Positions 1-64,000 of a stretch of DNA of 64,000 nucleotides are shown here, in pieces (position 1 is the stretch's first letter; each line of letters begins with the position of its first letter). Position numbers and translations under genes: made by a program. This DNA comes from a virus: positions 124,001 through 188,000 of the IMG/VR virus record IMGVR_UViG_3300036939_000082. One strand, 5' to 3'. Below the pieces are notes generated by a model. It was not told the origin of the DNA, did no database searches, and saw only the letters and a list, made by a program, of their open reading frames with translations.

Positions 1-688
1 CGGTAGTTGCTAAGTCGATCGCGTCTGCTGACACGACAATTCTTTGATTGGAAGCGCTTGCTACATTCAGCGTATTTCCATTTTTGGTTAGACCGTCACC
101 GGGGGTGATCTGGCCTGCACCGCTGAACTGGGTAAATACTAGCGGAGTTGTATCGAGGGCGATCGGGTTTTTGGTTGCTAGCGTAAATCCAATACTGGCG
201 TTTGCAGCACCTTCTGTAACGTAAGTGTACGTTCCCGACGGCATTTCAGAGCTAATGTCTGCGTCTGCATCGCGGATCAAAGTCCAAGGAACCGAAGCGG
301 AACCGGGGTTGACCACCCGAAAGATCCCGTTTTGAGTTGCAGCGGTTTGATTCTTGACCAAAACGCGATCGTTTGCTGCTAGCAACACCTCGTCGATTGT
401 TAGAGCTGCTAGCGTCCCAGTATTTGTCAGAGTCTTGTTGGCGTAGGACGCAGAGAGGTTGCCCGTTGTTGCAACCCGACAAGCAGCTTTAGTATTTAAT
501 CCTTGAACAGCACTTCCAACAGCGTCAACAACAAAAGCGCGATCGGCGACTATTATACCGCCTGGAGTCGCTCCGTCTTGAACCCTCAGAGCCTTGAGTC
601 CGGTGTCTAGAATTACTTCTCCCAACAAGCCCGTGTAGGTACTAGCTTTGTCGGTAGTTCCGCGTTTAAATAAAACTGTTGACGGCAT
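1..688 (-). CDS. Tail fibre protein, N-terminal part (C-terminus beyond window)
   Basis: An open minus-strand frame runs from ATG at 688 to the left edge, about 229 codons, so the C-terminus is outside. Residues 1-45 (VLFKRGTT, YTGLLGEV, LRVQDG) look like the short N-terminal domain of phage tropism/fibre proteins (MTD-type). Residues about 100-140 carry the pattern NDRVLVKNQT…NGIFRV, common in phage tail fibres. It starts 3 bases after the stop of the S74 fibre gene, and its ribosome site AGGA lies in the end of that gene, so the two are probably translationally coupled. Role inferred: host-surface binding at the virion tail. Confidence 0.75.
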   Translation of the reverse strand, partial: MPSTVLFKRGTTDKASTYTGLLGEVILDTGLKALRVQDGATPGGIIVADRAFVVDAVGSAVQGLNTKAACRVATTGNLSASYANKTLTNTGTLAALTIDEVLLAANDRVLVKNQTAATQNGIFRVVNPGSASVPWTLIRDADADISSEMPSGTYTYVTEGAANASIGFTLATKNPIALDTTPLVFTQFSGAGQITPGDGLTKNGNTLNVASASNQRIVVSADAIDLATT

Positions 689-691
689 TTA

Positions 692-1882
692 TTATTTCCT
701 CGCTTCTAATACTGTAATTCGACCCCGCAGTTCTTCGTTTGCTTGAGCTAATTCCTGAACGGCTTTAATCAAAGGCGCGATCAGTTCGTCGTACCCAATG
801 CTCAATACATCATCTCCGCCACTGCGCGAGTGATCTTGAAGTCCGCCGAAATCTAAGCCTGTAGTTTTAATTAAATCTGCGACTTCTTGAGCTATAAGCC
901 CGTGATGGAATCGTTTTTTCTTTTGGCTGCCGTCGTGAACGATATTGGCAAGTTTGCTTCTTTCTTGCCACTCTGCCATAATTGCGTCGTAAGCCGATTT
1001 CTCTTCATCCGAAACGTCTGGTAGTAAAGGTGGTGGCATAGGAGTGCGGTAAGAATCGCGCATATCCCAGCGGTAATCTACAGGTCTTAAAGCTTTTATA
1101 AACTCAAGACCTAAAACTGTCGGTCTAATATCTGCTTTGTCTCTTGCATCCGATCGGTTTTGAACTGTTCCGAAGACAAATGTAGTTGTTGCGCTGTCGC
1201 CCAACTGCACTTGATTTGATGCGCTCACGCTAGCGCCAGCTCCTATACCCGTACAATTAACCAACCCGGCTTGATTTAAAGCAGCAAATCCAACTGCTGT
1301 ATTGTTGTTGCCTGCTGTATTTGGGTTGAGAGCTAAAGTCCCTACTGCTACGTTGCTAGAACCAGAAGTATTTTCGTTTAGCGCATACATCCCCACACCT
1401 ACATTGTTCCCCCCAGTTGTGTTTTTGTTAAGACACAAAACACCTACTGCTGCGTTTTGAGAACCTGTAGTGTTGCGGGTCAACGCAAGACCAGCTCCAA
1501 TATTGTATCCGCCCGTCGTGTTAAAAGAGAAATCTCCGCCACTTCCTATTATGGTATTGTGAACGCCTGTTGTGCTTCCACCAACAGCTCCGCCACCACT
1601 CAATAACATAAAGCAGTTGCTATTATTTTTGTTAGCAATTGCTACTCCGTTAAAAAAAGCGTTTCCATTATTATCTATAGAAGCATTTACAGATTTTATT
1701 TTTTTACCTGTTATGCCGTCAAAGGCTACAATCTTAGAGTCTACGCTTGACTCTACACCTTCAACAACGGTCGCCTTAAACGCTGTGTTTTCAGCTCGAA
1801 CTTTTGTTAGTTCCGCTGCTACCGTGTTTTGCAGCGAAGTGGTGCTAGATACCAGCAACCCAACTTGATGTTCTAAACTCAT
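692..1882 (-). CDS. Tail fibre with C-terminal S74 intramolecular chaperone
   Basis: 396 residues. The start is the ATG at 1882, 4 bases after a good GGAGAG site; a TTG 12 bases upstream is less likely. Residues 1-80 are a helical/coiled N-terminus. Residues about 100-215 hold short repeats of the type G-x-x-N-x-(A/G)-x-G-x-x-A-L separated by NTTG/NTSG, as in trimeric beta-roll adhesin heads. From about residue 245, SDARDKADIRP, RPVDYRW and HGLIAQEV mark a Peptidase_S74 (endosialidase-type) chaperone, which trimerises fibres and cuts itself off. The start of the next gene overlaps its ribosome site. Role: receptor-binding fibre (inferred). Confidence 0.85.
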   Translation of the reverse strand: MSLEHQVGLLVSSTTSLQNTVAAELTKVRAENTAFKATVVEGVESSVDSKIVAFDGITGKKIKSVNASIDNNGNAFFNGVAIANKNNSNCFMLLSGGGAVGGSTTGVHNTIIGSGGDFSFNTTGGYNIGAGLALTRNTTGSQNAAVGVLCLNKNTTGGNNVGVGMYALNENTSGSSNVAVGTLALNPNTAGNNNTAVGFAALNQAGLVNCTGIGAGASVSASNQVQLGDSATTTFVFGTVQNRSDARDKADIRPTVLGLEFIKALRPVDYRWDMRDSYRTPMPPPLLPDVSDEEKSAYDAIMAEWQERSKLANIVHDGSQKKKRFHHGLIAQEVADLIKTTGLDFGGLQDHSRSGGDDVLSIGYDELIAPLIKAVQELAQANEELRGRITVLEARK

Positions 1883-1888
1883 ATATCT

Positions 1889-1937
1889 CTCCAAAACAAC
1901 AGAGGCCGCCCAAATAGCTTGGACGGCCGACGTAGCA
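1889..1937 (-). promoter_or_regulatory. Hairpin leader, copy A (shared with tape-measure gene)
   Basis: On the minus strand GCTACGTCGGCCG opens an 8-bp GC-rich stem (GGCCGTCC / GGGCGGCC, 9-nt loop) followed by TCTGTTGTTTTGG and the ribosome site. Copy B, with the same order and spacing, precedes the tape-measure start at 29325. The stem plus T-rich run resembles an attenuator, but it sits directly before the start codon. Confidence 0.6.
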
Positions 1938-1956
1938 AATTATTTATTTTTTATAG

Positions 1957-1976
1957 AGTGCTGCAAAAGCAGCACT
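1957..1976. repeat. Perfect 8-bp hairpin between late genes
   Basis: AGTGCTGC-AAAA-GCAGCACT. It lies downstream of the 139-aa gene. On the minus strand it is followed by an A-rich, not T-rich, stretch, so it is a processing or pausing hairpin rather than a standard terminator. Confidence 0.5.
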
Positions 1977-2054
1977 TTCAACCCGATCGCCCGCGCAATC
2001 TCAGGATTTCTGTACCAAGCATATCGCGAAGGACGAAAACTTGCAAATTTTTAG

Positions 2055-2474
2055 CTAACCTTCGTCTTGAGGCTCCCAACTTTTGAATCCCGCCTGCTCG
2101 GGTCGGATAATGCAGGTTTGATTGATCGGGTCGCGCAAGGCGCTGGCAATTGCCGAAGGAACTCCGTGCATCCCCACTCGCCAATCTACTTTGTTAATTG
2201 ACTGGGTATTTCCCGCATTCACAGCACCCTGCGGCGCGTCAGAATTGCTGTTGCGGGTATAAATTGCCAAGTTTCCGTCAGAGATGGCGACCGGTTCCCT
2301 GCCGCGATACAAGTATTCGCCAGTTAACATACCTTCTTGGAAAAATACTATGCGATATTCGGCGACCGCACTCCACCCGATAACCCTAAATTCGGTTGGC
2401 GGGCGAAGTTTGTGAGGATTGGGGATGATTTTGCCGTCTTCTTTTATCAGTCTTTGGTAAAAATAAGGCTCCAT
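2055..2474 (-). CDS. Small phage protein of unknown function
   Basis: 139 residues from the ATG at 2474 (begins MEPYFYQRLIKEDG). This start lies one base past the stop of the hydrolase gene, so the pair is almost certainly co-translated; longer frames further upstream run through the hydrolase coding end and are unlikely. I do not recognise the family. There is no signal peptide or membrane segment, and the composition is that of a small soluble beta-rich protein (EYRIVFFQEG, GEYLYRGREPVAI). Its place between the cell-wall hydrolase and the fibres suggests a baseplate or tail-tip accessory, which is inference only. Confidence 0.65.
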   Translation of the reverse strand: MEPYFYQRLIKEDGKIIPNPHKLRPPTEFRVIGWSAVAEYRIVFFQEGMLTGEYLYRGREPVAISDGNLAIYTRNSNSDAPQGAVNAGNTQSINKVDWRVGMHGVPSAIASALRDPINQTCIIRPEQAGFKSWEPQDEG

Positions 2475-2475
2475 A

Positions 2476-4002
2476 TCACACCATTTTAATTTGTGGGTGC
2501 GGCAAAACATCGCGGGGATTGACATCCTGGCCGTTAATGTAAACACCGAAATGTAGGTGAATGTTTTGCTGTCCGTACCCACAATCGGCACCAAAACCAG
2601 AACAACCACGCATTGCAATTTTCTGACCCGCTTGTACGGACTGACCTTCGGTGACGAGAAGAGGTGCTTGAAGGTGCATATACACGCTCTCCGTGTTGTC
2701 CCCGTGGTCGATGCGGATCATCCTGCCTTCTCCACCGCTAGGATCGCTTTTAGCTATTTTTACTTTGCCTGATTTGGCTGCAAATATTGCATCCGGATCT
2801 GGTCCAGAACCGAAACCGCCGTAATCGATTCCAGCGTGATGTCGCCCTCTAGCGCTTCCCCATTCGCACCTAGGTCCTGCAACTGTGTTTCCTTCAATAG
2901 GCATCGGCGATCGCCACCCTTGCTTTGAAACCGGCATTCCGCTTACCGTAACAGTCTGGGCAACGGCGCTTTCTGGAGCGGCTTGGTGTTTTTGCGGGGC
3001 GTCCGGTTTGGAAGCGTCGCCCCGAAACAGTTGAATTTTGGCGTTGGGGTCGGGTTTAAATGCCGTCACTTCCGCTTCGAGGCGATCGCCAAACAAGAAG
3101 AGAACTTCTTCCACAGTATAGGTATCGTCCAGTCCTTCTCCCAATCCCCGCGCTTCAAATGTCAGACCGGCGTCTAATTTTAAAATATCCGGCTGACCGT
3201 GAACGTCGAGGCAGAATTGAGCTATGTGAGTTTTGTGGGAGTCAAGGGCCATCAACCCCAGCGCTGCTTCCATCGCCCCCAACTGAGAAGTTGGGTTGTG
3301 CTGACCGACCATCGCGACCGCAGGCGCTCCCCCGGTATCAAAATCGGTTGCACCGGTGTTGCCGGGAAGGGCTGGCATCCCATCAATCCCCGACTTAAAA
3401 ATTTCCATTCCGCGATCGATCGCGGGCTTGAAGGTTCTGCCGAAATCGTTGTCGTGACCGTTGGGATTGCCCTGTATTTTGCGCCTTACCTCGTGCCAGT
3501 CTTGAGCCTCGGCAGAAATTTGACAGTTTTGGTTTGCATTGTGCTTTCCCTGCCAGTACATTACTGTTATTTTTGCTGCAATTTCTGGCTGTCCGGCTAG
3601 TTCTGGATTTTGCAGCAAAGGCAAATTCAACAGCTTCCCAAACATTTCGTAGTTGTAAGTATGCGTTAGTTGAATATACCCCCGTCCGCGAAAATTACTA
3701 CCTCCTTCGACTGATGAGCTTCCTGGTCCTATTTCTGATGCCGGTGTAAAATTCAGGGTTTCCGTTCCCATTGTGGCAATAATGCCAACAAGTTGATTCT
3801 TTGATTTCAACCCAGCTTCATTCATCGCTCTTAGAATGTAAGGCAAGTTTTTCCGGATCGAGTCAAGATCGAACTGAGGTAAAACTTTTTTTACGTCCTC
3901 CGGCGTCGGATAGGATTGCTGCGTCGGTTGCTGCGTGGCGGGGGCGATCGGTTTGGTTGCAGGAGTTGCAGGGGCGATCGGCTTAGTTTTTGTGTCTTCC
4001 AT
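2476..4002 (-). CDS. Modular cell-wall hydrolase: GH19-like domain plus M23 peptidase
   Basis: 508 residues. Residues 1-45 form a Pro/Ala/Thr/Gln-rich linker. Residues about 50-215 resemble GH19 chitinase/lysozyme phage endolysins (GIIATMGTETLNF with the likely catalytic Glu, RGRGYIQLTHTYNY, ITVMYW). Residues about 225-330 (GLTFEARGLGEGLDDTYTVEEV, LEAEVTAF) resemble the C-terminal part of phage late-control D/tail-hub proteins. Residues about 375-508 are an M23 endopeptidase, with the metal ligands visible as H-A-G-I-D near 387 and H-L-H-F-G near 481, plus G-x-V near 415. The combination suggests a tail-associated lysin acting on peptidoglycan during entry rather than a simple endolysin. No signal peptide. 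Confidence 0.8.
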   Translation of the reverse strand: MEDTKTKPIAPATPATKPIAPATQQPTQQSYPTPEDVKKVLPQFDLDSIRKNLPYILRAMNEAGLKSKNQLVGIIATMGTETLNFTPASEIGPGSSSVEGGSNFRGRGYIQLTHTYNYEMFGKLLNLPLLQNPELAGQPEIAAKITVMYWQGKHNANQNCQISAEAQDWHEVRRKIQGNPNGHDNDFGRTFKPAIDRGMEIFKSGIDGMPALPGNTGATDFDTGGAPAVAMVGQHNPTSQLGAMEAALGLMALDSHKTHIAQFCLDVHGQPDILKLDAGLTFEARGLGEGLDDTYTVEEVLFLFGDRLEAEVTAFKPDPNAKIQLFRGDASKPDAPQKHQAAPESAVAQTVTVSGMPVSKQGWRSPMPIEGNTVAGPRCEWGSARGRHHAGIDYGGFGSGPDPDAIFAAKSGKVKIAKSDPSGGEGRMIRIDHGDNTESVYMHLQAPLLVTEGQSVQAGQKIAMRGCSGFGADCGYGQQNIHLHFGVYINGQDVNPRDVLPHPQIKMV

Positions 4003-4138
4003 AAATAAAAAAAACTACCTAGGGAATCCCAGGCAGGGCGCGTGTTTTGCTTTGGTAACAGGCGGGTGGGCGATCGGGTTAGATGTTCAGTTTCTCAATA
4101 TCGTCGCGATTAAATTGCAGCCCGCGTCGAAATTGCTC

Positions 4139-4417
4139 TTAAGTCCAATCTCGAACGTGGGATTTACACATCGGATTTAACGCATTTAAAAATCGAAACA
4201 ACTTTTCTGTTGAAAAACCTGTCAGTTTTCCTTTGATCAACGCTGACATTTCTTGTTGGTCAATTCCTAATACTTCTGCTGCTTGAACTTGATTCAGTTT
4301 CCTTTGACGGAGGATCTTATTTATCTGTCTTACCAATTCAGCCTTTGCCAGCATTTCACCAGAATTAAGTAAACCCAAATCACTAAATATATTGCCACTA
4401 CTGACTTGAATGTTCAT
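4139..4417 (-). CDS. Orphan XRE/HTH antitoxin-like protein
   Basis: 92 residues from the ATG at 4417; GAGGAAAG lies 7 bases upstream and decides against the ATG 12 bases earlier. The centre (VRQINKILRQRKLNQVQAAE, LGIDQQEMSALIKG) is a helix-turn-helix of the HigA-type family with RelE-like partners (HTH_37). In that family the toxin gene normally lies just upstream, but the 230 bases upstream on this strand contain no frame, so the toxin is missing. It may act as a stand-alone repressor or anti-addiction factor. Confidence 0.7.
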   Translation of the reverse strand: MNIQVSSGNIFSDLGLLNSGEMLAKAELVRQINKILRQRKLNQVQAAEVLGIDQQEMSALIKGKLTGFSTEKLFRFLNALNPMCKSHVRDWT

Positions 4418-4565
4418 TTCTTTCCTCATTATTTACTTTTCATTTTATTCTATCTTAGTTGTTCTATGGGTCTATTGATAAAAAAAAGCAATCAAGGGGA
4501 CTCTTCTTTGCGAGTCGATCGCCCTTAAGAGCCAGTCATTTGTCGAACAGCCCGATCGCCCACCA

Positions 4566-4594
4566 TTGCCGTTAAGCCCAAAAACAAGTATAAT
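4566..4594 (+). promoter_or_regulatory. Sigma70-type promoter of the signalling operon
   Basis: TTGCCG (4566-4571), 17-base spacer, TATAAT (4589-4594). Transcription would start near 4601, giving a leader of about 60 bases that contains the hairpin at 4614-4644. Confidence 0.6.
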
Positions 4595-4613
4595 GACCTA
4601 AAACCTTTACAGC

Positions 4614-4644
4614 AAGCCCTTTCTGGGTATCCCAGAAAGGGCTT
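4614..4644 (+). terminator. Leader hairpin / putative attenuator before the kinase gene
   Basis: 14-bp perfect stem AAGCCCTTTCTGGG / CCCAGAAAGGGCTT with loop TAT, followed by TATATTTT. No gene on this strand ends upstream, so it cannot be an ordinary end-of-gene terminator. It lies between the promoter and the start codon. Confidence 0.55.
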
Positions 4645-4663
4645 TATATTTTAAAAGCACACT

Positions 4664-6589
4664 ATGCTCACAAGTAAAAATTTTTTAGGGCTTCCGGCAC
4701 TTCCCCAGGGACGTACTTTGTCAAGTGAAGAGATATCCAGTGCAGCGATCGCCCTTGCAGCCAAAGTGAAGGAGATTGTTGGGTGCGACGGCGTGTTGGT
4801 ATGCGAGTTTAACTTAATACTGCCAAATCAAGGGCCGAGGATTATTGCAGACGCTTCTAAAGACAGGTGGAATGAAATAATAAACAAGGAATTTGTTGGC
4901 AGGCATTTAAGAAGTTTGTCGCAGCAAATTTACGCAAGTGTTGATATGAGCAAAGACAATTCTCCATACCACGAAGAGCTTTCTAGCCTTGGCATTGGCT
5001 CTGTTCTCAGCGGTTGCATAGAGGTTAACAATCTAGAATGGGGTGCGCTGATCTGCTGGAATAAAAATAGCTGCGAATGGGAAGAAAGCAATTTATTGTT
5101 GATTTTACAGACCTGTCAGTATTTAGAATACGCGATCGCCAGATCGATGTTGAAATCCGTATTTGTAGATCGGGGTCATACAAAAACAATCAGTAAAATT
5201 AAGTCATTGCTCAATACTCCAAGCGATTGGAAAACATTCCAAGTGTTGGTCAAAGCCTCTCTTCAGTCTTTAAGACAGTTGTTTCAAGCCAGCAATTGCT
5301 CTATATTGGTAGGCAACGAATGTTTGTTTACGCTAACAGAAGATCGCTTGTCAGTAACGAGAACCCCTTACTATCAGGACATAGTAACTAAAGACTTGGT
5401 TGTAGTTCCAATCTTTATCAACAGCATTCATTGGGGTTTTATAGAGATAGAATCGCCTTATCTTCCGTGGGATGAAGTAGAAAGTACGTTTTTGAGGAAA
5501 GCCGGGTTTATAATTTGTAGCGCGATCGCCAACAAAGAGTCTGATTACCTTCAAGCTTATTATTTAGATAGGATCATAGAAACAGCACCTATCGTTCTTT
5601 ACAAGCTTGACAAGTTAGGGATTTGCACTTTTTGCTTAGGCAACAATCTAGTTGATTACCAAATTTTTCATAAAGAACTGCTAGGAAAGAATATTTTTGA
5701 AGAGAATGCAGGATATCCAAAAAACCAACAATTTTTCAAGGAAGCTTTTGAACTTAGCACGCATTCGGGATTTGTAAGTGCTAACGGAACAATTTTTCAC
5801 AACCATACCGTACTGCTAGAAAACGGAGAAATTATAGGTGTCGCGATCGATTACACAGAACAGTTTACATTTCAAAAAGATTTGGAAACTGTTGTATACT
5901 CATTGTCTCACGACTTACAGGAACCGTTGAGGGCAATTTCCAACAACCACAAGCTACTAGAAAATAGATTGACAGCAATTGGAGTTCAGGATGATGAAAT
6001 CAGCAACCGCTTAAAAAAAGGATCGTCAAGCGTCAAAAAGTTATCTGAATTGATTGAAGAACAGTTGCAGTTGAGCCGAATAAACTCGACCAAAAAACCA
6101 TTTGAACAAAATGACAGTAAATCTATTATTCAAGAAGCGATAGATAATTTATCGGATTTAATAACTAGGAAAAACGCGCAAATTGAATTTGTGACACCTT
6201 TTTTTCCGACTATTAGCTGCGATCGCTCTCAAATGGTTTCGCTGTTTCAAAATTTAATTGGCAATGCTATCAAATTCAACAATCTTACCGAGCCTCCCTC
6301 AGTATGGATTAGCTGCAATTTAGAAGGAACTAGATTTTGGAAATACGGAATTGCCGATAACGGTATCGGTATAGATCCGCAGTATCAAAAACAAATTTTT
6401 GAAATTTGGAAAAGACTCCACAGTGAATCTGATTTCCCCGGCACAGGAATGGGGTTAGCTATTTGTCGCAAAATAATTAATCGACACAAGGGTAATATTT
6501 GGGTCGAATCAGAAGGCGACGGTACTGGAAGTATATTTTACTTTACAATTCCAGCGTCAACAGAAGGATTGTTGTTTAGTGCAATTTAA
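4664..6589 (+). CDS. Phytochrome-type sensor histidine kinase with degenerate GAF domains
   Basis: 641 residues, cytosolic. Residues about 20-160: GAF domain of the phytochrome/cyanobacteriochrome type (NNLEWGALICW). The position where bilin-binding GAFs have Cys-His reads SPYHEEL (Tyr102-His103), so covalent bilin attachment is probably lost. Residues about 190-305: second GAF. Residues about 310-400: PAS-like. Residues about 405-475: dimerisation/phosphoacceptor (LSHDLQEPLR, His416). Residues about 520-635: HATPase with N box (LIGNAIKFNN), G1 (DNGIGID) and G2 (GTGMGLAI). A receiver gene follows after 2 bases and a second receiver overlaps that. It autophosphorylates and passes phosphate to the receivers; the signal is unknown. 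Confidence 0.88.
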   Translation: MLTSKNFLGLPALPQGRTLSSEEISSAAIALAAKVKEIVGCDGVLVCEFNLILPNQGPRIIADASKDRWNEIINKEFVGRHLRSLSQQIYASVDMSKDNSPYHEELSSLGIGSVLSGCIEVNNLEWGALICWNKNSCEWEESNLLLILQTCQYLEYAIARSMLKSVFVDRGHTKTISKIKSLLNTPSDWKTFQVLVKASLQSLRQLFQASNCSILVGNECLFTLTEDRLSVTRTPYYQDIVTKDLVVVPIFINSIHWGFIEIESPYLPWDEVESTFLRKAGFIICSAIANKESDYLQAYYLDRIIETAPIVLYKLDKLGICTFCLGNNLVDYQIFHKELLGKNIFEENAGYPKNQQFFKEAFELSTHSGFVSANGTIFHNHTVLLENGEIIGVAIDYTEQFTFQKDLETVVYSLSHDLQEPLRAISNNHKLLENRLTAIGVQDDEISNRLKKGSSSVKKLSELIEEQLQLSRINSTKKPFEQNDSKSIIQEAIDNLSDLITRKNAQIEFVTPFFPTISCDRSQMVSLFQNLIGNAIKFNNLTEPPSVWISCNLEGTRFWKYGIADNGIGIDPQYQKQIFEIWKRLHSESDFPGTGMGLAICRKIINRHKGNIWVESEGDGTGSIFYFTIPASTEGLLFSAI

Positions 6590-6591
6590 AA

Positions 6592-7008
6592 ATGATGGCT
6601 AAGCATAGTGTTTTACTGGTTGAAGATTCGCCTGATGACGCTGAAATAGCAAAGATTGCTTTTGAAAAGACACAGCTCGACATCAATTTAGAAGTAGTTA
6701 AAACCGGGAGATCTGCTATTCTGAGATTGCAAGAAGTAAATCAACCGGATTTGGTTATTCTCGACTGGAATTTACCGCTCGTGTCGGGAAAAGAAGTTTT
6801 GTTTTTTATCAAAAGAACAGCAAGAATTAAGAGAATTCCTGTAGTTGTTCTGACTACATCAAAGAACACCCAAGATATAACTGATGCTTACGACGGTCAC
6901 TGCAATGCCTACACAGTAAAGCCATTAGAGTTTGATGACACGATAGAGCTGTTAAGCTCGATTGCGAATTTTTATTGCAGGTACACATTATCACCCAAAG
7001 AGCTATGA
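6592..7008 (+). CDS. Single-domain response regulator (Rcp1-like)
   Basis: 138 residues, only a receiver domain. Acid pocket VEDSPDD (Asp12), phosphoacceptor Asp58 in VILDWNLP, conserved Thr in VVLTTS, Lys in YTVKPLE. Length and sequence style match the small response regulators paired with cyanobacterial phytochromes. It begins 2 bases after the kinase stop (ATG ATG; either may be used), and its stop overlaps the next start as ATGA, so the three genes form one translationally coupled operon. Confidence 0.9.
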   Translation: MMAKHSVLLVEDSPDDAEIAKIAFEKTQLDINLEVVKTGRSAILRLQEVNQPDLVILDWNLPLVSGKEVLFFIKRTARIKRIPVVVLTTSKNTQDITDAYDGHCNAYTVKPLEFDDTIELLSSIANFYCRYTLSPKEL

Positions 7009-7916
7009 CAAGCGAGCGCGAGCCAATACTAATAATAGATGATTCCCCGAACGACGGAGAATTTGCGGAAATAATACTCCGAGAATCAGGTTTTGACGGA
7101 GTTACTTCTACTACAAGACTGTCTGATGCGATAGAAATCTTAAAAGCTGACAATACAATCAAGCGAGTTGTATTGGACTTGGGGGGGTTGGTAAGAAAAT
7201 CAGACAACCCTCTTGCTGCGTTAAACGCACTGGAAGCAGAAGGTTTTCCCGATCTTCAAATAGTCGTACTAACAGGAAACAAAAACCCCGCTCTTGTTCG
7301 AGAAATAGAAAAAAGAGGGTATCAGTGTTTGACAAAAGAAAATGCACTAGATTTAGTCGAAAAATCTAGTGCTCTGCCAGATGCCATCGCCAAGCTTGAA
7401 TCAAGCAACCTTAATCTGCGACAAAATATTCACGTAAACGAGCTGTTTGCAAGAGTTAAGAGGCTAGAAACTCAGATTGATGGAATACTTTTGCTTTCGG
7501 GAACAAGTAACTTGCAATCGCTAGCCATCGATGTTAAAGCCATAGAGTCTCAACTCAATTTGTTGTACGAACTAAAAGACCGCATCGCAGAGTTTGAACG
7601 TAGCGATCAAATTCTGCGCGAAACTATTGGCGAATTTCGACTAGAAATAAAAGTTATAAATACCGAGAAAAATATTGAGCTTTTGAAGTTGCTGAGCAAA
7701 GCTATTTGGCTGTTAAAACTCAATCAAAAATTTTGCAATTTGTGCGTTTTTGTGTTTACGGAAATGTATAAGATGGTATTTGAAAATATAAAAATAATCT
7801 TGCTTGGATGTGCCACCACAATAGTTGTCACTTCTTCTTTTTGGCACAAGTTAACAGATAATTTACCTGAAATACAAGAAAAAATCAAAACTACAATAGA
7901 AAATCTTTTGCGTTAA
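7005..7916 (+). CDS. Receiver-domain protein with coiled coil and C-terminal membrane segment
   Basis: 303 residues from the ATG at 7005, which overlaps the previous stop by 4 bases. Residues 1-125 are a receiver domain (IIDDSPND, phosphoacceptor Asp58 in RVVLDLGGL, Thr in VVLTGNK, Lys in CLTKEN). Residues about 130-240 are helical/coiled coil. A hydrophobic stretch at about 263-280 (IILLGCATTIVV) is a likely membrane anchor or helix, followed by a short amphipathic tail. No known output domain. It may place the phosphorelay at a membrane. Its stop overlaps the convergent gene at 7913 by 3-4 bases. Confidence 0.8.
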   Translation: MTSEREPILIIDDSPNDGEFAEIILRESGFDGVTSTTRLSDAIEILKADNTIKRVVLDLGGLVRKSDNPLAALNALEAEGFPDLQIVVLTGNKNPALVREIEKRGYQCLTKENALDLVEKSSALPDAIAKLESSNLNLRQNIHVNELFARVKRLETQIDGILLLSGTSNLQSLAIDVKAIESQLNLLYELKDRIAEFERSDQILRETIGEFRLEIKVINTEKNIELLKLLSKAIWLLKLNQKFCNLCVFVFTEMYKMVFENIKIILLGCATTIVVTSSFWHKLTDNLPEIQEKIKTTIENLLR

Positions 7917-8296
7917 TTTAAAGATCTAAAAGTTAATGACAGGCGATCGCCCTCAATGTTCCAACCAATCAGCTCAACCAGATCGCCGTTCAAGTGGTGG
8001 CGCGATCGGATCAGCAGCGGCGGAACCTCAAATATTTTAGTCTCCAAAATCACCAACCGCCCCGAAACCGTTCTATCGTTAAATTTTTGCAGTCCCCAGT
8101 CAGATCGCATTTTTTCGGCAACCGCAAGGGCTGTTTTTAGATCGGCGATCGCGCTGTCTAGTTTTTCCGGTGGGGCGATCGTTACCGCTTCCGCAGCTTT
8201 GGTTGCATCCAGTCTGACGACCCAAGCTTTGAACTCATTGATTTTAACGATAAACTGTTCCAATGCAAAAATTAATTCTGATTCTGTGTTATACAT
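7913..8296 (-). CDS. Unassigned small protein downstream of the tape-measure gene
   Basis: 127 residues if started at the ATG at 8296; an in-frame ATG about 36 bases upstream is possible, and neither has a strong ribosome site. N-terminal half is alpha-helical (FALEQFIVKINEFKAWVVRL), Ala-rich in the middle; the C-terminal half is beta-rich (VELIGWNIEGDRLSLTF). HIP1 sites are frequent, as in the tail genes. I do not recognise the family. Strand and place between the tape-measure and hydrolase genes suggest a tail accessory role. Confidence 0.55.
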   Translation of the reverse strand: MYNTESELIFALEQFIVKINEFKAWVVRLDATKAAEAVTIAPPEKLDSAIADLKTALAVAEKMRSDWGLQKFNDRTVSGRLVILETKIFEVPPLLIRSRHHLNGDLVELIGWNIEGDRLSLTFRSLN

Positions 8297-8358
8297 GACT
8301 TGCGCTCGATCGCTTTTCCCTCTACAATACATTGGCAACCAGTATTAAGGCAAATCAG

Positions 8359-8715
8359 ATGCAAGCAGTTTTCCAAGAGCTACAGGAATTAATTACCGTT
8401 TTAAACGGTTTCGCTCCGGCTCTCGAACAGGCGATTGGTAGAATTAAATCACTGCGGGCCGAACTCAATTCACTGAAAGGCGAAGAACTAGCAGAAGACG
8501 AAAAACAAGCTAAGGATGAAGAAGCTCTGCTCGGAACCTTGAGAGCATTTACCTCTACTATTAGTACGATGTCACAAAAAGTTACAGAGGTAGTTGCCGA
8601 GGAGCCAGCACCAGTCGAGCTTGAAGTCGGACAGCCTCCCGTCCAGCCAGATACTGCTGTTCAATCAGTCACGACAATTCCACCAGTTCCTCCAGTTCAA
8701 ATTCCTACTGCTTAA
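8359..8715 (+). CDS. Coiled-coil protein with Pro-rich tail, unknown function
   Basis: 118 residues from the ATG at 8359, with AAGG 8 bases upstream; a TTG 27 bases earlier in the same frame lacks a site. Residues 1-75 form one long predicted coiled coil with a very acidic middle (GEELAEDEKQAKDEEALL). Residues 80-118 are Pro/Val/Gln-rich and disordered. No family recognised. A strong bidirectional terminator follows at 8740. It stands alone on the plus strand among minus-strand genes. Confidence 0.6.
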   Translation: MQAVFQELQELITVLNGFAPALEQAIGRIKSLRAELNSLKGEELAEDEKQAKDEEALLGTLRAFTSTISTMSQKVTEVVAEEPAPVELEVGQPPVQPDTAVQSVTTIPPVPPVQIPTA

Positions 8716-8739
8716 CATTTTTGACGCATTTTTGACACA

Positions 8740-8780
8740 AGAAAGCCTCGCAGAAACTCAGAGTTTCTGCGAGGCTTTCT
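8740..8780. terminator. 20-bp stem bidirectional terminator
   Basis: AGAAAGCCTCGCAGAAACTC and its exact complement around a single A, flanked by T-rich sequence. It serves the plus gene ending at 8715 and the minus gene ending at 8807. Confidence 0.85.
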
Positions 8781-8806
8781 ATTTGATAGAGGGACTCAAA
8801 GATTTA

Positions 8807-9319
8807 CTAAGAGATTTTTTGTCCTATTTTGTTGCACGACGGACATTCCGGTCGTGTGAGTTCAACAAAACTATCTGGTAGCGAGTACCAAGTATCTTGG
8901 TTTTTGCATTTTGGGTCGCTACATTTATATTCCTCTGTTTGGGGATATGATTTTCGAGCAGGGTAGATGTGTTGGTACTCCTCAACGGGAACACCAAGCC
9001 ATTCAACGTGTTGTTCGACGCTTTTTGGTAATATCGAATGTAGTACCAGGGTATTTTCCCTCCAAACTAAAACGTTTTCACCATTGATAGCATTTGCGAT
9101 CTCAGTGGGAATCCCGTCGTCGTTTATTTCGCATTCTTCTTCCATGTCGAAAAAAATGTACACTTCTGGACATGGTGGAAAATCTTGATCGATTCCCGTC
9201 CAGTCTTCTACACTGACATCAGAATTGGCGATCATTTTGCGAATGCGTTCTGCAATTTGTTCCGCTATTTTTTCAGAGTAAGCGTGAATTTGATACTTAA
9301 CTAATGTCTGTGTTTTCAT
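8807..9319 (-). CDS. Hypothetical protein with C-terminal zinc ribbon
   Basis: 170 residues. Residues 1-60 are helical with IAEQIAERIRKMI. Residues 60-125 are acidic and beta-rich. Residues 130-170 hold two paired-Cys knuckles (CSDPKC and CPSCN), which should bind one zinc. Family not recognised. It has its own promoter-like TATACT about 25 bases upstream and a terminator downstream (8740-8780), so it is an independent unit (moron-like cassette) within the tail region. Start context is CGACAATG with no Shine-Dalgarno. Confidence 0.65.
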   Translation of the reverse strand: MKTQTLVKYQIHAYSEKIAEQIAERIRKMIANSDVSVEDWTGIDQDFPPCPEVYIFFDMEEECEINDDGIPTEIANAINGENVLVWRENTLVLHSILPKSVEQHVEWLGVPVEEYQHIYPARKSYPQTEEYKCSDPKCKNQDTWYSLPDSFVELTRPECPSCNKIGQKIS

Positions 9320-9382
9320 TGTCGTTCGTGTTTAAAACTATATTTAGTATAACATATTTAGCATATTAATTTTCACAAAATA

Positions 9383-9416
9383 AACGCACCGCGTAAATTA
9401 ATTTACGCGGTGCGTT
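9383..9416. terminator. Perfect 34-base palindrome, bidirectional terminator
   Basis: Stem AACGCACCGCGTAAAT with complementary arm; T-rich on both outer sides. It ends the minus gene at 9433. Its sequence is related to the hairpins at 9942 and 10061. Confidence 0.75.
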
Positions 9417-9432
9417 TTAACGAAGTAATAAA

Positions 9433-9870
9433 CTACATAGCTAATAAGAGTTTGTTTTTCGCACTCTCTTCCTCGGACAAGGGATTAACTTGATCTGTTT
9501 TTACGATTTCCCAGAACATCCTTTGGAGAAGTTCGGAATTTTCTTTGCAAGCCACAATTGCTTGCCCGTCTATTCTTGAAGGAATATACGACTCTACATC
9601 GATATTCACGCGCAAAAAAGGTTCACATTCTACCCATTCTCCGATTTTTCGATTGAAACGCTTGGAATGCTTTTCTACTTTGATCCTGCATTTCTTGTAT
9701 TTCAATGTGACGGTTTCAAGTTCACTAGGAGTGACATCGATCACTTTTTGGAAAATCAGAAACCAGTGAGAGTGCCTGGGGTTGAAAAATCCACCAAACA
9801 TTTCTCCTGGCTCAAGTTGCCAAACGAGTGTGTTTTCGGAGTTATCGGTAAGAGGATGTTTGTAAGGCAT
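9433..9870 (-). CDS. Hypothetical cassette protein
   Basis: 145 residues from the ATG at 9870 (MPYKHPLTDN); a longer frame upstream is low-complexity Lys-rich and runs into the promoter, so it was not chosen. Mixed alpha/beta, basic middle (TLKYKKCRIKVEKHSKRFNRK), acidic end. No known motif, signal peptide or membrane segment. Promoter at 9905-9934 and terminator at 9383-9416 isolate it as its own unit. Confidence 0.6.
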   Translation of the reverse strand: MPYKHPLTDNSENTLVWQLEPGEMFGGFFNPRHSHWFLIFQKVIDVTPSELETVTLKYKKCRIKVEKHSKRFNRKIGEWVECEPFLRVNIDVESYIPSRIDGQAIVACKENSELLQRMFWEIVKTDQVNPLSEEESAKNKLLLAM

Positions 9871-9904
9871 GATTTTCACGCTTTTGCGTTTGTGTTTATA
9901 CTTT

Positions 9905-9934
9905 ATTGTAACACGGTTAACATATTTTTGTAAA
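9905..9934 (-). promoter_or_regulatory. Promoter of the 9433-9870 gene
   Basis: On the minus strand: TTTACA (9934-9929), 18-base spacer, TACAAT (9910-9905). The same -10 occurs as TGTTACAAT before 10029, 10420 and (plus strand) at 37162. Confidence 0.55.
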
Positions 9935-9941
9935 ATAAAAA

Positions 9942-9970
9942 ACATCGCAAAATTTTTAATTACGCGATGT
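9942..9970. terminator. Hairpin terminator closing a short non-coding unit
   Basis: Stem ACATCGC/GCGATGT. On the minus strand it is followed by TTTTTTATTTT. No protein gene ends here on either strand. Confidence 0.6.
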
Positions 9971-10022
9971 GTTTTTAACTGTTTATTTTTGAGCGCGCTT
10001 TTTTCTAAGTTCGCTCTTGCGT
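9942..10022 (-). ncRNA. Candidate small RNA between promoter and terminator
   Basis: The extended -10 TGTTACAAT at 10037-10029 would start a transcript near 10022 that ends at the hairpin and T-tract at 9942-9970, about 80-90 nt. I find no start codon with a reasonable frame in it, but there is a second hairpin (GAGCG…CGCTC). It could be a real small RNA or the shell of a cassette that lost its gene. Confidence 0.35.
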
Positions 10023-10028
10023 GTATTT

Positions 10029-10037
10029 ATTGTAACA
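10029..10037 (-). promoter_or_regulatory. Extended -10 element
   Basis: TGTTACAAT on the minus strand, just downstream of the terminator at 10061. No good -35 at 17 bp; a TGn extension substitutes. Confidence 0.45.
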
Positions 10038-10060
10038 TATTTAACGAGTCAATTGACATA

Positions 10061-10095
10061 AAAACGCATCGCGTAAATTAATCGCGATGCGTTTT
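10061..10095. terminator. 13-bp stem terminator
   Basis: AAAACGCATCGCG / CGCGATGCGTTTT with loop TAAATTAAT. It ends the minus gene at 10099. Third member of the related palindrome set (9383, 9942). Confidence 0.75.
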
Positions 10096-10098
10096 TGT

Positions 10099-10386
10099 TT
10101 ATTTGAGAGATTTTCTAATAACTTCTAAATCTGGGAGACTGTCAGTCTTTACAACTTTCCAATGCTTCAAGTTTCGATAAATACTTTGATAGTGTTTTTT
10201 AACGTATTCATCCGAGCATTCTGCGTAGTCTGGTAATTGGCTTCTCATGGCAGTAATTCTCGTAGCATGAGTCCCGCACCGCTTGTCAATTCCCCACAAT
10301 TCTTTTTTAGGCATTAAGTGTGGCGCACTTTTGGGAATGTGAACTGGGAATGCTATTTGATAGTTGATTCTTGTCTTGACGGTCAT
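10099..10386 (-). CDS. Hypothetical cassette protein
   Basis: 95 residues, basic. The pattern ELWGIDKRCGTHATRITAMR and the Tyr/His-rich KKHYQSIYRNLKHWK suggest a small nucleic-acid-binding or structural protein, but I do not recognise a family. It has its own extended -10 (10420-10428) and terminator (10061-10095). It sits immediately after the tape-measure stop. Confidence 0.55.
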   Translation of the reverse strand: MTVKTRINYQIAFPVHIPKSAPHLMPKKELWGIDKRCGTHATRITAMRSQLPDYAECSDEYVKKHYQSIYRNLKHWKVVKTDSLPDLEVIRKSLK

Positions 10387-10419
10387 AATTTTACGCTATT
10401 TGTTTTATGTTTCTCAATA

Positions 10420-10428
10420 ATTGTAACA
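10420..10428 (-). promoter_or_regulatory. Extended -10 element of the 10099-10386 gene
   Basis: TGTTACAAT on the minus strand, 34 bases before the start codon and 15 bases after the tape-measure stop. Confidence 0.45.
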
Positions 10429-10443
10429 CAATTGCAACTTTTA

Positions 10444-13400
10444 TTACTGCTTGGCTTTTTCAACAATATCTCGCAACTGAGTGCGAATAACTCTTTGCGC
10501 CTGCGGTGATTCCAAATGCTTCATAATTTCGCCCAATAACTCTTCCGCTGCAAAACTTGGATTTGCTCCCTGAACTACAATGTCTCCAAAAACAAATTGA
10601 ACGTTAAATTCTGTTGTCTGCGAAGATGCAGCGGGCGGAAGGGGAATTGGGGTTGCGGGGACAGGCAATGCTCGAAGGCTGGAAACCTCTACCCGATCGC
10701 CCTGGTTGATCGATTCCAATAAAGGTAGGTTCGACCGCGTAGCAGCAGCATTGACAACAAACTCCCCAGGCGACGCCAGAATAGGTACGCGATCGCCCGT
10801 AGATGTTCCCATTCCCGATATCAAACCGCCAGTCGCATAACGCTGTACTGGCTGAACCTGCAGCGGGTGGCTCGGCAAAGGCTGACTCCGCAGCGAAGGA
10901 GCGAACAATCCGCCGACGAACGGAATATTAGCTAAAACCCCCATTGAATTAGTTACAACCCACTGAATCAGATTCCAAATTCCTTGGAAAACTCTAGTAA
11001 TAGCGCTTCCTACAACAACAAATGTTTCTTTTAGTACCCACCCGACCGCCACAACTCCAGAAATTATCGCCAAAAAAGGTGCGGCTGCAACTACCGCAGC
11101 AGAAATACCCGCAATCACAGCCCCAATACCGCCCGTGACGGCTGGAACGACAGCCGCAGCAAAAACTCCTCCTATTGTCGCCAGCGCGCTCCCGACTCCC
11201 GATACAGCAGAGCCGATCGCCCCAACAGCGCCTGTTATGCCAGCAAGCACCGCGCCAAAATTTGCTGCCAAAGTTAAAGTAACGACTGTTCCGGCAATCG
11301 CAGCGCCGACAGTTGCTACTGCTCGAACAATTTTGGAGACAGCGTTAAATACAAATCCTAGCGTTTTAATTACACCGATCAGTACGAATGAAATTGTTTT
11401 AATGATTTTAATCAAACTAAAAGTTAAAGTTTTAACTGGAATCAGCAATACATTGATAATTGATGATGCCAAACCTGATATGTTTCCATCCACTCCGCTA
11501 AAGATGCTGGCGATCGTCCCAAAAATTTGAGCGAATGGCTCGACGATGGTATTTCCCAATTCGACGAGCGCGCTCCACACGCTATCAATTTCCTGAAAGA
11601 GCGTTCCAGTTACTTGGGCGATCGAATCCCAAATTCCCCCAAAAACGCCTGCAACGATACTCCCGATAAAGCTGAAGACTTTTCCCAATACCCATCCAAC
11701 TGCCACAATTCCCAGAAGCAAAGGAATAAAAGGAAGGAAGGGGGAGATTGCTGCGGTTGCTGAGGCAAGGATTGCACTCAAACCGCTGAGAATCACTGGA
11801 ACTAAGACTCCGCTAAATATTCCAGCGACACCGGTGGCAATAGTTGAAAACTCAATTAACGCGAGACTCAACCCAGCAACAAACGCTCCAGCACTTACAA
11901 ACAGTCCCCCTATTTGCGTTAAAGAAGAAAATACCGCTAAAGCAGCGCCTATCCTCAACAGCGATTCAACCAATACGCCAAATACAGTAAAAGCAAATTT
12001 GCCCGCTTGGATTAACGATCCAATGATTCCTGCAACTGTTCCCACGATTGCAGAAGCAACACTGGAAATAGACTCAAGAATCCACGAGCTAAAATTGCCC
12101 AGACTATTTTTTGCATTTTCCACAACCTCTTGAATGCCGCCAATGTTGTCTTTGTAAGATCGGTACAGCAAAAATAGGGCAGAGCTAATTCCCAATATCA
12201 AAGGTAAAAACGGCAGCAGCGGTACAATCATTGATTTGTAGGCAAGTTTGGCAGCACCCGCGACAAATCCGTAAGATGCGGCGATCGCCCCGTTAGCGCC
12301 GCCCACAATTCCTGCTTTAGTCAAAGCAGATGCGGCGATCGCGCTGTCTGCAGCTACGGAACTTGCTGCGTTCGTTGCGTAAAAAGCTCGCATCCCCGGC
12401 ATCGCCGTCCGAATATCTAAGAATGAAGTCACCAAGTCATTCATCATAAATATCGGTGTCGCTAGTTGCGGGGCGATATTCGACAATACGGAACCGATCG
12501 ACAGAGAGAGACTTCTAACGCTTTCACCGACCTGCTTCCTAGCAGCGGTATCTTGCTCGACTGCTAACGTTACTCGCCGATGAGCAGATTCTAGATTCTT
12601 CAAACCTTGAGTATAGACTTTGCTATCGATCGCCCCTTGTTTGTAGAGATCGTTCAACCGCACCTGCCTCGCTGTAATTCTGTGAAGGTTGGTTTGGGAC
12701 TCTACCGGATTCCGACTAACGCTCGACATTGCCAACTTCGCATCAAACTTCAACCCGCCAAGCGCTTCGCCAGCTTCGGCAATTTTAGACGGAGATAGCG
12801 CGGTGAGCGATCGATCTAAAAATCTGTAAATTGCATTGCCTTCAATCTTTGCCGACAGCGCCAAGTCCGACAGCCGACTTTGAATAGTCTCTGTAGTGTT
12901 GACCCAGTTTTTGCGAATCCAGTAAGTCGGTCCCGGCGAGGCTTCCGACAAATCGCCCTGCAATTGCTGTCCGGTTTGTTTCGCTTTCCTGCCGATGCCC
13001 GCGATCGCCCCGACAATTTTGCCTCCGGTTTTTTCCCAAATTGCGCCCACTGTTTTTAAAGGCTGTTCGAGGAACTGGGCGATCGCTGCACCTAGTTCTC
13101 CTAACTCCGACATTAGTCGCCCTTTCAATTCTGTGGCGTTGCTACCGAGAACGCCGATACTAGCAATTATGTCGGGAATCCCTTTGAAAACGCTAAAGAT
13201 GTCGAACGGCAGGGAAACATCTAGACCTAACTTGAACAGAGCAACGCCTACATCTTTTAGTCCAACCAATATTTCAGCTACAACGCCTGCCATCTTCAAT
13301 CCAAAAGTACCGATATCTTTTGCAAAACCGAGGAAACTGCCAGCAATCTCGCTCGCGGTCAGCGCAACGCCCGCTAATTGTGCCTTGAAGCTTGCAAAAC

Positions 13401-16400
13401 CTTCTTGTACCCCCGCGAAGGCTTCCTTGGATTTTCGAGAGAATGACGACAGAAGCGCAACAAACCTCAATACAGATTTGTATAAACCTAGAACGGCGGT
13501 CATTACCCGAGCCGGCCAGTCCAGCACAAAACGAAATGCCCATACAAACTTTAGTGCGAAGGCAGACAGCTCAATTCCTATTTGGGTAAAAACCCACAAA
13601 ACCTTGAACAAAGGTGGGAGTACAGTTGTAGAAAAATTAACTATTCCAGCTAGTATTTTGCCGACAACTTGCCCGAAGTCTTTACCCGCAGAAGCTGCGC
13701 GATCGGTGTCGCGACCAGCAGAAGTCAATCCCTGAGAAAACTGCCCCAAGTTTTTTAGAATCCATCCCAAAAATTCACCCAAATGTCTGACAGCAGATGA
13801 AACGCCTGTTAGTTTTGATGTCATTTCATCGGAGGCGATCGCCCCGCTGTTTACCGCTCTAGCAATATCGAACAAAGTTTGACCAAAATCAATAGCTGAC
13901 TTACTCGCAGAAATCACTATACCGATCAAATCTGTCAGGGGCTGCTGAACCTCAGAAAATAAACTGGTTGCAAAATTAGAGATGAATCCATTTAGGGATT
14001 TAAACCCATTTTTTATTACATCTAATAAATTAAATTTCGCAATAATTTGAGTGGCTACCCATGTCGCAGGCGCTATCAACTGTAGCAGCGAGTTTGTTAT
14101 CTTGGTAACGGCTTCCTTCCACGCTTCAGGAATTTTGACTGTTGGGCTGTGATTCAATAAACCGATCAATGTCTGACCCAGCCATTTGGCAAAGTCTGCG
14201 ATCGGAGTCAATATGGTTTGAAATTCTGCTGCAAACTTCTCCCATTTCCTTTTAATCCAGTCTGCTGCTTTCCCAAAGGCGATCGGGACTTCTTGTAGGG
14301 CTTGCTCAAATAGTTGAGGAACTCTAGAGCTGAAATCTTGCAACCCCGTCAAAACAGTTAAGAACAAATCCTTTCTGTTCAAGAATTCCGTGAGGCGCTG
14401 CCATTGAGCCTGGACGGAAGCGATCGCGCCATTTATACTGGGAATAATTTTAGCGATTTGCTCTTTCACTTTTTCAAACAAAGAGGGAATAGATTCGCCA
14501 AAATTTTTCATTTTTGCAGAAATACCTGTAAATAAATCCGCAGAACTCAAGAAGGTAATAAAATTCGGCCATTCCGACTTAATCCAAGATATTGTTTCGC
14601 CAAACTTTGTACCAATCAACGTTAGGAAGTCCAAAGCTCCTGGAATCATTGGAGTCTCAGACAACCAAACAGATAATTTATTCCATTTCTCTTGAATAAA
14701 TGCAACCGTATTGCTAAGCCTTTCCCCCAGCAAAGCAATTTTGACAAACAGATTTTGAATTGCCGGGATCTCGAATTTCAATCCAACTTCGATCGCCCAC
14801 GCAGACAGCCTACCGCTTAAGTCTTTTAACCTATCAAAAAATCCTTGAAATATTTGCCCGGTAGCCAGCGACTTCTGAACTTCCGACCATTTTTCTCTTA
14901 ACAAACCCGAAAACAATGTAAATTCCAATCCGACCTTAAGCAATCTATCAAACAGCCAACTGAATAAATTAGTTCCGCTCATCCAGCCTACAAACTTACT
15001 CCACGCAGCCTCCAAAATATTTACGGTTGAGAGAAAAGCTTGAGAGATATTTTCTGGCTTAAAAGCTTCGCGCAGCCGATCGCCCGCAACTCGAAATAGA
15101 TCGCTCTGTCGCAACCAGTCTCCTAGCTGTTGCCACGATGATTGAACTTTGACGATCGCCCGATCGAAGTATTCCTCAACGTTCAACATCTTCATGATTT
15201 GGCGGAACTTCGACTCGACTGCAGAAATTGCACCGCCAAACCCTTTCTGAACTGCCGCTGCAATATCTGGGGGCAGTGCGACGAGAATAGTGTTGAAAAA
15301 GCCGCGCCAGAAGTCTCCGACATATTTGAGGGGCGCTGTTAGAGCTTCTGTGATTCCCGGCACCAATCTTTTAAGGCGATCGGGAATTGACTCGGAAGAT
15401 CCGTCTATGGAGCCAAATAGTTGGCTGATGCCGGTGATCGCATCCTTGAACGTAAAATTCTTGATAGACTCCTGAACCTGAAAAATTCCATTTTTAATCG
15501 ACTGCACCGCGAGATCGACCTGTTCCGCGAAAAGTTGTTTGATGGCTGGAAAATGGTGTTTAACGCTGTCGATCGCAAACGCCACAGCATCAGTCACTGA
15601 CTTGACTGCGTTAATCAATATGGATGCAACCATTTCTCCTGCTTGCTCTCCCGACTTGAAGGCTAAAAAGAAGTTATTGATAGATTCAGTTGCGCGTTTG
15701 AGGGTAAAGCCTAACGGTCGGAAAACTTGCTCGATCGCCTCACCGATTCCCCGCAACACTTGGAACGAACCTCGGGCGATCACCTTCAACCCATCGTCCG
15801 CGCTGCGCCCAAAATTCTCAAACGCAAATCCCAGCCCTCGAAAGCCTTCTTGAATTAAAGTAAAATCTCCTTTGAGCGCGGGCAGTATACCTAGGGCGAT
15901 CGTTTTGAAAGCACCCGCCGCTTCCACCAAGCCCCACAGCGCTCCAGCCAAAATCTTGCCCGCGCCAATCCCAATCTTAATTAGCCCGGTCAAAATCGTG
16001 CGGATACCCAAGAAGTTTGCAGCGATTACCGCAGCCGTAAAAGCGACCCCCCCCAGCACTAGAAGCAGCGGAGAAATGCCCGACAGGGAAAATAGTCCGA
16101 AGGCGATCGCCGACAAGCTCATGCTGTTGAATCCCGACAGTACCCCTCCAACTCCATACTTGAAGTTACCGAAGAAGTCGCGAGCCGCATCCCCTAGTTC
16201 CACAAAATTGAGAGTTAGCAAGGCTTTTGCCGATCGTCCAACAAAGTCAACCAAATCGTTGCCCAATTGACTCAGACTGCTTGTAACATACTCCATCCCC
16301 GGTGCAAACAGAATACTGGCACTGCCTACTCCGCGATCTGCAAGATACTGATAGCGGTCGCCCACGGCTAACGCGAAAAAACTTGCAGCTCTAATCGCCT

Positions 16401-19400
16401 GACTTTTGAGATCGTTTGTTGGCGGTGACAGCAATATCTCGCTAGCGGAATTTGTTAAGTTACCGCGCAGGATCGATCCGGTTTCCTTGGCGTTTGCTTG
16501 AATATCGCCCATCCACCCGCCGATCGCCCCAACAGTTTTTTCCCAGTAGTGGCGAATCCAGTAAGTCGGACCGGGAGATCCTTCGGAAACAGCCTTTTGT
16601 AATTCGTACCCAGAATCTTCTGCTGGCTGCACCAAGGAATTAATGTTTGCAGTAATAGCTGAAGCGGTATTGACCCATGCCGCATTTGTACTGGCAGCGC
16701 CTAAATCGCCCAATCCGATCGCCCCGGTCACACCGACACCAACCGTGTTGGCAGTTTTCGGGGCTGCACCGCTAAATATTCCCGCACCTGCTTTGGCAGC
16801 CAAGTACGTTTTTTTCTCGATAAAGTCTTGTTTTCTTGAAGAGATAAAATCTTTAGTTTTGTCAATTCCAGATTTAACTGTACCTTGAATAGAGTTTGCA
16901 ATTTTTGGCGCATTTTCTTTTATACCTTGAATCAAAAAACTCAAGAATTTTTGTGCGGAACTTGTTTCTGCAACTTCTAACGGCAAAAGGTTTTCACGAG
17001 ATCGATCGGCGATCGCCTGTTTAACGGGCAATTGCATAGGTGGGTGTAAAGTGTTTATTGCCATTAGAATTTCGCCTAATACACTATTTATTGCTTCCAG
17101 TTGTACAATTTGTTGCGACTTCCCAGGCTGTCCCGGTGCAAGTTTAATTGCATCATTCAAAGAATCTTGTCCAACCAATGCTTTATCTAGCAATGCTCGA
17201 TCGGGAATCTTCGCTCCCACGGATGCAGCCGTAGCACTCAACCTAGCATTAGAGAACATCCCTTCTTGATTTTTGGCAGATGCTGCCAATTGCTCTTCTA
17301 TATATTTTTGACCGGCTTGATTGATTTTGTAGACATCTTCTGTTTGACCCAGCAGTCCGCCAAGACCTTTTTTCTGTACAGTAATCTTCGTTGCCAAACC
17401 TGCGTATTCTGCTTGAGAGGATAATGATTTTGAATTCAATCCTTGGAGTATCGTGTCTGCAATCTTAAGTTCTTCTTTCTGCATCTGAGTTTGAACTTGC
17501 GTTCTAAACGCAGATTCTTTGTCAAATACATTTCTAATTTCTATAAAATCGGGAATGTGTACCTTATCTAACAGTGGAATTCCCTCTAACGGATTCCATC
17601 CTCTTTTTTGTTGATCTAAATCATTGGAAATATCTTTTTGTCTTGATTGTTCGGTTCTTTTTTCCCATCCTTCACCTTTTAAACCAAGCCCTATTTGATA
17701 TTTGCGCTGCGCTGACACAGAACTTTTTCCTAAATCGGGAGCTTGAGCGGTTGCCAATGACCTTGTTTCTTCTTGAGGCTTGTCAAGTAGAGCAAGCAAA
17801 GATTTAGTATAAAAAGCAATGCGATCCAATGTAGAAACTATTGATACAAAAAGTCCTCTATGTAGGTACAATTCAGACTCGATCGCCCGAGAACCTTGGG
17901 TGAAAAAACCTTCCATTCCGACATAAGTGTTTGTCAGTGAATTTTTGGTATTAACAACAGCTTCTTTACCTTGACTAACAACTAAGTTTGCCTGTTTTGC
18001 TTTACCACTAAAGAAATTGCCAACTGGCGAAAATATACCCGTCAATATGCCAGCAACTTCTTTGGCGGGAGTTAGCAGCCAATTCATTGCCCCTGATATT
18101 CTTTCCACCGCCCCTTCCCATGCAGTTGGGATTTTCTCTGTGGGGTTGTGATTTAAAGCGTCAATAAGACCCAATGCTATTTCTAAAGCAGTATCGACCA
18201 ACGGCATATCGAGAAACCAGTGTACAAACCCCGTCCAAGCTTTTTGAATTGCTTGAACAGAACCGGAGAATAGATTACTAATTGCGGTTGTCAGCTTAAC
18301 CGTTTTTGTCCTAATATCCGCAAAGTCAGTAGTGAAAGCAAGCGTTAGAACAGATAGAGCTGTTGTTATGCCTCCGATTCCCAGTATCAACGTGCCAAGT
18401 TCCCCTAACATTCCTAACCCAAAAATCGGCTTAAGTAAATTGCCAAATTTAGAAATGCTTTTGCCCGCTCCGCTTTGTTGCAGTGTTCCCAACATTGCTG
18501 GAGCGGTTACTGTTGGAGATCCTCTTTGAACAAAGCCGCCCATACTCCGGGCAGAGTGACTTAGCTGCGGTGGCGCTTCCCTTGAGAATCTTCTTTGAAG
18601 CATCGCTTCTATTCTTGTCGCTAGATTCTTATTTCTTTCTTTGTTCGTGGCAAACCTCCAAAGTGTTTGCGCCTGTGCGGTCTGCTGCTGCCTGATTTGA
18701 GCGTGGAGAAGTTGAGCTTGAGTGTCTAATTTCTTACCAACGGAATCAAGAGGCGACAGTACCGAAGTAAGTGCAGCGACGACTTTGCCGAAGCCTATCT
18801 GTAAATTGTCTTGCCACGACAATTTCTGTTTTTCACCCGTAGCTCCTAATGCTATTGAATTGATAAATTCTGTTTTGCGTCGCTGCTTGGCATCATCGGC
18901 TTGGAGCGATTCGGACATTTCTTCTCCTACCCCCTTCGCTGGAGCGACCATCCCTTGTATCGAGCCTGTTATGCTTGCAACAGCTCCCTCCCATGCTGTC
19001 GGTATCTTCTCCGTAGGGTTGTGGTTGAGAGCGTTTATTAAGCCCTGCGCTACGTTCAGTGCTGGCTGTACGATCGCCATCAATTTCCCGCCAAACGCAT
19101 CAATAAATCTTTGCCACGCAGCGGTAACAAAGGCGATCGGCGCTGACAGGGCTTGAGAAAGCATATCGCCAGCAGATCGCGCCAAACTTCCAATACCTAA
19201 AAAGTTGTTTTTAAAGGCTAAATACAAGCCCCCCGCAGCTAGCCCGATCGCCGCAACCCCTGCAATCAAAGGAGCTAGCGGTAGCGCTGCTGCTCCCACC
19301 GCTCCGGCGATCGCTCCGCCAATGCCAGTTAGTCCGGCGATAGTTGCTCCCGACACCGAGACTATCGCTCCAAAACTAGCTCCCAACGCAGCCAGTACCG

Positions 19401-22400
19401 GAGCGGCCAGTCCGCCAACCGCCCCGATCAAAGTAAACAGTTCTGTTACCTTGTAAAGACTTTGGGCAGTTTCTTCGTCGATAAAACCCATGTTTTGCAG
19501 CGAAAAGAAAGCTGTCTGCGCCGCAAACCCGGCGGCTGTCACAGCACCGCCCACGGCCATTCCAGCCTTGCCAACTCCTCCCACCGCGCCGACTAATTTA
19601 TGAAAAAATCCAACTGATTTGGTTGTAGCCTGTTCTGCCGCTTGAGGGATGCGGGCGATCGACTGCTGGGTAACTTGCGTCGCGCGCTGCATATCTCGGG
19701 CAATCTCTGCTCCCGTTCCCGCCGCCGCCTGAGCCATTTGATTCATGTTTGCAGTGGTAGAGTGTTCGGTATTTTTCCAGGCTGCGCTGGTCACGTCGGA
19801 TGCGCGGTGGTTGAGGCTGCTCACAATCTTGACTCCCGCCCACGCAGCGCGCTTCACCATCGTCCACCAATTATTCCCGGTAATTCTGTTGGTGGCTTCT
19901 TGCCACGCAGTTTCAGTGCGGGTAGCAGCCCCTTGAAAGTAAGTAGAAATTCCTCTGGCTGCGGACGAAGCGCCCTTCAGTATTGATGCGGATATCTTCT
20001 CGGTCAAGGGGAGTATATTGTTACCATATTCAGCCATCCCGCTGTCAATGCTAACGTCGGCCGAATCTATCAGTCCGCGACGCTCTAAACTCCGGTAGTG
20101 CCGCCGCCCTCCCCGGCTGGCTTCTCTAATTGTTGTTTCGCTTTGGGGAATTGCAGCTTGGCGCGATCGCGCGTTCAGCGCATCAGCTCCTTGTCCAACT
20201 TTTTGAGAAGCAGTCTTCAGCAATTCAGCAAGTCCAAACAAAGCTGCTTTTGCCTTAGAAGCAGGAGAGTTAAACTGTTTGGTGTATTCAATCCGATCCC
20301 CCAAAGTTGCTGCGCGGCGTTTAGCAGCAAGACCCAGCCTAGAGTCCCCTTGAGACTGAGCTAGTCTTTCTGCTGCCGCTTTGTGCTTTTGTAAATTTGC
20401 AATATCTTTGTTGCCAAAAACATTAGAAAAAAAGTTTTTGATACCAGAAAACAAATTGCCGATCGCCCCTAAGATTCCGCCTTGCTGCGATCTCGCTTGG
20501 TTCCCCGCTTGACCCAACACTCCGGCAACCGCCTTAAACAGTTCCCCTGCTTTGTCAACTATTTTAACCGTCCAAGATTTAGCTCGTTCTGCATCAAATC
20601 CGCTGGCGCGATCGACAAAAAACTTTGACATCGAATCGCCGCTGCGGGCTAAAAATCGGGAGAAATTATTAAGGAAATTGCTGAACGGGTTTGTCCCGAT
20701 CAACCCTTCGACTTCGCGGGCGATTCGGTTGGTTCCGACTGACATAGCGATTCGGGCGCGATCGATGATGCTCGAAATCCCAATCAATACTGGTTTGCCC
20801 AGTACGGGAGAGATATCTGCAACTATTTTTTTAACAAGTCCACCTGCTCCCGTTTTCGCTGCGAGTGCTGTTACGCCCCCGGTAAAATTCTTTATCAATT
20901 CAGGGAATGCTTTAGCAAAAAATACCTGATAAGGTGCAACAGACTTCGCTGTGTAATTAGGATTTTCAATGATTTCGCGAGCCCTAGCTTCATTTACATC
21001 TAAAGCTTTTCCTAAAGCTTTAGTAATATCTTCAATCTTGTTGCTCATCCCTAATTTGTTGAGTCTGTCTTTGATTGAAATATTATTGCCATTGCTATCT
21101 TTTTGATCTTTTAGGATGGACTGCAAGATAGTGTCTTGAGTTTTTCGATCCTTAATATCAGTTTTCGTAAGCTCTGCAAACATTTGACCCATAAATTGAT
21201 AATGGGTTTTCGGGGCTTTCTCACGCCCTTCTGTCATCATGTGTTCCAAGCTGTTTCGCTGAGCAGTTCTGAAATCTTTATTTAACTTCTCGATTCTTTG
21301 AACAAATTTAGATCCTTTGATACTAACTTCTGCTGCTTTATACAGATCGCCAGCTAGTTTTATTGACGAATCTTTGGCAGATAAAGCTGACTTGTAAATA
21401 CCGGAGTAAAAATTGCGGAGCGGGCGCACAATATTTTCCGCCATTTCTACACTCATAAAAGGTATTTTGATCAATTTTGATTCTAGAGAGTCTATTTTAT
21501 CAATTGTTGATCGATTAAATCGCTCGAAACCCGCATCTAGGTTTTCAAGAAAAACCTGTACGTTAACTTTTAGCTGTTCTAAAGGATTTTTTAGTTTAAC
21601 TTTATCAATATTCTTGAGTTCGCGTGCCGAAGACAAACCAATCAAGCTAGCAATTTGTTCTTGCTGTTCCTGACTGGCTTTTAAAACAAATTTACCAGTC
21701 AACAAGTATTGATCGAATACAGCAGCAAGTGAGTCATCTCTGCGGAGACTGTTTCGCAAATCGTTTAATTCATCTTTGCCTCCTATACCAGCATTGGTTA
21801 ATTGTTTTTGCAGCGTATCAAAATCTGTTTCTTTGAGCTGTTTACCCCGATCGCCCGTACCGTGCGTTAGAAACCTTCGCAACTTTTGAATGTCTTCTTT
21901 GTTTAAATCGGGCGCGGATTTTAGTCTATCTAAGAATGTCTTTAGCCCATCCACCCCCTTAAACTCAGATCGCTTCTCGCCAAAACTAGCTTCTAGCATT
22001 CCAGTTAGTTTGGTAATTTCTTGACCTGTAGCTTCTCGCTGAAACTTTCCTGTTTCTATAAATTGATTAAAAAATTGATGCAACTGTTTGTGTTCTGGTT
22101 CCCTCAATTTTCTCAAAAGTCCATCTAGGTTGCCGTGTATTGGGTTGTTTTTAACTAAAGCGTCAAGTCCTCTTTCTCGCGCCCGTTTCAACAATAAGGC
22201 AGCACTAGCTTCAGATTGAATCAATTTTTCAGTTCTAGCTTGAACTATTCGCGCTTGAATTGCGATTGTTTTGTCAAATCGCATAGATTCTAATATCTTG
22301 GGAATACCAGTCCATCCAAAGAAGGTGCGAGCTAGTGTATTGCGAGTAGAAGTAACTTGCCCTTCTAGCAAGTTAGAAGACTGCTGCATTGCAGTACCAA

Positions 22401-25400
22401 GATTTCTCACGCCTTCTACGGCTACATTGCCAAATCCAGTAACTACTTGTCTCGACCTCCCAGAAGCTTCTTGAAGTTCTTTCGCAGCCTGCTTATTTGC
22501 CGATTCAAACTCTTTAAAAGAGGGTATAGTTACTGCAATAAAATCAGCTTGTCGCTGATTAATCTTGTTGATAACATCCTTGACGACCTTTTCGTATTCT
22601 CCACGGTGAAGAGTCTCCCCTATTGTTTTTGCTGTTTTTATTTGAGCTGCATAAGCCTTGATTTCGTCTTCGCCAAACATATTTGTACCCGGTTTCCCCG
22701 GTCTGTCTGACGATCTAATGTTTGACAAAACCGCCATCATGCTATCTCGAAAAGCGTTTAGTTTGCTCGCGTAAGTGCTTTCTGCAGACTTTAGCGCACC
22801 TCTAATCTTTTCAGACGAAGCGGCAGTGTCAATCGATTTATCTCCTTTATCTTTGAATCTAGACAGTTGAATGTCGAAAGCTCTCTCGCTATCTGGTTTA
22901 TCTTTCGATACTTGCGGTAATTTTGTCTTGCTTACGTAAAGGTATTCGGCTTTAATATCTTCAACGTGCAAATTAGCCATCGCCTTCTGGAAATTATTCA
23001 AAAGGTCAATCGCCACATTCTTGCCACCGGCTAACTTCACTAGCTCTTCGTTGCTCGGGGCATTGCCAAATCGAGAAAATTCAGCATCCAACCCGGATCT
23101 TTTCGCTGCCTCCCGGCGTATGTTTTCAAACTGCAAGCCCCGCCCCGCCTTGACATTTTCGCCGCCCCGACCGCTCATTTTTAGCAGTTGGCGACCGATA
23201 TCGGTAACTTGGTACTGTTCTATACCGAATCGGTTGCGACGTTTTTCTACAGCCGCTCCGCTCACGCCCTCGGTAATGCCGTTTTTGTCTTTGAGGTAAT
23301 ATCGGCGTTCTGCATCTGCCAATCCTTTCCCAAAATCAGTTCCCCGCTTGACTTCGGAAATCAAAGCGCGTTCCGATAATGCCTGTTCTTGTCGCTGGGC
23401 TTTAGCTAACTCTTTCTGATAGCGCAGCGCAGCCTTTGATTTGCCAACCCTTTGATCTCCAAGCATTGTCGCTTGCTGCTGAGTTTGGAAGTCTTGAGAA
23501 TAAGCCAGCGGGTTGGCAATTCCGGCAACTGTCGATCTGCGGCGCACTTTATTTGCAACTTCGCTCAAGCCAACCTGTACGTTAGCGCTGCTAGCAACTT
23601 GCTTGACCCGATCGCCCACGCCTGCTATTGCCTCCGAAACTTGCAAGATGCGTCCGACAAACAAGAGCACGTTGCTGGAAATCATCTGGAACGCACCGCC
23701 GATATTCCGCGTCAGCAGCAGCGCGATCGCGAAGACTCCCGAACCGATTACCGGAAGAAATTTAACAAATTGTTCTGCGAGGTTGCCGATGAACCCAGTT
23801 AAATCCGGGGATACATACAGCCCTAAGAATCCCGCTATTCCCTGCATCGCCACATTCAATGCGTCGATCGGGTGCTGGAGGGCGGTGATGATTTTATCTA
23901 AAGTCTGAAATCCGGTAGCGTACTCGTAAGACAAGAATCCGCCGAGTTCGATCAGTCCCACGATCGCGAATTGGATCGGACTCAGCAATCCGTAAATTCT
24001 ACCCAACACGCTAGCAACCGCCAAAATCTCCGGCCAAAAATCCGCAGCAAACCGAACTAATTTATCGAGTTGCAACTGGCGGACGTAAACCATCACCCCG
24101 GCGGTTGCTGCGACTAAATTTTTGGCAAAGAGTTCCGTCAATCTGGTGATTTCACCGATCGGATCTCGGATCAGCCTGACAATTTCAGCAGCGCTTGCCC
24201 CGACGATCGCCCCTACTGTTTTACCCAAATAGGCGATCGCGCCTACTGCCCGCATCGCTGTCTGCTGAAACCCGAAGTTGATGACTCCAAACAAATCGCT
24301 AAAAATTTGCTTGACTAGCGGTACAAAGTTACCGCGCAACAATGCTGCGATCGCGTCACCGTACTGCTGCGTCTTCAGTCGGATCAGTTTAAATGTTGCC
24401 AATATTGCAATCAGCACACCATCTGCCACCGCTACCGCCGCGAGAAGTACGCCCGCTAGCGGGTTTATGACGGAGAACTTAAAGACGTTGGCAAGGATAG
24501 ACGAAACTCCGACAATCTCGTGAACCGTTACCCCAATACCTGTCCCTAATTTGTCAAAGACATCCATAACGGTTGCAGCCATCCCCGGTATCGCCTTCAA
24601 GAATCGGAACAGCACTTCACCGAGATCGACTACCACAAACCGCATGACTTCCAACACCTTGGCGACGGGCATCAAACTGACACCCAAAAGTCTGGTATTG
24701 GCGATCGCGTCTAACATCTCTTGATTGACTGGTTTCAGGATGTTGTACCAAAACAGCATCGTCAGACCCAATCTACTGACAATCTGGACGATCGGGGAAA
24801 CCATCATCAATCCTTGGACGAGCTTGATAAATACTTTCATCGGACCCGATGCGCTTTCAAGGATTTCAACTAGCGATACCAAACGCTTCTCTCTCTCAGC
24901 CAGTCTCCTCGCTGCGGGAGTAGCTAAAACTTGGAATATTTCAGCTTGTTTCCTAGAAATAAAGTCCAGCGGAACTGCACTCCCCGATACCAACCTCGCA
25001 ACTTCGTTCAAGCTCCTATTCAATCCCAGTGCAATATCGACAGGGTTGATGTAGTTAGCAAGATTAAATATTTGGGACAATCCTCCAAAACCACCCTTCT
25101 TAATAATTCCCGCCAATCCTTTGGTTCGGATGTAAAAAGCCAAGAACTTAAAAGCTGCTGCCGGGTTGAGAGCTTTCATCAGGATATTAGAAACGGGACT
25201 TAACCCTTCTCTAAATGCGTAAACTGCTCCCGACATTAAATCGGTAAAAATCTTTCTGTAGCTTGAGAAAAGAGCAACTAATTGTTTTGTCGGAAAAAAC
25301 CTCAGCAGCAGATTTAGGTAGCGGGGCGCAGATGCCACAATTAACTGAAAGAATCCGCCCAGAGCTTTAGTTGCAACCAAAAACGCAGCCGACAAGTGTT

Positions 25401-28400
25401 TGCCGATATAGGGAATTTCGAGGATTAAGCCAGCAATGCCAATTACTGCGCGATCGATCGCCAGCAACATTGTTCTTCCAACAGCAGCAGCGACAGATTG
25501 AGCGTTAAGCGAGATCGCCCGCAGGATATCCGTAATTGGAGTCAGCTTGCTGATAATTTCCTGCAATACCGCCAATACTGGCAAAGTAACGATTGCATTG
25601 AAAGTAAAAATAACGAGAGAGGAAATAGCGGAAATAGTCCTGAGCGCAGCGGGTAAAACGGTTCCAGTCAAAAAGCCCATAATCCCCTGAACTGAAGGAG
25701 ACTTAGCTAGCGACACCAGTGCCTTTTCCATCGGCAAAATAGCAGTCACTAGCGGTATCAGGGGCGGCAGCGCCGAGAAAAGCGGGAAAGAAGTAAATGG
25801 ATTGAAACTTAAAATTGGTTCGATTCCGGCGTAAATTTCCTTCCCAATTTCCTTGGACAAATCTCCGACGCGGTGGAGGTAAGCAATCAGTCCTACTAGC
25901 GGGCCTCGAATAAAATCTTTAATTGCTAAGTAAGTTTTGTCGATATCAACATCGATCGCCATTCCCCCCGGGAACATTGCGGGCATGGACTTCGTAAAAG
26001 TTGTCAATCCCTCGCTCAGCCCCTCATTTAACTTCTGCTTCATCCCGACTGACAGGGAATTGAAAATTTTGTCGGAAGTTTTTTCTAGAAATTCCGGCAT
26101 TGCATCGATCGCGCCCATGAATCCCCGCTCAATTCCCCGGATCAATCCGGTGGAAGTGGCGATCGCAATTAGCCCCGGCATCGCATATAAGAAAGCCCTG
26201 GGAATTCCTTCTCCAATAATGAACGCTAACTCTGGAACGATTAGCGCTGCACCTTCTTCTAACTGAGCTAGCAGAGTTAGCGGCAGCGACGACAAAGTTA
26301 GCAGTGTAAAACTGAGAAAGTCAAAATTTTCTTTAACTCCATCAATAATACCCCGCTCGAAGTCTCTGATTTTTGTAACCGCTTCACCAATAACTGAAAG
26401 CTTTCTAACGGAGTTAGCGACTAAATTAATCGCCCCTCCGAGCAGTTGCTGCTGAGCCTCCATTCTTGAGGATTCTGTTATATCTCCAATACCTAGAAAG
26501 GCACGGTTGACCAAACCTGCAGCGTTCCGAATCCTAATAAATAGCTTTTCTAAAAAGGCGATCGTGTAATCCCACTTTTCTCGAATCATATAGGTCGGTC
26601 CCGGCGATGCCTCAGCCAATCCCCCTTGCAACAATTTGCCAATCTGGGCTACGAAATCAGCAAAAGGTGTCAGCAAGTTTTTGATGTAGTTCAGCGTGTA
26701 ATTCCACGAATTCTCGATCGCCTTGCCAGCCAACTGAAAGGGCTGCGCGACGAACTTGAAAATATCGCCTCCGATCGCCCGCCCGGATTTCCGCCAAGCT
26801 TCAAAAGCCGCGGTCGCATATTCAATCGCACTGCTGACTGCTGCAAACGGAGCGGTTAATACCGAACCCGCAACAGATGTGGGAATATCTAGCGCAGCGA
26901 GCAGCGCTTCTGTAAATCCTTGAATTATTCCAACCGCGAAACCGGCAACGGAACTGACGGCGCTGAAAATAGTACCCAGTAAATTGATTTCTGGGTTGAT
27001 TTGTTCGAGGATGGCGTTCAATGCGAGGAAACTGGCGATCGCGATACCGAGCGGAGACAGCGCAAACGACACCGACATCGAAGCCAGCGACCTCGAAACC
27101 ACTGCAATATTTCGCGCAATCCCGCTCAATCCAAAATTGACATCCCTAGATGTGGAAGCAATCGTGTCAGAGAAAGCTTCCGCAGCAAACGAGGCAGTCT
27201 TGAACGGATTGGAAGCCGTACCTTCAAAAGCTCCCATCGCCGCCGGGAAAAATCCGGTCAGCGGAATCACGCTAGCTTGCAGTGCAATTCCAGCAGCAGT
27301 GGCAGTAGCAGCGGCTTGCGAAAATCCAAACAGCACTACACCGACTGTTCCGACAGCAACCGACACCGCCGCAAACCCTGCCGCAAGCACCCCAACTCCG
27401 GCAATCAATCCTCGAACAGGAGACGGCAGGTTGGCGACTGCCAGCAACAGTTTGGTTGAAGCGTCGGCAATCGCGCGCACGATCGGGGCGATCGGTTCGA
27501 TCAAATTAACCTGAACTGCTTCAAAAGCAGAACTGAGCGATCGGAACGAACCCGCCAGGTTATTTTCCATCACCTGCGCCATCGTTTTAGCTGCGCCGGA
27601 TTTCCCTTTAAATTCAATCCCCAGTTCGCCCATCGCTGAGGTTAGTTTGCTGACTGCCGCATTTGCGTCGGGAGCAGTCGTCAAGATCGCATCAAATAAA
27701 TTCTCGCCTTCGGGTATTTGAAAATATCCCGACAACTGACTTAACTGGGCACTCGAAAGATTTCCTAGATATTCATTTGATTTAACTAGGGCGATCGTAG
27801 CAGCATCTAATTGTTGCAGCGCATTTTGATAGTTGCCTGCTTCCCGCAGGAGCGAAGTAAAAACATCTTTATCTGTGGCTAATTTGTCTATACCCTGAGA
27901 TTTAAACAACTTCTCATAATCTTCAACAGCAAAGGAACTGCCCCTACCCGCCAAGCTCAGGCGAGTAAATTCTTGCATTTGGCCGATCGCAGCCGATGCG
28001 CCCGAGATGCCAGTCGTACCAAAAATATCTTTTAATGCAGTAATTTGCTTTGATTGAGCAATTTGTCCTAATTTTTCTACGTCGTCGCCTGCTTGAATTA
28101 TGGAATCCAAGGAAGCCGGATCTAATTGCAGGTTCGTACCGATATCTTGCATGACATCGACAATATTTCGCATTTTGCCGCTCGTATCGGTCAGCGAAAT
28201 ACCGTATTCGTTTAGCGCCATCCTGCCCCTTAGCGTAGGTGCAGCTAATTTTAGGAATGCTCCCCTCGCAGCCGTTCCAGCTTTATCTGCTTGAATCCCG
28301 GCGTTTGACATTACCCCAATCAACGCCGAGGTTTCTTCAATTCCCGCGCCAAACAGAGCGGCGTTTGGCGCAGCGTAACTCATCGCTACACCCAACTGCT

Positions 28401-29325
28401 GAATGTTGGTATTTGCGCTAGCAGCCGAAAGCGCCATAACATCGGTAATGTGTCCTAAATCGCTAACTCCCATCCGCATCCCGCTGAGCACGTTGGAGGC
28501 AATATCGGCCGATTCAGCCAATCCCAGTTGTCCGGCCGAAGCTAAATCCAAAGTTGCCGGAACCCCCGCAAAAATCTGTTGAGCGTTAAAGCCCGCCGCC
28601 GCCAAATATTTTTCGGCATCCGCAGCCTCTCCTGCGGTAAATCGAGTTGTCGCCCCCAATAACTTGGCTTTTTCCCGCAACCGATCTAAATCCTTGCCAG
28701 TAGCTCGCGAGATAGCTGCCACCGCACTCATCTTGTCGTCAAAATCAGCAAAAACTTGAATGGCTTCTTTTCCGGCTTGCTTCAGAGGATTGAGCGCTAT
28801 ATTCCCAACTTGATTGAGCGCTCCAAACTCGCCCTTCCTTTGGGAGAAAAACGCAGCTTTGCGTTCGGCATCGTGCAGGGCAAGCTTGTCCTTGATGACG
28901 CGCTGCTGCCGTTTGAGGACTTCGGTAAATTCCCGCTCCGCTGCCGTTTCGCCCTGAACTTGCTTTCTTAATTCTTTCAGGTTTTTAACGTAAGCGTTGA
29001 CAGCGGTTGTGGCTTTCTTGAACTGGCGATCGTCTAGCACGTCTCCAAAATCAATATTTGCCGCAGTAGCTTTCAATGCCCTAAACTCAGCTTTTAGAGG
29101 CTGCAAGCTCTTTGCCATGCTTCCGGAAGCAGTGTCGAGCGAGCGGGCTGCAGATTTAAATTGACCTGCCAGCCCGCTGCTGTCTACGGATTTGGAAGCG
29201 TCGGCAACCGCTTTTTCCATGCTGCGCAAGTGTTTGACGACAGATTTCATGGAAGAAAAACTGCCGTCTGCAACTAAGAAATTAAACTGACCAACCAGTC
29301 CGTAACGATCTAGACTCTCTTCCAA
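10444..29325 (-). CDS. Giant phage tail tape-measure protein
   Basis: About 6293 residues without a stop. The start chosen is TTG at 29325: its upstream sequence aligns with the hairpin leader and ATG of the S74 fibre gene, and the frame upstream is the hairpin itself. Residues about 30-125 coiled coil; about 130-500 TP901-1-type tape-measure core (DFDDKMSAVAAISRAT, GATTRFTAGEAADAEKYLAA, NIQQLGVAMSYAAP). The rest alternates hydrophobic Ala/Gly/Ile/Val helices with linkers. Two motif families recur: SPGPTYWIR (near 908, 4250, 5461) and NH(N/S)PTxKIPxAW (near 3433, 3723, 5058). Residues about 1950-3090 are hydrophilic without membrane segments. The C-terminus has the usual ATGGLISG…GEFVVNAAAT near 6165. 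It sets tail length and probably enters the envelope during DNA delivery. Confidence 0.95.
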   Translation of the reverse strand: MEESLDRYGLVGQFNFLVADGSFSSMKSVVKHLRSMEKAVADASKSVDSSGLAGQFKSAARSLDTASGSMAKSLQPLKAEFRALKATAANIDFGDVLDDRQFKKATTAVNAYVKNLKELRKQVQGETAAEREFTEVLKRQQRVIKDKLALHDAERKAAFFSQRKGEFGALNQVGNIALNPLKQAGKEAIQVFADFDDKMSAVAAISRATGKDLDRLREKAKLLGATTRFTAGEAADAEKYLAAAGFNAQQIFAGVPATLDLASAGQLGLAESADIASNVLSGMRMGVSDLGHITDVMALSAASANTNIQQLGVAMSYAAPNAALFGAGIEETSALIGVMSNAGIQADKAGTAARGAFLKLAAPTLRGRMALNEYGISLTDTSGKMRNIVDVMQDIGTNLQLDPASLDSIIQAGDDVEKLGQIAQSKQITALKDIFGTTGISGASAAIGQMQEFTRLSLAGRGSSFAVEDYEKLFKSQGIDKLATDKDVFTSLLREAGNYQNALQQLDAATIALVKSNEYLGNLSSAQLSQLSGYFQIPEGENLFDAILTTAPDANAAVSKLTSAMGELGIEFKGKSGAAKTMAQVMENNLAGSFRSLSSAFEAVQVNLIEPIAPIVRAIADASTKLLLAVANLPSPVRGLIAGVGVLAAGFAAVSVAVGTVGVVLFGFSQAAATATAAGIALQASVIPLTGFFPAAMGAFEGTASNPFKTASFAAEAFSDTIASTSRDVNFGLSGIARNIAVVSRSLASMSVSFALSPLGIAIASFLALNAILEQINPEINLLGTIFSAVSSVAGFAVGIIQGFTEALLAALDIPTSVAGSVLTAPFAAVSSAIEYATAAFEAWRKSGRAIGGDIFKFVAQPFQLAGKAIENSWNYTLNYIKNLLTPFADFVAQIGKLLQGGLAEASPGPTYMIREKWDYTIAFLEKLFIRIRNAAGLVNRAFLGIGDITESSRMEAQQQLLGGAINLVANSVRKLSVIGEAVTKIRDFERGIIDGVKENFDFLSFTLLTLSSLPLTLLAQLEEGAALIVPELAFIIGEGIPRAFLYAMPGLIAIATSTGLIRGIERGFMGAIDAMPEFLEKTSDKIFNSLSVGMKQKLNEGLSEGLTTFTKSMPAMFPGGMAIDVDIDKTYLAIKDFIRGPLVGLIAYLHRVGDLSKEIGKEIYAGIEPILSFNPFTSFPLFSALPPLIPLVTAILPMEKALVSLAKSPSVQGIMGFLTGTVLPAALRTISAISSLVIFTFNAIVTLPVLAVLQEIISKLTPITDILRAISLNAQSVAAAVGRTMLLAIDRAVIGIAGLILEIPYIGKHLSAAFLVATKALGGFFQLIVASAPRYLNLLLRFFPTKQLVALFSSYRKIFTDLMSGAVYAFREGLSPVSNILMKALNPAAAFKFLAFYIRTKGLAGIIKKGGFGGLSQIFNLANYINPVDIALGLNRSLNEVARLVSGSAVPLDFISRKQAEIFQVLATPAARRLAEREKRLVSLVEILESASGPMKVFIKLVQGLMMVSPIVQIVSRLGLTMLFWYNILKPVNQEMLDAIANTRLLGVSLMPVAKVLEVMRFVVVDLGEVLFRFLKAIPGMAATVMDVFDKLGTGIGVTVHEIVGVSSILANVFKFSVINPLAGVLLAAVAVADGVLIAILATFKLIRLKTQQYGDAIAALLRGNFVPLVKQIFSDLFGVINFGFQQTAMRAVGAIAYLGKTVGAIVGASAAEIVRLIRDPIGEITRLTELFAKNLVAATAGVMVYVRQLQLDKLVRFAADFWPEILAVASVLGRIYGLLSPIQFAIVGLIELGGFLSYEYATGFQTLDKIITALQHPIDALNVAMQGIAGFLGLYVSPDLTGFIGNLAEQFVKFLPVIGSGVFAIALLLTRNIGGAFQMISSNVLLFVGRILQVSEAIAGVGDRVKQVASSANVQVGLSEVANKVRRRSTVAGIANPLAYSQDFQTQQQATMLGDQRVGKSKAALRYQKELAKAQRQEQALSERALISEVKRGTDFGKGLADAERRYYLKDKNGITEGVSGAAVEKRRNRFGIEQYQVTDIGRQLLKMSGRGGENVKAGRGLQFENIRREAAKRSGLDAEFSRFGNAPSNEELVKLAGGKNVAIDLLNNFQKAMANLHVEDIKAEYLYVSKTKLPQVSKDKPDSERAFDIQLSRFKDKGDKSIDTAASSEKIRGALKSAESTYASKLNAFRDSMMAVLSNIRSSDRPGKPGTNMFGEDEIKAYAAQIKTAKTIGETLHRGEYEKVVKDVINKINQRQADFIAVTIPSFKEFESANKQAAKELQEASGRSRQVVTGFGNVAVEGVRNLGTAMQQSSNLLEGQVTSTRNTLARTFFGWTGIPKILESMRFDKTIAIQARIVQARTEKLIQSEASAALLLKRARERGLDALVKNNPIHGNLDGLLRKLREPEHKQLHQFFNQFIETGKFQREATGQEITKLTGMLEASFGEKRSEFKGVDGLKTFLDRLKSAPDLNKEDIQKLRRFLTHGTGDRGKQLKETDFDTLQKQLTNAGIGGKDELNDLRNSLRRDDSLAAVFDQYLLTGKFVLKASQEQQEQIASLIGLSSARELKNIDKVKLKNPLEQLKVNVQVFLENLDAGFERFNRSTIDKIDSLESKLIKIPFMSVEMAENIVRPLRNFYSGIYKSALSAKDSSIKLAGDLYKAAEVSIKGSKFVQRIEKLNKDFRTAQRNSLEHMMTEGREKAPKTHYQFMGQMFAELTKTDIKDRKTQDTILQSILKDQKDSNGNNISIKDRLNKLGMSNKIEDITKALGKALDVNEARAREIIENPNYTAKSVAPYQVFFAKAFPELIKNFTGGVTALAAKTGAGGLVKKIVADISPVLGKPVLIGISSIIDRARIAMSVGTNRIAREVEGLIGTNPFSNFLNNFSRFLARSGDSMSKFFVDRASGFDAERAKSWTVKIVDKAGELFKAVAGVLGQAGNQARSQQGGILGAIGNLFSGIKNFFSNVFGNKDIANLQKHKAAAERLAQSQGDSRLGLAAKRRAATLGDRIEYTKQFNSPASKAKAALFGLAELLKTASQKVGQGADALNARSRQAAIPQSETTIREASRGGRRHYRSLERRGLIDSADVSIDSGMAEYGNNILPLTEKISASILKGASSAARGISTYFQGAATRTETAWQEATNRITGNNWWTMVKRAAWAGVKIVSSLNHRASDVTSAAWKNTEHSTTANMNQMAQAAAGTGAEIARDMQRATQVTQQSIARIPQAAEQATTKSVGFFHKLVGAVGGVGKAGMAVGGAVTAAGFAAQTAFFSLQNMGFIDEETAQSLYKVTELFTLIGAVGGLAAPVLAALGASFGAIVSVSGATIAGLTGIGGAIAGAVGAAALPLAPLIAGVAAIGLAAGGLYLAFKNNFLGIGSLARSAGDMLSQALSAPIAFVTAAWQRFIDAFGGKLMAIVQPALNVAQGLINALNHNPTEKIPTAWEGAVASITGSIQGMVAPAKGVGEEMSESLQADDAKQRRKTEFINSIALGATGEKQKLSWQDNLQIGFGKVVAALTSVLSPLDSVGKKLDTQAQLLHAQIRQQQTAQAQTLWRFATNKERNKNLATRIEAMLQRRFSREAPPQLSHSARSMGGFVQRGSPTVTAPAMLGTLQQSGAGKSISKFGNLLKPIFGLGMLGELGTLILGIGGITTALSVLTLAFTTDFADIRTKTVKLTTAISNLFSGSVQAIQKAWTGFVHWFLDMPLVDTALEIALGLIDALNHNPTEKIPTAWEGAVERISGAMNWLLTPAKEVAGILTGIFSPVGNFFSGKAKQANLVVSQGKEAVVNTKNSLTNTYVGMEGFFTQGSRAIESELYLHRGLFVSIVSTLDRIAFYTKSLLALLDKPQEETRSLATAQAPDLGKSSVSAQRKYQIGLGLKGEGWEKRTEQSRQKDISNDLDQQKRGWNPLEGIPLLDKVHIPDFIEIRNVFDKESAFRTQVQTQMQKEELKIADTILQGLNSKSLSSQAEYAGLATKITVQKKGLGGLLGQTEDVYKINQAGQKYIEEQLAASAKNQEGMFSNARLSATAASVGAKIPDRALLDKALVGQDSLNDAIKLAPGQPGKSQQIVQLEAINSVLGEILMAINTLHPPMQLPVKQAIADRSRENLLPLEVAETSSAQKFLSFLIQGIKENAPKIANSIQGTVKSGIDKTKDFISSRKQDFIEKKTYLAAKAGAGIFSGAAPKTANTVGVGVTGAIGLGDLGAASTNAAWVNTASAITANINSLVQPAEDSGYELQKAVSEGSPGPTYWIRHYWEKTVGAIGGWMGDIQANAKETGSILRGNLTNSASEILLSPPTNDLKSQAIRAASFFALAVGDRYQYLADRGVGSASILFAPGMEYVTSSLSQLGNDLVDFVGRSAKALLTLNFVELGDAARDFFGNFKYGVGGVLSGFNSMSLSAIAFGLFSLSGISPLLLVLGGVAFTAAVIAANFLGIRTILTGLIKIGIGAGKILAGALWGLVEAAGAFKTIALGILPALKGDFTLIQEGFRGLGFAFENFGRSADDGLKVIARGSFQVLRGIGEAIEQVFRPLGFTLKRATESINNFFLAFKSGEQAGEMVASILINAVKSVTDAVAFAIDSVKHHFPAIKQLFAEQVDLAVQSIKNGIFQVQESIKNFTFKDAITGISQLFGSIDGSSESIPDRLKRLVPGITEALTAPLKYVGDFWRGFFNTILVALPPDIAAAVQKGFGGAISAVESKFRQIMKMLNVEEYFDRAIVKVQSSWQQLGDWLRQSDLFRVAGDRLREAFKPENISQAFLSTVNILEAAWSKFVGWMSGTNLFSWLFDRLLKVGLEFTLFSGLLREKWSEVQKSLATGQIFQGFFDRLKDLSGRLSAWAIEVGLKFEIPAIQNLFVKIALLGERLSNTVAFIQEKWNKLSVWLSETPMIPGALDFLTLIGTKFGETISWIKSEWPNFITFLSSADLFTGISAKMKNFGESIPSLFEKVKEQIAKIIPSINGAIASVQAQWQRLTEFLNRKDLFLTVLTGLQDFSSRVPQLFEQALQEVPIAFGKAADWIKRKWEKFAAEFQTILTPIADFAKWLGQTLIGLLNHSPTVKIPEAWKEAVTKITNSLLQLIAPATWVATQIIAKFNLLDVIKNGFKSLNGFISNFATSLFSEVQQPLTDLIGIVISASKSAIDFGQTLFDIARAVNSGAIASDEMTSKLTGVSSAVRHLGEFLGWILKNLGQFSQGLTSAGRDTDRAASAGKDFGQVVGKILAGIVNFSTTVLPPLFKVLWVFTQIGIELSAFALKFVWAFRFVLDWPARVMTAVLGLYKSVLRFVALLSSFSRKSKEAFAGVQEGFASFKAQLAGVALTASEIAGSFLGFAKDIGTFGLKMAGVVAEILVGLKDVGVALFKLGLDVSLPFDIFSVFKGIPDIIASIGVLGSNATELKGRLMSELGELGAAIAQFLEQPLKTVGAIWEKTGGKIVGAIAGIGRKAKQTGQQLQGDLSEASPGPTYWIRKNWVNTTETIQSRLSDLALSAKIEGNAIYRFLDRSLTALSPSKIAEAGEALGGLKFDAKLAMSSVSRNPVESQTNLHRITARQVRLNDLYKQGAIDSKVYTQGLKNLESAHRRVTLAVEQDTAARKQVGESVRSLSLSIGSVLSNIAPQLATPIFMMNDLVTSFLDIRTAMPGMRAFYATNAASSVAADSAIAASALTKAGIVGGANGAIAASYGFVAGAAKLAYKSMIVPLLPFLPLILGISSALFLLYRSYKDNIGGIQEVVENAKNSLGNFSSWILESISSVASAIVGTVAGIIGSLIQAGKFAFTVFGVLVESLLRIGAALAVFSSLTQIGGLFVSAGAFVAGLSLALIEFSTIATGVAGIFSGVLVPVILSGLSAILASATAAISPFLPFIPLLLGIVAVGWVLGKVFSFIGSIVAGVFGGIWDSIAQVTGTLFQEIDSVWSALVELGNTIVEPFAQIFGTIASIFSGVDGNISGLASSIINVLLIPVKTLTFSLIKIIKTISFVLIGVIKTLGFVFNAVSKIVRAVATVGAAIAGTVVTLTLAANFGAVLAGITGAVGAIGSAVSGVGSALATIGGVFAAAVVPAVTGGIGAVIAGISAAVVAAAPFLAIISGVVAVGWVLKETFVVVGSAITRVFQGIWNLIQWVVTNSMGVLANIPFVGGLFAPSLRSQPLPSHPLQVQPVQRYATGGLISGMGTSTGDRVPILASPGEFVVNAAATRSNLPLLESINQGDRVEVSSLRALPVPATPIPLPPAASSQTTEFNVQFVFGDIVVQGANPSFAAEELLGEIMKHLESPQAQRVIRTQLRDIVEKAKQ

Positions 29326-29328
29326 GAT

Positions 29329-29378
29329 TGCCCCCAAACAACAAAAGCCGCCCCATTGGGTGGGGCGGCCGACGTAGC
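29329..29378 (-). promoter_or_regulatory. Hairpin leader, copy B, before the tape-measure gene
   Basis: On the minus strand GCTACGTC, then stem GCCGCCCC/GGGGCGGC (7-nt loop), then TTTTGTTGTTTGGGGG and the TTG start. It matches copy A at 1889-1937 in order, spacing and flanks. Confidence 0.6.
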
Positions 29379-29413
29379 GTGATATATTAATTTCATTGAA
29401 TTGTACCAAAAAT

Positions 29414-30259
29414 ATGGATTTAAGAGAATCGGTAGCAAAAGCCCAATTACAGCTACTCGGAATTCAATCGACGATCGAAGCTGAAGGTTGGGACAAAGAT
29501 CCGGATTGGGTAACGCGAGGTAAAGACGGTAAATTTGGGGCAAAAGATAGTTCCGATGGGGAAGGGTCAAACAAAAATCTACAAAATTTAAAAATAGAAG
29601 ATTTGCAAGCAAGTTATGAGTTATTAACTAAACAGGCAAAAGAAGTGTACGCCAACACAATAAATTCTGAAAGCTCAAAAAAAGTACACAATAAAATTTC
29701 TACTGCAATTGCTAAATTCTTTGATACCAATACTGGTAAAATTTATAAACAAGCAGTAGAAGAGTGCAAAAAAGTAGAACCAAAAAAATATATAGATGTC
29801 GTAAACCAAAAAATAAAACAACATCCCTTAGAAGCGGAGATTGGAGCGGTAATACTTGGAACATTAACCGGACTGTGTTTGGCGGGGACAGCAATATTTG
29901 CCTCGGAAGCACTTGTAGCGGCTGCTGCTTTCAGTATTAACGCAGCAGCAAAACAAGAAACTAAATTGAGCGCGATAGCAGCGGGACAAGCAGTTAGAAA
30001 TAAAGTTGATAACACAATTAAGGCTGGTGTTGCCGGAGTTTTAGTCAACAAGTCACGTCAGAAGTTGGAAGACAAAGCAACAGAGGGATTCAAAAGAAGA
30101 GAACAAACAAACAAGATAGTTGACGAATTAAAATTAAAGTCGGTCTTAGAAAAAAAACAGGCAGAGAAGTTTGCTGAGTTAATATATGACGCTTATGCAG
30201 ATCCTTCGGAAAGAATAAATAACGAGCTACAGTTATTAGACAAGCTATTAAAAAAATAA
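29414..30259 (+). CDS. Predicted membrane-interacting protein of unknown function
   Basis: 281 residues from the ATG at 29414 (a TTG 18 bases earlier is in frame). Residues 25-50 carry DPDWVTRGKDGKFG. Residues 60-140 are Lys-rich helices. Residues about 142-190 contain hydrophobic Ala/Gly segments (IGAVILGTLTGLCLAGTAIF), likely one hairpin or two membrane helices. The C-terminal 90 residues are a charged coiled coil. It resembles a pore-forming or holin/injection protein in layout only; no family recognised. Divergent from the tape-measure gene, with a terminator at 30279. Confidence 0.6.
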   Translation: MDLRESVAKAQLQLLGIQSTIEAEGWDKDPDWVTRGKDGKFGAKDSSDGEGSNKNLQNLKIEDLQASYELLTKQAKEVYANTINSESSKKVHNKISTAIAKFFDTNTGKIYKQAVEECKKVEPKKYIDVVNQKIKQHPLEAEIGAVILGTLTGLCLAGTAIFASEALVAAAAFSINAAAKQETKLSAIAAGQAVRNKVDNTIKAGVAGVLVNKSRQKLEDKATEGFKRREQTNKIVDELKLKSVLEKKQAEKFAELIYDAYADPSERINNELQLLDKLLKK

Positions 30260-30278
30260 AGACAACCATTATTTACGA

Positions 30279-30317
30279 AAATAGGGGCGCATTCAAATAC
30301 TGAATGCGCCCCTATTT
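30279..30317. terminator. 17-bp stem bidirectional terminator
   Basis: AAATAGGGGCGCATTCA and its complement, loop AATAC, then T run. It ends the plus gene at 30259; the minus gene stop at 30318 abuts it. Confidence 0.85.
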
Positions 30318-31727
30318 TTAGCTTCGGAACGTTACTTGGAGTTCCCCGGTTAAGAAATTAAAGCGTATTGCCTCAATCCTTGCGATCGTGCGAACGATCG
30401 CGCTAGTTATTCTTTTGATATCCTCTTTTGAAAAGGGACATCCTTTCTTTTCTGCCTCAAGCACAGCTTGTGCTTGTTTTACAAGAGTTTCTTCTATTGT
30501 CTGTTTAGCGTTTTCTAACTCTGAACCAGGTGGAATACGAGAGAGTGATTCCTTAACTGCTTCATTTGCAGATTCCAACTGAGCGATCGCATCCTGCCTA
30601 GAGGTTGGTTCGTTCGACTTTGGAATGTCCAGTTTTTCAACAGCTTCGACCGTCATAGTAACTGGTAAACCGTCCACTTCAACAGTGGTGGTTTCAGATG
30701 CCAGAACTACTGGACTTGGCGACACAATTTCTTGTGCCGTAAGTGATTTTGCTGCATCAACTATCGTTGGCAGCAAGCAACGCACTGCCGCTGCTGAGAC
30801 GGCTATGTATTGTAGCCCCACAGGGAGGGCTAGCGTTATCAATTTAGCGGTTCCGATCAGCCTGATAGCTGATTCGACCGCCTCGGCAGCTATCTGAAAC
30901 GATGTACGCGGCGGCACATCGCAGGAAATATCTACTTTAACAGTCAGTGACTGTCCGTTGGGGCTTTTGAGTTGCACCCCTTTGGTTTTGCTGATATTTA
31001 TTTTAAGCGTACCTCCTTTTACAAGGAGGGGACTTAGATCCTTGCGGGCGATCGCAATTTCGATCGCCCCTTCAGGAATTAATCCGGGAAAAAATGCTAA
31101 TTCGTTGCGGTCGATCGCCCATACAGATGCGCGATCGCTCGACTGAACCAGAATTTTTTCTTGCCCTATTTCGACAGAAACAGTTTCTGCCTCAAAGAGG
31201 GCTTCTTTGGGAATAGTGAAAGATATAGATTCCCCATCCTTGAGCGGGTCGTCTATTATAAGGGTTTGCATTGCAATCACTCCGTCCGGCGCGATCGCCG
31301 ATAATGAAAGAACATTTCCAGCAATCTGGATGTGTACCTTGTCAGCGATAGCGCCAAACTTATTAATTGATTTCCACGTCTTCGTGGATAGTTCAACGCG
31401 GGCGATCGGATCGCCTACATTGATACTTGGAATTTCTATTCGATCGGAAACGCAGAAGACTCCTATATCGGTGATTGAAAGTATGTTTTCTTCTCGATCA
31501 AAAGCGAATCTCAATTCTTGTTTTGGATCGAGAATATCGCAATCTTCCTTGTCTGCTTGAGCTTTCCAAGACTCGTCGCCCCCTTCTACTGCAATCTTTA
31601 TTATCGTAGTTACAGAATTAACTTGAGAAAAGATTTTAGCTTTTCCAAATCCGTCGTAGCTAATAACGCTAGAGTTGTCAGCAGAAAGCAGGGTTGAGAA
31701 TTGTTCGATCAACATAGTGAATACCAT
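30318..31727 (-). CDS. Unassigned 469-aa protein with clamp-like middle region
   Basis: 469 residues from the ATG at 31727 (a second in-frame ATG lies 12 bases on). Residues 1-250 are beta-rich with an alternation resembling DNA sliding clamps: KVHIQIAGNVLSLSAIAPDG, then SFTIPKEAL…VSVEIGQEKILVQSSDR and FPGLIPEGAIEIAIARKDL, reminiscent of beta-clamp domain 2. This is a weak visual likeness, not a family call. Residues about 270-335 contain hydrophobic helices. Residues 340-469 are acidic helical/coiled coil (AIAQLESANEAVKESLSRI). It is transcribed divergently from the methylase-helicase gene. Confidence 0.6.
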   Translation of the reverse strand: MVFTMLIEQFSTLLSADNSSVISYDGFGKAKIFSQVNSVTTIIKIAVEGGDESWKAQADKEDCDILDPKQELRFAFDREENILSITDIGVFCVSDRIEIPSINVGDPIARVELSTKTWKSINKFGAIADKVHIQIAGNVLSLSAIAPDGVIAMQTLIIDDPLKDGESISFTIPKEALFEAETVSVEIGQEKILVQSSDRASVWAIDRNELAFFPGLIPEGAIEIAIARKDLSPLLVKGGTLKINISKTKGVQLKSPNGQSLTVKVDISCDVPPRTSFQIAAEAVESAIRLIGTAKLITLALPVGLQYIAVSAAAVRCLLPTIVDAAKSLTAQEIVSPSPVVLASETTTVEVDGLPVTMTVEAVEKLDIPKSNEPTSRQDAIAQLESANEAVKESLSRIPPGSELENAKQTIEETLVKQAQAVLEAEKKGCPFSKEDIKRITSAIVRTIARIEAIRFNFLTGELQVTFRS

Positions 31728-31813
31728 TTTTTTGTTTTTACTCTCGTATTATAGCATATATTATCTATACAAAGTATAATAAAGAAGTAAGCATTCAAAG
31801 CAATTAAAAAACA
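31728..31813. promoter_or_regulatory. Divergent promoter region
   Basis: A TATAAT faces each way (minus strand about 31752-31747, plus strand about 31774-31779) within a region having TATTATA at one end and TATAATA at the other. Shared control of the 469-aa gene and the methylase-helicase is likely. The plus leader ends AAAAAACAATG. Confidence 0.5.
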
Positions 31814-34800
31814 ATGAATAACGAAGCAATTGGACGTGCAAACCTCAAAGCAGTGCAAGTCCTAAAATCTCTGTGCGGAAAACTTCCTTCGCAAGAAGAA
31901 AGACAAATCCTTGCAAGATTTACGGGTTGGGCCGCGATCGCCGATGTTTTCGATACATCCAAAAATGGGTGGCGAAAAGAAGTCCGCGACGAACTCCAAA
32001 CATTGTTGACAGATAAAGAATACGCGGAGGCAGTCGCTTCCACGTTTAACGCCCACTACACATCCTTCCCCGTAGTAAAAGCCATGTGGGACGGATTAGT
32101 TGCGCTCGGATTGAAAGGCAAAATTAACGCCCTTGAGCCGGGGTGCGGTATCGGGCGATTTATTGAATGCGCTCCGCCCGACTTAGATATAGATTGGGTA
32201 GGAATAGAGCGGGACATCATTCCCGCAGCGATCGCCCGAGCAATTCACCCGCAGGCAAAAATCATAAATCAAAAGTTTCAAGATTTTAACTGCGAGGGTT
32301 TGTTCGATCTGGCGATCGGCAACATCCCGTTTGGGGATATTAAAATCGGGAGTCTAAATATTCACAACTTCTTTATCAAGAAGTCAATAGATTTAGTCCG
32401 CCCCGACGGGTTTGTAGTCCTGATCAGCACATCAGGTACTCTAGATGCTCGCGGTAATACTTTCCGCGAACTCCTCAGCAATTCAGTCAGTTTAGTAGGC
32501 GCAATCCGCCTGCCAAACACTGCCTTTTTGGAAGAGAACACGGAAATAACCACCGACATTTTGGTTTTCAAGAAAGAATCTTGTGAAAACAAAAGTTGGA
32601 CGGCATCACCAGAAATTCAGTCGATCGCTTACGGCAAAGGATTTAAAGAAGCGTTTGCACACCTCTTGCCCGAGCGCCTAAAGCCTGAAGACTGGATAAA
32701 AAAAGCTTATGACAACATGAGCGGAATCGGATCGAAACTAGGACATTTAAAACATCTACATCTAAACGGGTACTATCTGTTTAACCCATCAATGATGCTC
32801 GGCGAACTAGCTGAGTGTGAATTGTACGGAGGACGCATAGCACTCAAAGGTGACGGTCGCGACTTGTCACAAGAAATAGTCCGCTGTTTCAAAGAGTTTA
32901 AATCGGGTTACGAACCAGCCAAAACTCAAACAATTGAAATGGCAGACCCGGAAGTCACTTGCATCCCCCACAATCACTTTTTCTGGAAAAATCAGAAACT
33001 ATGGCAAAAAGGGAAATTTAAGGCTTTTGAAGTAGTCAAAGAAGTTGAAAAAATTGACTCGATGCTCAAGCTATGGGGAGATTTGGAAAAACTTTTGAAG
33101 GCTCAACAAGGTCAAGACGAAGATCGATTGATTGAATGTCGTAACGATCTCAATGATTCCTACGAGCGTTGGATCGAAAAATACGGCTATCTCAATAGCC
33201 CCGCGAATATCAAAGTTTGCTGCACCGACCCGCGCTATTACCTGTTAATGGCGCTGGAGGTTCCAGCGAAAATGTGTGGCTACAGCTTCAAAGAGTTGCT
33301 AAAAAGCACGCAGCATTTTAGCAAAGCCGACATCTTTACCAAAAGAACAGCTTCACCTAAAATCACTCCTGAATCCGCAGATTCAATCGAAGACGCGATC
33401 GTTCTGTCCCTAAATCAATTTGGGAAGATCGATACCGACTTTTTAATTAAACTGCGCGGCGAAGGAGTAATCGACGAACTTGAAAAAAGTTCGTCAGCTT
33501 TCTTCGACACCAGTACCTCAACTTGGGTATCTGCTGAGCAATATCTCAGCGGCAACGTTCGAGAAAAACTGGCAATCGCCCAACTTGCTAGCAACAGCAA
33601 AAATATAGAAGCACTGGAGTTAATTCAGCCTCTATATTTCTTGCCAAAAGCCAGCACCGAAACCAGGGCGGAAGTTGCAATCCGCCTTGGAGCGTCCAAG
33701 TGCGAAGCCGATATTTCGATTTACTACCAAGTTCTGTTCGGCTCCACCTGGATTCCAGCCCATTACTACGGGCAATTCGCATCCGATTTGATGGATGCAC
33801 CCGTAGAAATCGCATACATCCCGCACCCGATCGACTGCTATAGGGTCACACCCTATTACACGATCGCCCGAAGTGCCGCAAACAAGCAGCGCTGGGGAAC
33901 GCCAAAAGCCGATTTCCTATCGCTGTTAGAAATGGGATTAACTCAGAAAGACCCCATTATTAAAGACATTGTTGACAAAAAAGCAGTTGTCAACGTACAA
34001 GAAACGGAAAATGCTAGGGCCAAGCTGCAAGAAATCAAACAAAAGTTTGCAGAGTGGCTTTACCTCGATGTTGATCGCGCCGAACATATTACGCAGCTCT
34101 ACAACGAACAGTTTAACTGTTTTGTAGACCGCAAATACCGAGGCGAAGTATTGACATTAGCCGATGCTAATCCAGATTTTATCTGGCGATCTCACCAAAA
34201 AAACGCCATTTGGCGAACGCTCCAAGAAGACGCTGTTCTGTACAGCCATTCTGTGGGAGCAGGCAAAACCGCCGCAATGGTCGCCAGTGCTATGGAATTG
34301 CGCCGACTGGGACTCGCCAACAAACCGATGATCGTAGTGCTTAATTCTACGATTTCAGGAATAGAAGCAGAGTTTCGACGACTGTATCCATTTGCTAAAC
34401 TCAAAGTTTCGACCCAGGAATCGCTGTCACCGGACAACCGCAAACGGTTTTGTACGGAGATAGCGATGGGAGACTGGGATTGCGTTATTATCACGCATAC
34501 CCAGTTCAAGACAGGTATATCTTTGTCGCCAGAATCAACTCTTGTTTTTCTAGAGGAAGAGCTAAAAATAGCCGATCGAGTTTTACTAGAAGCTATAGAA
34601 AATGGCGACAAAAAATCGATCAAACAAATTGCAAAAGCAAAAGAAAGAATCGAATCAAAAATTGCAGCATCCATCGAAGCTGCCAACCAACAAAAAGACG
34701 GGGTAATCTACCTCGAAGAAACCGGGGTTGACGCTTTCTTTATAGATGAAGCTCACGCCTTCAAAAACTTGCCTTATCACACGAGGCAAACAAACGTAGC

Positions 34801-37114
34801 AGGTCTACCAAACACATCTTTCTACAGCCGAAAAAACGGCGGGACACTTACATCTCGCAGTTTCGACTGCTACATGAAAGTTCGGTGGATGCTATCTACA
34901 AAGAAAAAAGTGGTCTTTGCCACGGGAACGCCAGTGTCGAACACGCTGGTCGAGTCTTGGACAATGATGCGCTATCTAGCGCCGTCCATGCTGAAAAAAG
35001 CAGGCATTGAATCCTTCGATTCGTGTTTGTCAACATTTTTCAACCTGACGACGAGCGCCGAACAAACTCCTACCGGGTACAAAACCCGAACTCGGTGCAG
35101 CGGCATCGTGAATTTACAAGTATTCATGTCGCTGTGGCGATCGTTTGTAGACGTACAATCAGCCAAAATGCTGAATTTGCCCGCTCCCGACCACGAAATA
35201 ATCCCAGTTGAATGTCCGGCATCAACCGAGCAGGCAGCCTATATGGACTACCTGATCGAACGGCTGTACAGCATTCAAAAAAGGTTAGTAGCACCTGACG
35301 AGGACAACGCTCTAAAAGTTTACACGGATGCCCGCGCCGCCTTCGGTATTGACATCCGGTTGAGGTGGAAGGATGGCAAAGACTTTATTTACAACAAAAT
35401 CAATACTTGCGCCCTCAACGTCTACCGCATCTGGAAACTGGGAGCCCCAGCAAAAGCAGCACAAGCTATCTTCTGCGACTTCTCAACACCCAAAGACGGC
35501 AAAGTCTTTGAAGCGTACACGTCCTTGCGCGACGTTCTAATCTTGTTGGGCATCCCTGCCAAAGAAATAGCCTTCATCCACGACGCTAAAACCGATAGTA
35601 CTCGCAAAAAAATGATGGCGAAAGTTAATTCCGGCGAAATCCGAGTTATTTTGGGTTCGACTCAAAAACTCGGAACCGGAGTCAACATTCAATCTCGACT
35701 GCTGGCCGTTCACGACATGGATTGTCCCTGGAGGCCTTCAGATATCGAACAGCGATCTGGGCGCATCGTGCGCCAAGGCAACTTGTTCGACAAAGTGTTT
35801 ATTTTCCGCTATGCCACTCAAGGCGTGGAAGGTAAGCCCGGTTTCGATTCCTACATCTGGGGTGTAATCCTTCAGAAACTAGAATCGTTCCAAATCTTGA
35901 TGTCGGGAGAAGCTCCCGGTAACGCCAGCGACGACATTGACCCGTTTGTAGCTTCTGCTGCAACGATGATGGCGATCGCCAGCGGTGACGATCGCATCAA
36001 GCGCAAAATAGATGTCGATCAACTCGTAAATTCCTTGCTGATTCAGCAAAGAGGACACGAGCAGCAGCGCTACCAAAATTCTGTAGCTTTGGACAGGGCT
36101 TTAAAAAAGATAGATTTTCTATGCGACTCGATCGAAAAGATGCAGGCGGATTTGGCACAAGTCAAAACTGCCGAACCAAAATTGTTTTTGGCGAACAAAG
36201 AAATCGCTAACAGCAAGGAAAATGCCGAGGAAATTGGCAAGATAATCGCAGAAAAACTAAACAACCTGCGAAACATCAAAGACAACCCTTCTGCAATCAA
36301 AAAGTTCAACCCTGTTATCGGTAAATTTGCTGGCTACCAACTGCGAGTAGAAGTAAGTCCTCGAACCCTCTCAATAAATTTAATTTTGGGAGGAAAAGGA
36401 AGCTACATTCTTCCCTCAAGCAGCAGGATAAAGATTATAGAATCTTTAAGCATTGAGGGTATTTCCAATGTAATCCAAAAAGAGATCGACTCATACGTTG
36501 AAGATTTAAGATTGACTCGCGCCAACCATAAATCTTTGAGCGAAGCGCTATCGACTCCTTTCGTAGGAGCCGAAGAGCTAAAACAGCTCTTAGACGAGCA
36601 AGCGGAACTCGAAGAGCAATTAAATCCTGCGGAAGTTCCACAAGATCCAGATTCTCCAACAGAACCAAAAAAAGAGCCAGAACCTAAAGAATCAGAACCT
36701 GCTGAAACTTATGAGTTTTGGCAGACCGACTCCCCCTGCGTTTATGAGGGAGTAGACGATGACATGATAGAAGATTTGAAGCAACTTCTAGAACAATCCC
36801 CCAACTGGGTAGATCGGGTTATGTCTTCCTGTGAAGATGTACTTCCGAAGTTGGCTTCAATAGATGTAGAAGTCTTTGCGGGCGATGACGATCGTGAAGA
36901 CACAGATGACGAAACAGATCCTTGTGAATTCAAGGATTTCGACGATGATAGCGACTTCTTCGACGATGATAGCGACTTCTTCGACGATGACGGCGAAGAT
37001 TTCAGTAATGACTTTGACGATGACAGTGACTTTTTCGACGATGATGACGACGAAGAATCTGTTGTTACCAGTCTCAATAATTTCGACGATGATGACGATT
37101 TCTTTGATGACTAA
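31814..37114 (+). CDS. N6-adenine methylase-SF2 helicase fusion (DarB-like antirestriction protein)
   Basis: 1766 residues. Residues about 60-250: class I methyltransferase with SAM motif EPGCGIGRF (about 106) and catalytic motif NIPFG (about 168, variant of NPPF). Residues about 250-780: linker of unknown fold. Residues about 780-1400: SF2 helicase with Walker A SVGAGKT (about 812), DEAH box FIDEAH (about 975), motif III ATGTPVSN (about 1035) and motif VI QRSGRIVRQGN (about 1312). Residues about 1440-1650 coiled coil and Glu/Pro linker. Residues about 1690-1766: highly acidic repeats of DDDSDFFD. Such fusions occur on phages (P1 DarB), plasmids and ICEs, and in P1 enter the cell with the DNA to block type I restriction. 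Role here inferred. Confidence 0.85.
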   Translation: MNNEAIGRANLKAVQVLKSLCGKLPSQEERQILARFTGWAAIADVFDTSKNGWRKEVRDELQTLLTDKEYAEAVASTFNAHYTSFPVVKAMWDGLVALGLKGKINALEPGCGIGRFIECAPPDLDIDWVGIERDIIPAAIARAIHPQAKIINQKFQDFNCEGLFDLAIGNIPFGDIKIGSLNIHNFFIKKSIDLVRPDGFVVLISTSGTLDARGNTFRELLSNSVSLVGAIRLPNTAFLEENTEITTDILVFKKESCENKSWTASPEIQSIAYGKGFKEAFAHLLPERLKPEDWIKKAYDNMSGIGSKLGHLKHLHLNGYYLFNPSMMLGELAECELYGGRIALKGDGRDLSQEIVRCFKEFKSGYEPAKTQTIEMADPEVTCIPHNHFFWKNQKLWQKGKFKAFEVVKEVEKIDSMLKLWGDLEKLLKAQQGQDEDRLIECRNDLNDSYERWIEKYGYLNSPANIKVCCTDPRYYLLMALEVPAKMCGYSFKELLKSTQHFSKADIFTKRTASPKITPESADSIEDAIVLSLNQFGKIDTDFLIKLRGEGVIDELEKSSSAFFDTSTSTWVSAEQYLSGNVREKLAIAQLASNSKNIEALELIQPLYFLPKASTETRAEVAIRLGASKCEADISIYYQVLFGSTWIPAHYYGQFASDLMDAPVEIAYIPHPIDCYRVTPYYTIARSAANKQRWGTPKADFLSLLEMGLTQKDPIIKDIVDKKAVVNVQETENARAKLQEIKQKFAEWLYLDVDRAEHITQLYNEQFNCFVDRKYRGEVLTLADANPDFIWRSHQKNAIWRTLQEDAVLYSHSVGAGKTAAMVASAMELRRLGLANKPMIVVLNSTISGIEAEFRRLYPFAKLKVSTQESLSPDNRKRFCTEIAMGDWDCVIITHTQFKTGISLSPESTLVFLEEELKIADRVLLEAIENGDKKSIKQIAKAKERIESKIAASIEAANQQKDGVIYLEETGVDAFFIDEAHAFKNLPYHTRQTNVAGLPNTSFYSRKNGGTLTSRSFDCYMKVRWMLSTKKKVVFATGTPVSNTLVESWTMMRYLAPSMLKKAGIESFDSCLSTFFNLTTSAEQTPTGYKTRTRCSGIVNLQVFMSLWRSFVDVQSAKMLNLPAPDHEIIPVECPASTEQAAYMDYLIERLYSIQKRLVAPDEDNALKVYTDARAAFGIDIRLRWKDGKDFIYNKINTCALNVYRIWKLGAPAKAAQAIFCDFSTPKDGKVFEAYTSLRDVLILLGIPAKEIAFIHDAKTDSTRKKMMAKVNSGEIRVILGSTQKLGTGVNIQSRLLAVHDMDCPWRPSDIEQRSGRIVRQGNLFDKVFIFRYATQGVEGKPGFDSYIWGVILQKLESFQILMSGEAPGNASDDIDPFVASAATMMAIASGDDRIKRKIDVDQLVNSLLIQQRGHEQQRYQNSVALDRALKKIDFLCDSIEKMQADLAQVKTAEPKLFLANKEIANSKENAEEIGKIIAEKLNNLRNIKDNPSAIKKFNPVIGKFAGYQLRVEVSPRTLSINLILGGKGSYILPSSSRIKIIESLSIEGISNVIQKEIDSYVEDLRLTRANHKSLSEALSTPFVGAEELKQLLDEQAELEEQLNPAEVPQDPDSPTEPKKEPEPKESEPAETYEFWQTDSPCVYEGVDDDMIEDLKQLLEQSPNWVDRVMSSCEDVLPKLASIDVEVFAGDDDREDTDDETDPCEFKDFDDDSDFFDDDSDFFDDDGEDFSNDFDDDSDFFDDDDDEESVVTSLNNFDDDDDFFDD

Positions 37115-37121
37115 TTGAATT

Positions 37122-37160
37122 AAATGTGGTGCAGATTAGTATTAATCTGCACCACATTTT
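37122..37160 (+). terminator. Terminator of the methylase-helicase gene
   Basis: 15-bp stem around ATGTGGTGCAGATTA with loop GTA, followed by TTTTGTG. The T-run continues directly into the extended -10 TGTTACAAT (37162-37170) of the next unit. Confidence 0.8.
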
Positions 37161-37161
37161 G

Positions 37162-37170
37162 TGTTACAAT
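37162..37170 (+). promoter_or_regulatory. Extended -10 element fused to the upstream terminator
   Basis: TGTTACAAT, the same element as on the minus strand at 10029 and 10420. Transcription would start near 37177. Confidence 0.45.
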
Positions 37171-37182
37171 AAAACAAAACAC

Positions 37183-37227
37183 ATGAACTCTAGGTACAAC
37201 AATATAAAAATAGGTACATATCGCTAA
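37183..37227 (+). CDS. 14-codon leader ORF (uncertain)
   Basis: ATG to TAA encodes MNSRYNNIKIGTYR. It lies between promoter and hairpin (37207-37244), with its stop inside the hairpin loop. This is the arrangement of a leader peptide/attenuator, but it may be chance or the rest of a deleted gene. Confidence 0.25.
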   Translation: MNSRYNNIKIGTYR

Positions 37228-37244
37228 CAATCTGTACCTATTTT
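37207..37244 (+). terminator. Hairpin followed by T-tract
   Basis: Stem AAAATAGGTACA/TGTACCTATTTT, then TGTGTTA. It precedes the 211-aa gene and follows the 14-codon ORF. Confidence 0.6.
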
Positions 37245-37280
37245 TGTGTTAAAACAAACAACAAACACAAGCACAAAACC

Positions 37281-37916
37281 ATGACAGAACCTAACACTCA
37301 GCGTTTCCAAAATCCTTTTTGGGAAAAGATCGACAGTTATCAAAAAGAGTACGATTCGTTCCCAACGCATAAAACTAAAATTCTTTATCAATTTGACCCA
37401 AAAAAGAAAAAATGGGTAAAAACAGAAAATCAGCGTAGGATGGACAAAGATAACATGATTTTAGACAAACCCATAAAAGATGGTTACAATTATTGGATGG
37501 TAAAAATAAAAGATGAAAAAACAATTCTTCGCTTTCCAAATTGGGACGAAAAATACTCTGGACAAACCTGCGAAAAAGCAATTCAGCAAGTAGCAAACAA
37601 AAATTTTTCAATTAATTATCCAGAGATTGACACCAGCGGAAATTTTGAAGTCGATTATGTATTTTTCGATCGCGGAGAATGCAAATCTCAAGAAATTGTG
37701 AACTGGTTTGACAACGAATTAGGACACTTCTATCATCTCATCAAATACTACGAAGCAGAACATTACAAAGTAACTCCGCAGTATGTAGAAGTTACTTGTT
37801 TCATCTACGAGGAACGATCGCCGTGTCACAAGGATGGAACATTAAAAACAGGTTCTTCTAATGATAACTTCTCTTCTCTAGGAGAAAGTTGGCATGACAA
37901 ATACGGACCAGCCTAA
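37281..37916 (+). CDS. Hypothetical cassette protein
   Basis: 211 residues, soluble, mixed alpha/beta, rich in Lys, Tyr and Asn. Features such as KTKILYQFDPKKKKWVKTENQ and the two-strand patterns KDEKTILRFPNWDEKY and VEVTCFIYEERSP suggest a compact globular protein. Family not recognised. It starts in the A-rich context CACAAAACCATG without a Shine-Dalgarno and is closed by the inverted repeat at 37951-38000. Low HIP1 content compared with the flanking large genes. Confidence 0.6.
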   Translation: MTEPNTQRFQNPFWEKIDSYQKEYDSFPTHKTKILYQFDPKKKKWVKTENQRRMDKDNMILDKPIKDGYNYWMVKIKDEKTILRFPNWDEKYSGQTCEKAIQQVANKNFSINYPEIDTSGNFEVDYVFFDRGECKSQEIVNWFDNELGHFYHLIKYYEAEHYKVTPQYVEVTCFIYEERSPCHKDGTLKTGSSNDNFSSLGESWHDKYGPA

Positions 37917-37950
37917 AAACTTACAAAGAAATTAACACAAAAATATCAAT

Positions 37951-38000
37951 TTAACACAATAAGACGTAAATTAATACAAATTTACATCTTATTGTGTTAA
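37951..38000 (+). terminator. Long AT-rich inverted repeat, terminator and likely promoter start
   Basis: Arms TTAACACAATAAGA…GTAAATT and their complement with one mismatch. The outer arm ends TTGTGTTAAAT, resembling the promoter of the next unit. Confidence 0.6.
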
Positions 38001-38033
38001 ATTAAATATGCACAAAACACAAAAACAAAAAAG

Positions 38034-38288
38034 ATGAAACCTCAAGAAATTTCAGTCAATGAAATCAATTACCGCAACCGCCAGTGCTACAAAGTTTTTC
38101 CAGTATCGGGCTTTTGGTCTAAAGGAGGTATCCACAAAAATAAAGTGAGAGAATTGCTGTCACAAATGGGATATTCCATTACTTCTGATGAACCTTACCT
38201 TTTGAATGCAAACGAATTTTTTCCAGATCTTAAACCGCTTGAATCAGTGTCAGCTTTTGTATTTTTTAAGACCGAAGCAGAACAATAG
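38034..38288 (+). CDS. Small hypothetical cassette protein
   Basis: 84 residues, soluble. Begins MKPQEISVNEINYRNRQCYK; contains GGIHKNKVRELLSQMGY (helix) and ends in a beta strand (SAFVFFKTEAEQ). No family recognised. Start context AAAAAAGATG. It is bounded by the inverted repeat at 37951 and the terminator at 38341, so it is an independent transcription unit. Confidence 0.55.
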   Translation: MKPQEISVNEINYRNRQCYKVFPVSGFWSKGGIHKNKVRELLSQMGYSITSDEPYLLNANEFFPDLKPLESVSAFVFFKTEAEQ

Positions 38289-38340
38289 CAATTAAACACA
38301 GAACAATTTGTTGTTTAGCAGGTAGCTAAAATTTTTAACA

Positions 38341-38375
38341 AAGCCCCTCAATTAATTACTGAGGGGCTTTTTGTT
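38341..38375 (+). terminator. Intrinsic terminator
   Basis: AAAGCCCCTCA/TGAGGGGCTTT, loop ATTAATTAC, then TTGTTTG. Nearly the same hairpin recurs at 42430 and, degenerate, at 48402. Confidence 0.9.
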
Positions 38376-38455
38376 TGTGCGTAGGTCAACCTTGTGATAA
38401 AAATAGAAATAGCGTTACTACGATCGCCAGTCACTCCCTTACTACACCTTAAAAC

Positions 38456-41251
38456 ATGGACTACTATATTTCGCCTGATGGAATCGATTCCAACCAAGGA
38501 ACAATCACCGCTCCTTTTAAAACTCTCGACAAGGGTTTAAACCAAGCGTCTGCGGGCGATCGCGTTATTATGCGCGGCGGAACTTACCGAAACAGAGCGG
38601 GGTGGTTTCAAGGAAAAGCGACAGCCAGCAATCCGGTTAGGGTTGAAGCGCATCCGGGCGAAACGGTTAATCTTTCTGCTTTTGGAGAACTCGTAGGTTG
38701 GGAACCTTTCGATCTGACTGGCGGTAAGGCTATTTACCGCGCTCCCATGCCTTTTACAATGTGCAATGAATCCTTACCAGCAGGTGAGGATTTATTGATA
38801 TGGAACGGATCTGTATTGAACGAGGCGCAGTGGCCTCCTGCAAATATCAACAGCTATCCCCAGTCTATCGAGGGATGGGCCGCTGTTGAAGACGGTCAGT
38901 GGATCTCCGATCCCACCGTAGAAAAAGCAGACGTATTTGCAAAAATTTACGATAGCGATTTGTTGGATTTCCCTGACAATTCCTTGGTCGGCACCTACAT
39001 TACAATACTGCTTGGCGCTAGGTGGACACTGCTTTCTGGAAAAATAACGGCAAATCAAGGCAACAGCCTTACATTTGTGGCAAAATCTCCCGGAGGATCT
39101 TCATTTTACAAGCCCGACGGGCGCAGCCTTTATTTTTTGTTCGGCAGCCAACAATTTCTTTCTTATCCCGGCAGTTGGTGGCGAGATGCAGCATCTAAGA
39201 CTGTTTACGCTTGGTTGCCAGACAGCAGCGATCCTGCTAAAGCGACAGTAGAAGCAAGACAAACAGACAGGTTAATCGACTATTGGTCGAGAAGTTACTA
39301 CCAAAATTACAACTTGAATTTTATCGGTGCCGGAGTCAACATCGCTAACGCAGCAGGCACAGTTTTTGAAGGTTGTACCTTCCAGTGGTATTCCCACCGA
39401 CTTTACTGCCCTACATCGTGGGCGTGGATAAATCCGGCTCTGTACCACAACAGAGATGGGTTAACTTTGCGAGACTGTGATTTCGTGGACGCCGTGGGAA
39501 GTGTAGTAGCGCCGGAAGGCGCAGCGCTGGTAATCGAAAACTGTACTGCCATCAATACTGATGGAATCAACTTTGGAGGAGTAAATTCTCGGCTCGTTCA
39601 AAATACTGTGTGGAAATGCCCTTACGGAGTTATTAAACTCAGCAACGACCTTTCCAATTCAAAAGTAAAAAACAACGATATAGGTCACGGGGGCTTGTTT
39701 TTTACTGACGGCGGCTTGCTGCTAGTTGCTCGAACTGCAAGAGGTACATCCGTTGAAGTTTACAATAATTTATTGCAGGGAGGGCAGGGACTTTCTGACG
39801 GCAGCAAGGAATTTTACGGAACAGCGGGACTCTATTTTGAAGACAACACCGCACAAATCAAGTTTCATCACAATATCATTGCCAAAGTTACATCTCCTAG
39901 CCTCAACATCTGCGGAGATTTAGAGAATGTCTTGTTTGTCAACAATGTTTTTGATGATTCGTTAGGCATCGCTTGGTGGATGAACAAGCGGTATCATGGG
40001 TGCAAATTTATCAATAATTACGCTACCAAGTTTAATTCAGGTACAAACGTCCATCCCGACATAGAATGTCGCCAAAACGCTTTCAAACAAATTAGTTTGC
40101 CAAACAATCTTTTGGCACCCGACCCCAAATTTAATCCCGATTATTCTTTGCAGTCAGATTCCGTACTCAAGGGTGCGGGAACGGTTGTTAACAGTATCAC
40201 CTCCACAACCCCCCCCGACATTGGGGCCTGGGAAGGAAATCGAGAACTGGTTGGAGCAGTCTTGAGAAAAAAAGATTTGTTGCAACTTCAGATTGCTGTT
40301 GCGGTAGTTGAGTCTTCCCTCAAAGTCGAGCTTTCCAACCTTCCTTTAGGGAGAAAGCCTGGTGCAGAATTTTCTTTGCGAGTCGGCGAAAGAATGGCTT
40401 TGAGATCGGGAGAAAAAGAATTTGTGGTTGAAGACTTTACCGCTGCTGGCAGTTCTCAGCAAATATGGGCAAGAATTAATTCGAGCGGTGATTGGCTTCA
40501 AATTGGAACGGCAAACATCGCTGCTCCCGGCGAGAACGGCGGTTCAGTCGATATTACCGAGCCACCGCCTGCAGTTAATTATCCCGCGCCACCGCCTCCC
40601 CCTCCCAATATCGTTTCAATTTCACCGGCGCGACCGATCGCCGGTGAAACGATTACCTTAAACGGCAGCAATTTTACCCCCGGTGCAGCAGTTAAATTTG
40701 GAGAGTTGCCCGGTTTAGATATTTCCGTCAAAAGCGCTACTTGGATTTCAGCAAAAATTCCTCAAGTTTCAGGCTCTGTGCTTGTTTGGGTTCAAAATAG
40801 CGACGGGTCAAATTCAAATATTGTCAGTTTGACGATCGACGAGATTCCCGTTCCCGCTCCCGCTCCCCCACCCGTTTCCATCCCCGCCCCGGTTCCGACC
40901 CCAACTTCCTCTCCAGCTCCTACCGAACCCGCTCAGCCTGTAGAATCAAATTTGCTTTGTCGGGCGATCGGCGATCGGGTTGAGTGTTGGGATCTCAACA
41001 AAGGTACTTGGGTTCTGTGGGTCGATCGCTCGGTAAAATCTTCTGAAAATTCTCAAGATGTTTTGGTTGAGATAATTCGTTCTCTAAGCGTGAGTTTACT
41101 TGCACAAGCCAATACAATCTCTAGATTGCAATCTAAGATTGAAGCACTGGAAACAACAAAAAGCAACCTTGAGTTGACGATCACCATTCTTCGAGGACAT
41201 CAAACCAATATCGATTCCTCACACCGTCGAAATGAAAGGATGGATGATTGA
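38456..41251 (+). CDS. Tailspike: right-handed beta-helix, IPT/TIG domain, coiled-coil tail
   Basis: 931 residues, no signal peptide. Residues 1-100: start of a pectate-lyase-like parallel beta-helix (YYISPDGIDSNQGTITAPFK, GDRVIMRGGTYR). Residues about 280-590: repeated short beta rungs (VYNNLLQGGQG, IKFHHNIIAKV, FVNNVFDD). Residues about 716-795: IPT/TIG immunoglobulin-like domain (SISPARPIAGETITLNGSNF). Residues about 797-835: Pro/Ala linker. Residues about 838-931: a compact Trp/Cys piece (CRAIGDRVECWDL) and a coiled coil (LQSKIEALETTKSNLEL). Beta-helix spikes usually bind and cut surface polysaccharide; no catalytic residues could be assigned. The 3' end has a broken second copy at 41907-41996. 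Confidence 0.75.
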   Translation: MDYYISPDGIDSNQGTITAPFKTLDKGLNQASAGDRVIMRGGTYRNRAGWFQGKATASNPVRVEAHPGETVNLSAFGELVGWEPFDLTGGKAIYRAPMPFTMCNESLPAGEDLLIWNGSVLNEAQWPPANINSYPQSIEGWAAVEDGQWISDPTVEKADVFAKIYDSDLLDFPDNSLVGTYITILLGARWTLLSGKITANQGNSLTFVAKSPGGSSFYKPDGRSLYFLFGSQQFLSYPGSWWRDAASKTVYAWLPDSSDPAKATVEARQTDRLIDYWSRSYYQNYNLNFIGAGVNIANAAGTVFEGCTFQWYSHRLYCPTSWAWINPALYHNRDGLTLRDCDFVDAVGSVVAPEGAALVIENCTAINTDGINFGGVNSRLVQNTVWKCPYGVIKLSNDLSNSKVKNNDIGHGGLFFTDGGLLLVARTARGTSVEVYNNLLQGGQGLSDGSKEFYGTAGLYFEDNTAQIKFHHNIIAKVTSPSLNICGDLENVLFVNNVFDDSLGIAWWMNKRYHGCKFINNYATKFNSGTNVHPDIECRQNAFKQISLPNNLLAPDPKFNPDYSLQSDSVLKGAGTVVNSITSTTPPDIGAWEGNRELVGAVLRKKDLLQLQIAVAVVESSLKVELSNLPLGRKPGAEFSLRVGERMALRSGEKEFVVEDFTAAGSSQQIWARINSSGDWLQIGTANIAAPGENGGSVDITEPPPAVNYPAPPPPPPNIVSISPARPIAGETITLNGSNFTPGAAVKFGELPGLDISVKSATWISAKIPQVSGSVLVWVQNSDGSNSNIVSLTIDEIPVPAPAPPPVSIPAPVPTPTSSPAPTEPAQPVESNLLCRAIGDRVECWDLNKGTWVLWVDRSVKSSENSQDVLVEIIRSLSVSLLAQANTISRLQSKIEALETTKSNLELTITILRGHQTNIDSSHRRNERMDD

Positions 41252-41274
41252 AAAAGATATAGATAAATTATACA

Positions 41275-41320
41275 AAAAAGGGCGATCGAAATATTTCAAA
41301 TATTCCGATCGCCCTTTTTT
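41275..41320. terminator. Bidirectional terminator containing HIP1 cores
   Basis: AAAAAGGGCGATCG/CGATCGCCCTTTTTT with an AT-rich inner stem. Ends the tailspike (plus) and the gene at 41322 (minus). Confidence 0.85.
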
Positions 41321-41321
41321 A

Positions 41322-41633
41322 TCAACTGTTATTAAAAACAGATGTAGTACACCCAACAGCTTCCAATGCTTTTACTACACTGTCTACTAATTTTGTTACA
41401 TCAATACCTTGTGCAATTCGTAGATGTATTCTATTGTCGTCGCCGACACGATAGTTAATACCTCCCTGATTTTGCAAACCAATAAGCACTGACATAGCAC
41501 TTGGTGCCTTGTTTAGATTTATACAAGTGATTGTCATAACTCCACTCAAAGAAAATATATTCTGACTAGCTTGATGCAAAATGTAAGTAATACTTACATC
41601 ACTACAGTAAGAATCACTAATATTTAATGCCAT
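41322..41633 (-). CDS. Small hypothetical protein
   Basis: 103 residues from the ATG at 41633, with AAAGG 8 bases upstream; the GTG 9 bases earlier is less likely. Beta strands in the first half (SITYILHQASQNIFSL, VMTITCINLN) and a helix near the end (VTKLVDSVVKALEAVG). No family recognised. Convergent with the tailspike and sharing its terminator. Confidence 0.6.
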   Translation of the reverse strand: MALNISDSYCSDVSITYILHQASQNIFSLSGVMTITCINLNKAPSAMSVLIGLQNQGGINYRVGDDNRIHLRIAQGIDVTKLVDSVVKALEAVGCTTSVFNNS

Positions 41634-41677
41634 TGAAATCACCTTTTGTTTTAGACTATATACTTATTATATCATAA

Positions 41678-41851
41678 ATGATAATAAAAAACAGTATTGA
41701 AATATTACAATTACCTGCAACCAAAATCAAAACAGACAAAATCACCCCACCATCTCAACTCGCGGTAAAAACTGACGCGCCAAAACAAGCGAAACTACCA
41801 TTGACATTATACTTTAAAAATAAGAGAGTGAGTAAATTGAAGAAACCATGA
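41678..41851 (+). CDS. 57-aa basic ORF coupled to a HigA-like remnant
   Basis: MIIKNSIEILQLPATK to KNKRVSKLKKP; very basic C-terminus. Its TGA overlaps the ATG at 41848 (ATGA), the coupling usual for paired genes. A diverged copy of its 3' part (A-x-x-A-x-LPLT) lies at 43009-43137 just before the broken higA. It may be the remains of a partner gene. Family not recognised. Confidence 0.35.
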   Translation: MIIKNSIEILQLPATKIKTDKITPPSQLAVKTDAPKQAKLPLTLYFKNKRVSKLKKP

Positions 41852-41996
41852 TAACCACACAACAATACTTATTTTTGATACAGCCACTTACAACAAATTG
41901 CTTACTGAGGCACTGGAATCGACAAAAAGTAACCTTGAATTGACGATCGCCATCCTTCGAGCGCATCAAGCCAATATAGATATCTCAAGAAATTAA
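41848..41996 (+). pseudogene. Chimeric remnant: HigA-like N-terminus joined to tailspike C-terminus
   Basis: After ATG 41848 and one apparent frameshift, the frame reads FDTATYNKLLTE, like the start of HigA antitoxins (compare IDEINYSKLLAE of the higA at 44666). It then continues ALESTKSNLELTIAILRAHQ to a stop, almost identical to the tailspike C-terminus (ALETTKSNLELTITILRGHQ). A recombination scar rather than a working gene. Confidence 0.6.
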
Positions 41997-42067
41997 AGCT
42001 AGTTTGATGTAGCATAGTATTGAACTTTCATGTTATGATATAAGCAAATGAAAGTAACACAAAAACA

Positions 42068-42364
42068 ATGACAATTCAAAAATCTGATATCGCAGCAATT
42101 GACAAAAAACAGATAGAAGCTATCGCTTTAGCTGTAAAAAAATACAATCGGTTAAATATTGATCTAGATTTAGCGACAAGAATATGTCGCTCAAAAGCTC
42201 CAAAAAACGACGTGCATTCACTCCCTTATTGGGAATCAAAAGAACATAAAGCTTTGTGGAAAAAAATGCAAGTTTTATCCGTAGATGAATTGGCTCAAGA
42301 TTTTGGGAGCCAAATCTCAAATCCAAGAATTTTGGAATATTATGTTCCAGAAGATGAAATGTGA
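42068..42364 (+). CDS. Small hypothetical protein
   Basis: 98 residues, soluble and helical (DKKQIEAIALAVKKYNRLN). C-terminal segment DELAQDFGSQISNPRILEYY. No family recognised. A -10-like TATGATATAA lies about 30 bases upstream, start context ACAAAAACAATG, and a terminator at 42430: another single-gene unit. An antisense frame of similar length covers the same DNA but has no start signals. Confidence 0.55.
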   Translation: MTIQKSDIAAIDKKQIEAIALAVKKYNRLNIDLDLATRICRSKAPKNDVHSLPYWESKEHKALWKKMQVLSVDELAQDFGSQISNPRILEYYVPEDEM

Positions 42365-42429
42365 CCAAGTACACCAATTTTTCGTCCGGCGTTAAACTTG
42401 TTTTGACCATCTATTAGTCACGGACATCA

Positions 42430-42465
42430 AAAGCCCCTTAGCGTTTAACTAAGGGGCTTTTTGTT
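42430..42465 (+). terminator. Intrinsic terminator
   Basis: AAAGCCCCTTAG/CTAAGGGGCTTT then TTTGTTTG; close relative of the one at 38341. Confidence 0.9.
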
Positions 42466-42654
42466 TGTAAGTTTTTAGCTAATTCGTATTGCTAAAACAA
42501 ACAAAGCAGCCCCACATTTGAATTGGTGAGACTGCAATCGAAGTCGCTCGATTAGCTTGAAACACAGCGAACTACCTAGAAAAGCAAGATATTGCTATGT
42601 TAGCACAGGTTTGACAAAACCAAAAATTCTATGGTAAGAAGAGTATACAGATTT

Positions 42655-42963
42655 TTAAAATTTTAGCGGGCGATCGCGTCTAACAAATACAGCGCTTGAC
42701 GGGCGATCGCCATGTATTGCCACCGCCATCACCCCGTCCGATCCCCGACAACACCCGCAACACCCACAACATTCACAGTTCTTTGTCTTCGATTTCAAAT
42801 CCATTAATTGCTTGAGAACCTCTGGCGAGACACGTACCACAGAATTTGTACGCTTGCGATTTAAATTTTGATCTGCTGCAATTTTAATAAGTACCAAGTA
42901 CATCTCAATAATCTCCTCGTGAGACAAAGTTACAGGGTCTGACTCTTGAACTAAACTTGTCAT
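42655..42963 (-). CDS. Small Cys-cluster protein
   Basis: 102 residues from the ATG at 42963. Residues 1-60 are helical (SHEEIIEMYLVLIKIAADQ). Residues about 63-73 contain CECCGCCGCC, seven Cys in ten residues, then a Gly/Arg-rich tail partly encoded by two HIP1-type sites (AIHGDRPS). The cluster could bind zinc or copper, or be oxidised. No family recognised. Start lacks a clear Shine-Dalgarno. Confidence 0.5.
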   Translation of the reverse strand: MTSLVQESDPVTLSHEEIIEMYLVLIKIAADQNLNRKRTNSVVRVSPEVLKQLMDLKSKTKNCECCGCCGCCRGSDGVMAVAIHGDRPSSAVFVRRDRPLKF

Positions 42964-43008
42964 AAATAATCCCAAGTAATGATTTCATTTTTACTAATTT
43001 TAGCAAAA

Positions 43009-43137
43009 ATGAACCCGATCACCCGCAACTCCCATCCAAATCTACATAATGCCACCACAATCAAGTCGCAGCAAAGAATCACTGCGCCGGAACTGGCGGA
43101 ACTGCCATTGACATCACATCTTCAAAAAAAAGCATGA
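43009..43137 (+). pseudogene. 42-codon remnant upstream of higA
   Basis: Ends ITAPELAELPLTSHLQKKA. The last 15 codons and the DNA after it up to the higA start resemble the 41678-41851 ORF and its junction. Probably the rest of the gene paired with higA. Confidence 0.35.
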
Positions 43138-43289
43138 GTATATTGAAAAAGCCACAAGGAAACCACATGATTAATAAAAACGGGATACAAGCCTCGTCCT
43201 TTCCTTTTAGGAAGACTTTAGTTAAGAATTGTGGATAACCGAAAATATACTTTGTCAGAATGCTACGGTTAGGTAGGAGGGTAGAACAA

Positions 43290-44501
43290 ATGTTTCATTT
43301 AACCTACGAGTTCAAACTGAAACCAACGACAGCACAAACAGTTATACTTGAAGACTGGGTGGAACAGTGCCGTCGCGTCTATAATTACGCGCTAGCTGAA
43401 CGCAAACATTGGTTTCAATCTCGTAGCTGTCAGATTAACGCTTGCTCTATTCGTTCCGAATTCATCATTCCTGCTGAAACAAAACGACCAACCTATGCCA
43501 GTCAGTGCAAAAACCTAACAACTGCTAGGGCAAACATCCCTGAGTTGGGAGCGGTGCAGGTTCACGTTTTGCAGCAAACACTGCGAAGACTTGAAAAAGC
43601 TTTCGTCAGTATGTGGGAACAGAAGCACGGCTTTCCTCGTTTCAAGAAAACTGGCACAATGCGGTCTTTCGTTTTTCCTGAGCTGGGGGTTAACCCAGTT
43701 CGGAACGGGGCGGTAAAATTGCCCAAGATCGGCTTGGTCAAGTTTCACCAGTCGCGCCCTATTCCCGACGGTGCGATTATCAAGCAAGCGAGAATAGTCA
43801 AGAGAGCTAGTGGCTGGTACGTGATGCTAACCTTGCAATGGGACGTGTCAGTGCCGTCTGTCATGCCACACGGCGAAGCTCTTGGGATAGATGTCGGTCT
43901 AACAAACTTCATCGCAACCTCTAACGGTCTTTTAATCAAGCGCCAAAAGTTTTTCGTTGATGCCGAACGCAAGCTTAAATTGCTGCAAAAAAGGGTCAGT
44001 CGCAAAAAAACGGGTTCCAATAATCGACTGAAAGCTCAAAAAAAAGTTGCTAAGTTTCACGAGTACATTGCCAACTGTCGTAAAGATTGGCACTGGAAAT
44101 TGGCGCACCAACTATGCAAAGACGCGGGCATGATTTTTGTCGAAGACTTGAACCTCGTTGGCTTAGCTAAAGCGATGCTGGGAAAACATTGCTTGGACGC
44201 AGGTTGGGGTCAGTTTTTCACTATCTTAGGTCAAGCCTGTTTCAAGCATGGCGTGTACTTCCAAAAAGTAAGCGCCCACAAAACAAGTCAAATTTGTCCT
44301 AGTTGCGGAGTGGAAACTGGGAAAAAAGAATTGTCGGAGCGCGTACATTCGTGTTCTAGCTGTGGTTACACCACCGATAGGGATGTAGCAGCCGCGCAAG
44401 TAGTTCTAATTAGAGGACTTGCAGCCGTGGGACACACGGTGAAGATGCTTGGGGAGGGTAAATTCATTGGAATCCCTGCGAACCAAGAATCCTTATTCTA
44501 G
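43290..44501 (+). CDS. tnpB: TnpB RNA-guided nuclease (IS605 OrfB family)
   Basis: 403 residues from the ATG at 43290, 9 bases after GGAGG; an ATG 30 bases upstream lacks a site. N-terminal domain (FHLTYEFKLKPTTAQ, RRVYNYALAER). RuvC-like nuclease with Asp201 (GIDVGLTNF), Glu285 (IFVEDLNL) and Asp363/365 (TDRDVAAAQ); four-Cys zinc knuckle CPSCG…CSSCG at about 336-358. All catalytic residues are present, so it looks active. TnpB cuts DNA guided by an RNA from the right end of its element, favouring element retention. Confidence 0.92.
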   Translation: MFHLTYEFKLKPTTAQTVILEDWVEQCRRVYNYALAERKHWFQSRSCQINACSIRSEFIIPAETKRPTYASQCKNLTTARANIPELGAVQVHVLQQTLRRLEKAFVSMWEQKHGFPRFKKTGTMRSFVFPELGVNPVRNGAVKLPKIGLVKFHQSRPIPDGAIIKQARIVKRASGWYVMLTLQWDVSVPSVMPHGEALGIDVGLTNFIATSNGLLIKRQKFFVDAERKLKLLQKRVSRKKTGSNNRLKAQKKVAKFHEYIANCRKDWHWKLAHQLCKDAGMIFVEDLNLVGLAKAMLGKHCLDAGWGQFFTILGQACFKHGVYFQKVSAHKTSQICPSCGVETGKKELSERVHSCSSCGYTTDRDVAAAQVVLIRGLAAVGHTVKMLGEGKFIGIPANQESLF

Positions 44502-44665
44502 GAATCTCAAGAGCTTGGTTCTTGGTAAGGATTGTCAAATAAATGGTTGACATAGTTAGTTAATTGCAGCCGTAGGGCATACGGTCAAGAAGCTTTCTGA
44601 GGGTTAACTCAGTAGAGTCCCTGTGAAGAAAGAATCCCCACGCCTTCAGGTTGGGGGAGTGTCAA
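44419..44665 (+). ncRNA. Predicted omega-RNA region at the 3' end of element 1
   Basis: In this family the guide RNA overlaps the tnpB 3' end and the right-end hairpin. Here 44419-44493 (tnpB end) and 44563-44637 are diverged copies of each other, so the scaffold-like sequence exists twice before the right-end hairpin at 44640-44665. Confidence 0.4.
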
Positions 44666-45053
44666 AAGCCTCACTATTGATGAAATCAATTATAGTAAAT
44701 TGCTTGCAGAAATTGTTCCTAGGGCGATCGCCAGCAAGAGGAATACGATCGCCTCCTAGCTGTAGCGGAACGGTTAACGTTTGCTAAAAACCTCACTCCA
44801 GAAGAAAAAGTTTTGTACAAGCTGTTAATCACGCTGATTAAAGTTTACGAGACAAAAAAATATCCGATGGACAAATCCGAGCCTCATGAGATTTTGCAAC
44901 ACGTTATGGAGTCCAGCGGCACCCGTCAAGCGGATTTGGTAGGTATCGTAGGATCGAGCGGTGTGGTGTCTGAAGTTGTCAACGGGAAAAGAGCGATTAG
45001 CAAGGCACAAGCTAAGGCACTAGGCGATTATTTTAAAATTTCACCTAATTTGT

Positions 45054-45899
45054 TTATTTGATTGGCAAAGTTACATCTTTCCAAGCATCTCCTAGGGCGA
45101 TCGCCCCAATAAAACGCTGCGAAACTCCAAATAAACTAGCAATTTCTCTACGACTTTTTCCTTGAGCAAGCATCGTTTTAATTTGCAATACGTCATCTGA
45201 TTGAAGCTTTTTAACCTGAATAGAAGGCTCACAAAAACAGGTGATATCAATATTCACATTTCTCCAGGTATTTTCTCGTTCTATTTCTCCTATCGTATGC
45301 TGCGAAACTTCAAACAAATCAGCAATCTTTTTTTGGGTAATTCCGCCGTGAGCAAGCATCATCTTAATTAATACAACATCTCTATAGTTAAGCTTACTAC
45401 CAATACCTTTCCTATGTCTGCTATTTATACTTCCTATGTGTTTCCAATTTGTACCCGAATTGATTTTATCAATCGCAGAAATAGTTACATTAAATTGTTT
45501 CGCTATCTCTCTAAAACTAAGCCTATCTTCGCACAATAATTGTTTAATTTCTACAATCTGAGAGTCAGTAAGTTTAGAACTTGGAACTTGAGTTCCTTTC
45601 AACTGACGATCCTTTTTTACCTTGTCTGTATTGTTATCTGCGTAAGTCCCCAACCAGAGATGTTCGGGATTAATGCAAGAAGGATTGTCGCAAGTATGGC
45701 AGACACAAAGCTCCCCTGGTGATTCGTTTTTAAAAACCTCATAAACCACGCGAGCAAGTTGACGAATCTCCCCGTCAACCGTTATCTTGGGTCGCCCATC
45801 TTTTGGGTTAATATAATAATCTGTGAGCCAACAACCTTCTTTTGATATAACGTGTGACTCAATCCTCTGCTTTAGCGGTCGTTTTTTGTATTTCTTCAC
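45054..45899 (-). CDS. HNH endonuclease with three helix-turn-helix repeats
   Basis: 281 residues, GTG start at 45899. Residues about 40-95: HNH nuclease (ARVVYEVF, CHTCDNPSCINPEHLWLG) typical of phage and homing enzymes. Then three tandem copies of a 45-50 residue HTH module, each K-L…IK-x-(L/M)-L…IA-x-x-F-x-V…I…W-(K/R)-(H/N/D)-(I/V), at about 108-155, 167-215 and 232-278. The modules should read DNA as a string of recognition helices. Likely a free-standing homing-type endonuclease. It converges on higA with an 8-base overlap of their ends. Confidence 0.85.
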   Translation of the reverse strand: MKKYKKRPLKQRIESHVISKEGCWLTDYYINPKDGRPKITVDGEIRQLARVVYEVFKNESPGELCVCHTCDNPSCINPEHLWLGTYADNNTDKVKKDRQLKGTQVPSSKLTDSQIVEIKQLLCEDRLSFREIAKQFNVTISAIDKINSGTNWKHIGSINSRHRKGIGSKLNYRDVVLIKMMLAHGGITQKKIADLFEVSQHTIGEIERENTWRNVNIDITCFCEPSIQVKKLQSDDVLQIKTMLAQGKSRREIASLFGVSQRFIGAIALGDAWKDVTLPIK

Positions 45900-46210
45900 G
45901 AGATGAACTCGATATCAACGTACTTTTGTTTAATAATTATATCTCACCAAGGTAGTAACCGATCGCCCGCTCTACAATTTCAGCCTGTTCTGGGGTTAGC
46001 TCAATATTCATGCTTTAATGTCCAATAACTGTAGTTCTGATTTTAGCACATGGATATTGCAGGGCAGGCGATCGCCCAAAAAAAATCCGTTCGTTATCCT
46101 GCCTACAGCAAGTAGTTTTATTATAGTTAAACAAACAACGAGCGAAATAGAGCTAGAATGTGTTAGTAAAGTCTAAGAATACACATTAACAGCAATTTGG
46201 TGTTCTGTTT
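45900..46210. other. Gap with little coding signal
   Basis: The only frame with a natural look is minus 46011-45937, 24 codons (MNIELTPEQAEIVERAIGYY…), possibly the stump of an antitoxin-like gene; below what can be called. Two HIP1-type sites are present. No terminator or tRNA seen. Confidence 0.4.
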
Positions 46211-46780
46211 ATGTCTAAGCGCAAAAAGCAAGAATGGCTCAAGGAAACTCTAGAACTCAAAGAAGACCACAATTGGAAAGCAAAGCCTGGGACTCGAATT
46301 TTTGTAGCAGGAAGAGGTGCAGTCCGCTTTGATGTCCCAGAAGATTGGCACCTTGAACTGGATACTAATTCGTTCCGGTTTACGGATAAAAAACCGCCGG
46401 ATGATGATTGTCGTTTGGAGGTTTCGTTTAATTTGCTACCACCTGGTGACTGGGCAGATTTTCCGCTGGTGCCGCTATTACAGAAGGTACTTGAAGAAGA
46501 GACGCGGAATCCGATTGTTCCTAGGGAAATTATCCAATTGAAACGGCAAACTGCCCGCGTTGTTTGGACTGAATTTAAGTTTATTGACCCTCCAAAGCAG
46601 CGGGAAGCTTATTCACGAATTTGTATCGGACTGGGTTCTAACGTTCAGTGTTTAATTACTTTTGATTACTGGGTTGACGATGCTGAACGTTTGACTCCTG
46701 TATGGGATACAGTAATAGATTCTTTAATTTTGGGTTTGTTTATTAGCGACCCTCAAACTGGGTTCGCACGTCCAGACTAA
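46211..46780 (+). CDS. Conserved-looking hypothetical protein
   Basis: 189 residues, soluble. Residues 1-25 are a charged helix (KKQEWLKETLELKEDHNW), then a beta-rich globular domain (AVRFDVPEDWHLELDTNSFR, ICIGLGSNVQCLITFDYW, DTVIDSLILG). The style resembles small cyanobacterial proteins of unknown function with a PsbP/Mog1-like fold, but I cannot assign it. Its 3' end is overlapped by a small antisense frame at 46743-46850. Confidence 0.65.
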   Translation: MSKRKKQEWLKETLELKEDHNWKAKPGTRIFVAGRGAVRFDVPEDWHLELDTNSFRFTDKKPPDDDCRLEVSFNLLPPGDWADFPLVPLLQKVLEEETRNPIVPREIIQLKRQTARVVWTEFKFIDPPKQREAYSRICIGLGSNVQCLITFDYWVDDAERLTPVWDTVIDSLILGLFISDPQTGFARPD

Positions 46781-46850
46781 CCAAATCTTCTAGAAAACTT
46801 TCAGGAGCTAATACCCTCGCTTCTTCAGGTACAATATTATTCCAATCCAT
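46743..46850 (-). CDS. 35-codon minus-strand ORF (uncertain)
   Basis: MDWNNIVPEEARVLAPESF to FEGR, with GAGG 6 bases before the ATG and a palindrome at 46884 upstream. It overlaps the end of the 189-aa gene by 38 bases. Composition is protein-like, but no family is known. Confidence 0.3.
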   Translation of the reverse strand: MDWNNIVPEEARVLAPESFLEDLVSLDVRTQFEGR

Positions 46851-46883
46851 GAAAAACCTCACTTTCTAATATCGTTTAACTTT

Positions 46884-46919
46884 GCTTTTTGTTTCGGGCG
46901 ATCACCCGAAACAAAAAGC
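46884..46919. terminator. 15-bp perfect palindrome around a HIP1-like core
   Basis: GCTTTTTGTTTCGGG-CGATCA-CCCGAAACAAAAAGC. It can act as a terminator in either direction and begins a dispersed repeat also found at 48478. Confidence 0.6.
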
Positions 46920-46950
46920 AATACACATCAATATCGTTCTGCACCACGCC
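46914..46950. repeat. Dispersed repeat, copy 1
   Basis: AAAAAGCAATACACATCAAT and following bases match 48478-48513 with about five differences; both copies follow a GGGCGATC-x-CCCG palindrome. Confidence 0.6.
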
Positions 46951-47040
46951 AAATCAAGCTTGTTATCCTATGAGGATATTTTTTGAGAAACTTGATATAA
47001 TTGGGAAAACAACGCAGTTACAATAATTTTAAACAACAGC

Positions 47041-47196
47041 ATGAAAACTGGATATCGTCCTAACCCCTTGGAAAGATTAGCTTTCCGACAACAGCTAAGA
47101 AATGCAGAAATTTTAGGGATGTTGATAGGTGCATTTTTTCGTCTAGCCTTTTTTGGTCTTGCGGCATTCGCATTACTTAAATTTTTGTTGCGCTAA
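47041..47196 (+). CDS. 51-aa single-pass membrane protein
   Basis: MKTGYRPNPLERLAFRQQLR, then a hydrophobic helix from about residue 24 to 49 (LGMLIGAFFRLAFFGLAAFA). A charged amphipathic N-terminus followed by one membrane helix is the layout of small holin, toxin or regulator peptides; none can be assigned. Start context is AACAGCATG, and a terminator follows at 47355. Confidence 0.55.
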   Translation: MKTGYRPNPLERLAFRQQLRNAEILGMLIGAFFRLAFFGLAAFALLKFLLR

Positions 47197-47354
47197 AACA
47201 GAAGAATGCGGGCGATCGTGCTATCCTAGAACAAGAAATGAACAGACCGCAAAAAATAAATATATAGCCCGTTAGGGATGTTGTGATCGCCGGAGGCAAA
47301 AAAAATGAAGTAGAAAACAGATGTCCGGTGTTTTGATTGCTACAGACAGAAAGT

Positions 47355-47390
47355 AAAACCGTTCGATAGGAGTGTCGAACGGTTTTTTTG
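47355..47390 (+). terminator. Intrinsic terminator
   Basis: AAAACCGTTCGA/TCGAACGGTTTT with TTTTTTTG. It closes the 51-aa unit; 47197-47354 shows no gene. Confidence 0.85.
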
Positions 47391-47472
47391 TATCAACGAT
47401 CGCTTGTTTTACAATTTCAACTTGTTCGAGTAATTTGTGATATAGTTAGACAACATCTAACAACTAAAAACA

Positions 47473-47904
47473 ATGACAGACACCCCCGATCGTTATGTAC
47501 ACCCAAAAGAAATTCTTGAGACAGGAACGCCGGTTAAACACACGGTAAATGGTGCAGAAATGATGTGGGTAGTAGACTTCGATCTGCAAATCGCTACTCT
47601 TGGTCCTCGTCTAATGTACGAAAGGAAAGATTGGCTAGGCTTTGCTGCGCCTAATCGAGATTGGTTTCTTCAGTTCTTAAAAGCGCAGCAATCAAAAGCT
47701 ACAGAAGGAACTGAAAAGTCTTTACAAGCTTGGCTGAATGAGGGTGTTACTTTAGTTCCTGTATTTGACGACGCACCCCACACCTCTTTTTATGTAGGCT
47801 TTTATCTTGGAGACGTACCGTACAGTATTGGTTTAAGAAAGTTTGACCGAAAATCAGGTATTAGTGATTTCATAAACGAAATCGTTAAAATTAATGGGAG
47901 ATAG
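47473..47904 (+). CDS. Hypothetical protein
   Basis: 143 residues, soluble, mixed alpha/beta. TGTPVKHTVNGAEMMWVVDFD and FYVGFYLGDVPYSIGLRKFD suggest beta strands around one helix (SLQAWLNEGVTLV). No family recognised. Start context ACTAAAAACAATG. The region 47400-47472 supplies a GATATAG -10-like motif. Confidence 0.55.
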   Translation: MTDTPDRYVHPKEILETGTPVKHTVNGAEMMWVVDFDLQIATLGPRLMYERKDWLGFAAPNRDWFLQFLKAQQSKATEGTEKSLQAWLNEGVTLVPVFDDAPHTSFYVGFYLGDVPYSIGLRKFDRKSGISDFINEIVKINGR

Positions 47905-48081
47905 CTTGATTATTCAATAGGTAAATTTTGTTATGCAGGCGATCGGTTTGTCTTAAATTTGCTCAACTCACCGATCACCCACCGCTAAATCTTTCCGGAA
48001 TAGTGATACAATCTAAAAAGGTTGTGAATATCAACATTTGTCTCCTGACAAGTTCAGTTACATAAAACAAAAAACAAATAC

Positions 48082-48372
48082 ATGGACACTACCCCGTTTT
48101 TTGATCCCAAGAAAAATCCACCTCCCAAAAATGGAAGTTTTCTTCTTTTGTTGGTTAAAGCTGATAGGGACAACTGGTGTCCCACAGAAGATAGGGAAAT
48201 TTTTAGAACTATTGGTTTCAATGATTTCGATGAAAATGGGGAAAGCGATACTTGGCGCTGCGTTGGATGGGACTGGTGCATGGATGAGATAGTTGAAACT
48301 ACAGGCGAAATTCTTGGATGGCTCCCTATGCCTGATATTCCTAAGTATTTCCTTGAGCAAACTGACGATTAG
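48082..48372 (+). CDS. DUF551-like small phage protein
   Basis: 96 residues. Pattern PPPKNGSFLLLLVKADRDNW…WRCVGWDWCMD…GEILGWLPMPDIP: the terminal G-W-(L/M)-P-(M/L)-P is the hallmark of DUF551-type small phage proteins of unknown function. Overlapping frames on both strands are shadows. Closed by a terminator at 48402. Confidence 0.6.
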   Translation: MDTTPFFDPKKNPPPKNGSFLLLLVKADRDNWCPTEDREIFRTIGFNDFDENGESDTWRCVGWDWCMDEIVETTGEILGWLPMPDIPKYFLEQTDD

Positions 48373-48401
48373 TAAAAAGCTGCAGGAGATCTGTAAAATC
48401 T

Positions 48402-48440
48402 AAAAAAGCCCCTCAGCAATTAACTAACGGGCTTTTTTAG
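48402..48440 (+). terminator. Intrinsic terminator (degenerate relative of 38341)
   Basis: AAAAAAGCCC/GGGCTTTTTT with loop CTCAGCAATTAACTAAC. Confidence 0.8.
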
Positions 48441-48477
48441 TGTACTGTAGATTGCGGGCGATCGCCCGCACTATCAA

Positions 48478-48513
48478 AAAAGCAATGCACATCAATACCG
48501 TTTTACACTACTT
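48478..48513. repeat. Dispersed repeat, copy 2
   Basis: Matches 46914-46950; preceded by the palindrome CGGGCGATCGCCCG. It abuts the stop of the 43-aa gene. Confidence 0.6.
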
Positions 48514-48645
48514 TTAATCATCACCATCAAAAAACAAGAAATTGTTGTTGTCATCTTTTTTGTCATTCTTATCGCTGTCGTCACCAAAACACAAAACAAC
48601 AAAAACAACAAAAACTACTATGATTGCCACAATCTTGTAACTCAT
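48514..48645 (-). CDS. 43-aa membrane protein with acidic tail
   Basis: From the ATG at 48645: MSYK, a strongly hydrophobic helix (IVAIIVVFVVFVVLCFG), then a very acidic Asp/Lys/Asn tail ending in DGDD. Longer upstream frames lack the right composition. Small single-pass protein of unknown role. Confidence 0.45.
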   Translation of the reverse strand: MSYKIVAIIVVFVVFVVLCFGDDSDKNDKKDDNNNFLFFDGDD

Positions 48646-48754
48646 GATTTTACAATTATAGATTTGGTTGTATCGGACTGTAATTGACGATCGCTCGACT
48701 GGGGAAAATATAAGTCGGACGATCGCCAACAAAATCTTTAAAATACAAGTCCTA

Positions 48755-49108
48755 CTAACACATCATTCCAGAATAACCTGTTCCATCAGTTAAATCTGGT
48801 GCGTATGGTCTAAGTCTTTCATGTCGCAACTTGTGATAATCATCGTTTTGCCATACCAATCTACGTTCACCGTCTTCTACAAGGATTTGCCACTCCCAAC
48901 CCATCAGATTGCAGCCTTTTTCAGCAAAATAAAAGGACATATCACAAGGCAAACATTTTTTAGACTCATCTGTGATATATCTTAATGTCCAGCTTTTTGA
49001 ATTTTCTTTGTCAATCACTATCTCGCCTACCTTCAGTCCACGAGCAGTTAATCTGTCATGTATTGAATCAGGTATAACATAGTTCAATCCAGACCTAAGT
49101 AAGTTCAT
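48755..49108 (-). CDS. Hypothetical protein
   Basis: 117 residues from the ATG at 49108; a GTG and a TTG upstream in frame could extend it to 138, and no start has a clear ribosome site. Contains GLKVGEIVIDKENSKSWTLRYI and CLPCDMSFYFAEKGCNLMGWEW, with a CxxC pair but no matching second pair. Family not recognised. Confidence 0.5.
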   Translation of the reverse strand: MNLLRSGLNYVIPDSIHDRLTARGLKVGEIVIDKENSKSWTLRYITDESKKCLPCDMSFYFAEKGCNLMGWEWQILVEDGERRLVWQNDDYHKLRHERLRPYAPDLTDGTGYSGMMC

Positions 49109-49276
49109 TATTTTTGCAATTCTAGATTTGGTCACATTGACTTGTATTTGGAGATCGCCCCGCCATTTCAAATAGTTAAGTCAATCGCTCGCGCACAACC
49201 AATTATATACCATACAATATTAAATAATTAGATCGACTATAATAGATATCATCAAAATAGTCAAAGGTTAAACAAA

Positions 49277-49330
49277 ATGTCGAGTGAGCCAGATATTGTG
49301 TTGCGGACTGAAATTGCTGCAAAGTGGTAA
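49277..49330 (+). pseudogene. Fragment related to the 74-aa gene at 56782
   Basis: ATG to TAA encodes MSSEPDIVLRTEIAAKW; the intact protein at 56782-57006 has EEPKIRLRTEIAAKV. The similarity stops exactly where the tRNA-like sequence begins. Confidence 0.5.
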
Positions 49331-49360
49331 GCGCTGGTTCAAATCCGGCTCTTGCTGTTG
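49321..49360 (+). other. tRNA 3'-half-like sequence
   Basis: GCTGG-TTCAAAT-CCGGC is a perfect T-arm with the B-box GGTTCAAATCC. No complete tRNA can be folded from the 5' side. It may be a remnant or an attachment-site core, since phages often use tRNA 3' ends. Confidence 0.35.
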
Positions 49361-49487
49361 GAGGAGTCCAAGAACTCAAAAGTAGTGCGATCACGTCGCC
49401 TAGTTGCAAAAAGCGATCGGTAAATCTACAACTTTAGAAAGATAAACCCAGTCACAAGATCTGTAGCTTAGTTTATCGTTTTGAAGC

Positions 49488-49655
49488 AGATTCGTCAGAA
49501 CCGACTGGGAGGTTCACGAAATCCCCCAGAAACCCAAAGGCAAAAACCTGGATGTTCGCGGAAATATAGTCGAGTTCGATCGCCCACAAAAGAATTCCAG
49601 AAATCTGCGCCGCGAGGTCAAAGAGCGACGCCAAAAAAACCAAACCTATAACTAA
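49488..49655 (+). pseudogene. Internal fragment of the HTH replication-like gene
   Basis: RFVRTDWEVHEIPQKP, then NLDVRGNIVEFDRP and a stop; it matches residues about 86-142 of the gene at 50325 (RFVRTDWNVYEIPQKP) in the same orientation, about 1 kb away. No start codon. Confidence 0.75.
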
Positions 49656-49693
49656 TTGTAAAAATTTGCAACATAGTAGCCTAATCAATTAAG

Positions 49694-50047
49694 TTACCAA
49701 AACTGTGGTTTGTCGGTATAAACATCATCAGTTATTACAAGATAGTTTTTGCGGGTGATCTTACAAATAAATGGTTCAAAATGAATTAACCTATGTTTTT
49801 TGTTACCACAATCTCGACACAATTTGGCATCATAAGTGTTTGATATCTCCCAATGATTATCAGCCTTCATCCACCAATTAGCAGCTAAAGTCATACCCAC
49901 TTGACGTTGTAAGAAATATAATTCGCCATCATGTATCTGTCGCTCGCAGGCATGGCAATCATAAAAGCCAAATTCACACACAACCAATTGTGGTTTTTCG
50001 GCAAAGTGTTTGCAATTAGCATTTTCAAAAATTAAACGCATTTTCAT
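49694..50047 (-). CDS. Cys-rich hypothetical protein
   Basis: 117 residues from the ATG at 50047 (MKMRLIFENANCKHF). Two Cys pairs, CHAC near residue 32 and CRDC near 80, plus several His suggest a treble-clef or HNH-like zinc fold. The order C-x2-C…C-x2-C with LYFLQRQVGMTLAANWWMK between is close to small HNH/zinc-finger phage proteins, but the catalytic HNH triad is not evident. Function unknown. Confidence 0.55.
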   Translation of the reverse strand: MKMRLIFENANCKHFAEKPQLVVCEFGFYDCHACERQIHDGELYFLQRQVGMTLAANWWMKADNHWEISNTYDAKLCRDCGNKKHRLIHFEPFICKITRKNYLVITDDVYTDKPQFW

Positions 50048-50132
50048 TGTACCCACGTAGATCCCACTACTTCAACGCCCGATCGCCCGCCCAGTTTTAA
50101 ATCTTCCTGAGATCTATGATATCATCAAAAAC

Positions 50133-50167
50133 AAGAAGCCCCGCTACTCGAAATAGCGGGGCTTCTT
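50133..50167. terminator. 14-bp stem bidirectional terminator
   Basis: AAGAAGCCCCGCTA/TAGCGGGGCTTCTT, loop CTCGAAA. It separates the fragment-rich region from the replication-like gene; 50170-50324 shows no gene. Confidence 0.8.
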
Positions 50168-50324
50168 ACAAAAAATGCTTGTACGGGAAAGGTACTACAG
50201 CAGGATAAACAAAAACCGTAATTCGATTGTAGCACATTTTTTAAATGTCAAGCTAAATCGGAAAACCTGCAAGAAGTAGTGCCGATCGCGCCCAAGCAAG
50301 CAAACCCAACTTGCAGGTATCGAC

Positions 50325-51773
50325 ATGACTACCACTAGACTGCCCAGAAACCGTGAAAACCCGTTTGTCGTCCTCCCTACGAGCGTCGTCAGAAACAGCG
50401 AACTTAGTGGCACAGAATTTCGAGTCTTAAGTATTCTCCTGAGCCTACCCGAAGGGTGGCAACCCGCAGCGAAGCATCTCTCTACACAGATGCGAGAAGG
50501 GACTTATGCCATCTCCAAGGCTATCCAGAATTTAAAGGCGATGGGCTACCTCGTCTGCCGGAGCGTCCGCGACAGCCTCGGCAGATTCGTCAGAACTGAC
50601 TGGAATGTTTACGAAATTCCTCAGAAACCCGAAAGTGAAAACCTAGATGTCCACGGAAATATAGTCGAGTTCGATCGCCCCACCAAGCCCAAAAACCTCC
50701 GCCGGGAAGCCAAGGAAAAGAGGGCAAAAGCGAAGCCTGAAACCGTTACTGTCAGAGCTTTCGATCCGTATTTGGAAAATCCAAATATGGGAAATCGCGA
50801 AGGAAGTAATATAGATATACCGAATATCTATCAAGATCTAGAGAGAGATGGCGAAGCTTTTAATATTTTGGAAGAAGAAATATTAACAACAGAAGAGTGT
50901 GCTTCAGCTTCTTTCATCGATCGACAGGTTTGGACTGAAGATTTTGACTGCGAACAAGATGGACGATCGGAGAAATATTCCGCGACGGCTGAGTTCGATG
51001 AAGACGAACTCAACCGTTTTAAGGTTCAGTTAGAAAAATTGGGCAAAAATTTAGGGCGACACAGCCCGCTGGGATGGGCGTTCGCCATCGTCCAAAATTT
51101 GAGGGAAGGCAAACCGAGCACTTACTGGGAAGAGTTTAAAGCTGGCGTTCCGCTCGGAACTTCCGAGCAGTGGGAGTGGGAAATTGAACCGGGCGTACCG
51201 TGTTCGATCGTCAGAGAATGCCTCAAGGACTACTACCGATCGAAGCCTGGAGCTACAGACCAGGAAGCGGCGGTGCAAGCAGGCCGATCGCTCGCCAAGC
51301 CAAAACAAATGCAAGAGCTGTGGCAGTCGATCAAAGAACGAGTCATGTTTTTGAAGCGGGAAGCCGATCGCCTGTCCGAACTCGGCGTTGAAAACTCTAT
51401 CATCGTCGATCCGTGGATGAAGCCCAAACAGGAGATTACCGTTGAGGAATTTTCGGGGGCGATCGCCACTTTGCAAGGATCTGCTGCATCGGCGCAAATT
51501 GAAGGAGCGGCGGAAAAAGCCACAGGAATAGAAGGGACAGCAGTTGAAAATTTGCCAGCCGCAGGAGAAGCAGATCCGTATGCGCTAACGCCGGAAAGTT
51601 TGGCAGCTCGGGAAAGGGCGCGATCGCTCCTCAACAAAAGATTTGGCAAGCCGACAAAAGCAGAAGCAATTCTAGCTGCCAATATTGCTGAAGCCAAACA
51701 AGCTTCCCCAGTAGAATCTGCAAAAGTTTTAATTACCGAGGAATACGACGAGGAGGAGCCAATACCTTGGTAG
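50325..51773 (+). CDS. HTH protein resembling plasmid/phage replication initiators
   Basis: 482 residues, start ATG 50325 with AGG 10 bases upstream. Residues about 20-95 are a winged helix of the HTH_36/replication-protein type (LSGTEFRVLSILLSLPEGWQ, AISKAIQNLKAMGYLVCRS, GRFVRTDWNVYEIP). Residues 100-240 form a charged linker. Residues about 240-360 are a helical domain (GRHSPLGWAFAIVQNLREG, YWEEFKAGVPLG). The rest is an Ala/Glu-rich helix. No AAA or primase motif. It probably binds DNA in replication or segregation (inference). A fragment of this gene lies at 49488-49655. Confidence 0.65.
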   Translation: MTTTRLPRNRENPFVVLPTSVVRNSELSGTEFRVLSILLSLPEGWQPAAKHLSTQMREGTYAISKAIQNLKAMGYLVCRSVRDSLGRFVRTDWNVYEIPQKPESENLDVHGNIVEFDRPTKPKNLRREAKEKRAKAKPETVTVRAFDPYLENPNMGNREGSNIDIPNIYQDLERDGEAFNILEEEILTTEECASASFIDRQVWTEDFDCEQDGRSEKYSATAEFDEDELNRFKVQLEKLGKNLGRHSPLGWAFAIVQNLREGKPSTYWEEFKAGVPLGTSEQWEWEIEPGVPCSIVRECLKDYYRSKPGATDQEAAVQAGRSLAKPKQMQELWQSIKERVMFLKREADRLSELGVENSIIVDPWMKPKQEITVEEFSGAIATLQGSAASAQIEGAAEKATGIEGTAVENLPAAGEADPYALTPESLAARERARSLLNKRFGKPTKAEAILAANIAEAKQASPVESAKVLITEEYDEEEPIPW

Positions 51774-51841
51774 CATAGAAGTGGCGGGCGATCGCCCGCA
51801 CAACTTCTAAATTAAAATTTCTCAACTAACATCAGACAAAA

Positions 51842-52627
51842 ATGAAACCAATAACTCAAGACAGAATTTTGGATGTTTTAGAAAAGCTGTCAAATCGACG
51901 AGATAAAAAGGAAAAAATTGCAATAAAGACTGATTTAGTTGTTCATGAAATAACAAAATATCTTGGGAAGTCGTGTAACGTAAAATGTCATTCAAATAAG
52001 CCTTATCAAATAGAATGCGAAGTTGTCGAGCGGTATGAGCCTGTGAATTTAGTGTTGTTTTCTAAAGTACAAGCACTAGCTAGCGATCTTGCTACCAAGA
52101 TTGTTAAAATAAGAAATACCTACACCATTCGACGTGCAAAAATTTTAGACATTCAAGTTAAACACGATATTAGCGGACTAGAGTGGAAACATATAGAGCC
52201 TACGTTTGTTACTAGCGGTTTCAGTTTTCCTTTTTTTAGCAAGGAACTAAGACCGATCGCCCGCGACTTACAAACCCTAGCTAGCTACAAAGGTTCTGTC
52301 ATTCAATATTGGGTAGACTGCGCTTCCAAGCTAGGACTCGTTCCTTGTTATTTGACGGATGGCATTTGGACACCTATAGCTTTTGATAAAGTTTGGGAAA
52401 AAAGCTCTAATTTTGATTGGGCAGATATTTCGCTAGACGAGTATTATGTCTCACCTAGTATTATTGACGCCACAAATTACGACAAACCGCGTCGGGAACC
52501 TGAAATGGATGATGACGAGCTACATACTGAATTTCACCTGGCGATCGGGCGCGGGTTAGATCGTGATAATGCTGATGCTGATGTACTAAATTTTATGCTG
52601 GTTAAGCAAAGACCTATTTATTGTTAG
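51842..52627 (+). CDS. Hypothetical protein
   Basis: 261 residues, soluble. Helical start (DRILDVLEKLSNRRDKKEK), beta-rich middle (YQIECEVVERYEPVNLVLF), Trp-rich region (GLEWKHIEPTFVTSGFSFPF), and an acidic helical end. No motif recognised. Follows the replication-like gene after 68 bases; start context GACAAAAATG. Confidence 0.55.
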   Translation: MKPITQDRILDVLEKLSNRRDKKEKIAIKTDLVVHEITKYLGKSCNVKCHSNKPYQIECEVVERYEPVNLVLFSKVQALASDLATKIVKIRNTYTIRRAKILDIQVKHDISGLEWKHIEPTFVTSGFSFPFFSKELRPIARDLQTLASYKGSVIQYWVDCASKLGLVPCYLTDGIWTPIAFDKVWEKSSNFDWADISLDEYYVSPSIIDATNYDKPRREPEMDDDELHTEFHLAIGRGLDRDNADADVLNFMLVKQRPIYC

Positions 52628-52651
52628 TCAAAATCGGATTTGAAAAAAACA

Positions 52652-52689
52652 TTGTTGCACCCGCCTCAAAAACGTTAAAATTGCAACAA
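52652..52689. promoter_or_regulatory. Inverted repeat before the cyAbrB-like gene
   Basis: TTGTTGCA (52652-52659) and TGCAACAA (52682-52689) in perfect opposition, 18-30 bases before the start codon; a candidate operator for autoregulation. Confidence 0.4.
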
Positions 52690-52706
52690 CCTCTCAAAAA
52701 TCGAAA

Positions 52707-53201
52707 ATGCTAACAGGAAAAGAATTGCTGGAGTTAGTCGCGTCTAAACCAGAAGGAACCACAAAACAGGAACTGGCGATCGCCGCAGGATACAAAAGCA
52801 AGAAAGGTAGAGCGCAGCTTGTGAAATATTACGAAGCGTATATGGCAGCACGAGGATTGGAAGTTCCGCCACCGACTTCTAGAAAAAGGGGTAGACCAAG
52901 TTCTCAGCCAAGTTCCTCTGTATTGCACTCGCACAAAACCGGGAATGTTGTTGTCACTAAAAGTTGGTGGCAAGCGATCGATGTTGGTCTAGAAGATCAG
53001 ATCGCGATTTCGATCGATCGCGAGTCTCCCGAAGCTCAAGCTGTTGGACCGCGAATAATCTTGCACAAGCTCGCTGCGGGCGCTGGCGATCGGACAGATT
53101 GGACGCAAGTTTTGTCAGATGAAACGGAAACTGTCGCCAATGTACCAAACTCGCACGAGCCTATCGCAGCCGAACCTATGTTTGCCGAAGCTGCGCGTTG
53201 A
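52707..53201 (+). CDS. cyAbrB-like DNA-binding regulator
   Basis: 164 residues. Residues 1-55 match the N-terminal part of cyanobacterial AbrB proteins (LTGKELLELVASKPEG, LAIAAGYKS, KYYEAYMAARGLE), followed by an Arg/Pro/Ser-rich linker (RKRGRPSSQP). Residues about 70-120 fit the AbrB-type beta domain (LHSHKTGNVVVTKSWWQAID, DQIAISID, RIILHKL). CyAbrBs are chromosomal regulators of carbon/nitrogen metabolism; a copy on a mobile region could adjust host or phage genes. The C-terminal 40 residues are variable. Confidence 0.7.
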   Translation: MLTGKELLELVASKPEGTTKQELAIAAGYKSKKGRAQLVKYYEAYMAARGLEVPPPTSRKRGRPSSQPSSSVLHSHKTGNVVVTKSWWQAIDVGLEDQIAISIDRESPEAQAVGPRIILHKLAAGAGDRTDWTQVLSDETETVANVPNSHEPIAAEPMFAEAAR

Positions 53202-53259
53202 TTGTTGTATTGGGCGATCGTCTAAAAGCCCCAAAAAAACTTGGAGACTTTCAAGAACA

Positions 53260-53574
53260 ATGAAAAATTTGATGGAAGACAGTAATTTGTCACGGAAGAT
53301 TGATAAAGCGTTTTTCTTTTCCTGCGGACTCGTGGAAATTAGAGCTAACGACAACAATCCAATTACGCTGGAGTCAGAAGCTCATTTCAGTTCGGGATTA
53401 GAACAATTAGCGAGCGGAACTAAGATACTTATCAGTGTCAATGACCTAATGCAAAGTTATGACACCTTCTTTCCACAGGCTAACCGTCAACTCGAACCGT
53501 GGGCATTTACTCCTCCGATCGCGCAATACGAAGAATGGAAGCGAGAAGTTGTTAGAGGTTTACAAACTGTCTAA
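53260..53574 (+). CDS. Hypothetical protein
   Basis: 104 residues from the ATG at 53260 (another ATG 12 bases on). Alternating strands and helices (KAFFFSCGLVEIRANDNNPI, KILISVNDLMQSYDTFF), ending in a helix (EEWKREVVRGLQTV). No family recognised. It follows the cyAbrB-like gene by 58 bases and is closed by the terminator at 53596. Confidence 0.55.
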   Translation: MKNLMEDSNLSRKIDKAFFFSCGLVEIRANDNNPITLESEAHFSSGLEQLASGTKILISVNDLMQSYDTFFPQANRQLEPWAFTPPIAQYEEWKREVVRGLQTV

Positions 53575-53595
53575 CCGTGTTTACCGCGATCGCCC

Positions 53596-53627
53596 AAAAG
53601 CCCCCAGTTTGTTCAGGGGGCTTTTTA
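53596..53627 (+). terminator. Intrinsic terminator
   Basis: AAAAGCCCCC/GGGGGCTTTTT. Confidence 0.85.
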
Positions 53628-53666
53628 TTGGAATGTTGTTGGGGGCGATCGGTTTAGATATGCTGA

Positions 53667-55241
53667 TTATTTTTGCTTGGCTTTGAGGTAAGTTGCAGGC
53701 GATCGTCCAATGTTCTTCAACAACTCTCCTGCAACGGGTAACAAATCATCGGTCAACGCAGAACAACGTAAAACATCCACACAGCATATATTGTTGCGAC
53801 TAATTTTAACGTTGTAAACATACTCTTCTGCTGCCTGAGTAAACCTACTTCTAATGTCAACACGACCTTTTTTTAACCATTCTAATTTATGTGGTATAGT
53901 CCGCGAATAAAGCCATCTGTTGTAATCATCGGTTTCATCTACCCAAAGAGCAAGATAAATTTGTCTAGTTTCATTTTGACAAGAAAAAAAGCACGGCTGA
54001 GCATCATGTTCGATTTGACACTCCCGGGCCTCAAGGCGTGGGGATTCTTTGTTCGCAGACTCAACTTGCTCAGACAGGATTTCTCCAGCCAAAGTAGAGG
54101 TCGAATCTCCCAAAGCGTTCGGGTCTAAGACCCGAGTTCCGGTATGCCCTACCGTACTCAAGGCAATTTTCAGAATGTTAATCGCCGCATTCCAATCCCT
54201 ATCCATAACAAACCCGCATTCACAAGCGTGAGTTCTTACTGATAGGGATTTTTTGACGATTGCACCGCAGTTGGAACATTTTTGCGATGTGTAGGCAGGG
54301 TTGACCGCTACGGTCACACGACCAAACTTTATCCCAAAATATTCCAGCCACTTCCTGAACTGATACCAACTAGCATCGTTAATCGACTTCGCGAGACAGT
54401 GATTTTTAACTAAGTTTTTGATCCTCAAATCTTCGTAAGCTACCAAATCGTTAGATTGGATTACGCAACGCGCCAGTCTCTTGGCGTGTTCTTCGCGCTG
54501 CCTGCTTATTTTGAGGTGTGCTCGCCCTAGTCGATTAATTGCTTTCTTGCGGTTGGCAGAGCCTTTCTTTTTGCGAGAAACACGGCGCTGTCTAAACTTC
54601 AACCGCTTCTCGCTCGTTCGATAAAACTTGGGATTTGGTTCTGTGCGACCGTCAGAGTCGGTATAAAACTCTTTCAGCCCCACATCCAATCCAACTGTTT
54701 TGCCTGTCGGAGCTGTGTCTGCTTTGTTTTCAGCACCGATCAGGAACTGAACGTAGTAGCCGTCAGCACGGCGTATCAAGCGTACCCGTTTTATTTGGTC
54801 GAGTTGGTAGAAGTTAAGATCCCACGTTCCTTTCAGCTTGAGTTTGCCAATTCCTTTCTTGTCGGTGAAAGTGATTTGCTTCCGAGTTTCTGAAAGTTTC
54901 CAGCCGCTGACTTTATATTCAACTGAGCGACAGTTCTTTTTGAAAGTCGGATAACCTTTTTTTCCGGGAACGGCTTTTTTGCAGTTGTCGTAGAACCGAG
55001 CAATTGCAGAATAAGCCCTTTCCACAGAAGCTTGGCAAGCGCTAGAATTCAAGTCTTTGACAAAGGCAAACTCTTCTCTCAGTACGGTGCTGTGACGGTA
55101 CAGTTCTTTTTGCCCTACGCCTCGGTTATCCATCCAGAAACGGATGCACTTGTTCCGAACGAACTGAGCAGTCCTAATCGCTTCGTCTATTGCCCTGTAC
55201 TGATTTGGTTTTCCTTTAGCCTTGAACTCTAAAGCAAACAT
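53667..55241 (-). CDS. tnpB: TnpB fused in frame to the C-terminal part of a DUF6575 protein
   Basis: 524 residues. Residues 1-409 are TnpB: RuvC residues Asp186 (GLDVGLKEF), Glu270 (VAYEDLRI) and Asp349 (MDRDWNAAINI), zinc knuckle Cys322/325/340/342. The coding sequence reaches the right end of the element without a stop and runs on through residue 410 (IEHDAQPCFFSCQNE) for 115 codons of the interrupted host gene. The stop is therefore borrowed from the host. All catalytic residues are present. Whether the fused tail disturbs folding is unknown. Confidence 0.9.
   Translation of the reverse strand: MFALEFKAKGKPNQYRAIDEAIRTAQFVRNKCIRFWMDNRGVGQKELYRHSTVLREEFAFVKDLNSSACQASVERAYSAIARFYDNCKKAVPGKKGYPTFKKNCRSVEYKVSGWKLSETRKQITFTDKKGIGKLKLKGTWDLNFYQLDQIKRVRLIRRADGYYVQFLIGAENKADTAPTGKTVGLDVGLKEFYTDSDGRTEPNPKFYRTSEKRLKFRQRRVSRKKKGSANRKKAINRLGRAHLKISRQREEHAKRLARCVIQSNDLVAYEDLRIKNLVKNHCLAKSINDASWYQFRKWLEYFGIKFGRVTVAVNPAYTSQKCSNCGAIVKKSLSVRTHACECGFVMDRDWNAAINILKIALSTVGHTGTRVLDPNALGDSTSTLAGEILSEQVESANKESPRLEARECQIEHDAQPCFFSCQNETRQIYLALWVDETDDYNRWLYSRTIPHKLEWLKKGRVDIRSRFTQAAEEYVYNVKISRNNICCVDVLRCSALTDDLLPVAGELLKNIGRSPATYLKAKQK
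54015..54250 (-). ncRNA. Predicted omega-RNA region of element 2
   Basis: By family analogy, the tnpB 3' end plus right-end hairpin encode the guide RNA; the guide would then be copied from the DUF6575 sequence beyond 54014. The 5' boundary is a guess. Confidence 0.35.
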
Positions 55242-55319
55242 TTTACGTGGACATTCGCTACGTTATAATACTAGCACAAAGCCGTCCTATAAGGACGGGG
55301 CTTTAAACCCCATTTTTTG
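54015..55319 (-). mobile_element. TnpB-only IS200/IS605-group element, copy 2
   Basis: About 1305 bp, inserted directly after GTTTAC on the minus strand without target duplication, as expected for this group. Left end: hairpin AAAGCCCCGTCC-TTATA-GGACGGCTTT near 55281-55307. Right end: CCCCACGCCTTGAGG…GGGAGTGTCAA ending at 54015. The boundaries are set by the perfect in-frame repair of the host gene. No tnpA. Confidence 0.85.
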
Positions 55320-55372
55320 GTAAACTTCTAAATACTCAAGTTTGCCTAGTAAAGGATTTTCGGGGAGGTGAT

Positions 55373-55761
55373 TCATTTGAGTTTCTGCTGAGTTTCTATA
55401 GGCACAAGTTTTGACGGATAGACAGCATTACCAAAAATACCGTTAGGGTATCGAGCATCGACAACCAAAAAACTATCTTCTAATTGGTCATCGGTATAAA
55501 ACACCCGATAATATCTGTCCAGCATATTCCCGGAACCAAAAGCCCATTCACGGATTTTGATTTTGACAGAAGTGAAGTATGGCGTCTCTGGTACTGGTAA
55601 ATGGCACCTACAATTAAAGGATTTCCATTTGCATCCAAAACCGGGCAAACATTGTCTCGCATTATTGAACCCGAATCGATCGCCCGATCGAATGCTTCTG
55701 CCGTCGCTGCGTCGGGATTCATAAAAAATAAGCGTGATCGAATCTTGTTAAAGTCTTCCAT
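55373..55761 (-). pseudogene. Frameshifted hypothetical gene of a decaying operon
   Basis: The start frame (MEDFNKIRSRLFFMNPD, NGNPLIVGAIYQYQ) loses sense near 55590, while the next frame takes over with ETPYFTSVKIKIREW, YRVFYTDDQLEDSFLVVDAR and a stop at 55373. A single-base shift near 55585-55595 joins them into a protein of about 128 residues. GGAGG lies 8 bases before its ATG. Its end overlaps the DUF6575 start and its start is 1 base after the previous stop, so the three genes were one operon. Programmed frameshifting is possible, but no slippery heptamer is obvious. Confidence 0.6.
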
Positions 55762-55762
55762 T

Positions 55763-56122
55763 TTAACCTCCGTTACAGATCTTTTCTACGTATCTCCAAG
55801 TGATTGGTTGAGCGAGTTCGTATCTATTTCTTTCTAGATAGCGAACTTCGTCAATTTCTCCAATAATTTCTGCTCGATAGCGATCCAAAAACTTCTCGCA
55901 CACTCCATCAGGGAAATCCCATCAAACTCGATCGCCAACTTCGCGACATTGAACTAATCCGCGATCGGTGATTCGCTGCCAGCAATTTGCGTACACGTAC
56001 CGGGATGGGTGACAAAAAGGATCGTCTAAAGCAAATTTTCCTAAAGATGATTGATTCTCTGATTGAAAATATTTAATTTCAACCAAACACTCTCTCGACA
56101 TTTTGCTGTTCTTGTCTTCCAT
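55763..56122 (-). pseudogene. Hypothetical gene with internal TGA
   Basis: From ATG 56122 (AGAGG 6 bases upstream) the frame reads MEDKNSKMSRECLVEIKYFQ to REVGDRV, then TGA at 55924-55922, then continues in the same frame WDFPDGVCEKFLDRYRAEII…ITWRYVEKICNGG to TAA. Both halves look like real protein and the second has no start of its own. Either a nonsense mutation or a readthrough stop. Confidence 0.6.
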
Positions 56123-56263
56123 ATTGACCTCTGTTTTTTTTGGACGTTTTGCTATTTTGACTTGCGGGCGATCGTCCAATGTACGCTATTTTCCCTATGG
56201 GCGATTGGTATGTTTCGCTGAGTTAATTTGTGTGGTGGGTGATCGGTATTCCCTTCAATGCTT

Positions 56264-56302
56264 TTGCTGCCAGTGCTGCTCTGGGAGTAGCACTGGCAGC
56301 AA
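56264..56302. terminator. 14-bp stem hairpin downstream of the 99-aa gene
   Basis: TTGCTGCCAGTGCT/AGCACTGGCAGCAA with an 11-nt loop. No strong T-tract on the minus strand, so termination may be partial. Confidence 0.55.
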
Positions 56303-56304
56303 TT

Positions 56305-56604
56305 TCACTCGTCTGCTGTGAAATTGACCAACCGAATTCTACTCTCGACAAAGCTTTCGGCTTTTAAGATTTTTAAACATTCTTGAGCTATTGACTCCCC
56401 GCTTCGCAAATCAGGAGAATACATAATCCAAAATCCTGATCTGCCTAACGCTTGCGGGATGTCGTAAACTTGTACGTCTACATATCGCTCTGAAAGGTGT
56501 TTAAATTTTGCAATTGTTTCCGGGCTTAAAGGTTGGGAAAAAGTTACATCTACACTTCCTGCACCTTTTGTCACTTTTATTGCTGCGCTGTATTCGGCTT
56601 GCAT
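56305..56604 (-). CDS. Hypothetical protein
   Basis: 99 residues. Strand-helix pattern (SVDVTFSQPLSPETIAKFKH, YVDVQVYDIPQALGRSGFWI, SIAQECLKILKAESF). It looks like a small alpha/beta protein. No family recognised. AAGGAG lies 14 bases before the ATG, rather far. Overlapping frames on the same strand are shadows. Confidence 0.55.
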   Translation of the reverse strand: MQAEYSAAIKVTKGAGSVDVTFSQPLSPETIAKFKHLSERYVDVQVYDIPQALGRSGFWIMYSPDLRSGESIAQECLKILKAESFVESRIRLVNFTADE

Positions 56605-56721
56605 GAAACTTACTTAGCTCCTTGTTCTTTGTGGGCGATCGGTTGTTTTCAGGTGTTATACCGATCGCCCGATTACTGTATGTACATTTCCTAGTGGGCG
56701 ATCGGTATTGTGTGATGATCT

Positions 56722-56757
56722 CCCCAAAAGCCCCCAAGTAATCCGAGGCTTTTTGGG
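56722..56757. terminator. Intrinsic terminator, imperfect stem
   Basis: CCCAAAAGCC…GGCTTTTTGGG. It ends the minus gene at 56782. Confidence 0.65.
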
Positions 56758-56781
56758 AATATTACTGTTGGGACGATCGTT

Positions 56782-57006
56782 TTAGCGTTGTATACGTGCT
56801 TGTTCGATCAACTCATCCGCCCAGCTTAAAGATTCTTGAATTAATGCAGTTTTAGATTTTCTTGAATCAGGGTTTTGCATATATGATTCAAGATTTTCTC
56901 TCATTAGTTCCGGTAAAACTTTTGCTGCAATTTCAGTTCGTAAGCGGATTTTGGGTTCCTCAAGTATTTCCTCTAACCCTTCTTGATCGTGTATTGTGCT
57001 GTTCAT
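56782..57006 (-). CDS. Small helical protein, unknown function
   Basis: 74 residues, all helix, acidic: GLEEILEEPKIRLRTEIAAK, LPELMRENLESYMQ, LIQESLSWADELIEQA. Its shape recalls small DNA-binding or antitoxin-like proteins, but there is no match by motif. Its N-terminal portion has a broken copy at 49277. It is divergent from the XRE gene, so the two share the 100-base promoter region. Confidence 0.55.
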   Translation of the reverse strand: MNSTIHDQEGLEEILEEPKIRLRTEIAAKVLPELMRENLESYMQNPDSRKSKTALIQESLSWADELIEQARIQR

Positions 57007-57107
57007 TGTTTTAGCAAGTAGAATTGCTCTAGTTTTGTGTTTGCTGTTTACAACAGTAGCATAGATAAATTATGATTGCAAGTGCTAGCGACAAATAGGA
57101 GCGACTA

Positions 57108-57377
57108 ATGTTAGACCTCAAGTATATAGATAGAGTTAAATGGGATGACGACCTTGCTAAACGCTTAAAACGGTTGCGGAATAAGACTTCTCGCAGTACG
57201 TTGGCTAGCAAGACTACAGAACTAGGGCATCGTGTGGCTCCTCAGTATATTCAGCAGCTTGAGCAACCGAGCTTGTTCTCGCATCGCCTTAAAAGTAAAA
57301 ATTTAACGGTATCGCTTGATGTTGTTCAAGTTCTGTGTGAAGCATTGGGGGCGGACTTGACAGACATTTTTATTTGA
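57108..57377 (+). CDS. XRE-family HTH regulator
   Basis: 89 residues, start ATG 57108 with AGGAG 8 bases upstream. LAKRLKRLRNKTSRSTLAS…VAPQYIQQLEQ…TVSLDVVQVLCEALGADLTD is an XRE/Cro-type helix-turn-helix with a short insertion before the recognition helix. Likely a repressor of its own divergent region and of the promoter at 57402, which contains an inverted repeat. A candidate lysogeny or cassette regulator. Confidence 0.8.
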   Translation: MLDLKYIDRVKWDDDLAKRLKRLRNKTSRSTLASKTTELGHRVAPQYIQQLEQPSLFSHRLKSKNLTVSLDVVQVLCEALGADLTDIFI

Positions 57378-57401
57378 TACAGACAGATTTTACCCAACCC
57401 C

Positions 57402-57430
57402 TTGACACTTACTGCTAGTAACAGTAATAT
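57402..57430 (+). promoter_or_regulatory. Strong promoter with embedded operator
   Basis: TTGACA (57402-57407), 17-base spacer, TAATAT (57425-57430). The spacer holds TTACTG-CTAGTAA-CAGTAA (57409-57427), a perfect inverted repeat. It drives the 309-aa gene and probably the following genes. A GC hairpin at about 57446-57470 lies in the leader. Confidence 0.65.
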
Positions 57431-57500
57431 AAAGCTACGCCAATAAAAAAGCCGCCCCGCCAAGGGCAGCTCATTATGTACTGATTCAGAATCTAAATCC

Positions 57501-58430
57501 ATGATAGCACCACACACGCGAGAATCCCTAAGCGTTCTCTCTTGGGATGAAATTCGTCAATTGCACCGTTCTTTGAATTTAGTTGCAAAAAAAGGGTTTT
57601 GCACCCGTCGAGATTACGAGAATCGGATTCTAGAGGTACAGCCCCAGAAAGTTGAAGAACCGATCGCCCCGCAACCGATCGCCCCCCATCCAGAACAAGA
57701 AAGCGAACCCGCTAACTCTGCTGCACCGACAGCTCTCCCAAAGATATGGGACAAAGTAAGTTCAGAAGTGGCGATCGGCGAGTACATCAGAATGCCGTGC
57801 CACCCCGTGTGGGTGGTTGCGGACAAAACAGTAATGGACGACGGGCGTACTCGTTTGGTAGTCCGCACTCCCGCCGGCGGTCAAGTAGAAGAATGGTATT
57901 TGCCCGCACCGTTACTGGAATCAACCGAAGCAGTTTGGAGCTTAGACCAACTTGAAGAGGCGATCGCCAGTTTGAAACAAGACATCCTCAACCCCAAAAA
58001 GTTGCTCGCTCGCCCCGTCCGCAACGAGTCCTTCGATATCGAGACAATAACCTGGAAAACCCCTTTTCAAGGGGAGATCTTAGGTCGAAACGGGAAACGC
58101 CCTTTCTTTATTGAAGGCGACTGCATATATATCGTGCTTCAATCAAAGACAAATTGCTTCTGCGCTTCGGAGCGCGCTCACCCCAACTACCATCACAAGG
58201 TAATCAGGCAGGCGATCGAGGCAGGTAAGAATTTCGATTCTTTGAGTAAAATAGGCGAACCGTGCCGCTTTGGACGAATCTATCAGTCCTGCGACGGCTG
58301 GTGGTGGGTGTGGGGGTACGGGGAAGCCAGAGGACACAATTTCTTTACCAGACCGATGGCGCTCAAGTATTTAGAAATGAAAAGTGTTGAGGCGGTCGCG
58401 GGCGATCGGGCAACCTCTGTTATGTGGTGA
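57501..58430 (+). CDS. Hypothetical protein with cyanobacterial-type composition
   Basis: 309 residues. Residues 1-45 form a helical module (LSWDEIRQLHRSLNLVAKKG); 45-75 are a Pro/Ala/Glu linker encoded by HIP1-rich repeats (EPIAPQPIAPHPEQ). Residues 80-140 are beta-rich (EYIRMPCHPVWVVADKTVMD, GGQVEEWYLP). The C-terminal half has Trp/Gly-rich strands (DGWWWVWGYGEARG). No catalytic motif recognised. A small gene follows, with possible GTG starts overlapping its stop. Confidence 0.6.
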   Translation: MIAPHTRESLSVLSWDEIRQLHRSLNLVAKKGFCTRRDYENRILEVQPQKVEEPIAPQPIAPHPEQESEPANSAAPTALPKIWDKVSSEVAIGEYIRMPCHPVWVVADKTVMDDGRTRLVVRTPAGGQVEEWYLPAPLLESTEAVWSLDQLEEAIASLKQDILNPKKLLARPVRNESFDIETITWKTPFQGEILGRNGKRPFFIEGDCIYIVLQSKTNCFCASERAHPNYHHKVIRQAIEAGKNFDSLSKIGEPCRFGRIYQSCDGWWWVWGYGEARGHNFFTRPMALKYLEMKSVEAVAGDRATSVMW

Positions 58431-58435
58431 CAAAA

Positions 58436-58624
58436 ATGACTCCCAAGGAAATCAAAAAACTTAAACAGAGAATTGCTGTACTCAACAGATTGATAGCTCG
58501 TTTTAGTTATTCCAGAAAGTTTATCCGGCGGTGCTGTGGCGAACTGCTGGACAAAGAGGCTAAATTGCGCCAGAATACCGTTCAATACAAGATAGCTTCC
58601 AGCGGTCAACTCTGTTTGTTTTAA
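58436..58624 (+). CDS. Small basic helical protein
   Basis: 62 residues from the ATG at 58436; GTG codons overlapping the previous stop are alternative starts. MTPKEIKKLKQRIAVLNRLI is a basic coiled coil, followed by RKFIRRCCGELLDKEAKLRQ. It may bind nucleic acid. Its stop codon overlaps an in-frame ATG of the LRR gene region (58624), suggesting an operon. Confidence 0.5.
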   Translation: MTPKEIKKLKQRIAVLNRLIARFSYSRKFIRRCCGELLDKEAKLRQNTVQYKIASSGQLCLF

Positions 58625-58662
58625 TGGCGGGCGATCGGATTATCCAACTACATCACGAAACA

Positions 58663-59133
58663 ATGAAAACTTTGCAAAAGATTCTTGATGAAACCCCAAC
58701 ATTAATTGAACAGGCTTATCTCGATCTTGAAAACAATCAAATTGAGAATGTTGAGTTACTAGCACCTCTGACTAACTTGATAGGTCTTTACCTCAGAGAC
58801 AATCAAATAAGCGATATTAAACCGCTTGCATCTCTGACTAATTTGACTACTCTTTACCTCGCAAACAATCATATCGCCGATTTGGAACCGCTTACATCTT
58901 TGACTAATTTGACTGTATTGTCGCTCGGAAACAATCTAATCAGCGATTTAAGACCGTTGACATCCCTGGCAAAACTAACTACACTTTCTTTGGAAAACAA
59001 TTTGATTAGCAACTTAAAACCGTTAGAAAACCTCGTTCATTTGATTTGGATCGATATTACAAACAATCAAGTCAGCAATGAAGATATTGTCTGGTTGCAA
59101 AACAAGTTGCCAAAATGCCGGATTTACTTCTGA
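58663..59133 (+). CDS. Leucine-rich repeat protein (SDS22/internalin type)
   Basis: 156 residues from ATG 58663; an ATG at 58624 would add 13 residues. Five tandem 22-residue repeats of the form (L/S)xPLxxLTNLTxLxLxxNxIxD (for example LASLTNLTTLYLANNHIADL). No signal peptide or anchor, so cytosolic; LRRs of this type mediate protein binding. HIP1 sites occur only at the very start, and the repeat DNA is uniform, indicating recent repeat expansion. Confidence 0.85.
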   Translation: MKTLQKILDETPTLIEQAYLDLENNQIENVELLAPLTNLIGLYLRDNQISDIKPLASLTNLTTLYLANNHIADLEPLTSLTNLTVLSLGNNLISDLRPLTSLAKLTTLSLENNLISNLKPLENLVHLIWIDITNNQVSNEDIVWLQNKLPKCRIYF

Positions 59134-59138
59134 AAAAC

Positions 59139-59172
59139 TTGCTCCTATATCCGCAGGAGCTAAAAGGGCGGA
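59139..59172 (+). repeat. Leader repeat, copy 1
   Basis: TTGCTC…TATCCGCAGGAGC…GGGCGGA, 32-34 bases, with a 6-bp stem GCTCCT/AGGAGC. A near-identical copy is at 59415. It stands between genes, 30 bases before the next start. Confidence 0.65.
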
Positions 59173-59199
59173 CAATTCAATCAACTACATCACAAAACA

Positions 59200-59391
59200 A
59201 TGACAACCAAAAACATCGAAAAAAATAATGCTGTAATTGGATGGGTTATACCACCAGCTAACACAGTACGTCGCCCTTCTCCTTGGAGACATAATTACAG
59301 TTGGTTTCCGGTATGTACAATAGATTATTTACCAAGTCAAAAAGACAAATATCATCCCGTTGACAAGCCCCTAGGCGGTTGGGGTATCTAA
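59200..59391 (+). CDS. 63-aa hypothetical protein
   Basis: MTTKNIEKNNAVIGWVIPPA…; Trp/Pro/His-rich, ends PVDKPLGGWGI. Between two copies of the leader repeat and with leader ACATCACAAAACAATG nearly identical to that of the LRR gene. No family recognised. Confidence 0.5.
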   Translation: MTTKNIEKNNAVIGWVIPPANTVRRPSPWRHNYSWFPVCTIDYLPSQKDKYHPVDKPLGGWGI

Positions 59392-59414
59392 AAGTAACAA
59401 AGCATCAAACCGTT

Positions 59415-59447
59415 TTGCTCAGTATCCGCAGGAGCTAAAAGGGCGGA
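59415..59447 (+). repeat. Leader repeat, copy 2
   Basis: Matches 59139-59172 except for a 2-base shortening in the first arm. It precedes the 357-aa gene. Confidence 0.65.
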
Positions 59448-59479
59448 TGATTTAACTTACTCAATTTCAACACAAAACA

Positions 59480-60553
59480 ATGACAGCCGAAAACACAATT
59501 TCAATCCCCGGTATCCAGCCTTCTTTGCTAGAAGAAGCTAAAAAGATGCGCGATCGCCAGCTAGAAGAACTCGATCGCCTGCGTCAAAAGAAAGAAGCTC
59601 TTGAGTCCAAGCGCATTGAAGAAAGCAAGCAAGCTTTTCTAGAATATTTGGATAAATACGCTGGCAGTATCTTGAATCAGTTAGATTTTTCGACACCCCC
59701 TCTAGATATTGAGAACTATGATGGGTTGTGGGTTTACGATTTCACGGTTGCTCACACAGTCATTTCATTAGCAGCACCAGAAAATCTTCACGGTGGCAAA
59801 TGTACAGTCGGTGTCAGCGTCAAAGGTAGTTACTTTGGGGATGTAAAAAGGAAGTGGATTGACAGAGACAATTTTTCTGATTACTTGTTTGGTCTTGTAG
59901 GTGAGATAGTTGAAGAATATCAGCAATATCGCTGGTTAGTAGTAGATTTAGACCAATACAATTCTGAACTTAAAGTCGCAGCACAAAAAACTGAAAACCA
60001 CATCGCAAATGACAAACACTCTGTTTGGACTTGGTCCGATCGCGCAACTCTAAACTTCTACAAAATTACCTGGACAAAAGGTGGTTGTTGTAGCTCAGAT
60101 ACCGAGTCCGGTTGGTCGCTGTCCGATCGCCCCGACGACGACGGTTACTTCCACCTGTTAACCCCGACGAACAGTATCAACCCTCGAAAGCTAAAAGTTA
60201 CCCCCAGCGCGATCGAGCTTTTTTCTGTAGCACGATCCGAAGATGTGCCACCCGAACTCATGGTAACTATCTGTCCCGAATTTGAGGTGGCGATCGCTTC
60301 AGAGCTTACACTCCATGAAGTCAATTGGACTGAAGAACAAATCCTAGCCTACAAACAAGGGGTAGAAAACTGTCCATTGAATGAGATTACAGAAGATGAC
60401 ATTCACATTCTCTTCCCAGAACACCTTCCCAAGCGTCCGAGCGAAATTCCAGACTTGGTGGTGTATCGAACACAGTCTATCGAGCTAGGACGAGTGCCTT
60501 GTCTTCAAATTAGACAGGCGGTTGAGGCGATCGCTTCTTGCGAAAATAGCTAA
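59480..60553 (+). CDS. Hypothetical protein with N-terminal coiled coil
   Basis: 357 residues. Residues 15-75: coiled coil (LLEEAKKMRDRQLEELDRLR). Residues 85-260: beta-rich domain with Trp and Asp (YDGLWVYDFTVAHTVISLAA, TVGVSVKGSYFGDVKRKW, WSLSDRPDDDGYFHLLTPTN). Residues 265-357: helical (TEEQILAYKQGVENCPLNEI). No known family. Leader AACACAAAACAATG. It may form a unit with the next gene (75-base gap). Confidence 0.6.
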   Translation: MTAENTISIPGIQPSLLEEAKKMRDRQLEELDRLRQKKEALESKRIEESKQAFLEYLDKYAGSILNQLDFSTPPLDIENYDGLWVYDFTVAHTVISLAAPENLHGGKCTVGVSVKGSYFGDVKRKWIDRDNFSDYLFGLVGEIVEEYQQYRWLVVDLDQYNSELKVAAQKTENHIANDKHSVWTWSDRATLNFYKITWTKGGCCSSDTESGWSLSDRPDDDGYFHLLTPTNSINPRKLKVTPSAIELFSVARSEDVPPELMVTICPEFEVAIASELTLHEVNWTEEQILAYKQGVENCPLNEITEDDIHILFPEHLPKRPSEIPDLVVYRTQSIELGRVPCLQIRQAVEAIASCENS

Positions 60554-60628
60554 ATTTGTACAATCGCCAAACTGCGGTACGGCTGAATAGAACCGCAATT
60601 AATTTACCCAATAATCACGAAAAACACA

Positions 60629-61624
60629 ATGTCTAACTCAACTGGTAAAACAAAAGCGGAAGTCGTTGATACAAGCGCGATTGAAACAACTGAAGTAGAA
60701 GTTCTCCAAACTGCAAGAATGTACGATCTCGATTCTGAACTATTTTCTGAGGAGTATTTTGCACCACTTGAAGAGCCTTTGCCTTATGCGATTAGTGACG
60801 CTCGCGGGTTCATAACGATTCCCGAAACAGAAATAGAAAAAACTTTGTGGCTAGATCCTCCACAAAACTTTATCACTGAATCAATTAAAGGGGGAGAACC
60901 GTTCTCTGCTATCAGGTTTACCGATGTTCGCATTTCCCTTTTGGGAAAAAGTGCACCGTACTGGTACTACTCGAATTCACCTGAAAATAGAGCTTCAAAA
61001 CTTGCGGGTAAACCAGTTTGTTGGTACAACTCTCCCGATGGAGAGATTTTAAAAGCTAAGCTAGAGACAGATCCTTTGCCTGCCAGCAATATCCGTCCTT
61101 ATGCTTATGCAACGAAACTTCAGTTTTTGCTGCTAGATTCAGACAACATCCCCCTGCATGAAATTCCATTCACTTGCAATTTTCGAGGTAGTGCTTGCTG
61201 GCACGTTTTGGATGAATTGCGGAAATTCTACTCATCTGCTGAAAAAACATTGTCCAAGGTAGGCAATTTTCGTCGAACTGCTTTTGATCAAAGGGTGCGG
61301 TCACTGTTGATTCCTAGTATTAAATTTGGAACAGATTGGGTAGGATCTGTCGCCAAGTCCGAAGCAATTCGGATCAAGGAAATTACGAAGCCAACTGTAG
61401 AAAATATGACCGAGTGGTATTTGGGTTTTAAACAAACGACTGCTACTCGCAACCTAATTTGGGACACGCAATTTAACTACAAAGATTGTGGTGCAAATCG
61501 ATTGCCAGAACCGATCGCCCTTAATTCAGCACAGATCGCCCCGGCAATTCCTAGTAGCGCCAACGTTCCTCAATTGAATCCCGGTTCCGAAGAAGTAGAT
61601 GCTGAAGCAGCTAACCTTTTTTAA
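60629..61624 (+). CDS. Hypothetical protein, possibly DUF5895-like
   Basis: 331 residues. N-terminal 35 are Thr/Glu-rich and disordered. Residues 50-170: PLPYAISDARGFITIPETEI, WLDPPQNFITESIKGGEPFS, KSAPYWYYSN. Residues 175-300 include FTCNFRGSACWHVLDELRKF and a helical EWYLGFKQTTATRNLIW. The combination of PYA…GFITI and a central chaperone-like domain reminds me of DUF5895 plasmid proteins of cyanobacteria, but with low certainty. No enzyme motif. Terminator at 61651. Confidence 0.6.
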   Translation: MSNSTGKTKAEVVDTSAIETTEVEVLQTARMYDLDSELFSEEYFAPLEEPLPYAISDARGFITIPETEIEKTLWLDPPQNFITESIKGGEPFSAIRFTDVRISLLGKSAPYWYYSNSPENRASKLAGKPVCWYNSPDGEILKAKLETDPLPASNIRPYAYATKLQFLLLDSDNIPLHEIPFTCNFRGSACWHVLDELRKFYSSAEKTLSKVGNFRRTAFDQRVRSLLIPSIKFGTDWVGSVAKSEAIRIKEITKPTVENMTEWYLGFKQTTATRNLIWDTQFNYKDCGANRLPEPIALNSAQIAPAIPSSANVPQLNPGSEEVDAEAANLF

Positions 61625-61650
61625 GACTAAATCTCCCTAGTTTCAGTTTT

Positions 61651-61685
61651 AGAGCTAGGTGGTTTATCGCTACCTAGCTCTTGCT
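61651..61685 (+). terminator. Intrinsic terminator
   Basis: AGAGCTAGGT/ACCTAGCTCT, then TGCTCTTTT; closes the 331-aa gene. Confidence 0.65.
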
Positions 61686-61695
61686 CTTTTACCCG

Positions 61696-61869
61696 ATGTT
61701 TAAAATGCCATTATCAAAGATCAAGCAACTACCGCCATTAGTCAAATACCCTGGAGGTAAAACCCTAGTTGCCCCATTAATAGCCGAACACTACGATCGC
61801 CAGCTCAGATATGTTTCGCTGTTTGTCGGCGGGTTGGGAGACGTAATGGCGATCGACCCAAAACACTAA
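61696..61869 (+). pseudogene. dam: Truncated Dam-type adenine methylase, N-terminal stump
   Basis: 57 codons: PPLVKYPGGKTLVAPLIAEHY…RYVSLFVGGLGDVMAIDP then stop. KYPGGK is the SAM-binding start of Dam enzymes and LFVGGLGDV corresponds to the F-x-G-G segment; family members run about 260-300 residues, so over 200 are missing, including the DPPY motif. The intact adenine methylase starts 38 bases later. Confidence 0.75.
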
Positions 61870-61907
61870 CCGCCGATCAATCTGTACCATAAACCACATA
61901 CTTCATT

Positions 61908-62645
61908 ATGTACGCACTAAACAACAAAATAGATAATCCAAGATCGACTAGACATGAGTTTGACTTTTACGAGACTCCCGCGTGGTTGACACTTTTAGGA
62001 CTAGCTCACATTCCTTTTTCTGGCACGATCGGGGAGCCTTGCGCGGGACACGGCGCGATCGCCACAATCATGAAAGAGGCTGGCTTCAGTATCTGGCTCA
62101 ACGATATTGATTCAAACAAGCCTGCCGACTATCACGGCGATGCAACCAAGGTACAACACTGGGAAACTTTGCCGGAAGCTGACTGGATTTTCAGCAACCC
62201 GCCGTATGGGAAACTTGCCGCACCAATTGTCCAAAACGCATATTGCCACGCAAAGATTGGCATTGCTATGATTCTCCGGTTGAACTGGCTTGAGGTCTGC
62301 GACGATCGTGCTGACTTTCTCAAGCGTCATCCACCAACGCTAATAATCAACGTCCCCAGATTTTGTTACACAAAATCAGCTAAAGGGGAATGGGCTACAG
62401 ATATGTGTCCAACCAATATCTATTGTTGGCAAAAGTCAAATATTAGCGGATTGACAGAGATTCTGTCGCTATCAAAAGCGGAAATTCCTCTATTTTACAA
62501 AAACCCAGACGAAAGCCCTACGGTTGAACAAGTCAAAGTGGAAATTCCTCGTCGAATCAATAAATGGGCAAATCCTTCTGGGAAACGACGAACACTAGAA
62601 GATTTGCAGAGGTTGTTAGGTACTGACAAACCCGCTCAGATGTAA
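61908..62645 (+). CDS. N6-adenine DNA methyltransferase (NPPY type)
   Basis: 245 residues. SAM motif GEPCAGHGAIA (about 43-53), acidic turn NDID (about 65), catalytic SNPPYG (about 103-108). The target-recognition part follows (LRLNWLEVCDDRADFLKRHP, PRFCYTKSAKGEWATD). No restriction partner gene nearby. Such solitary phage methylases modify phage DNA against host restriction or regulate genes. The C-terminal 50 residues are basic (RRINKWANPSGKRRTLEDLQ). Confidence 0.82.
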   Translation: MYALNNKIDNPRSTRHEFDFYETPAWLTLLGLAHIPFSGTIGEPCAGHGAIATIMKEAGFSIWLNDIDSNKPADYHGDATKVQHWETLPEADWIFSNPPYGKLAAPIVQNAYCHAKIGIAMILRLNWLEVCDDRADFLKRHPPTLIINVPRFCYTKSAKGEWATDMCPTNIYCWQKSNISGLTEILSLSKAEIPLFYKNPDESPTVEQVKVEIPRRINKWANPSGKRRTLEDLQRLLGTDKPAQM

Positions 62646-62747
62646 TGAGATCGCCCGTGAACCGATCGCGTTATCGAACTTTATTCTGACTTGGGCTTTA
62701 CTATTACCACCTTCCACAAAACTCGGGCCATTAACTGCAAGGGGGAA

Positions 62748-62810
62748 GGGAGGAAAACCGGGGCGATCGAAATGTTAGCAACTAAAAATACCACAAAGGA
62801 AAAAACAATG
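62748..62810 (+). repeat. Duplicated 5' leader, copy 1
   Basis: 63 bases, GGGAGGAAAACCGGGGCGAT to AAAAAACAATG; contains ATG at 62772 in frame with the gene. Copy 2 at 63134 differs at about 9 positions plus one extra G. Confidence 0.75.
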
Positions 62811-63122
62811 TTAATGTCAACAATAGACCGTGTAAAACAGTTCTTTCAAAAAGATAAGGAAAGAAATGACGAGATATCTTTCAACTGTCCATGTTGCAAC
62901 CACGTTTTTCTTGAGTCATATTTGTTGGATAAAGAAATTAAGCTCCGAAACAATTTACCCTATCCTCCACTTTTTTGGCGTACAATTACCTGTCCATCAT
63001 GTGAGTCAAGATATTATGCACAAAAAGAGGAAAATAAAGTGATTCTTGAGGCAATAACGGACTTCAACGAGAATGAAGATGTGTTGATTGACCCAAAAAG
63101 ATATCGAGATATTTGGTGGTAG
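62808..63122 (+). CDS. Small zinc-ribbon protein
   Basis: 104 residues from ATG 62808, with AAAGG 8 bases upstream; an ATG at 62772 inside the duplicated leader would add 12 residues (MLATKNTTKEKT). Two Cys pairs, CPCC near 26 and CPSC near 62, form a zinc ribbon (FNCPCCNHVF, TITCPSCESRYY). N- and C-terminal parts are charged helices. Function unknown; possibly nucleic-acid or protein binding. Confidence 0.65.
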   Translation: MLMSTIDRVKQFFQKDKERNDEISFNCPCCNHVFLESYLLDKEIKLRNNLPYPPLFWRTITCPSCESRYYAQKEENKVILEAITDFNENEDVLIDPKRYRDIWW

Positions 63123-63133
63123 TATTACAAATG

Positions 63134-63197
63134 GGGAGGAAAACACGGGTGATCGAAATGTTGGCAACCAAAAATACTACAAAGGGAAAAAACAATG
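63134..63197 (+). repeat. Duplicated 5' leader, copy 2
   Basis: Matches 62748-62810. The extra G shifts the internal ATG (63158) out of frame, giving a 14-codon upstream ORF that overlaps the real start and stops at 63201. Confidence 0.75.
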
Positions 63198-63539
63198 CCT
63201 GATTACTACGATACAGTTTACCGTCAAGTCATCAAAGAAATTCTAAGTAAACACATTAGACCTTATGACGAAAAAGAAGAGAAAGTCTGTGAATTTTCCT
63301 GGGCAATTCTTGCCAGGGAACGTTATGCAGGGGCAACAGGTCTTACAAAAAGGATTGAATACGATGTAGTTGAAAATGAAAGTATAGTCTGTGGCATCAA
63401 GAACATCAAGCAGCAAACAGATTTTATCTCGTTTCAGATAGATGTCTACAGGTTATCAAACAGCTATTATCTAGTAGAGCAAGCGAAGAGGATAACTTTC
63501 CAGTTGTGCAACGCAAAGCTTTATGACTTCATTCACTAA
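63195..63539 (+). CDS. Hypothetical protein
   Basis: 114 residues. Helical start (YYDTVYRQVIKEILSKHIRP), then beta-rich (RIEYDVVENESIVCGIKNI, DFISFQIDVYRLSNSYYL). It looks like a small compact domain; family not recognised. Translation may be influenced by the upstream ORF in the duplicated leader. Confidence 0.55.
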   Translation: MPDYYDTVYRQVIKEILSKHIRPYDEKEEKVCEFSWAILARERYAGATGLTKRIEYDVVENESIVCGIKNIKQQTDFISFQIDVYRLSNSYYLVEQAKRITFQLCNAKLYDFIH

Positions 63540-63573
63540 AACAAAGTCAAAACATTCTCCCAAACACAAAACA

Positions 63574-64000
63574 ATGAAAACATCAACAGAATTAAAAGCT
63601 GAGCTAGAAAACTTGAGGCAAGAAAGCAGTGCTTTAGCAACAGAAGCCAAAGAACTAGAACAAAGATTGAAAGCGATCGAAGACAGGAAAGCCAATCTTG
63701 ATGGAGGTAGATATCGGGGACTGATCGAATGTAAAATTGCTGAAATCAAAGAAGCTGAGTCTCGCGAGAAAGATGAAGCTTGTCCTCGACCAATTTGGAT
63801 AGAGCCTCCTGCGATGTCTCTCACAACGGATAAGATTTTGGTAATTAGTAGAATCACAAAGAAAAGGATAACCCTAAAAGAAATTGGAGGGCGTGAAGTT
63901 CATTTTTCAAAAGAGACAGGAACTACTGTTTACGATGATTACACCTACGATCGCGTAAAGCTAGATGTAAATGCAGCTATTGATATCTGGGATTCTCATG
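63574..64000 (+). CDS. Coiled-coil hypothetical protein, C-terminus beyond window
   Basis: Open from ATG 63574 to the right edge, 142 codons visible. Residues 1-70 are a Glu/Lys coiled coil (STELKAELENLRQESSALAT); from 75 onward beta-rich (KILVISRITKKRITLKEIGG, TTVYDDYTYDRVKLDV). Leader AAACACAAAACAATG. Frames on the opposite strand here are shadows. Family not recognised. Confidence 0.6.
   Translation, partial: MKTSTELKAELENLRQESSALATEAKELEQRLKAIEDRKANLDGGRYRGLIECKIAEIKEAESREKDEACPRPIWIEPPAMSLTTDKILVISRITKKRITLKEIGGREVHFSKETGTTVYDDYTYDRVKLDVNAAIDIWDSH

What the first reader, a model, noticed from the sequence alone, without database searches (positions are those of the whole stretch)
10444..29325. 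One of the longest tape-measure genes conceivable: about 6293 codons
A single uninterrupted frame of 18.9 kb carries TP901-type core motifs at the N-terminus and the typical GEFVVNAAAT end. At the commonly used 1.5 Å per residue this predicts a tail near 0.94 µm, around or beyond the longest phage tails I know of. Alternatively much of it is extra cargo inserted between ruler segments.
Basis: partly seen in the sequence, partly recalled or inferred. Interest (0 to 1): 0.78.

Follow-up and report, generated by a model that had tools for sequence, protein, structure and literature searches.

The report
Giant ruler gene of long-tailed cyanophage
A virus of cyanobacteria carries one unbroken 19-kilobase gene for the protein that sets tail length, and its relatives carry even longer versions, so these viruses should have spring-loaded tails about a micrometre long, roughly twice the longest contractile tails I found described.

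Summary
Window 10444-29325 (- strand) is one open frame of 6293 aa, a TP901-type tape measure protein (TMP; PF10145, 1.6e-43; C-terminal GEFVVNAAAT). It is not an assembly artefact: a sister record, colinear but permuted, keeps it intact (88% aa identity, dN/dS 0.12); a closed long-read plasmid of Nostoc sp. C052 carries an 8170-aa homologue, and other viral contigs carry TMPs of 8060 aa (intact), >=7200 and >=2894 aa (cut). The largest TMP I found in papers is 5002 aa. Published TMP/tail pairs give 1.56-1.62 Å per residue, hence about 0.98-1.02 µm here and 1.27-1.32 µm for the C052 relative; known contractile tails reach 418-450 nm. The 'cargo' alternative finds no enzyme domain in this protein; one hydrophilic, helical stretch (~1200 residues) is unexplained, and the Nostoc relative has a J-domain inside its TMP. 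A promoter-plus-hairpin leader precedes the start codon in all four leaders read. Tail length is inferred, not measured.

The parts
10444..29325 (-). tape measure protein gene, TTG start, 6293 aa (frame open up to 29409)
   Evidence: start supported by C052 and G005 homologues; dN/dS 0.117 against G001, every 300-codon window below 0.19, all indels in frame
28018..28677 (-). TP901-type tape measure core domain (PF10145)
   Evidence: G000:C1:152018-152677 = window 28018-28677, E 1.6e-43
19855..23442 (-). hydrophilic, helix-rich segment of the TMP, about 1200 residues, no TM-like stretches, no family match; conserved in relatives at about 27%
   Evidence: AlphaFold model mean pLDDT only 38, mostly helix, so inconclusive
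26476..26664 (-). repeated module with SPGPTYxIRxxW motif (TMP frame residues 916-978)
   Evidence: own profile of the module, 10 matches in this TMP and 13 in the C052 TMP
19681..19860 (-). repeated module (frame residues 3184-3243)
18895..19074 (-). repeated module with NHNPTEKIPxAW motif (frame residues 3446-3505)
18022..18201 (-). repeated module with NHNPTEKIPxAW motif (frame residues 3737-3796)
16447..16635 (-). repeated module with SPGPTYxIRxxW motif (frame residues 4259-4321)
14026..14202 (-). repeated module with NHSPTxKIPxAW motif (frame residues 5070-5128)
12808..12996 (-). repeated module with SPGPTYxIRxxW motif (frame residues 5472-5534)
10660..12159 (-). strongly hydrophobic C-terminal part of the TMP (frame residues 5751-6250; 9 TM-like segments)
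   Evidence: hydropathy scan
10699..10869 (-). C-terminal SPGEFVVNAAAT motif region shared with tape measure proteins of other phages
29346..29370 (-). GC-rich hairpin followed by a T-run, ending 20 nt before the TMP start codon
   Evidence: hairpins of unrelated sequence sit at the same place in C052 and G005
29400..29408 (-). extended -10 promoter-like element TGGTACAAT upstream of the hairpin
   Evidence: the same TGnTACAAT element precedes the hairpin in G001, C052 and G005
2476..4002 (-). endolysin (chitinase-like domain plus M23-like peptidase), homologue also near the TMP in G005
692..1894 (-). tail spike / fibre protein
   Evidence: phrog_4636 E 3.6e-90

Best explanation
The gene encodes the tail-length ruler of a cyanobacterial phage with a contractile tail. 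A few copies of the 6293-aa, mostly helical protein would lie stretched inside the growing tube. Tube subunits (G000:87709-88278) and sheath subunits (G000:88300-91302) would stack around it from the baseplate until its end is covered, fixing the tail at roughly 0.9-1.0 µm. The hydrophobic C-terminal part would then leave first on infection and help open the inner membrane. Relatives have lengthened the same ruler to 8060-8170 aa, mainly by extra sequence in the C-terminal half, where a short SPGPT/NHNPT-W module recurs. Shown: intact gene, family, selection along its whole length, relatives, sheath and baseplate genes. Inferred: virion assembly, tail length, order of ejection.
For: TMP family. 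Integrity: G000 and G001 colinear at about 82% DNA identity but permuted, TMP 87.8% aa identity over 6329 columns, dN/dS 0.117, never above 0.19 in any 300-codon window, only in-frame indels. Nostoc sp. C052 circular plasmid pC052_F, TMP 20766-45278 = 8170 aa, assembled from nanopore plus Illumina reads (PMC6645180). G005 TMP 8060 aa, intact, with sheath, tube and endolysin homologues on the same contig; G002 >=7200 aa, cut at the contig ends. Contractile tail: sheath phrog_23 E 1.3e-14; sheath profile matches PDB 9ezm 'Phage tail sheath protein FI' E 4e-11, strongly in its C-terminal part and weakly in its N-terminal part; Tail_P2_I above cut-off, weak gp19 and gpV/OB matches. Ruler scale: phage G 2893 aa / 450 nm and T4 590 aa / 92.5 nm (PMC8570332) = 1.56 Å per residue; Gordonia phages 9,984 bp / 540 nm (PMC4982279) = 1.62 Å. 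6293 aa x 1.56-1.62 = 0.98-1.02 µm. Host: cyanobacterial HIP1 palindrome 49 against 0.9 expected.
Against: No virion has been seen and no proteomics exist; the protein could be processed. A 1200-residue hydrophilic segment may not act as ruler; leaving it out gives about 0.8 µm. The sheath is 1000 aa, has no Pfam match and only 2 of 4 relatives reach the PHROG sheath threshold singly. Tube and hub matches are below Pfam cut-offs. AlphaFold models of the TMP segment and the sheath were of low confidence.
Confidence: 0.77

Rival explanations
1. Only part of the protein is ruler. Large segments, above all residues about 1990-3185, are cargo injected into the host, as in Thermus phage P23-45, whose TMP carries an RNA polymerase.
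For: The segment is hydrophilic, without TM-like stretches, and includes the fastest-evolving 300 codons (dN 0.23). P23-45 is a precedent (PMC10770324). The Nostoc C052 relative has a J-domain with intact HPD motif near TMP residue 7290 (PF00226 above cut-off), absent from the window protein.
Against: No Pfam, PHROG or PDB match in the segment; no DxDGD-like or HExxH motif anywhere in the protein; the low-confidence model is nearly all helix. Even without it the ruler is about 5100 aa, roughly 0.8 µm.
Confidence: 0.15
2. The tail is long but non-contractile; the sheath-like protein is a tail decoration or another structural protein.
For: TP901-type TMPs occur mostly in siphoviruses (own knowledge); the sheath match is remote, with insert domains resembling tail-fibre proteins.
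Against: The profile matches solved sheath proteins. The genes next to it include a gp19-like tube and a P2 gpI-like baseplate protein, with a gpV-like OB protein elsewhere. The cassette is kept in C052, G005 and G006.
Confidence: 0.1
3. Assembly artefact or decaying gene: concatenated repeats or a relic frame.
For: Giant genes in metagenomes can arise from misassembly (general knowledge); nothing in these results points to it.
Against: Intact in independent assemblies with different break points and in a long-read closed plasmid; no large near-identical internal repeats (best 28% identity); purifying selection throughout.
Confidence: 0.01

Closest known systems
Tape measure protein of Nostoc sp. 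C052 plasmid pC052_F (WP_179070682.1)
   Same: End-to-end related: 45% identity over the first 1070 residues, 34% over the next 3000; same hydrophobic C-terminal region; sheath (49%), tube, portal and terminase of the same element also related
   Different: 8170 aa; carries a J-domain; the plasmid has ParA/ParB, which are not found in the window's record. Annotated only as 'phage tail tape measure protein'; the genome paper does not mention phage
Thermus phages P23-45 / P74-26 TMP (5002 aa)
   Same: Giant TMP, tail above 800 nm to nearly 1 µm (PMC9022992, PMC10034513, PMC10770324)
   Different: Siphovirus, non-contractile; N-terminal RNA polymerase; shorter; no P23-45-type RNAP motif here
Bacillus phage G TMP gp183 (2893 aa, 450 nm contractile tail)
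   Same: Contractile tail with a long TMP at 1.56 Å per residue
   Different: Less than half the length; C-terminal glucosaminidase and M23 domains that the window TMP lacks (here a separate gene, window 2476-4002, carries the lysin)
Cyanomyovirus S-CREM2 (418 nm tail)
   Same: Contractile tail of a cyanophage; the authors call it the longest of isolated myoviruses (PMC10665884)
   Different: T4-like, tail less than half the length predicted here

Membership tests
TP901-type tape measure protein (PF10145) | PhageMin_Tail core domain above the curated cut-off near the N-terminus | tested here: met
   145.5 bits against cut-off 33.2
TP901-type tape measure protein (PF10145) | Tail and packaging genes in the same genome | tested here: met
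   portal, terminase, sheath, baseplate and tail spike
TP901-type tape measure protein (PF10145) | Sets tail length in the virion | not testable with these tools
   needs virions; the scale of 1.56-1.62 Å per residue is from papers
Contractile-tailed phage (myovirus morphotype) | Tail sheath protein | tested here: met
   phrog_23 E 1.3e-14; PDB 9ezm E 4e-11 with the alignment profile; no Pfam match
Contractile-tailed phage (myovirus morphotype) | gp19-type tube and P2-type baseplate proteins (gpI, gpV) | tested here: inconclusive
   Tail_P2_I 22.0 bits over cut-off 20.6; gpV 20.9 under 23.8; gp19 15.2 under 28.2
P23-45-like TMP with fused RNA polymerase | DFDGD-type RNAP motif in the N-terminal part | tested here: not met
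   no D.D[GA]D motif in the window TMP or its relatives
Phage-plasmid | Partition genes in the same element | tested here: not met
   no ParA- or ParB-type match in G000 or G001; present in the C052 plasmid. Records may miss a few kb

The most novel reading that the evidence does not exclude
A lineage of cyanobacterial phages and phage-plasmids builds micrometre-long contractile tails (about 0.98 µm here, 1.26-1.32 µm in relatives), the longest viral tails and the longest contractile injection machines known. Their length is set by 6.3-8.2 thousand-residue rulers that grow by adding modules and are controlled by a promoter-hairpin leader.
Probability: 0.55. Interest if true: 0.87.

Novelty: new variant of a known kind. 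Interest (0 to 1): 0.74.

Why it matters
Tape measures are the textbook molecular ruler, but the upper limit of the mechanism is unknown. This family exceeds the largest TMP I found described (5002 aa) by 25-63% and appears to combine it with a contractile sheath, where known tails stop near 450 nm. It raises testable questions: whether a sheath can contract over a micrometre, how a giant protein is made and chaperoned (one relative has a built-in J-domain), and whether length serves to cross the thick Nostoc envelope and mucilage (speculation). Natural variants of 6.3, 8.1 and 8.2 thousand residues let ruler proportionality be tested, and one member resides in a cultured, sequenced strain.

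Tried and rejected
AlphaFold of TMP residues 1990-3185 (pLDDT 38) and of the sheath (pLDDT 41): too poor for fold searches, so none was run. Profile of the hydrophilic segment against PDB: nothing. Residues 1301-3300 of the TMP frame against 50,697 phage records: no match. More distant TP901-core homologues in viral contigs have TMP frames of 0.5-1.9 thousand aa (some cut by contig ends), so extreme length belongs to this clade only. Self-comparison for large internal duplications: only weak; the repeat returned nothing and was not relied on. Tube profile against PDB: no meaningful match. Rfam: nothing in the window. Integrase, ParA and ParB in G000/G001: none. G006 (107 kb) has sheath and terminase but no TMP on its contig. 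Relatives among genomes could not be drawn for a virus record. The one genome-contig scan found only distant TMPs.

Full report
Observation. The frame at 10444-29409 on the minus strand is open without interruption; other frames of the same DNA reach at most 269 codons. It is supported by the annotated start of the Nostoc C052 homologue (METDFWGLSAQFEF) and by the G005 homologue (MEETDRYGLFAQYDF), both of which align with MEESLDRYGLVGQFNF. The core domain PF10145 scores 145.5 bits against a cut-off of 33.2. PHROG tape measure families match the N-terminal part and parts of the C-terminal half, and the GEFVVNAAAT end matches tape measures of other phages.

Not an artefact. The window lies in a 188,942-base virus record. 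A second record, IMGVR_UViG_3300035684_000001 (G001, 188,553 bases), is colinear with it along its whole length at roughly 82% DNA identity, but with different, permuted end points. Both therefore look like nearly complete genomes of about 190 kb. Its TMP is 87.8% identical over 6329 columns, differs only by in-frame indels, and dN/dS is 0.117, below 0.19 in every 300-codon window. The circular plasmid pC052_F of Nostoc sp. C052, closed from nanopore and polished with Illumina reads (PMC6645180), encodes an 8170-aa homologue. Other viral contigs carry 8060 aa (G005, intact), at least 7200 aa (G002, cut at both ends) and at least 2894 aa (G004, cut). More distant TP901-core homologues in viral contigs have frames of 0.5-1.9 thousand aa, some cut by contig ends. 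Giant length is thus a property of one small clade.

Anatomy of the protein. It has a TP901 core; a hydrophobic stretch to about residue 1960; a hydrophilic, charged stretch of about 1200 residues; a mixed C-terminal half in which a 60-residue module with SPGPTYxIRxxW or NHNPTEKIPxAW recurs (10 profile matches here, 13 in C052 and G002); and a very hydrophobic region before the C-terminal motif. Length differences between relatives fall mainly after residue ~3000: for example 185 residues between two conserved blocks here correspond to 826 in C052. No recognised enzyme domain lies in the window protein. The C052 homologue contains a J-domain with an intact HPD motif, so insertion of cargo does occur in the family.

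Tail type. Outside the window the same genome encodes portal and a candidate capsid protein, terminase, and a cassette at G000:83490-91724. The cassette holds a 1000-aa sheath (phrog_23; PDB sheath proteins by profile), a gp19-like tube (weak) and a Tail_P2_I protein. A 1470-aa protein at G000:106064-110476 has a gpV-like OB domain just under the Pfam cut-off. The cassette is conserved in C052, G005 and G006. In G005 it lies on the same contig as the TMP and an endolysin homologue. I therefore infer a contractile tail. HIP1 palindromes (49 in the window against 0.9 expected; similar in relatives) and the Nostoc plasmid indicate cyanobacterial hosts.

Tail length. T4 (590 aa, 92.5 nm) and phage G (2893 aa, 450 nm) give 1.56 Å per residue (PMC8570332); Gordonia phages with a 9,984-bp gene and 540 nm give 1.62 Å (PMC4982279). 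The window TMP then predicts 0.98-1.02 µm, or about 0.8 µm if the hydrophilic stretch is not ruler; C052 predicts 1.27-1.32 µm. The longest tails found in the papers are P74-26 (nearly 1 µm, siphovirus; PMC10034513), and among contractile tails phage G (450 nm) and S-CREM2 (418 nm; PMC10665884). The largest TMP found is 5002 aa (PMC10770324). Paper searches for Nostoc with tape measures, and for longer contractile tails, found no earlier report; subscription journals are mostly not held.

Leader. In the window, G001, C052 and G005 a TGnTACAAT element is followed by a GC-rich hairpin with a T-run that ends shortly before the TMP start codon. C052 and G005 hairpins fold better than all shuffles (z -2.8 and -5.5); those of the window and G001 are less distinctive (z -1.6 and -0.7). 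Hairpin sequences differ between lineages. In G000 only four of 59 extended -10 sites are followed by such a hairpin, with none in three shuffles. An attenuator controlling the giant gene is a reasonable, untested reading.

Verdict. It is a new, extreme variant of a known kind. Tail length and contraction remain predictions.

Noticed in passing
window 29346-29408 (-); L020 upstream of 20043; L075 upstream of 320: Promoter-like TGnTACAAT plus terminator-like hairpin directly before the TMP start codon in four relatives, with unrelated hairpin sequences between lineages.
   Followed up: partly
[quoted passage not shown]
   Followed up: partly
window 4664-7916 (+): GAF-domain histidine kinase and a response regulator, with a further regulator-like frame at 6975-7916, lying between tail-related genes on the opposite strand.
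   Followed up: no
window 31814-37114 (+): 1766-aa DarB-like antirestriction / methyltransferase-helicase protein.
   Followed up: no
window 43260-44501 (+), 53667-55241 (-); G000:101826-103001 (-): Three PHROG 506 'transposase' (TnpB-like) genes, clearly different from each other, in one phage genome.
   Followed up: no
G000:106064-110476 (+): 1470-aa baseplate protein with an OB domain and long internal repeats.
   Followed up: no
G000:88300-91302 (-): Sheath of 1000 aa with repeated beta modules inserted (residues about 250-640) resembling tail-fibre domains.
   Followed up: partly
window 38456-41251 (+): 931-aa right-handed beta-helix plus TIG-domain protein, a possible host-binding or depolymerase protein.
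   Followed up: no
G000:38282 (+) and 174234 (-): Two copies of a TTGACA/TGCTACAAT promoter followed by a long GAAGCCCCGCTA hairpin with a T-run, possibly small RNA genes.
   Followed up: no
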